From contig JABSSW010000058.1 in the NCBI GenBank assembly GCA_018902385.1, positions 245,730 to 273,822 on the forward strand: a stretch of DNA of 28,093 nt. Direction: 5' to 3'. The position numbers were made by a program, and so were the translations under genes. Shown here in pieces: positions 1 to 28,093 of this stretch (positions are counted from its first letter, which is position 1; the number at the start of each line of letters is the position of its first letter). Below the pieces are notes generated by a model. The model was not told the DNA's origin and searched no databases. It saw only the letters and a list, made by a program, of their open reading frames with translations. This stretch comes from Physcia stellaris (lineage: Eukaryota > Ascomycota > Lecanoromycetes > Caliciales > Physciaceae).

Positions 1-343
1 TTGAAACGAAACAAACGATATATCGAAATTTTATTATCGTTATATGTTTCGAGTCGTTTTTTTGCGATAATAAAATATTACGACGTCAATTAAATACATT
101 TTATCGACGATTTAGTTTGAAAATTTTCAAACGTCGAATTTGAACAATTTGATTGAATATATTGTCATGATGATTGCATTTAAACGATTTGAAAATCAAT
201 TTATCGTAAATCATGTTCAATATGATTTCATGTTTGTTTATTCATGATTTTTTTAGAATTATCGAATGATTATTCAGATCGATGATTAACAAAAAAACGA
301 TCAATTCGAAATGCAATTTTATCGTTAATTTAAAATATATGAT

Positions 344-484
344 ATGAATTATTGATGAAATTTGACGATCGTCGAATTCAATCAATGATTTTGATTTCAA
401 TAAAAATACGAATTTCATTCAACATGTTGCATACAAATTGCGCGATTTTTTTATCAAATTTAACGCATAATCAATTGCATCAAT
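344..484 (-). pseudogene. Retroviral-type aspartic protease fragment of the left gypsy element
   Basis: The reading frame gives IDAIDYALNLIKK at the start and IEFDDRQISSIIH at the end. These align by eye with the fungal gypsy protease pattern I-D-S-G-A-T-G-Y-A-F and (V/I)-x-D-G-R-x-I-S-S-G. The catalytic Asp survives, while Thr to Ile and Gly to Asp replacements fit ACY to ATY and GGY to GAY changes. One in-frame TGA interrupts it. It sits about 250 bp after the Gag knuckle, where a protease belongs. Confidence 0.6.
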
Positions 485-732
485 GTTTATTAAAATTTTT
501 AATTTATATTTATTATCGTCAACGATAACGTACAATTGATTTACTCAAAATCGTTTGATAAAAAAATCAAACAAATCATCGTTATGAATAAAAAAAAATT
601 TAAACATTCATTAATCGCGTTTTTGATTAATTGTTAATTTTTCGAATCAAAATCATTTGATTCGACGATTAAATTCATGTACGATATTTGCATTTTGTGT
701 CAATGACGTTTTTAATGTTTGTAATCGTTCGA

Positions 733-1776
733 ACATTTTTTTCAAACGTGATTCAATTCGTCACATATGAAACATTTGTTCGTGACGATCAATTTGTCGA
801 TTATCGAATCATGAAATTTGATTTTCACATTAAAATGAAAATGAATCGTTGATTTCACAAAGAAAACAAATGTAACAAATTTCGTAAACGATATTGAAAT
901 CGAAACGATCGAAATGAATTTGAATTAAAATAATTCAAAACGTTGTTGACGTGTTGTCGTTTTTTTCTTTTTGAAATTCGTTTGTCGATTGTAAATTTGT
1001 TGAAAAATAATTTTGATTTCGTTAAAAGTAATAAATTCACGAAAATACACGTTTATAGTTTTTTTCAAATTTCAAAATATTTTTTTCATTAATTTTTCAA
1101 TTTTGATAATTTCGTTATAATTTGTTGAATTATTGAAACGAAAAAAAATAAAATAAAACGATTGAAAATTTTGAATGTTCATAATCAATATTCGAAATTG
1201 ATTACGCATGTTGCGTTTGAAATCAAAATTATCGTAAATGTTTGACAGAAATTTCAACATCATAAATCAATTTTTGAAATAATTGAAATCGATGTCACGT
1301 ATCGATTGAATATAATCGTCAATTTCGTCGACAATTCAATCAATAACAAAAATAACGACGAACAGATTCGTATTGTAATGATCGTTGTTGATCGTCATTT
1401 TATTATACATTTTCGTTTTTTACACACGTCAAATCGAATTTATTTCATCGATAAACGTGAATGAATTAAAATATTTGACAAAACGATGTTTTTTTGAAAC
1501 GTTGAAAACAAACGCATCGTCGTTATCGTTGTTTTCACGTTTTTTTTCGTTGATCGATAAAGTTTGATATTTCAATTTTAACGCGTCGTATTTGCTTTGA
1601 AAAATGTTATAAATTACATCGTTTTGAATTTTCAATGAATGTTTTTTCGTTAATTCGAAATTAATTTTTGCGAGTTTGTTGATGTTGTTTTGAAATTCAT
1701 TCGCAAATTTCTGATATTGATTAAAAATTTTCAAATAAATGTTTCGATCAGAACGCAAAACATCGAATCTTTGCAA
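733..1776 (-). pseudogene. Gag of Ty3/gypsy element (degenerate)
   Basis: Retrotransposon capsid protein remnant in several frames. The segment 1429-1776 begins with a charged coiled-coil-like stretch and ends in a motif resembling the L-P-D-P-P-x-F-T-D-G of ascomycete Gag proteins, with prolines turned to Ser/Phe (CCN to TCN/TTN). The segment 1072-1263 carries FLSNIYDNFDFKRN and matches the capsid helix pattern (L..IY.dp..r..Ar..f..L, then sF..F...F). The segment 855-1040 is a basic linker. At 733-774 lies a zinc knuckle C-x2-C-x4-H-x4-C (CFICDELNHV, an in-frame TGA, then KKC). The TGA is what a TGG codon would become after a CpC mutation on the opposite strand. Family assignment is from pattern recognition, not a search. 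Confidence 0.7.
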
Positions 1777-2469
1777 AAATTTGACGACATAATTTTCGAT
1801 TTATCATTTCAATTGATTGACGTTGATAACGTTCAAAAAATGAATAATATCGTCATTTTTCATCGATACATTTATACGCGAAAAAACGAATTTGCGACGT
1901 TTGAATTGAATAACAATTTTTTTTTCATTGATGTTGTCGATTATTTGTTTCAAATGACGATCGATTTCGACACGAAAAATTTCAAATGACGAAATTTCAA
2001 ATGAAAAAAAAATTATGATGATTTCGAATCATAACGAAAAATAAAAAACTGACGATTGTAAATAGAAAGAATGAATTGTTTGTTGTTCGTTTTATCGTTT
2101 TTTATCGTCGAAAATTTCGTCGTTGTTTCGTCAAAAAAATTTTCAAATCGTTTGTTTGATCAGCAAAACTTTTCGTCGTTTATTTCGTCAAAAAAGTTTG
2201 ATCGATTTGAAATTTTATTTTTGAACGTTCGCGTATTTCGACGAACGATAAAAATGAAAATTTATTGTAATATCATGAATCGTGTTTGAATAAACGTATT
2301 ATTAATTAATTAAACGAAAACAATAAATTTGCAAAAACAAATAAATACAAAAAAATGAAATTGCAAACAATGTGCGAACGTCAAATTTCAAATTACGTTA
2401 ATTTCGTCAAAAAATTAAAACATAATTCGATTCAGACATATTTGTTTAATTATTTATTATATCAATTAT
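1777..2469. other. AT-rich stretch between two retroelement remnants
   Basis: No gene or domain recognised. Open frames on the plus strand here (about 2071-2289 and 2355-2567) have no recognisable pattern and look like by-products of extreme AT content. The stretch must contain the junction between the left gypsy element and the copia integrase, because copia reverse transcriptase, expected immediately after position 2470 on the minus strand, is not visible. Confidence 0.4.
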
Positions 2470-3410
2470 TTATTTGTCAAATTTATTTGTCAAACATGTT
2501 CGTAACACATCGAATTCGATATCAATTTTTGATGTTGATTTGTGATTATAAATATCGAAATTTTTGACGCGTTCGATTTTTTGACTAATCGATATATAAA
2601 TTCGATAAATGATGTCATTGTCATATTCGATGAAATTTTTTTTTTCGACATTCGATTTCAAATGATTTTTGATTTTTTTGTTGATAACGACGTAAACAAT
2701 TGATTCGAATAAATACATGTTCGTCAATTTCGAAAATTGTTCGTAAATATTTTCGAACGATAATTGATTTTTCAAATACGAAATTGAACATCGATTTTTG
2801 ATATACGTCATTGCATATGTGATGTTTGATTACAAAAAATTCGATATGTTTTTCGTCAATAACGTTGTTTTGATTATGATGATAAAAATGCGTTAATATA
2901 TTTCGATTACATCATTGACGTTTTGAATATTTGTTGAAATTGAATTGAATTTCATGTTTTGATTGTCAAAATAATTGATTGATTGCGTATTGCGAAATTC
3001 GTTGTTATAATTTGTACGTACGATTTTGACGTCAATATCGAATTAACGTTTGATTCAATTGATGTATTTAATAAAACATTGTAATCATTCGTGTTTGTTT
3101 TTGACGATGTATATTTTCGTTCAACGTGATTTGTCATCGATGATATTGATGTAATAACGTTCATTTTCAAAATTTTCGATCGTTATTGATATTAAATCAA
3201 TGTAAATAATATGAAACGTTTTTTCGACATGATGAATATTTTTTCTATTCGATTTTTTTTTTATTTTGATTAGTTTACAAATATCGCAATGATTATTTTT
3301 GCAATCGTTTTGATAAAAATGATTCAATTTTTTTAAATATTGACGTAATAAAAAAAAATTTATGTAATTCAAATTTCGATGTCATACGATAAACGACAAT
3401 GATAATGTTA
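2470..3410 (-). mobile_element. Ty1/copia integrase remnant, truncated element
   Basis: Two segments of a copia-type integrase on the minus strand. The segment 3121-3410 shows the pre-integrase/zinc-binding region (HR..LNY, then C-x2-C in CDICKLIK) and the start of the catalytic core (IYIDLIS, then a FiDDxSR-like IIDDKSR). The segment 2470-2811 matches the integrase C-terminus: KNRCS (K-N-R-x-P), a T-P-F-E-like block turned to LSFENIYEQ, a rvFGs-like LFESIVYV, then FIEYD and IYRIYIS (fvGY..iYRi). The core between them is out of frame. Reverse transcriptase and RNase H, which follow integrase in copia, are absent, so the element is truncated, plausibly by the left gypsy element inserting into it. 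Confidence 0.72.
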
Positions 3411-3886
3411 TTGACAATGCAATCATTTAATGTGATTGCAATTTTAAAACGTATAATTTGTTGTTTTGCAAAAAAACATATTCGATTGATTTGTTTTGAT
3501 ATTTGAAAATGTGATTTTCAATATTTCAATAAACGTTTTGTTTTTCGAATGTTGATATTGACAACAAATTTGTTGACGAATTTGACATGTAAAAAATTAA
3601 CAAATCAATAAATTGATTATTTGCATTGTTGTAAAAAAAAAACGAACAATAATTTGATTATTTCTTTTTTTTTAACAATGAAACGAATTTTGTTTGCAAT
3701 TACAACATGTTCGATGTAAAATATGAAAAAATGTATCAAATTTCGATTTTTGCACACGTGAATGTTGACGTTCGAATTTGTGTATTACAATATATCGTTA
3801 ATTGAATGATTTTAACAAAATTTGTTTTCAAAATTCAATCAACGACGTTGATTGTTATTGTAAATTTTGAATTTTTTTCAAAATTT
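3411..3886. other. AT-rich stretch between copia remnant and LTR
   Basis: This stretch probably holds the decayed Gag and pre-integrase part of the copia remnant, upstream of 3410 on the minus strand. I could not read a convincing protein in it. Poly-A and poly-T runs are common, and the CpC/CpT-depleted composition continues unchanged. Confidence 0.4.
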
Positions 3887-4227
3887 TGTCGTATAAATAA
3901 TTAAACATATAAAACTCGTATTAGAAATAATATAGTTTAATGAATTATTGATATCAGAAATATATAATTTGAAATGTAATATATTGATTTATTAATCGTT
4001 ACAAAACAGATTACGTTTTGCAATTGTTTTTTATTCACATTTTATTTATTCAATCGTACGAATTCGATCGATTTCGATTGACAATATAAATTTGTTGAAT
4101 TTATCGTTGATCGAATTGTAAAATGATTGAAATTGATTTTTTTCGAAATTATTCGAATTTCGATAATCGAATTGTTTAACGAAATGCGAATCGTATTTTC
4201 GAAAATTTTGAATTTTTATTTTTTACA
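3887..4227 (-). repeat. 3' LTR of the gypsy element
   Basis: About 341 bp, directly repeated at 10201-10542. From 3917 to 4227 it aligns without gaps to 10232-10542 at a constant offset of 6315, with 11 mismatches by my count, all C/T or G/A transitions. The outer ~30 bp at 3887-3916 align with at least one indel, so that border is approximate. It ends TTTTTTACA on the plus strand, which reads TGTAAAA on the element strand. Confidence 0.9.
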
Positions 4228-4730
4228 TACGTTTTTTTTTAAACATCGAAATTTTTTGAAATCAACATGTTAACAAAAATTTTGACGTATTTTGTTTGTT
4301 TTGACGTGTTTTGTTTGTTTTGATTTTGCATTAATTTGAAAAATCATTATGATCGTGATTTTCGCATTTCGAAATATTTTTGTTCGAATTCAATAATCAA
4401 TTTGCGTTAAAAATTTGAAAAAACATTTTTTTGAATGATTCAAAAATACATAATTTGATGAATCAATTGTTTGTTGCTTTTATGATCGAATGTTTAATTT
4501 CGTATTATTCACAATTTTCAATATGATGATTGACAACTGATTTGTTGACAAAAAATTCTGAATTCGAACATTTTTTTATTTTTTTATTTTTTTATTTCGA
4601 ATATTAATATCGATATCATGAAAAAATGTAACGCGATAAACGTTCATTAATCGCGATCGCATTGATATTCAAATTTTCGAATTTTTTTTTATTTCATTTC
4701 ACATTTTTTATTTAACGATTTATCGTTCGA

Positions 4731-4943
4731 TCAAATCGAACAACAATTTTTGAAAATATTTTTGACACAATTCAGTTTTTCATGCGTCGTAAATTTTAAA
4801 CAATAAATAACACATAGAATTTTTGAAAACGAAAATGTGTTAATATGCAATAAGTATTTCAATTCATTTTTTTCGTGATTTTCGATGATTTGTTTTTTTA
4901 TTGACATCAAATTTTTTGAATTTTCGTTGTGAAATTGTCGCAA
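4731..4943 (-). pseudogene. Possible chromodomain at the pol C-terminus
   Basis: A 70-codon frame 650 bp after the integrase and 500 bp before the 3' LTR. The stretch KKQIIENHEKNELKYLLHI resembles the start of a chromovirus chromodomain (e.Il..R...gkl.YlVkWkGy). The aromatic-cage Trp residues are not visible and the rest does not align well. Position is the main support. If real, the element is a chromovirus, the gypsy clade common in fungi. Confidence 0.35.
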
Positions 4944-5548
4944 AATTTTTCGAAAATGTTTAACAAACGATGTAAATTTTCAAATCGCGTTTTTATAGTT
5001 TTTTCATTTTATCAACTAATAAAAATCGAATTCGTTGTAAAATTTGTTTGAAATTTCATTTGTTTTGAAAATTTTGTTGTTTTTAATGATTTCGATTTCA
5101 TAAAACTTTTTCGTAATTTACATTTTTATGTTTTCGTCGAATTCAATATTTTCAACTTGATATGAAAATTCAAAAAAATATAACGTATGTTTTTTTTTTT
5201 AACATTGAATTTTTTTAGAAAAAAAACGTGAAAAACGTCGTGAATGCGTCAGCGTTTGAATAAATTTAAACGATAAATTTGATTTTTTATAATTTTTAAA
5301 ATTTGAAATGATTCAAAAAATTTTCATTTCAATTTTTTGTTTCGTTTAATTTTGATGTTTTTATCGTTCAAATTCACGTAATTTTCGACGTTGTATGACA
5401 TTGATTTCGTACGTTCGTTTTTGTACATCGTTTGTTGTTGTTGTGTCACGAATAAATTGTTTTTCAATATTCGAAATAGTTTAATTAAATGTTCAACGTG
5501 TTTTTTTGCGAATTTGAATTTAGTTTTTTTGTTTCATATTTTTTCCAA

Positions 5549-6325
5549 AAACATGCGAAACGAATATTCAAACATGATTTCGAACGAAAAAATGTTTGTG
5601 AATACGTGTTTGTTGTTGTTGTAAACGAATTCGATTATAAACAACAATTTTATTCAATTATTTTGTTCGAAATTGACGAAAACGCGAAAAAATTGTTTCA
5701 TAACGTTGTTCATTCGTTCGATTTGTTTATCGATTTGAAAATGAAAAACGATTGACAATTTACGTTTGATTTTCAAGACGTAACACAACGCATCGTTGTA
5801 TTTGAATGTGAAAATGAAATTTCTATCGATAACGATTGACGAAAAAAAATCGTGAAATCGAATGATTTCGCGAAATAAAATTTCGATCAAATTTTTTGCG
5901 AAAATCGTTTTAATCATTGATATGTAATAAATCATTTTCGTTAAACGATTCACAATTACTAAAATCGAATCGTAAATCGTTTTATTTCACGTTTTATTTG
6001 AAAAAAGTTCTGTCACGAAATTCATGAAAAAATCAATTCATTTAAATTCAGAAATCGAAAAAAAAAAAAACTCGTCGTATGATTTGTGTCGTGCAATTTT
6101 GTTTCGTTTGTAAACGACGCATGTTTCATAATGTTTTTTGATTTGTTGTCGCATTTCAAAAATTTCGATAAAATTTTGATTCGATCAATAATATTTTCGA
6201 CGTATCAATTTTAACGTTCGTTCGATGTCGAAATGATCAACGAACGAATTATCGTGATTGACACGAATAACGTTTTCACGCAAATTTTCTGAAATGTAAA
6301 CGACGTCGTCGTAATACAAAAATTC
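5549..6325 (-). pseudogene. Integrase of the gypsy element (H2C2 finger and catalytic core)
   Basis: Bases 6325-6071 read EFLYYDDVVYIS, then VNHDNSFVDHFDIERTLKLI, then RRKYY, a TGA, and later HYETCVVYKRNKIARHK. This is the H-H-C-C finger of gypsy integrases (rvnHDnplaGHfGierTl.lirrkyyWP..., C..C.rnK); the second Cys has become Tyr. The core continues at about 5970 with DSILVIVNRLTKMIYYI, then SSIVIDRNFIF (second catalytic Asp kept) and FHFQIDKQIERMN (hPQtDGQtERvN, catalytic Glu kept). After 5654 it continues LLFIIEFVYNNNKH to FRMF. Replacements such as Pro to Phe, Thr to Ile and Gly to Lys/Asp are those produced by CpC/CpT and GpG/ApG transitions. Confidence 0.9.
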
Positions 6326-6587
6326 ATTTTTGTGTTGTCAATGATTTGTTTCTATTTTCGAAATAATCAATTTTCGACATATTTCAGAAACGAATTGATT
6401 TTTATCGATCAAATTCCGAACGAAATTCAACAATGAAAATGTTGATTCGTCGTTATATGTCGTTTTTTTTCGTAAAACAATTTGTATTCGAATTTTATGC
6501 ATTGCGCATTCAAATACAATCGTTGATTTTAACACAAGAATTTTTCATTTTATGAATGTCACGTTTGATTTTTGTTCAATCGAATGT

Positions 6588-6705
6588 TTTGAATTTTTTG
6601 AATTTTTTGAATCGAATGTTTTCGAAACAACGCTGATTGAAATTCGATTTCGTTTTGAATTTTTTGAATCAAATGTTTTTGAAACAATGCTGATTAATTC
6701 GATAT
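6588..6705 (-). repeat. Two-copy 57-bp tandem duplication inside gypsy pol
   Basis: The plus strand repeats the block starting GAATGTTTTCGAAACAACGC at about 6613 and again near 6670 (AAATGTTTTTGAAACAATGC), 57 bp apart with only transition differences. In the minus-strand frame this is a 19-residue repeat sharing VSKTFDSKNSK. It lies between RNase H and the integrase zinc finger. Confidence 0.7.
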
Positions 6706-7204
6706 TTTTTGAATTATTTAAATGCAATCAACGTTTCATGTTATGTATCGCATTCATGAATCGTTTCATGACATGCATCGCATTTATGATTTTGATCGCA
6801 TTTATTCGCATTTTTTCGAAACGTTTCGAATTTGCAATTAATAATTTTTGCAATTGTTTCAAAATTTGACAATTGTTTTCGACGTTTTTCTCAATAATCA
6901 TCATGTAATCAAATCGTTTTGAAAATTCGTTAACAGAATTTTTGTTATCGAAACGATAATCGATTAAAAAATTATATCGATTCAGTTTTTGAATTCATCG
7001 AATTTGACGTGACGACAATTTAATTGTGATTATAAATTGTTTCAAATTGCGATAATCAATAAAAACAAAAATTTGTTTTTTTGCGTTTTCGAAATAATGT
7101 TTTCATTGTTTGAACGAAATCACAATAATCAACAATTTCTTGTCATGAATTTCGTAATTGTATTCGATCGAAATTATTTTGCGTGAAAAATACGCAACAA
7201 AATG

Positions 7205-7474
7205 TCAATGATTTTCGTCGTTTTGTTGACATAAAATGATTTCGAAAATTTTGTCGAATACGTCGATTTCGATTCGAATAACACGTTCGAAATCGAAATG
7301 ACGTAAAATTGATGTTTCGATAAATGTTTTGCGAAATCGTTTGAAAATTTTCAACGTTTCACTGATCAAAAAAATGTGAATATTCGAAAATTTGTTGCGA
7401 TTTCGATTTTGATTTCGTTTGCGTTTACGAATATTTTTTCGTAATTTTTGCGATTTTTTTAACATAACGATCAA
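7205..7474 (-). pseudogene. RNase H region of the gypsy element
   Basis: An 89-codon open frame. Its second half, FRKTFIETSILRHFDFERVIR then EIDVFDKIFEIILCQ, follows the Ty3/gypsy RT-RNase H pattern F..tA.iL.hFD...pi.vEtDASd.aiGavLsQ. The catalytic first Asp is retained within E-I-D-V-F-D, while Ala/Ser/Gly positions are altered. It lies about 100 bp downstream of the RT thumb, consistent with one polyprotein. Confidence 0.75.
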
Positions 7475-7579
7475 AAATTCAACAATTTTATTGAAATGTT
7501 TAATGAATCGTCGATAAAAATTAGCGATGTCGAGAAATTGTATAATGTCGAAAACGTTGCGAAATACAAATCATTGCTG

Positions 7580-8300
7580 AATAATTTCGATTTTCTTGTT
7601 TTGCATTCGTATTTTTTTGAATGAAATAACGAATTCAAAAAAATTTATTTCGTCAACGAATCATTTGCATTTCTCAAAAACAATATATAATTTATTTTTT
7701 TTAAAAACGATCAAAAATTCATTTGATATCGTCGATATGAATTTCGACGTTCATCGAATAAATTATTATATCGTTTAAATATATTATGACGTTAATATCG
7801 AAACGAATCGTCAAAATTCGATTAATAAAATCTTGAAACGTCGTCGAAACGTTAATGAAATCGAAAAAAAATACGTTATATTCGAAATGATCATATCGAA
7901 TACGAAAAATTGTTTTTCATTCGTTTTTATACTTGATACGCAATCGATGATAAACAACAATTAAATCGATGTTAATATATTTGACGATTTTGTTAAATTT
8001 ATTTAAATTTTCATCGATTAACGATAAAAATATCTATTTTTTATCGTGAAAACATTAAAATTTCTGTAATTCACACATAGACGTAAATTATCGTTTTTTT
8101 TTTTTACGAACAAAATGAACGCTTTTGCAAAAATTGTGAAAATCGAATGAAATCGTTAATTAAATGTTTTTCGATATAAACACGTAATATTCGAAATTCA
8201 TTTTCAAATAAAAAATAAATTGATTCATGCGACGATTTTTTGTTTTTTTTAAATCAATAATATGATCGTCTGAATCATGATTCGATAATTCGTAAATTTT
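7580..8300 (-). pseudogene. Reverse transcriptase of the gypsy element (frameshifted)
   Basis: The N-terminus at about 8160-8300 reads YELSNHDSDDHIIDL, matching the P.H...DH.IdL entry motif of Ty3/gypsy RT. After a frame change near 8155, bases 8119-8054 give AKAFILFVKKKNDNLRLCVNYR, whose core VKKK-D/N-x-LRLCV-D/N-YR is the best preserved RT block. At about 7725-7740 there is HIDD, in place of the catalytic Y-x-D-D. From 7700 to 7580 VFKKNKLYIVFEKCK, then FFEFVIS, matches the thumb/connection region (L.k..L....kKCeF...v.FLG..iS). The change of the second catalytic-box residue, plus stops and frameshifts, makes it non-functional. Confidence 0.85.
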
Positions 8301-9129
8301 ATTTTCGTTATCGAATTCTTCATACGTTTTCAGAATATCGAAAAACGTGATTTTGATATCGAATTTTTTTTTCATTTTAATCAAAACAGATTTTATTTGA
8401 ATTCGTTTTGAAACGTGCATTTTATGCATGTCGAATTGTTTGTCAATATACATTCGTACGAACATGAAATACGTTTCAATTTCGTTATCGATGACGTTTA
8501 TAATCAATTATTTTGATTCGATGTTCTCGATACGATTCGTCGTGAAAATGAAATGTTTTTTTTTACAACGTCAAATTTTGATATTGTCGTCGTTTCAATT
8601 CATTTTGATTTTCGAAAACTGTATTCAAAACATGTTTAACGTTAAATTTCAATTCAAATTCACGATCAAAAACGATTTTTCGAAAAAGCGATTGATTTTT
8701 TTGACGTTTGACATTTCGAATTGTACGAAATAAACGTTATATGTTTTCAAACGATGATTGTCAATTGTTATTGCATCACAATTTAAAATTTCGAAACGAC
8801 GAAAATCGAATTTTTCGTATAAACATGATTTATCAAATTAATTTTCGTTTTTGTATCGAATATTGTTTTCGATTCGTTTCAAATCTGATTTTTTGATTTG
8901 TATGTTAATTTTGATTTTAACGCATTTACGAATCACAAATTTTTTAAATTTTTTGCGTCGTTTTTTTTTTGTTAACATGATTTTTGTTCATGTCTGAAAA
9001 AAACGACGTATCGAAATCAAAATTCGAAAAATTTTTTTTTAACGACTTGAACGAAAATCATCAAATCGATTAGTTTTTTGATTATTCAAAAATTTGATCA
9101 GCGAAAATAATTTTGTTTTTTTTGTTTGT

Positions 9130-9675
9130 GCAAATTTCGATTTGATGATTTGATTTGTCACAATTTATACAATTATTTTTGTTTTGAATTTTTTTGAATT
9201 CGTTAACGAATCAACGATACATTCGAATATTTTTCGATTTGATTGATTCGTGATTCGAATTGATTTTGTTAATATTTTTGATTTTTTTATTTTTAAATTT
9301 CGCAATTTTGAACTTTTCGTTTTCGTTTTCAGAATTGTCAATATTGAACGAAATTTTACGTTTTTTGAATTTTTTGAATTTTTTTTTCAGAATTTGAACG
9401 TTTTTTATACGTTTGAATCGTTCAAACAACTTCGTTTTTGTGAAAATTTTCTTTTTCTTAAAAAGCATGCAACGAAATTTCAAACGTAATTCGTCACGAA
9501 AATCGTTGAATTTTATTGTTTTCGTGAATTTGAATTCGAATTTTAATTCAACAAACATATTTATTCGTTCGACATTGTAATTTTTAATCGATTGATTGTG
9601 ATTTTGTTTGTATTTGCGATATTTTTTCAAAAAATTCTGTTGCAACGTGATTGTTCGCTCGATGTCGTTTTTCAA
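9130..9675 (-). pseudogene. Gag of the complete gypsy element, with CCHC zinc knuckle
   Basis: A lysine-rich Gag remnant of 154 codons open from 9675 to 9211. The early part (KQNHNQSIKNY, then NDFRDELRLKF) follows the Ty3/gypsy Gag pattern of an H-x-x-Q-S-V-x-x-y segment followed by an L-rich helix. Beyond the open frame, at 9130-9171, a C-x2-C-x4-H-x4-C knuckle is intact (CINCDKSNHQIEIC), the nucleic-acid-binding motif of nucleocapsid. The strong Lys excess (AAA codons) fits ApG/GpG to ApA changes. It sits 0.5 kb inside the 5' LTR, as expected. Confidence 0.72.
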
Positions 9676-10200
9676 AAAAAATTTGAATTCGATTCAAATG
9701 TATTGTTTGTCTGAATGAAAATCGATTTTTGCGTTTCAAAACTTGTTCGTATTGTTATTTGATTTAAAATAAATATCAACATATGCGATTTTGATTAAAT
9801 TCGAAAATTGAATTATGTAATTCACGTTGTTTTGCGTGAATTGATTTTTCATTTGTTTGCAATATTTTTTTCACTTTTTGTAATTTTTTTTTTCATATTG
9901 ATTCGATGTCGTTTCGATGATTTTCATGACGAAAAATTTTCAAACAAAATCAAAAACAAAAATAAATGAAATCGAAACAAATGAAATAATGATTGCAAAT
10001 TTCGAACGTTCGACAATTCGAATTTTGAATTTGATTTTTTTTTTGTGATTTTTTTCGATTTGTTATTTGTAATAAATCAATCAGAAAAATAAATTAACAT
10101 TTTCGACAAATTCAAAAAACAAATCATTATCAGAATTCGACATGATGTATGCGAAACAACAAAACTGTGTTTTGTTAAATATATACGAATGATATCATTC

Positions 10201-10542
10201 TGAAATATGATAACGATTAAAATGTAAAATTCGTATTAAAAATAATATAATTTAATGAATTATTGACATCAAAAATGTATAATTTGAAATGTAATATATT
10301 GATTTATTAATCGTTACAAAACAGATTACGTTTTGCAATTGCTTTTTATTCACATTTTATTTATTCAATCGTACGAATTCGATCGATTTCGATTGACAAT
10401 ATGAATTTGTTGAATTTATCGTTGATCGAATTGTAAAATGATTGAAATTGATTTTTTTCGAAATCATTCGAATTTCGATAATCGAATTGTTTGACGAAAT
10501 GCGAATCGCATTTTCGAAAATTCTGAATTTTTATTTTTTACA
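10201..10542 (-). repeat. 5' LTR of the gypsy element
   Basis: About 342 bp, partner of 3887-4227. In element orientation it starts TGTAAAA at 10542 and ends at 10201. Just inside, at 10187-10200, lies a perfect 14-bp palindrome (GAATGATATCATTC), where a primer-binding site would be expected. No tRNA-complementary TGG start remains, as expected after loss of GpG. Confidence 0.9.
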
Positions 10543-11960
10543 AAATATGTTTTTATCAATTCATTTTTTGAAAACGTTTTTTGAATGATTATAATAACAT
10601 TTTTCAAAATCATATTTGATGAAATCGTTGTTTATGTATTTTTGACTGATACAAAAAAAATCGATGTATTCAAATTTTGATGTATTAAAACGAATACGTT
10701 TAAATATTTCGAAACGATCAACGATTCATGCAATTGAATTTGATTTTGCTATCGTATCGATGATGATTTTAACGAAATTCAAAAAAAAATTTCGATTTCG
10801 ATTAAATTTGTGTTTTTGAAAATTCATTCGTCACGTTGACGAATTACGAAATAATTGAAATGAATTAATTTGTGCATTTTGAATAACAAAATATTTTAAC
10901 AAAATACGTCGACAAATGAATTTCGAATCAACGTTTTCGATAATTAATTGATTATGTAATGATTCAACGATTTTAATATAAAATTCGACGTTCGTTAAAA
11001 TAACAAATCGATCAATAAAATCGAAAATGATATCGACGAAAAAAACGAAAATATTTTTTTTAAAACGTTTTGTTATTTTTGTTCAATAAATCAATGATGT
11101 TGAATTTGTTATAACAATAATAAAAAAACGATGATTGACGTTCATTGCATTGAACAAATAATAAAAATTTTATTCAAATTTCGTTCGTGTTTTTCGACGA
11201 CGATAATGAAATTCGTGAATTTGATTTTCGTTTTTGCATCGATGAAATTTCAATCGATATTTTTGTTGTATAAAAATTCGACGATAAATATTGATTTTAT
11301 TGATAAATTGATTGTTTATTTAACATGATTAATTCAAAAATCGTTTTTGACGTCGATTTTTCAATTGAAATATTGTTTTGATTTTGAAATGAAAACGACA
11401 AAATTGTGAATGATGTTTGACGTAATCATTGTGATATTTGAATTTGAAAATTTGAATCGTATAAATGAAAAAAAAAAAAAAAAAACGTATGTGATTCGTG
11501 AAATCGTGTAAAACGTGTAAATTTCATGTCGTATTTTTTTTTTCATTTCGTAACAAATGAATTCGAAACATCAATTCGAAACAATGACGAATTCATTGAA
11601 TCATCGAATCGTGTATATGAAATTTCGTGTTTTTTAAAAACGTTTTTATCGAAATCGAATGATCGATCGTGCGTTCGAATTTGACGTTCGTTTAAACGAT
11701 AAATGACATTTTCATCGATCGACGTCGATGTTAATTTTTTGAATTTTTGAAAAATTAAATAACGATCGTTAAAATAAACAATATGCATTTTATTAACGAC
11801 ATTAAATGACGATAAATTCGTTGTGAATTCAATTTGATATTTTCGAATTTAATCGTTGTTTAATCAATCAAAGATTTTTCGATCGATGCATGAAATCAAC
11901 GTTTGAATGTTGTAAAATAATATAAATCGATTCGAATGATATTTGACAAACATTGTCGAA
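10543..11960. other. AT-rich stretch between gypsy LTR and the gene island
   Basis: The composition is the same CpC/CpT-depleted one. A minus-strand frame at 11543-11788 contains NVIYRLNERQIRTHDRSFD, which faintly recalls the copia block YR.w.p....i.trDV.FdE, but too weakly to call. A 19-base poly-A run lies at about 11467-11485. No intact gene is seen. Confidence 0.4.
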
Positions 11961-12170
11961 CTCATAATTTGTTACAAATATGTAAAGTGCAACGTGTTTA
12001 TTATTCATGATAATACTATTTATCGTACATGTGATGAATGTGAATTATTGTACAGAGTTTGCACGCTAGTCTATAACAGAATAACGTCTTGACATTGCCT
12101 TTGGTGGTGAGTTTACTCCAACAGGTGCCGCACTCAGTCTTCCAATGTCGTACTGATCAGAAGATGACGG

Positions 12171-12816
12171 TTACCTTTTGAAGCACGCACGCTGAGAACG
12201 ATACGAGGTTTCAGATGCCTCGTCCGCAGCTGGCATGGTGGAAGCATCAATCAGCTTTTTGCGCTTTCCACTGATGGGTTGCTGTGAAGTTTCCTGTTCG
12301 CATACTCTCTTGAATAGCCAGTTCCGGCAAGGCTCGCAGTCGCAGAGGAGTTTCATACTCTGCCGTGTCACTCCTTTGCATTGGAAGTCGACCGGTGGTG
12401 GAACCAGCATGAAGTCGCAGGATGACCCATCATCGTACGCACGAGCCACTTACTTTGCAGCGCTGTCCGTGTGGAAGCTCTATGATCGACTATGTAAGAG
12501 CTGTATGGACACTTGATTAAACTAAAGTCATGTACAGTGGGCTGAGTGGCTGTACTCTCATCGAAAATCTGACTGGAGCTACCGGTAAGAATGTCGTATA
12601 CATCCTCTTCGGTCTTGTTCGCAATAGTTCGCAGAACAACAAAAGCTGGAAGCCATTCGTGCCGCCCTGTTTCAATTTTCGTCAACTGCCCCTGCATATG
12701 TTCTCAGCATGGATAGCTGCTCGTTTCAGTAACATTGAGTGCCACCTAATGCTCAACTTACCCCTTGTATCATCGTTAATGTCAACGCCTCCTGCGTCAG
12801 CTGTACAGCTGCATTG
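12171..12816 (-). CDS. Hypothetical multi-exon gene (tentative model)
   Basis: Not recognised. A plausible minus-strand model has three exons. Exon A is about 12816-12762, its 5' end unresolved, reading CSCTADAGGVDINDDTR. Intron 12761-12692 has a GTAAGT donor and CAG acceptor. Exon B, 12691-12454, contains TKIETGRHEWLPAFVVLRTI. The second intron has a GTAAGT donor at 12453. Acceptor choice decides the tail. AAAG at 12374 gives a Cys-rich end (LLCDCEPCRNWLFKRVCEQ) and stop at 12171. A more canonical CAG at 12360 gives a different frame stopping at 12247. Phases fit in both. No start codon is visible in exon A, so either an upstream exon is missing or translation starts at the ATG at 12697. It is divergent from the secreted-protein gene at 12904. 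Confidence 0.4.
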
Positions 12817-12903
12817 CTCTTATGTAAATGTTAAGGTTGGTTCATGCTATTCTCAACTTATCTACCAATAGTTTTACATTTCAGATTGTGATCTCTATCC
12901 GCC

Positions 12904-13199
12904 ATGCTCTCTTTTCACCGCCCTATCCTCGTCGCATTGGTTCTTTGGATCAGTTCCACGTCAACGCTTCCGATTGATGGAAATAATCCGCCTCAGAACA
13001 GCGATCTCGGCATGGCGGCCGCCGACGGACTCGCTGTAGGGCCGGAAGCTGGTCATCTTTCATCTCCGACGATGTGGGAATCGCCTCCAAAATCAGGTAG
13101 GAGTATCTATTGTCAGACAATATCCATATGCTAAGACAGAGAGCAGAGCCCCGAGACTCGGCCATAGAGCGTTCTGAAATGTTACCAGTCTCTCATTAA
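12904..13199 (+). CDS. Small secreted protein, hypothetical
   Basis: It begins MLSFHRPILVALVLWISS, a typical signal peptide with a hydrophobic core and a likely cut near residue 20-22, followed by a Pro/Gly/Asp-rich acidic region. Unspliced it would stop at 13132-13134 (76 aa). A donor (CAG|GTAGGA at 13097) with a CTAAG branch-like site and acceptor GCAG at 13146 gives a 50-bp intron and an 81-aa product ending at 13199; an acceptor at 13139 (43-bp intron) is also in frame. The mature part has no obvious cysteines or known domain. A GTAAAT...TTTCAG pair at 12824-12884 could be a 5' UTR intron. Small size and a secretion signal make it effector-like, but no function can be assigned. Confidence 0.5.
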
Positions 13200-15023
13200 A
13201 CCTTTCAATCGCACAGCCAGATAAGGGACGTCGACTCTATGACTAAGCACGTGGCGACTGTTCTGTTGGCCTTCGGCCTTTGAAGATTGATATCGACAGC
13301 TAGGAACAATGTATGGCATACATTCAAGTGTACGATCTTACTGCGAGTTTCATGGGTATTTCTATGATGTTAGCACTTCTGGACAGAATAGATCCTCTTA
13401 GCCATCATAATCCACTCCGGTGCGACCGTTCTAATGAGTACGAGATCCCCCATCTATCTTGACATTTGCCGTGATGTGCCCTAGGGGATAGCGAACGTGC
13501 ACTTGAAATCTGGCTTTTATCACACATGTTGCATCATTGATTTGGGTGGTTACGTCTGGCGGTTCTGACCCTGGTGTTTTCCCGCTGTTCTGGTTTGACG
13601 TCTCTGCATTGCAGTATTACTCCTTGAGGATTTGCAGATGATGGATCTCTGCATCGTCTGACCTTTTCAATCACTCTTTTTCCCCATGACGTAAAGCAAT
13701 AAACAAGGCGTCTAATTGTAACCTCAAGCCATTCTTTGTCGTAGCACAAATGGAATTCGTCGCTCTCTGGTCGAAGTGATGCTACATGCGGCACGTCCCT
13801 AAGCACATATTTCAAACCGTTTTACAGCTGCATAGCAGACTTAGAGACCAGCAAATGCACAGCCTGTGAATGTGCCCGACCTACAACGTTAATGCAGACC
13901 GACGTATGAAAAATTTGTGGTCATTTTATTGCCACGATAGCGTTCGCTCCTGCTGAACCACAACATATGCCCTTCCTCTCGGCCAGGGCGTTCTGTACGT
14001 CACGTTGTGACGTTAGCGAAACACTACCCTGCAATCATGCCTTGACTTACCGACACAGAGGTACTACACGCTTGGCAAATTCCTTGTTTTCATCTGCTCG
14101 TTCCTCTTTTGGTGGGATCTTAGCACTGGAGCTGTTGTATCCGTACTCAGTAACGTATCACAACTTACATAAAAATCATTGAAGAACAGAAAGGTTGGAA
14201 GTTTGATCATACGTTAGCACAGGTTCCGGAACTTCTATTCGCTTGGCCGAATCGAATTTGGAACCAGAATCTTTACAGCAATCGAAGGTATCAGAGTAGT
14301 GTTTGGTATTAGACGTTTTATCCCTGAGGAAGAGTGTCACCGCTCGCCAGGGCTGGATATATTCCTGTAAGGCTGGAGACTTTTATCTGCGGAATGTTAG
14401 AGAGATGAGATGTTGTGGATATGCTCTTAATCTGTTCACGAACTCCCATACGCGTTGACTCGAATTTTAAGAATGTATAGAAAATTAGGCATGCCTTCAG
14501 ATCATGAGATCGTTGATGCTGCAAAGTAATGTTCTTACGAGGATTTGACTTTCAATGTGTTTAAAGATAATTGCCAGACAAGGGGAGAATCAGATTTCAT
14601 TCGACATGAAAGTCCAATCAGAAGATTGTGTTTCTCGACAAGTAATCGAATACAAATTCAATACACAAAGCTGCCAGCGACCATCTCGCAACGGCAGTAA
14701 ATGTTGTATTTCTGATGCTCTGGGTTCCAACTTTTTCAATAGAAAGTCTTCAGAGTCCACGACGTGGGAATGGTTGAGTATGTTGTATGACCATAGACCT
14801 AATGTACACGAATAATATTATCTGGCCCGAGCATCTTCAGGACAAATTCAGGATTTCCAACATTATGTAATAACCAGATAAAGTAGCAACGATGTCTACA
14901 GTGTGGAGTTACGCATACTGGTCATTCTTTCTCATAGAATTCCCATTCACATTCTGGGGTATCTTTATTTGTATCGTACCCGAAAGATCGGGGAACGCGT
15001 TGAATCTAGAGCGACCATTAGAA
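13200..15023. other. Intergenic region with a repeat relic
   Basis: Ordinary base composition. Apart from the diverged repeat at 14233-14350, I see no supported gene. Open frames at 13534-13815 (-) and 13967-14182 (+) lack good ATG starts or recognisable content. Confidence 0.4.
14233..14350. repeat. Diverged dispersed repeat, copy 1
   Basis: About 115 bp similar to 18215-18350 in the same orientation. Shared blocks include AATC.TTACA, GAAGGT.TCAGAGTAGT and TGCCAGGGC-like (here CGCCAGGGC). On the plus strand it reads as protein (GTRIFTAIEGIRVVF), partly matched in copy 2 (SGIRILTISEGLRVVF). On the minus strand both copies end in a similar peptide plus stop (ALASGDTLPQG* here, ALARGGTLFQG* in copy 2). 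Which strand, if any, was coding is unclear. It may be a relic of a transposable element or LTR. Confidence 0.6.
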
Positions 15024-16351
15024 CTATGGGCTTCCTACAGAGTGTAGTGCACGTTTGCTCACGTTAGGGTTTTTCAGTCGCTGTAAAGCACAAGGCTGGC
15101 AGTGGCGGTATGAATCTCGGAACCAATAGTCCCTAGCATTCTGCATTTTGCTCCACCTAAGTCTCCAATTAGCATGATTGGTGTATGCGGTGAAAACGTC
15201 GGCAGGGCTTACGATCCGATATCGATAACTGCCGTCAGCCTTCGTTTGTCCCAGAAGACGTAGCCCCAGTCTCGGAGCCCTTTGTTCGTATGTGACCCAG
15301 GCGCACATCCCTCCGAAGCACAGTGCCACCCCATGCTCGGTTCTTCCACACTATCTTGATAAGAAGACGAGTAATAATACCCGTTCCTTTCCGGCCAGCC
15401 GAGAAAGGACGGGTCACGGCCTAGCAGACCGAATGTGTCCTGGATACCTCCTGAATACTCCTGGCTGTTGTTGAAAACCATTTCCGCCCGGCGAAGCGGA
15501 TCAGCAGTGAAAAGCTTTCTAAGGAAGGGAAGTCCTCGGGATACCAAGGACTCCAGATACATCTCATCAGAAAGTTTGCCGTCGGTACCGAACCAGTCTT
15601 CGTCATTACCCCGTGAGGCTTGGGGCGTACCGTGACCCATTCCCGGAATATCGCCATTGACGAAATCATCTTCGACCAGGTCGAAGATTCGCCACAGCCG
15701 ACGCCTTAAATAATCTGTTATGCATGCAATCTCCTCAACCTCGTCGTAATCGTAACTTTCAATGAAGTCGGCGCACGGGCGAAGTTCTTCCCTGTACCAT
15801 CCATCACCATTACCGGATCTTGGTGGGAATAGGGAATGGAACGTGTCAAACCGACACAAAGCTCTGGCAATTCTCAGTTCCTCAACCACTGACAGTTCCG
15901 AAAAGACCAGATCACCATCAAGATGCAGGTTCATCATTTCGCCGAGGCGAGCGAGAATGGCAAGGCTTTCTTTAGCGAAGTCTGCGACAAACCATTCTAG
16001 ATGCGCATTCAGTCTTATCATAGGCATGGACAGATCTGGTGGGAGTTGCGGGATATTGAAGCCTTGGTCGTCCAATGTGTCGGTGAAGACCTTCACATCC
16101 TCTCGGGATTGTGGTGTAGGCAATTTTGAGGCTCTGACCGTAGCCCATACATTAGTGGGTACAAGTGAATGGCGGACAGCGAGAGCCGTCAATTGATAGT
16201 CACGTCTTGATCTGAAGACTTGAAAGTAGCGAGGAGAGGCACGAATTAGTGAATAAAGGGTAGTGGCAGAGGATATGTAGCACATAATCAGAGATTGGAC
16301 TTCTGGCTCGAGGCTTTCAAATGGAGACAGATTGTCCATTTTTTGCGGCAA
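15024..16351 (-). CDS. F-box-like protein, two exons, 423 aa
   Basis: Exon 1 is 16351-15213 and exon 2 is 15156-15024. The 56-bp intron 15157-15212 has a GTAAGC donor, a TGCTAAT branch site and a TTAG acceptor; coding length is 1272 bp, a multiple of three, with the frame kept across the junction. The N-terminus (residues ~8-50: SLEPEVQSLIMCYISS, then TLYSLIRASPRYF) resembles the fungal F-box pattern lP.Ei...Il..i.....L..li.aSp. F-box proteins bind Skp1 and bring substrates to SCF ubiquitin ligases. The rest is acidic and probably helical, with a C-terminal GYVFWDKRRL seen in related fungal proteins. Without the intron the protein would end after VIDIGS. The start could also be the Met at 16339. 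F-box assignment is from pattern only. Confidence 0.7.
15157..15212 (-). other. Intron of the F-box-like gene
   Basis: 56 bp, GTAAGC donor, TGCTAAT branch-like site 12 bases before the TTAG acceptor. Splicing joins two open frames in phase and extends the protein by 44 residues. Confidence 0.65.
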
Positions 16352-17434
16352 TCCGGAATCCTGAATCGCAAGGGCGCGAGCTTGCAGTGAGATGGATTTA
16401 TGTCAAGATGAAGTAGAGGGATTAGGGTCATTTCCTCTAAGCGCTTTAGGTCGGATAGCCAAGACCGCGCTAGCCGGCTAAACCGTTCGTGTAACGCGTG
16501 ACGCCAAGAAGTCACCTATCAGATTGACTCATCTGCCGCTGCCATGACACTCTACAACAAACCCTCTCCCTCGATCTAAAGTCCTGATACCAGCATGCCC
16601 TAGCCAATGGATCGGACGGCTCAAACGCATTTTCAGAATTGGCGTGGGACCCGCCTTTGATGCTACGACTAACCGTTAGCGGCCTAAATTAGTTCGGACG
16701 ACAATGCAAGACCCGCGAATCAACATCCGAGTGCAATTGATCGCGGCGGCTACTGAGCCTGAACTACTGCACTATCAGAAACCATTACGACTGTTTCCAA
16801 TTTGACGGGCCTACCTGCCATGGATATCGTATTGACTCGCCTTCAACTTTCGCTCTTCTTTTCTCGCACCCAGCTAATGCAAGCTTTTAGACTTGTTCGA
16901 TCTATAACGCAGGTTTTCATTCAGACTCATGCTTTTTCGTTTCATGCTATGGATTGTTGCTACTGCGTCTGTCGCTGCTTATGTCTGGCGTAACGCCCGG
17001 TTTCGCTTAGCTTCTCTGTCAAGTAAATTGTTGGTCAGGAATTATTGATTTCTTGAGGCATCTTTGATGGCTATGCTTAGGCCATTTGAAAGCCAGGATG
17101 TGATTTGAATGAAAAGACTCCTATATAAGCTCCCCAGGTTCTTATAGAACGACATTATTAGACACTAAACATCTGACCTGCCCACTATATATCTATCGTT
17201 CAAGATACACCGATCCGTGGATACTCCGAAGCTTCCAAGAAAAAATCATTCCTGCTATACAACATTGTCAACATCAAATCCTAGTACGATCACTAGTAGT
17301 AATCCACCCTCCATTCTTGAGGACGAGACTCTATAGCAACATATACAGTTACCACACAGTCTTGTCGCTCCATTGCCCCTGGGGCTTGCACTTTTCATCC
17401 CAACACTTACCCTCGGCAGTCATCGGGAAGAGAG
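16352..17434. other. Intergenic region, divergent promoters
   Basis: Lies between the F-box-like gene (-) and the gene at 17435 (+), so it should hold both promoters. I see a TATA-like site at 17122. A 63-codon plus-strand frame at 16802-16993 has no recognisable content. Confidence 0.4.
17122..17129 (+). promoter_or_regulatory. TATA-like box
   Basis: TATATAAG, 306 bp upstream of the ATG at 17435. The distance is long for a fungal core promoter and would imply a 5' UTR of roughly 250 bp. It is the clearest TATA element in this intergenic region. Confidence 0.35.
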
Positions 17435-18602
17435 ATGTCGCGACGTGGGGCGCAGGGTACGTATTTACTTCTTGAAAGTATATCGGCAACGTTCGTATCA
17501 CAGACATCATATGCATTACTGTTCGACATACGACCGATGCTTAGCCAACATGTGAGTAATAGAACTGACATCATGCACAGAAATCGTTCGCTTTGATACC
17601 GCCAACATTGAGCCAGAAAGTGAGATCTTATATAGGCAGCGACGTGCGGCAGCCTACCCAAACATTTCACCACATGACCTGTCAATGGACGCACATATAG
17701 AGCGCAGAATGTATAAGGATGAACAACGCAGGAATACAGTCGCATATAATGCCTACATTTCTGCTAAATTACGAGCAGAGAAAGAAGTGGAAGATAAAGG
17801 GATGTTGCAGAAGGACTACTATCAGCATCATAGTGATAGAATACTACCTACTAGGCATAAAGAGCTGGCCCCAATGGCTAGAACTTGGTCCGATGCCGAA
17901 TTCAGGTTGGCAAAACTCGATACTGTACCTTGAACTTCTGCTAATGTAAAGAGCAGCCATGCTCGAGCGCGCGCAACGGCAATTAGCCAGAACCCTATGA
18001 TGTACCCAACTCTGAAATCTCAAAAGGAACACCATGAAGACGTTCGCAAACACTACCGCAATTCAGACGGTGCAGAAGAGCGCGAACGAATCCATCTACG
18101 ATTCAGCAGGTAAGCTTGACTTTCCCATGCCCTGGCTTGGCACCCCATTCCAGGAGCCAGCCAAAGGCTATATAAATTTGGTCCCTCTCAAAACACCGAT
18201 CTACACAAATGAAGTATAGATTCTAGAGCCGTTGCCCGCTGGGTCGACTCTGGTATTAGAATCCTTACAATATCTGAAGGTCTCAGAGTAGTATTCAGAT
18301 TAGATCATTCACCCTTGGAATAGGGTGCCACCCCTTGCCAGGGCATGAGATACGTCTCGAGGCACTTTATCTTTCGGTGGGCATATACTGACTCTTACAG
18401 CGTTACTCCGCCTTCCTCGAACCGGGACCTCTATGATCATGAGCCGCCAAGAAGTTACCTACCTACTCACGAGCCGTATCCGCCAAACCATCCCCCGGCA
18501 GGCTATTACTCTACCACTCATGGCGATTCGTCCTACTCTACTGGCGAGGGCTGGACAGATGTTAGAAGATCTACTGCTACTAAAGGGCGTAGGAAAATCT
18601 GA
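17435..18602 (+). CDS. Hypothetical four-exon gene with charged N-half and Pro/Tyr-rich tail
   Basis: Not recognised. Proposed exons are 17435-17456, 17581-17905, 17957-18109 and 18401-18602, total 702 bp (233 aa), all junctions in phase. Intron 1 (124 bp) is GTACGT...ACTGAC...GCACAG. Intron 2 (51 bp) has a weak GTTGGC donor with GCTAAT branch and GCAG acceptor; it removes an in-frame TGA at 17931. Intron 3 (291 bp) is GTAAGC...ACTGAC...TTACAG. The protein starts MSRRGAQEIVRFDTANIEP. It is Lys/Glu/Arg-rich and helix-like through exons 2-3. It ends in a disordered tail (DLYDHEPPRSYLPTHEPYPP, then PPAGYYSTT). If intron 2 is not spliced, the product stops at 17933 with 124 aa, and the rest is a second gene or pseudogenic. 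Intron 3 carries repeat copy 2. Confidence 0.5.
18215..18350. repeat. Diverged dispersed repeat, copy 2, inside an intron
   Basis: Partner of 14233-14350. In the plus-strand frame it reads RAVARWVDSGIRILTISEG then LRVVFRL, followed by a TAG and a one-base length difference relative to copy 1, so this copy is not a continuous coding sequence. It lies within intron 3 of the 17435-18602 gene and may explain that intron's unusual length. Confidence 0.6.
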
Positions 18603-19484
18603 AATGACATGCTTAAACGAAACGAACCAACGATAGCTCGACTTTGGAAACACAGTGCATGTAGGTTTACATTCATATGCCATTGTTATTCCGAAATCCA
18701 AAGTCGGGTATCCTTTGTTCTGGTTCAGTAAGTGGGCGACATGGCTGCACAAACCCCCGAGGAGAAGATGGCTTGACTGAATTAGGTGTGGCTGCTGATG
18801 GTAGTCGCAGTGAGCTAGATGTATTATGATTGAGATCGTCTGCAGTATAGAAGCCTCTGGTGCTTCACTGGAGTTCTGGTGGAGTGTTAGGTCGTATGTA
18901 AAACATAGAGTTATATGTAGATTTTATCACGTTTTGTTCATGCGTGATTGGCTTTCTAACACTCTGATACAATCCTGAAAGCTAGCTCCCATAATAGCAA
19001 AAGCTAAAAGAGCCTAATTATTGGCTGAATTGTTTCGTAAGGGGTGAATAAATGCGTTGAGATGGTGAGATATCCTTGATCTTTATGGGCTATGGTGGAC
19101 TATCTCTTACTTCCCAGAATCCGAGGTTAATTTAGTGATTTTCAGCAGTCACATCAGAGAAGGACATATTCAATCTGTAAAAGATCTATCCAGAACCCTC
19201 ACAGGGCATCGGGCGAAGTCGTTTCTTGAAATTCCGTTACAGCGGCAGTACTTCCTCTGAGGATCACAGAGACATGGTACGGGATAGTGCTCATGCAAGA
19301 GACATTACGTGGCTTGGACATGCTCGACGTCAGGAAAGAATGGAGCCGCTGTTGCTGCAACTCATTGCCAAGTCACCATCCCTCCCCTTGCCCATATATA
19401 TCACTGTAGTTGCAAGATCGTCCAGTGAGCGGTATTTCGCCAAAAGATTGCGACTTCAGCTACTATGGATGAGGGGAGGAGGTT
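18603..19484. other. Intergenic region
   Basis: No convincing gene. A 123-codon plus-strand frame starts at 19226 and overlaps the next candidate; it lacks recognisable motifs, though an exon of the 19485 gene in this interval is possible. A CATATATATC stretch at about 19393 could be a weak TATA element. Confidence 0.35.
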
Positions 19485-19751
19485 ATGACTTCAGAAATGG
19501 CTGCCACGAACGCGTTTTCATCCGCTCAGAGCCAACGTCTATCAACGCTACCTTGCCAAGTGACATCGTATCGGCCAAGTCGAAGGACAGCATGTAATGC
19601 GCGCTCTGAGCACATGATTGAGTATGATCGAAAAGGCCTTGTGAGCTACATATACTTGATCAAGAAATTCACTGATCTCAATGATGCGAGAGATCTAAAA
19701 TTTACCGATTCCATCCCGTTCATGCTTCGCAATCTTCAAGAGAGGGGCTAA
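19485..19751 (+). CDS. Hypothetical ORF, 88 aa
   Basis: Starts MTSEMAATNAFSSAQSQ. The second half (EYDRKGLVSYIYLIKKFTDL, then FTDSIPFMLRNLQERG) has the look of a natural folded or helical protein, while the first half is Ser/Arg-rich. It is not recognised as a family. It could be the 3' exon of a gene beginning upstream near 19226. No introns were resolved. Confidence 0.3.
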   Translation: MTSEMAATNAFSSAQSQRLSTLPCQVTSYRPSRRTACNARSEHMIEYDRKGLVSYIYLIKKFTDLNDARDLKFTDSIPFMLRNLQERG

Positions 19752-20082
19752 CTTATGTCCTTGGATTGACAAAATGCTGGGAAAGTCGTACTCGGTAGGG
19801 CTGTTATGCCTTCTTTGCGGCGAATTTACTCTCTTAACAACGGTTCATTCAACAGCGCTTTTTCTGTCCACTTGAGTTTCGTGATCTCCAAAACCATCTT
19901 ATCGCTCTCCTTCATGTTCTCCTCCATGTCGATCTCGACACTATCCAATGACGCATCAATCTCTTATTGACAAATCGTGCGGGTCAATGTCAAATAAACC
20001 CTAGCCCAACTTTGTTTACGGCTCCTATGTCTATATTTGAACAGAACCCCCAGCATGGCTGACCAGGTGACAGTTGACGTTA
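19752..20082. other. Intergenic region, convergent
   Basis: Nothing recognised. It separates the plus-strand ORF at 19485 from the minus-strand secreted gene ending at 20083, so it would hold both 3' ends. Confidence 0.4.
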
Positions 20083-20571
20083 CTATCTAGAATTATTGAC
20101 CTTGCTCGAGATGTTCAATATTGGATCCTTCGTAATCGGCAGCCGTAACGTTAACGGTAAATGAGCACCGAATATAGTAACATTCATGACAGACTTCGGG
20201 CCCACATACACTGTTCCACCCAGGTGCGGTGGCGGAATAACGCAGCTCCAAGCTAACTGAGAAGCCGCAATGGAAATCATTTCGAAAGTGGTGGTATCCT
20301 GGTCGTCATCTGAATTCACATCGATATGGAGAATGCAATTGCCACGAAGCCACTGCGCCGGAACTAGGTAGCCTGCGTCTGGTTTTCTGCTGAAAGTAAA
20401 GGGCAGCTTAGCATGCTGAGGGCTCCTAAAAAATCTCATAATCTCGAAGCAGGCGTGGTAAGTGGTAGGTGCCAGATCTGGGCGGAAAGACCGACAATAC
20501 GGTATTTGGCCCATAGCACTTATTGTGGTGGAAAGTAAGTATACAGTGAGAATAATTACTATAGTCTTCAT
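20083..20571 (-). CDS. Secreted cysteine-containing protein, 162 aa, hypothetical
   Basis: The start at 20571 is chosen over an upstream in-frame Met (20712) because ATG context CACAATGA is good and the protein then begins with a clear signal peptide (MKTIVIILTVYLLSTTISA). The mature part has four cysteines, at residues 26, 41, 79 and 110, allowing two disulfides. Motifs include TYHACFEIMRFF (37-48), PAQWLRGNCILHID (71-84), SIAASQLAWSC (100-110) and LGGTVYVGP (117-125). This layout (y..C...i..l, P..w..G.C.i.vd, aA..l...Cv, GG....G) recurs in uncharacterised secreted proteins of ascomycetes, as I recall the pattern. Function unknown; likely extracellular and possibly effector-like. Single exon as read. 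Confidence 0.7.
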   Translation of the reverse strand: MKTIVIILTVYLLSTTISAMGQIPYCRSFRPDLAPTTYHACFEIMRFFRSPQHAKLPFTFSRKPDAGYLVPAQWLRGNCILHIDVNSDDDQDTTTFEMISIAASQLAWSCVIPPPHLGGTVYVGPKSVMNVTIFGAHLPLTLRLPITKDPILNISSKVNNSR

Positions 20572-20760
20572 TGTGTTAAGCATGAAAGAGAAAAGGGAAG
20601 ATGACATCGGTAGAAACGAGCCGTTGCATAACGGCGCATGACGGATGCCGTACAACAATGACATTATTATTCGCGCATTGCGCCAGGCTTCGGTTGGCTG
20701 GCTGGAAAGCACGAGCGCTAGAGGCGTTTGTCAATACTTCTCCCGGCGCCACATGATGAC

Positions 20761-20766
20761 TTTATA
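20761..20766 (-). promoter_or_regulatory. TATA-like box of the 20571 gene
   Basis: TATAAA on the minus strand, 190 bp upstream of the chosen ATG at 20571. A core promoter here fits the shorter start and would put the upstream in-frame Met at 20712 very close to the transcription start. Confidence 0.4.
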
Positions 20767-20771
20767 CATAC

Positions 20772-21274
20772 AGTGACCAGGCGTTGGCCCAGTCAGCGCT
20801 GTAACCGCTCCGTAAAGCGCCAAGATAAGTGCAAGCTGGACAGCAACAATGCCAACCTATCCATAAAAAGATAAAAAGCGAATGTTAAGTGGCAACAGGA
20901 CATATGGGTTGAAGACATATGCAGGGATCCATGGAGACCAAATTGTCATAAATACCTTTCCCAAACAGTTTTTTGACACTTTCATCAATCTCAGTAGCTA
21001 CAAAAAGTCCCCGACTTTGCAGAATCTCAATCGATGTCCGTGCTAATTGGCAGTAGATGGAAAGTCTCGCCTTATTTAGCCCTCGAAGTCAAAAAGTAAA
21101 AGTCCGTGTAGGATGGAATGAAGAAGAGCCCAAGACCTGGCCATCCCAAGAGGGACAGTCGACAAATTGGAAAGTACCTATCTCCACAATACTACATCTG
21201 ATGAAACAAATCGGTCGTACATTCCTCCAGAAAGCTAGGGCGGAAAGCTCTTGCTAACGACTACTCTTATCCTC
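20772..21274. other. Intergenic region
   Basis: No supported gene. A 66-codon plus-strand frame at 21057-21257 has no recognisable content and lies against the end of the 21275 gene. Confidence 0.35.
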
Positions 21275-21748
21275 CTATTCTTTCTCCACAGTACCCGCGC
21301 CCGGCTTGCCAGTGGCCTCTTCCCGTAATCTAGCGTTCTCCGTCTCAGCCTCCTGAACATTCTTCCTCTGATTGACAATGAGTTGATGCTGTTCTTCCAA
21401 CTCATCTAACATAGTCTCCTTTGACGGGTACTCAAAAACCTCCTTGTCGTAGTTGTCAAGAGACGTGGTGAACTCCTCCTGCTCCTCCTGATCCAAATCT
21501 TTCCGTTTCCGTATTGAATAGGTACCAGCCTTCAAACATTCATTCGTCTTTTCGAGCTTATCCGTAACGCCCGTAAGCCAGCAGTACTCGGTTTGAGATC
21601 TTATGAGGAGTTGTGTCAAGGCAGCTTGAGTCATGAGGTCATCTCTAGCGTGGTAGTCTGTGTATGTGTATTGAGGGAGCGCTTCGAGGCCGCTGGATCT
21701 AATTAGATCCGCTACCCACTGCGGTCGGGCGAAGTTGTTGGCTGACAT
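21275..21748 (-). CDS. Hypothetical protein with C-terminal coiled coil, 157 aa
   Basis: Starts MSANNFARPQWVADLIRSSG in a good fungal context (TACCAATGTC). There is no signal peptide or membrane segment, so it is probably intracellular. Residues ~60-100 include a basic patch (IRKRKDL) followed by acidic QEEQEEF. Residues ~107-148 form a probable coiled coil (LDELEEQHQLIVNQRKNVQE, then AETENARLREEA), a likely dimerisation segment. The basic patch before the coil is short, so a bZIP reading is not well supported. A TATA box sits about 90 bp upstream. Uninterrupted frame; no family recognised. Confidence 0.65.
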   Translation of the reverse strand: MSANNFARPQWVADLIRSSGLEALPQYTYTDYHARDDLMTQAALTQLLIRSQTEYCWLTGVTDKLEKTNECLKAGTYSIRKRKDLDQEEQEEFTTSLDNYDKEVFEYPSKETMLDELEEQHQLIVNQRKNVQEAETENARLREEATGKPGAGTVEKE

Positions 21749-21834
21749 TGGTACTAGATTGCCAGCAAGTCTCGTTGCTCGATGAATGCACCTTGCTTTT
21801 TTGCTGAAAATGGCTGATCCTCACCGCGAGAGCC

Positions 21835-21842
21835 TTATATAA
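21835..21842 (-). promoter_or_regulatory. TATA box of the 21748 gene
   Basis: TTATATAA, about 87 bp upstream of the ATG at 21748 on the minus strand, a normal distance for a fungal core promoter with a short 5' UTR. Confidence 0.5.
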
Positions 21843-22573
21843 GTTCTAATGATTAGTATGTATTTGTCAAGGTATGCGTGATTGTGTACATGCGGCAGCA
21901 ATCAGATTCCCTCCCATGGTCATGTGTCTGCTATCATGTCCATGGTCGCAAACCTGAAGCATCCCGATAGTCAGCAGGGCCTAGAAGCAAATAGCGTCAG
22001 CCACAGTATGCCCAAGGCTCTATTGATTTGACCCGAAGAAGAAGCCTCCTAGTGCTCATGGCAGCTAGGCTGGAAGTTAGCAAATACACCATGAAACTGT
22101 GGATCGATGTGCAAAAGATGGCTGAGATAGGCAGTGTCTGGCAATGTTGTATGTCCCACCTTGCTTAGAAAGGCCTGTACTTTGGCTTAGTAGACATCCT
22201 TTCGTTGATTATTCGGCATTTTCGGTGTTCAACGTCACAATGTCGAAGAGAGTTTAACCAGCCAGGGACTTTCTTTGCGAGGAAGTCCATGACGGAGGTT
22301 GTCTAATCAAGATCAAATGTCCAGGTAATCTACTTGGTGATAAGCGCTCAGAGGTGTTCTTCAACGATTAGCCTTCAACATCGCTCGCTATTGATTGTAT
22401 CATTGACGTTTTGATGTTATTATTGAAAGAATTCCTTGTGTTGTACAGAACAATTGAATTTATGAAAACATGCATCAAAATTTGGTGCGAGGTGCGAAAA
22501 AGGAACATCATTTCCGTCGCGAATAGGTTTCAAATCTCTTCAACTTTACTGCCTCGACTAAATCCTACATGTA
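21843..22573. other. Intergenic region
   Basis: No gene recognised. Contains only short frames. A stretch at about 22380-22500 is AT-richer than its surroundings but retains CC, GG, CT and AG dinucleotides. Confidence 0.4.
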
Positions 22574-22846
22574 TTATTGGATAATTCCACCTAAAGCTTT
22601 GAGCGCAGATTCGACTTCGGCTCCGGGTCGGCAAGATAGTTGCGGCTGCCAAAATATCTCCCGCTCTGCAGGAGGACGGGATGAGAAAGTGTCAGTTGCC
22701 AGCAAGCTGTGCTCGTGAACTTCTGTCTTCAATTCCAAGTTCACCTCCTCCTTGACAAGACTACCGCACGCTGTTGTCGAAAATGTTAACATATAAAGCC
22801 CCGAAATTGTCGCTCCGGTAACAATCAAGAATTTGTCAGTATCCAT
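22574..22846 (-). CDS. Doubtful ORF, 90 aa, divergent to 22907
   Basis: From the Met at 22846 the frame reads MDTDKFLIVTGATISGLYML, with a hydrophobic segment at residues ~6-26, then an acidic/mixed tail to the stop at 22574. The frame also runs upstream to 23011, overlapping the better supported plus-strand gene, so the full-length version is unlikely. With this start the two genes would share about 60 bp. No family recognised. Confidence 0.25.
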   Translation of the reverse strand: MDTDKFLIVTGATISGLYMLTFSTTACGSLVKEEVNLELKTEVHEHSLLATDTFSSRPPAEREIFWQPQLSCRPGAEVESALKALGGIIQ

Positions 22847-22906
22847 TCCAAGGGGTTCACCCTCGCTCCCGCTAGGCTTGACGCCGCATCGCTGAATACT
22901 TCGGCC

Positions 22907-23533
22907 ATGCTGCTGCCGATACGATTCATTCTGTACCTTCTGTTCACCAATCTTATCAAGGATTGCGTCGCATCTCCAACTCCACCCCAAATCTCCGAGA
23001 TCGCTCATCACACCTTGTCACCGGTACCTTCCGTGCAAGGGTCTCATGCTAGCCGTATTGGCCATCTGGGAAACATAGAACCACAGGCTGAAGTCGACAT
23101 ATATAAGAGACTTGCCGTCCTCAATGCTTCAGTTGATATAAAAACACGCGCCAATGTTCACATGACCGCGTTCAGGACGTTGAGCGTCATTACCATGGGA
23201 CCATCACAAGCTCGGGATCCCCATAAGCTCAGCGATAGAGACGTCATAGATGCGTGCCTCACCAAAATAGGCCAGGCTGCCGGGGCGATATTGGTTTTCA
23301 ACACCCTTGGGAACCCGAGGGCCATCGGGTTTCGCGTCGGCCAATTCTCTTTGGATATCTACGCCGTAGCTGGCTTAGAAGGAGTGTTGGTGAAGTGGGT
23401 AGGAGAGCTGGTGAAACTGTTTTTGTACGGGATAAGGAGATTGGGTGCCTTTTTGGGCTTCTGGGAGGTGGATTTTCTCTTAGAGGGGAGGGAGCATGTG
23501 AGGATTGTGGTTTCGGCGGGGATAATTGGCTGA
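22907..23533 (+). CDS. Secreted protein, 208 aa, hypothetical
   Basis: Begins MLLPIRFILYLLFTNLIKDC then VASP, a signal peptide with likely cleavage near residue 22-23. The mature part starts with a Pro/Ser/His-rich linker, then a mixed domain (VDIYKRLAVLNASVDIKTRA, later DRDVIDACLTKIGQAAGA). Residues ~160-200 are hydrophobic/aromatic (LVKLFLYGIRRLGAFLGFW) and could be a membrane-associated helix or the core of the fold. Only one cysteine remains after cleavage, so no disulfide network. One continuous exon; a frame on the other strand overlaps the 5' end but is less convincing. Family not recognised. Confidence 0.55.
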   Translation: MLLPIRFILYLLFTNLIKDCVASPTPPQISEIAHHTLSPVPSVQGSHASRIGHLGNIEPQAEVDIYKRLAVLNASVDIKTRANVHMTAFRTLSVITMGPSQARDPHKLSDRDVIDACLTKIGQAAGAILVFNTLGNPRAIGFRVGQFSLDIYAVAGLEGVLVKWVGELVKLFLYGIRRLGAFLGFWEVDFLLEGREHVRIVVSAGIIG

Positions 23534-23689
23534 GTATGCCGTACATCCACTATCTAGTCTGAAAATGCAGAGGGGTTTCTGATTTTGATGAACGTTCTAG
23601 GTGATATCTCGGCTGGGTGTCTTGACCGAAATCTTTGCTGTCGCTAAACGCCAATCGTTTTGACGAGCTTTCTTCCAAAGATAGAAAGC

Positions 23690-23976
23690 ATGGTCTTGAT
23701 CATCCATATTGTCGCTTTTCTTGCGGTGTTGGTACCGCTTATACATCTGTCACCTCACGGAAACACACTTCCTGCCAACGGCCGAGGTTGGAAGACGTAA
23801 GAGTTGTCGTTCTTCGTTATTATCGTGACTTGTGTTAATACTTTCCTTGGTTAGTAACATCCATAGCTTTCGGCTTGTATGGTGATATACCAACGACATA
23901 ATGCTGCAGGTGCCGATGGAGCTTGCCACATGGGTACGCCCTCTCGACAGCATCAGACTCAGCAGACTTGCGCTGA
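23690..23976 (+). CDS. Candidate small secreted peptide, two exons, 57 aa
   Basis: Exon 1 (23690-23796) encodes MVLIIHIVAFLAVLVPLIHL, a strong signal-peptide-like stretch, then PHGNTLPANGRGWKT. A GTAAGA donor at 23797 and a CTGCAG acceptor at 23909 define a 113-bp intron. Exon 2 (23910-23976) adds CRWSLPHGYALSTASDSADL and a stop; the total, 174 bp, is in phase. Without splicing the frame stops right after exon 1 (TAA at the donor). Its shortness makes this a weak call, supported mainly by the signal peptide and donor. Confidence 0.35.
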
Positions 23977-24030
23977 TGGTGTCACGCAGCGGAAGAGATA
24001 TTTAACGTCTCTAGAGTTGTCCCTCGAGCG

Positions 24031-24372
24031 ATGGTAGCTTCGACGATTCTCAACAGGATACTCGGCTTCGCCGCGCTCATGGCAATACTCTTCTGCGCAG
24101 GCAATACCGAGGACGCCATTGTGACACCTTCAAGCGATCAACTCCCCGTAGGTGTCACAGCCTTGGTCTGTGTTACTGTAGCGCTATTCTTCTTTGTTAT
24201 CCCATGTACGGGCGTGGCCCTCGTGACTTGGCGGGGCCGGCTTATATATATAGTGGGGGTTCCAAGCCACGAGGGCCAGAATTTTCCCGTGCATGGGATA
24301 GCTAGTCTGGTCGTAATGGCCTCTTACATGACATGGGTTTTTGCGCGGGACAACAGACTTCCAGGTTCATGA
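24031..24372 (+). CDS. Small membrane protein, 113 aa, hypothetical
   Basis: Begins MVASTILNRILGFAALMAIL; residues ~7-24 are a signal peptide or first membrane helix. Two more hydrophobic segments lie at ~41-63 (TALVCVTVALFFFVIPC) and ~88-104 (IASLVVMASYMTWVF), giving two or three membrane passes. A 30-bp perfect-core hairpin (24199-24300) lies inside the reading frame, which is unusual for a gene and raises the possibility that part of the ORF comes from an inserted inverted repeat. Not recognised; the ORF could also be fortuitous. Confidence 0.4.
   Translation: MVASTILNRILGFAALMAILFCAGNTEDAIVTPSSDQLPVGVTALVCVTVALFFFVIPCTGVALVTWRGRLIYIVGVPSHEGQNFPVHGIASLVVMASYMTWVFARDNRLPGS
24199..24300. 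repeat. Large inverted repeat / hairpin
   Basis: The left arm 24199-24231 (TATCCCATGTACGGG, CG, TGGCCCTCGTGACTTGG) is complementary to the right arm 24262-24300. Stems of 15 and 17 bp each have one imperfect pair, with an asymmetric internal bulge (2 versus 7 nt). The loop is about 30 nt and contains TATATATA. Confidence 0.8.
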
Positions 24373-24475
24373 TGGCTTGCAAAGGTATACGGGCCGTCCC
24401 CCCTGGTTATCCTGCAGTCTCTTTAGATAAAATGGGTCGAACATCGCTCCTCTCTAACCCTTAATTCTATTTTAG

Positions 24476-24625
24476 CCACTGCTCTTCTAAGTCATCTCCT
24501 CGCCCTCATTGACATAGGCTCTTCCGCCGCTTCAGTGCTATCGTACCGCTCAGCGTTGCCAGCATACTAGCTTCATATATGATTCCCATCGCTTTGATTA
24601 TGCGGCACCGTCTGCTCAAGAGGGT
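24476..24625 (+). pseudogene. Amino-acid/choline permease fragment, frameshifted
   Basis: After a TTTTAG acceptor-like site at 24475 the frame reads TALLSHLLALIDIGSSAA. A one-base deletion at about 24530 shifts it to FSAIVPLSVASILASYMIPI then ALIMRHRLLKR. Joined by eye, the two halves match the conserved region of fungal APC-superfamily amino-acid and choline permeases (LaLIniGS..AFsaivSLsv..l..SYmIpI......R). Nothing upstream or downstream gives the rest of the roughly 500-aa transporter, so it is a relic. The separate membrane ORF just upstream is not clearly part of it. Confidence 0.6.
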
Positions 24626-25085
24626 CGTTCGGGTTCGGCACTTGGAGACTTTACTTTTACCCACAGGCGTGTTTTGTTCGGGTCTGATAACCCTGGGCCA
24701 CAATCCGAGCCCTAGCAGATTCCGTCCTTGGCGCGATCGAGAGATTGCTCTTTGCCGGCTTCCCTCGAGCGGCGCAGCGCCCAGTCACGCCAGCGATCCC
24801 TTCTTTCGTCTTGAAATTTCACGCCCAGCACTAATGCACACTAATGCACGCCACTAAACACCGTCTCTGTTAGTTTCGCTCTTGTTTTAGTGCAATACCG
24901 TGTAATACAGTTCAACCCCTGAGCTCAACCCTGAATTTCTCGGTCAAAATCGTCCAACCCTGGACCTACCCTGACGCTAGGCACTTAGTGCTGGGTTTAG
25001 CGCTGGCCTTGAAAACAAACCAAGGGATCCCAGAGCCCAAACCTCAGCCAGACCCCGGACCCTTCGCTGGCGAGACTGAGCTGAA
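24626..25085. other. Island edge with nested inverted repeats
   Basis: No gene supported. CCCAGCACTAA at 24824-24834 is inverted as TTAGTGCTGGG at 24985-24995. CGCCAGCGA at about 24789-24797 is inverted as TCGCTGGCG near 25069-25077. Nested arms about 150 and 280 bp apart suggest a remnant of a small DNA transposon or other hairpin-type element, lying directly at the boundary with the AT-rich flank. The block CACTAATGCA is also tandemly duplicated at about 24829-24846. Confidence 0.4.
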
Positions 25086-28000
25086 ATCATGATCATAATT
25101 TGAGAAGAATAATGTAATCAGAATGCAAATCAATCGATCTCTAGCTCTTTAATCGTTCGACTCGCAAGAAAGATCGACTGATTTTCGCTTTTCGAAAATG
25201 ATCGACGATTTAGCGTAATCTGACTTTCATATAATCAATTGACGTTTTTGTTTTTCAAAATTTTTCATCATTTAAAATAAAGCACAATAAACAGTGACAT
25301 AAAAAATATGTGTTTAATATATTGATAATTTGATAATAATTTATTAACAATTAATTTTTTTTTAAATTTTTTTATAATATTCGATTTCGAAAATCGCAAA
25401 ATTACGACGAGCGAACATTCAAGAAAAAAACAATTATGAAATATATTTGATACAATGACACATTTTGTATTATAAATAGATTAATAATGTATTTTTAATT
25501 TAAATTTTCGAAAATATCGTTATCGCCTCATTCAAAATCGAAATTCGTGAATAAAAAATCAAAAAATGACAACAAAATGAAAAATAAATTTGCATTCGAA
25601 TTTATTTCATAATAAAACATTTTTAAAACATTTTTAATATATTCTAAAAATATTGTAAAATTTTGAAATTTTTGAAATATCGATCGATATCAATTCGAAC
25701 GTTGTAATTTACATGATGCAAAAATTATTTATATTTTGAAATTATTCAATTTCTTTTTTCAATAAAAAAAAAACTATTTATGTAATCGATTGACGAAAAC
25801 AAAATTCGATAAATATCAAAATTATCGACAATGTAAATCTAATATATTTTAAATGAATTTAAAATAATTTAATAATAAATTTAATTTCAATTTTTGTTAT
25901 GTTAAAATTCGTTTTTTGCGCAACGTATATTGTTTTATATTTGATGATATAACATGCACACATATTGAATATCGTTGTATTGATTTCAAAAATATGAGTA
26001 TTTAAATGCATTTATAAATATTATGAAATATCATCGTTTTGAATTATTCGATTTGAAATATTATTTAACGAATTCGTCGTATTATTGAAAAAATCGTGAA
26101 ACGTGAAACAATAAAATAAATGAATTAAAAATATATTTTTAATATTTTGTTAATTTATTTTTTAATTGATTCAATGCGATTCAAAAACGTTTTCAAAACA
26201 AAACATGCGACAATTTTCAAGATTCGTGCACATTTATATTCATTCAAAAACATGCGATAAATTTTATACAATAAAATTTTAATATATTATTAATAAATTT
26301 ATAAACAATATTTCAAATTTCTCAATATTATTTTCGATGTCACAATTATCGAAAACAAATGATCATTTTTTTTAATCGTTTTCAAATCGATTAACACGAA
26401 AATCGACATTTTACATCAATTAACGTTTAATCGTTCAATTGACATTTGAAAATTGTTATAATATTAAAAAAATAAAACAAAACAATTGATTTATGATAAA
26501 TAAATACATTCGTAAAACATTTTTTTAATAAATTATTAATATTTTATTAAATTTCGATCATGTTTTTGATCGCGAAATATTCAATCAAAAATTTGCGACG
26601 TTGTTTTTCATTTTTTTGTTCAAAAAATTCAACATGTTTTTATTTTGTGTTTATGTCAATTGATAAATACACACGTTTATCGTCAAATTCGTCAAAAACA
26701 TTTAAAAAATCGACGATTTTTATTTACAATTTGATTCAAAAATTAATGATTTCAATTTGAATTTAAATAAATATTGTTAATATTTTTAAAATATATTTTT
26801 TTTACAAATCGATTTTTGATCGATTTTATCGTACAAAAATTTTGTACGAAACGTCAAATTTCAATTTTAATTGAAATTCATGCGTTTTAATTAATACGAA
26901 CAAAATTACGTTATTTTTAAAAAAGTATCAATTGTTCTATTATTCATTTGAACAAAATATTGAAATCGTTTGTCGTTATGTCTATTTTAAAACGAAAAAT
27001 GTCAATAATCAAAAAATAAATATTATTAATGTTTTATATTAAACAGACATTTAACAATGATTGCATGAATGCGTGTAATTTCTATATACAAACAAATCGA
27101 AAATTTTGATGTGCGATGTCAAAACATTAAATTGATAAAACGCATTAATTTTTTTTTCGTCAAATTATATCAATTGATTTTTTGCGCATTTATCATTGCG
27201 AAAATTGTATTTTTTGACATTTTTTCACAACATTTGTTTGTGTTTTCTGTTTGTATCTTTTGCTCAGAACAAATATTATAATGTTTGAAATTTTCGTGCA
27301 AATTTTCTCAACAATGCAAATTTTTATGTTTAGAATTTTCAAACGACGAGTTTTGAAATTTTCTCAACGATGCGTGTTTTGAAATTTTAAAACAAACTTT
27401 TTCAATTCGATATATTTTTGATTTATTGAAACGAATGATTATCATTGTTGCAAATTAACTTTTTCAACGAAATGATTTTTGAAATTTTTTCAATGACGTA
27501 TTGTTTGAAATTTTCGAACAAACTTTTTCGACGTGATGAAATGGAAGTATCAATGCGAAAAATGCAAAAACGAACGAATCGAAATTCGATAATCTATTGA
27601 CTTCAAATATGACGTAAAATCCAATTGTAAAACATTGCGATCGAATGATTGAAAACGTTTTGCGTTTTTAAATGAAATGATCGTCGATGTGACAATTGAT
27701 ATCTAAATTTGACTAGAAAAACATCGTGAAACAAATATTTTTCGTCTGAATATTGTCGTTGAGACGAAAATAAAACACCGAAACACATTAACGATTCGTT
27801 TTGTAACTCATTGATTTCGCAAATGTTTCAATTTCTCATTTTATTTGCGTTTTCGTTGATTAAATTATCTATGTGATTTGACTGTAAAAAAATTCAAAAA
27901 ATATGTCGGCAAGTGAAAAAAATGAAAAATAATCGAAAAATCGATAAAAAAAATAATCGTCGAATGCGCGACAAACTTCTGCGAACATCACGTCGATTCG

Positions 28001-28093
28001 AAAAATGCGTATTCGAATTTTTCGATTTTGATTAAAATTTGTCAAAAAATCAAATCGATTAATAATGCGAAAAAATTCGATATTTTCAGCGTT
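25086..28093. other. AT-rich flank, CpC/CpT-depleted, no gene recognised
   Basis: Same mutated composition as the left flank. From 25086 to about 25225 CT and AG are still fairly common, then they drop out. TA-rich, CG-free blocks (AATAAATTATTAATATT-like) recur near 25330, 25630, 25850, 26130, 26300, 26520, 26770 and 27020, at irregular spacings of roughly 150-280 bp. Open frames at 26560-26760, 27069-27281 and 27603-27788 show no domain. I could not recognise retroelement protein motifs here, unlike the left flank. Confidence 0.5.
27284..27540. repeat. Degenerate short tandem repeat
   Basis: The motifs TTTGAAATTTTC and CAAACTTTTTC or TTTTCTCAACRATGC alternate several times across about 250 bp, e.g. 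TTTTCTCAACAATGC at about 27303 and TTTTCTCAACGATGC at about 27360, and two AACAAACTTTTTC copies near 27391 and 27517. Units are roughly 30 bp and imperfect. Confidence 0.55.

Follow-up and report, generated by a model that had tools for sequence, protein, structure and literature searches.

RIP has been described as mainly a CpA process. The order of affected dinucleotides in Neurospora crassa is quoted as CpA>CpT>CpG>CpC (PMC5496416), and a CpA preference was judged common to RIP-like defences across 1,239 fungal genomes surveyed (PMC12543289). Other contexts have been reported: a CpT component in Botrytis, Sclerotinia and Magnaporthe and a CpG component in Tuber, with CpA also present in those ascomycetes for which the table of that study lists CpT or CpG (PMC4352252). 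In Trichoderma reesei, CpA and CpG are described as about equally affected and CpC as last (PMC5496416), and CpT is named as the dominant form of RIP in alignment-based counts (PMC7882544). CpC to TpT double mutations are noted in Monilinia (PMC8959702) and CpC/GpG depletion in the repeats of Stagonospora (S. nodorum; PMC2621366); in both papers, the change called classical or dominant is CpA to TpA, unlike what we report here.

We analyzed a stretch of 28,093 bp (the window) from one assembly of a single genome, that of the lichen fungus Physcia stellaris, whose sequenced culture was derived from ascospores (PMC7513301). As in the classical, RID-dependent RIP of N. crassa, only C:G to T:A changes are found, on both strands, near saturation in repeats and with adjoining genes spared, and the genome has RID-family and DIM-2-like genes. 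However, the context is inverted and the preference almost absolute, with the order CpC>CpT>>CpA>CpG. Non-CpA contexts are shared with Botrytis, Sclerotinia, Magnaporthe, Tuber and T. reesei, but here CpC is the most affected context and CpA is hardly touched. We found no report of CpC-first RIP in the open-access literature searched.

Results

Counted over both strands of positions 1–11960, the base after C is A 1397 times, G 1422 times, T 110 times and C twice. The corresponding observed/expected ratios are 0.01 for CC, 0.10 for CT, 1.26 for CA and 3.96 for CG, with TA at 0.45. Mononucleotide shuffles of this segment (n = 200) contained on average 361 CC (minimum 322, versus 2 observed) and 1096 CT (minimum 1023, versus 110 observed). 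When the ratios were computed separately for the remainder of the window (11961–28093, which takes in a second decayed end), CC was 0.94, CT 0.89 and CG 1.08. An earlier note on this DNA had claimed, from a hand count of the plus strand of 6541–6840 (18 CA, 17 CG, 2 CT and no CC, GG or AG), that CC and CT are nearly lost while CA and CG are kept; its count is exact, and the claim is borne out over the whole flank. The change from the left flank to the gene island falls within 11901–12100, and the edges are sharp. The island is an internal control, single-copy DNA that has been spared, and the depletion of CpY in its genes that would have told against the note was not seen. The right-hand depleted stretch lies outside the segment that the note had considered (1–11960).

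Table 1. Features of the window, with positions counted from its first base
Feature	Position	Strand	Description
AT-rich flank, decayed retroelements	1..11960		24.5% GC; almost no CpC or CpT left on either strand, CpA and CpG retained
Decayed relative of the unmutated L067/L068 element	72..1422	+ (same orientation as L067/L068)	Aligned with L067
Second short stretch related to L067/L068	2270..2508	+	C to T versus L067: CpC 38/38, CpT 33/35, CpA 6/35, CpG 2/20
Decayed gypsy-type retroelement	6135..9602	-	Less mutated relative L040; RT/RNase H remnants on minus strand
Gene island, ordinary composition	12101..25000		GC 0.41–0.56 in sub-windows; all four C dinucleotides common
Right-hand decayed flank, same CpY depletion	25301..28093 (start about 25301)		CC 5 in all; CT 1–12 per 300 bp; CA and CG common

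An AT-rich flank with decayed retroelements, in a genome with RID-type genes, would be familiar from classical RIP. However, CpA and CpG are the contexts that are kept, so the note was right that neither classical CpA RIP nor the decay of methylated CpG fits. The two classical indices, TpA/ApT at 0.46 and (CpA+TpG)/(ApC+GpT) at 1.31, are opposite to the thresholds quoted in the literature (>0.89 and <1.03, respectively), and they therefore score the flank as un-RIPped. We give these two explanations practically no chance.

Since an unmutated gypsy-type copy, L035, is available, the direction of change can be polarized. Between L035 and 11 decayed copies, C to T changes were found at 4388 of 4488 CpC and 4067 of 4684 CpT sites, versus 330 of 4459 CpA and 149 of 4119 CpG; the pooled values for CpA (7.4%) and CpG (3.6%) are above zero. 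The rate at CpC is about 1.3–2.4 times that at CpT, and CpA and CpG are nearly spared. In the cleanest pair, L035 and L052 (3466 bp), there were 389 C to T and 531 G to A changes, 920 in sum, with one T to C and one T to A as the only others, and none of 411 CpG sites had changed. The restriction of RIP to C:G to T:A changes on both strands is thus present, whereas the CpA target of its classical form is not. Alignment of copies, which the note had named as a means of overturning its reading, instead places the changes at CpC and CpT. The counts per 3′ neighbor contradict both classical CpA RIP and CpG methylation decay.

The elements within the window agree. The stretch 72–1422 differs from L067 by C to T at CpC 186/198, CpT 130/140, CpA 55/190 and CpG 28/152, and its 72 transversions mark it as an old copy. 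The gypsy-type element at 6135–9602 differs from L040 at CpC 96/98, CpT 252/277, CpA 52/415 and CpG 24/469. A match to RT_RNaseH_2 in 7205–7567 (E = 1.7e-4) is under Pfam’s cut-off, and a genome search with the stretch 6000–8000 gave 40 scored matches among 344 candidates.

UV damage at dipyrimidines likewise produces C to T change at CpC and CpT, lichens live exposed to light, and eight matches to the cytidine-deaminase fold (PF00383) in the genome might supply a deaminase of the APOBEC/AID type. The action of both UV and APOBEC/AID depends on the 5′ neighbor of C. In the L035 comparison, CpC had changed in 96.6–98.7% and CpT in 83.9–90.1% of cases irrespective of the 5′ base, and TCA (84/1184, 7.1%) and TCG (39/1155, 3.4%) were no higher than ACA (66/721) and ACG (43/612). 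The contexts of UV and APOBEC were rejected by this comparison. The gene island is spared, and rDNA is affected as well, not retroelement cDNA alone. We consider UV damage or such a deaminase a far-fetched cause. A search for APOBEC_N gave no match, but the controls matched nowhere either. CCC had changed in 92.5% of cases versus 98.3–99.0% for CCA, CCG and CCT, which would follow if a mutated middle C leaves the first C in the slower CpT context. Dependence on the 3′ base with hardly any on the 5′ base at CpC and CpT is what a methyltransferase-type reader would give.

Passive decay would require methylation of repeats at CpY, as in MIP, followed by slow spontaneous deamination of 5mC. The genome has a DIM-2-like gene, and methylation by DIM-2 is described as extending to all CpN, with CpT preferred (PMC13297926); the most affected context here is CpC, not CpT. 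Moreover, slow deamination that reached 97–99% of its targets should leave many other mutations, so the 920 changes against 2 others in the L035–L052 pair argue for active mutation. Passive decay is improbable.

The pattern extends beyond the window. We examined 60 element loci on 45 contigs, which were retrieved by their similarity to a decayed query or to RVT_1 and are not a random sample of the genome. In 52 of them, CpC accounts for at most about 1.5% of all C; two are intermediate (L040 and L051) and six unmutated (L035–L038, L049 and L063). A decayed rDNA unit has the same bias (28/31 CC, 17/37 CU, 1/30 CA and 0/30 CG changed), and four methyltransferase loci are of normal composition. 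Thus, in this non-random sample, repeats are hit and adjoining genes spared, as in RIP. Two matching copies have escaped: L067 and L068, aligned over 5891 bp and 3.9% diverged, differ by C to T at 2.0–3.5% in all four contexts, with no clear CpY bias between them. In this one genome, many element copies have decayed and this matching pair has not.

An artefact of assembly or base calling might be suspected in a Nanopore-based assembly, but Illumina reads were used for polishing (PMC7513301). Sharp flank edges and the presence of intact and decayed copies side by side in the genome also speak against it. Similar decay appears in metagenome proteins from other sources: with a query that itself has no Pro and one Gly, 49 of 79 hits lacked both residues and 61 had at most two of them. 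An artefact is hardly credible. Searches of viral_contigs and genome_contigs with decayed RT proteins gave no confirmed locus.

The earlier note had suggested looking for RID/DIM-2-type methyltransferases, and both types are present. Three cytosine methyltransferase genes were found, one DIM-2-like (L002), one RID orthologue (L003) and one short RID/DmtA-type paralogue (L001), so that RIP’s RID-family gene is represented by L003 and L001. The RID-family and DIM-2-like enzymes carry the catalytic motifs looked for. L002 has the canonical ENV motif. L001 has EET in motif VI, is 33–40% identical to the Eurotiomycete DmtA of the RID/Masc1 family and lies near it in the tree, where deeper forks are weak. 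Unlike DmtA, L001 and its lichen relatives, those named belonging to Physciaceae, form their own clade (SH-aLRT 100), and in the target recognition region L001 carries Ala at a position occupied by Thr in 78 other matched RID-family proteins.

Discussion

The observations suggest, with a probability of about 0.8, that the flanks are retroelements inactivated by an enzyme-driven, repeat-directed, RIP-like C-to-T mutator with 5′-CpY specificity, probably a RID-family enzyme. The direction of change, its dinucleotide specificity, its presence on both strands, its reach over transposon and rDNA repeats and the sparing of the adjoining island were all observed directly. Of the note’s proposal of a RIP-like machinery or another C-to-T mutator with CpY specificity, the specificity stands; RIP in the strict sense, premeiotic and triggered by duplication, and the enzyme responsible are what we infer. 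Duplication of a sequence would trigger the process, probably around sexual reproduction, and a RID-family cytosine methyltransferase would be its executor, converting C next to a 3′ C or T to T on both strands of repeats and nearly sparing CpA and CpG. Against this explanation stand the escape of L067/L068, the 6 unmutated loci of 60, the non-zero change at CpA and CpG and the reliance on one genome.

L003 and L001 are the main candidates for the mutator. A DIM-2-dependent pathway might act instead of a RID-type enzyme, the heterochromatin-linked branch of RIP having become the main one. L002 and the CpT preference given for DIM-2 in reviews (PMC13297926) would suit this, yet the context described for DIM-2 is all CpN and CpA and CpG are nearly spared here. 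We consider it unlikely. Within the RID-family reading, we tentatively propose that L001 and its relatives, with their Thr-to-Ala difference, may be a second RIP mutator that reads 5′-CpY and has replaced or overrun RID’s CpA activity in this lineage. If so, a separate enzyme would encode the target dinucleotide of RIP, and this trait would be able to evolve. A C5-methyltransferase, M.MpeI, was made to prefer CC by laboratory evolution through changes in its target recognition domain; unlike the present case, it is bacterial and engineered, methylates rather than mutates and is described as being without CT activity (PMC10899764).

The preference is inverted, and this one genome contains the same elements in both intact and decayed form, so that the target context of RIP becomes approachable by gene swap. 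The two classical indices fail to flag a flank with 24% GC. Surveys that depend on them can therefore miss genomes of this kind, and standard RIP-detection tools would overlook a genome defence of the CpY type.

CpY mutation turns Trp codons into TGA and removes Pro and Gly, and Gln and Arg codons persist. The effects on proteins that the note predicted are present: across the 124 matches that one RT query has in the genome, there are 400 TGA, 73 TAA and 1 TAG stops.

Cytosine loss in the window and across the genome

The earlier note described near-loss of CpC and CpT in the AT-rich flank (1-11960) with CpA and CpG still common, and counts on both strands bear this out: the base 3' of C was A 1397 times, G 1422 times, T 110 times and C twice, with a minimum of 322 CC over 200 shuffles of the flank. 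Its plus-strand hand count of 6541-6840 was exact (CA 18, CG 17, CT 2, CC 0, and no GG or AG). C dinucleotides outside 1-11960, within the window, were close to normal, and composition switched within 11901-12100. Beyond the gene island, the right end of the window (about 25301-28093) is a second flank depleted in CpY (C followed by C or T), which the note had not covered.

P. stellaris is a lichen-forming Lecanoromycete of the order Caliciales, sequenced by Nanopore and Illumina from ascospore-raised cultures (PMC7513301); the term "repeat-induced" is absent from that paper's text, where "rip" appears three times. We inspected 60 element loci (L005-L064) on 45 contigs. CpC made up no more than about 1.5% of all C in 52 of them, two were intermediate and six were unmutated. 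Among the 52 strongly decayed loci the CpT share ranged from 0.1% to 19.5%, and this variability in CpC-poor loci indicates that CpC was lost earlier than CpT. CpY decay is real, very specific, and present on at least 45 contigs among the loci examined.

Locations of the features discussed
Feature	Location	Description
Window	G000:C58:245730-273822	44-Mb assembly in 147 contigs
L067	C5:1163001-1169500	unmutated gypsy-type copy, adjoins decayed DNA
L068	C12:57001-63500	unmutated gypsy-type copy, adjoins decayed DNA
L001	G000:C6:790057-794028	short RID-family methyltransferase of Physciaceae; motif MEET
Decayed rDNA unit	L066 133-9000 (G000:C41:41001-50000)	only rDNA unit found in assembly

Specificity of the mutations

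Copies were matched after bases had been recoded as purine or pyrimidine, a code blind to transitions such as these. The reference was L035, an unmutated gypsy-type copy (GC 51%, C dinucleotides balanced), and all 11 matched decayed copies were counted. Pooled C>T changes affected 4388/4488 CpC and 4067/4684 CpT sites, and only 330/4459 CpA and 149/4119 CpG, so scoring by 3' neighbour upheld the CpY target proposed in the note. Over 3466 bp, all but two of the differences between L035 and the decayed copy L052 were C>T (389) or G>A (531), the others being a single T>C and a single T>A; sorted by 3' neighbour, the changes fell at CpC 442/444, CpT 451/462, CpA 26/444 and CpG 0/411. The near-absence of other changes implies a process that is fast compared with background mutation. 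Window 6135-9602 compared with a less mutated relative, L040, gave CpC 96/98, CpT 252/277, CpA 52/415 and CpG 24/469. Against its unmutated relative L067, window 72-1422 gave CpC 186/198, CpT 130/140, CpA 55/190 and CpG 28/152, with 72 transversions, so some of the CpA and CpG changes there are probably ordinary divergence.

In the comparison of L035 with the 11 copies, the 5' neighbour had scant effect at targets (CpC 96.6-98.7%, CpT 83.9-90.1% across 5' bases); non-target rates, likewise by 5' base, were 6.7-9.2% for CpA and 1.1-7.0% for CpG. Leftover CpA changes were more frequent in CAC (15.2%) and CAT (9.3%) than in CAA (4.8%) and CAG (3.5%). CCC was mutated at 92.5%, and CCA, CCG and CCT at 98.3-99.0%, the pattern to be anticipated where loss of the middle C leaves the first in the slower CpT context; the CpC:CpT hazard ratio was 1.28-2.36 over the 11 copies.

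CpY decay also extends beyond transposons, to rDNA. With 39 of 2644 candidates scored, the single 5.8S match reported in the assembly lay in a CpC/CpT-decayed unit, and no intact 5.8S was reported. Relative to the consensus, CC was changed at 28 positions and kept at 3 (2 gaps), CU changed at 17 and kept at 20, CA changed at 1 and kept at 29, and CG kept at 30; these counts represent part of the alignment, namely upper-case consensus positions in nine blocks, the excluded blocks mostly having long variable stretches. The unit also contains long extra stretches.

Relation to known RIP

The N. crassa order is quoted as CpA>CpT>CpG>CpC and CpC is last in T. reesei too (PMC5496416), whereas in P. 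stellaris CpC leads. RIP signatures at CpA, CpT and CpG have been described (PMC4352252); CpT was the dominant form by alignment counts in one survey (PMC7882544), and another, of 1,239 genomes, concluded that CpA is common to RIP-like defences (PMC12543289). CpC change is noted alongside dominant CpA in Monilinia (PMC8959702) and S. nodorum (PMC2621366). We found no description of CpC as the leading RIP target in the parts of the open-access literature examined. Classical indices report moderate RIP in the lichen fungi Cladonia metacorallifera and Gyalolechia flavorubescens (PMC7882544), and values of 1.47 and 0.70 for Endocarpon pusillum repeats (PMC3897900); thus, CpY decay is not general to lichens. 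We read the decay in P. stellaris as a new form of RIP-like mutagenesis.

One pair of elements counts against RIP in the strict sense. L067 and L068 aligned over 5891 bp with 3.9% divergence and C>T of 2.0-3.5% in each of the four contexts; they have either escaped or arrived too recently.

Candidate enzymes

A PF00145 search of the genome returned three genes in four matched pieces. Both methyltransferase types that the note had proposed to look for are present: L003 is the Lecanoromycete RID orthologue (motif VI LEQT), and L002 is a DIM-2-like C5-methyltransferase with DUF7893 and a BAH match under cut-off. In a quick tree with weak deep forks and several long branches, the third, L001, fell in a clade of six with Heterodermia and metagenome proteins, closer to Eurotiomycete DmtA than to L003; it may descend from an ancient duplication or have been acquired by gene transfer. 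At one site in the target recognition region, Ala is found in L001, in seven matched relatives (five within the tree clade, two absent from the tree) and in four proteins of Morchella, Tuber and Choiromyces, as opposed to Thr in 78 other matched proteins, 131 of 220 proteins being uncounted for want of a pattern match. In this candidate enzyme the substitution is suggestive and does not amount to proof. Preference for CC has been obtained in a bacterial methyltransferase evolved in the laboratory (PMC10899764).

Protein consequences and other fungi

The Trp-to-TGA replacement seen in the note was borne out in 124 genome matches to one reverse transcriptase (RT) query (917 candidates), which carried 400 TGA, 73 TAA and one TAG; on the opposite strand, TGG to TGA corresponds to a C>T change at CpC. 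Only 3/124 matches were stop-free, including the query's own locus.

A protein search whose query was a decayed RT peptide with a single Gly and lacking Pro matched 79 proteins, many at 40-60% identity; 49 had neither Pro nor Gly and 61 had at most two such residues, in a sample biased toward Pro/Gly-poor proteins by the query's own composition. These sequences suggest CpY decay in fungi besides Physcia. RT fragments P0283, P0286 and P0288-P0296, from JGI and NCBI sources, are almost without Pro or Gly. The ten aligned share 84-92% identity with P0288 and 40-49% with the Physcia query, and the group probably represents another fungus with CpY-type decay. Three further fragments without Pro or Gly (P0242, P0252 and P0260) do have Trp residues, which may arise where TGA codons created by the decay are decoded as Trp in metagenome gene calling.
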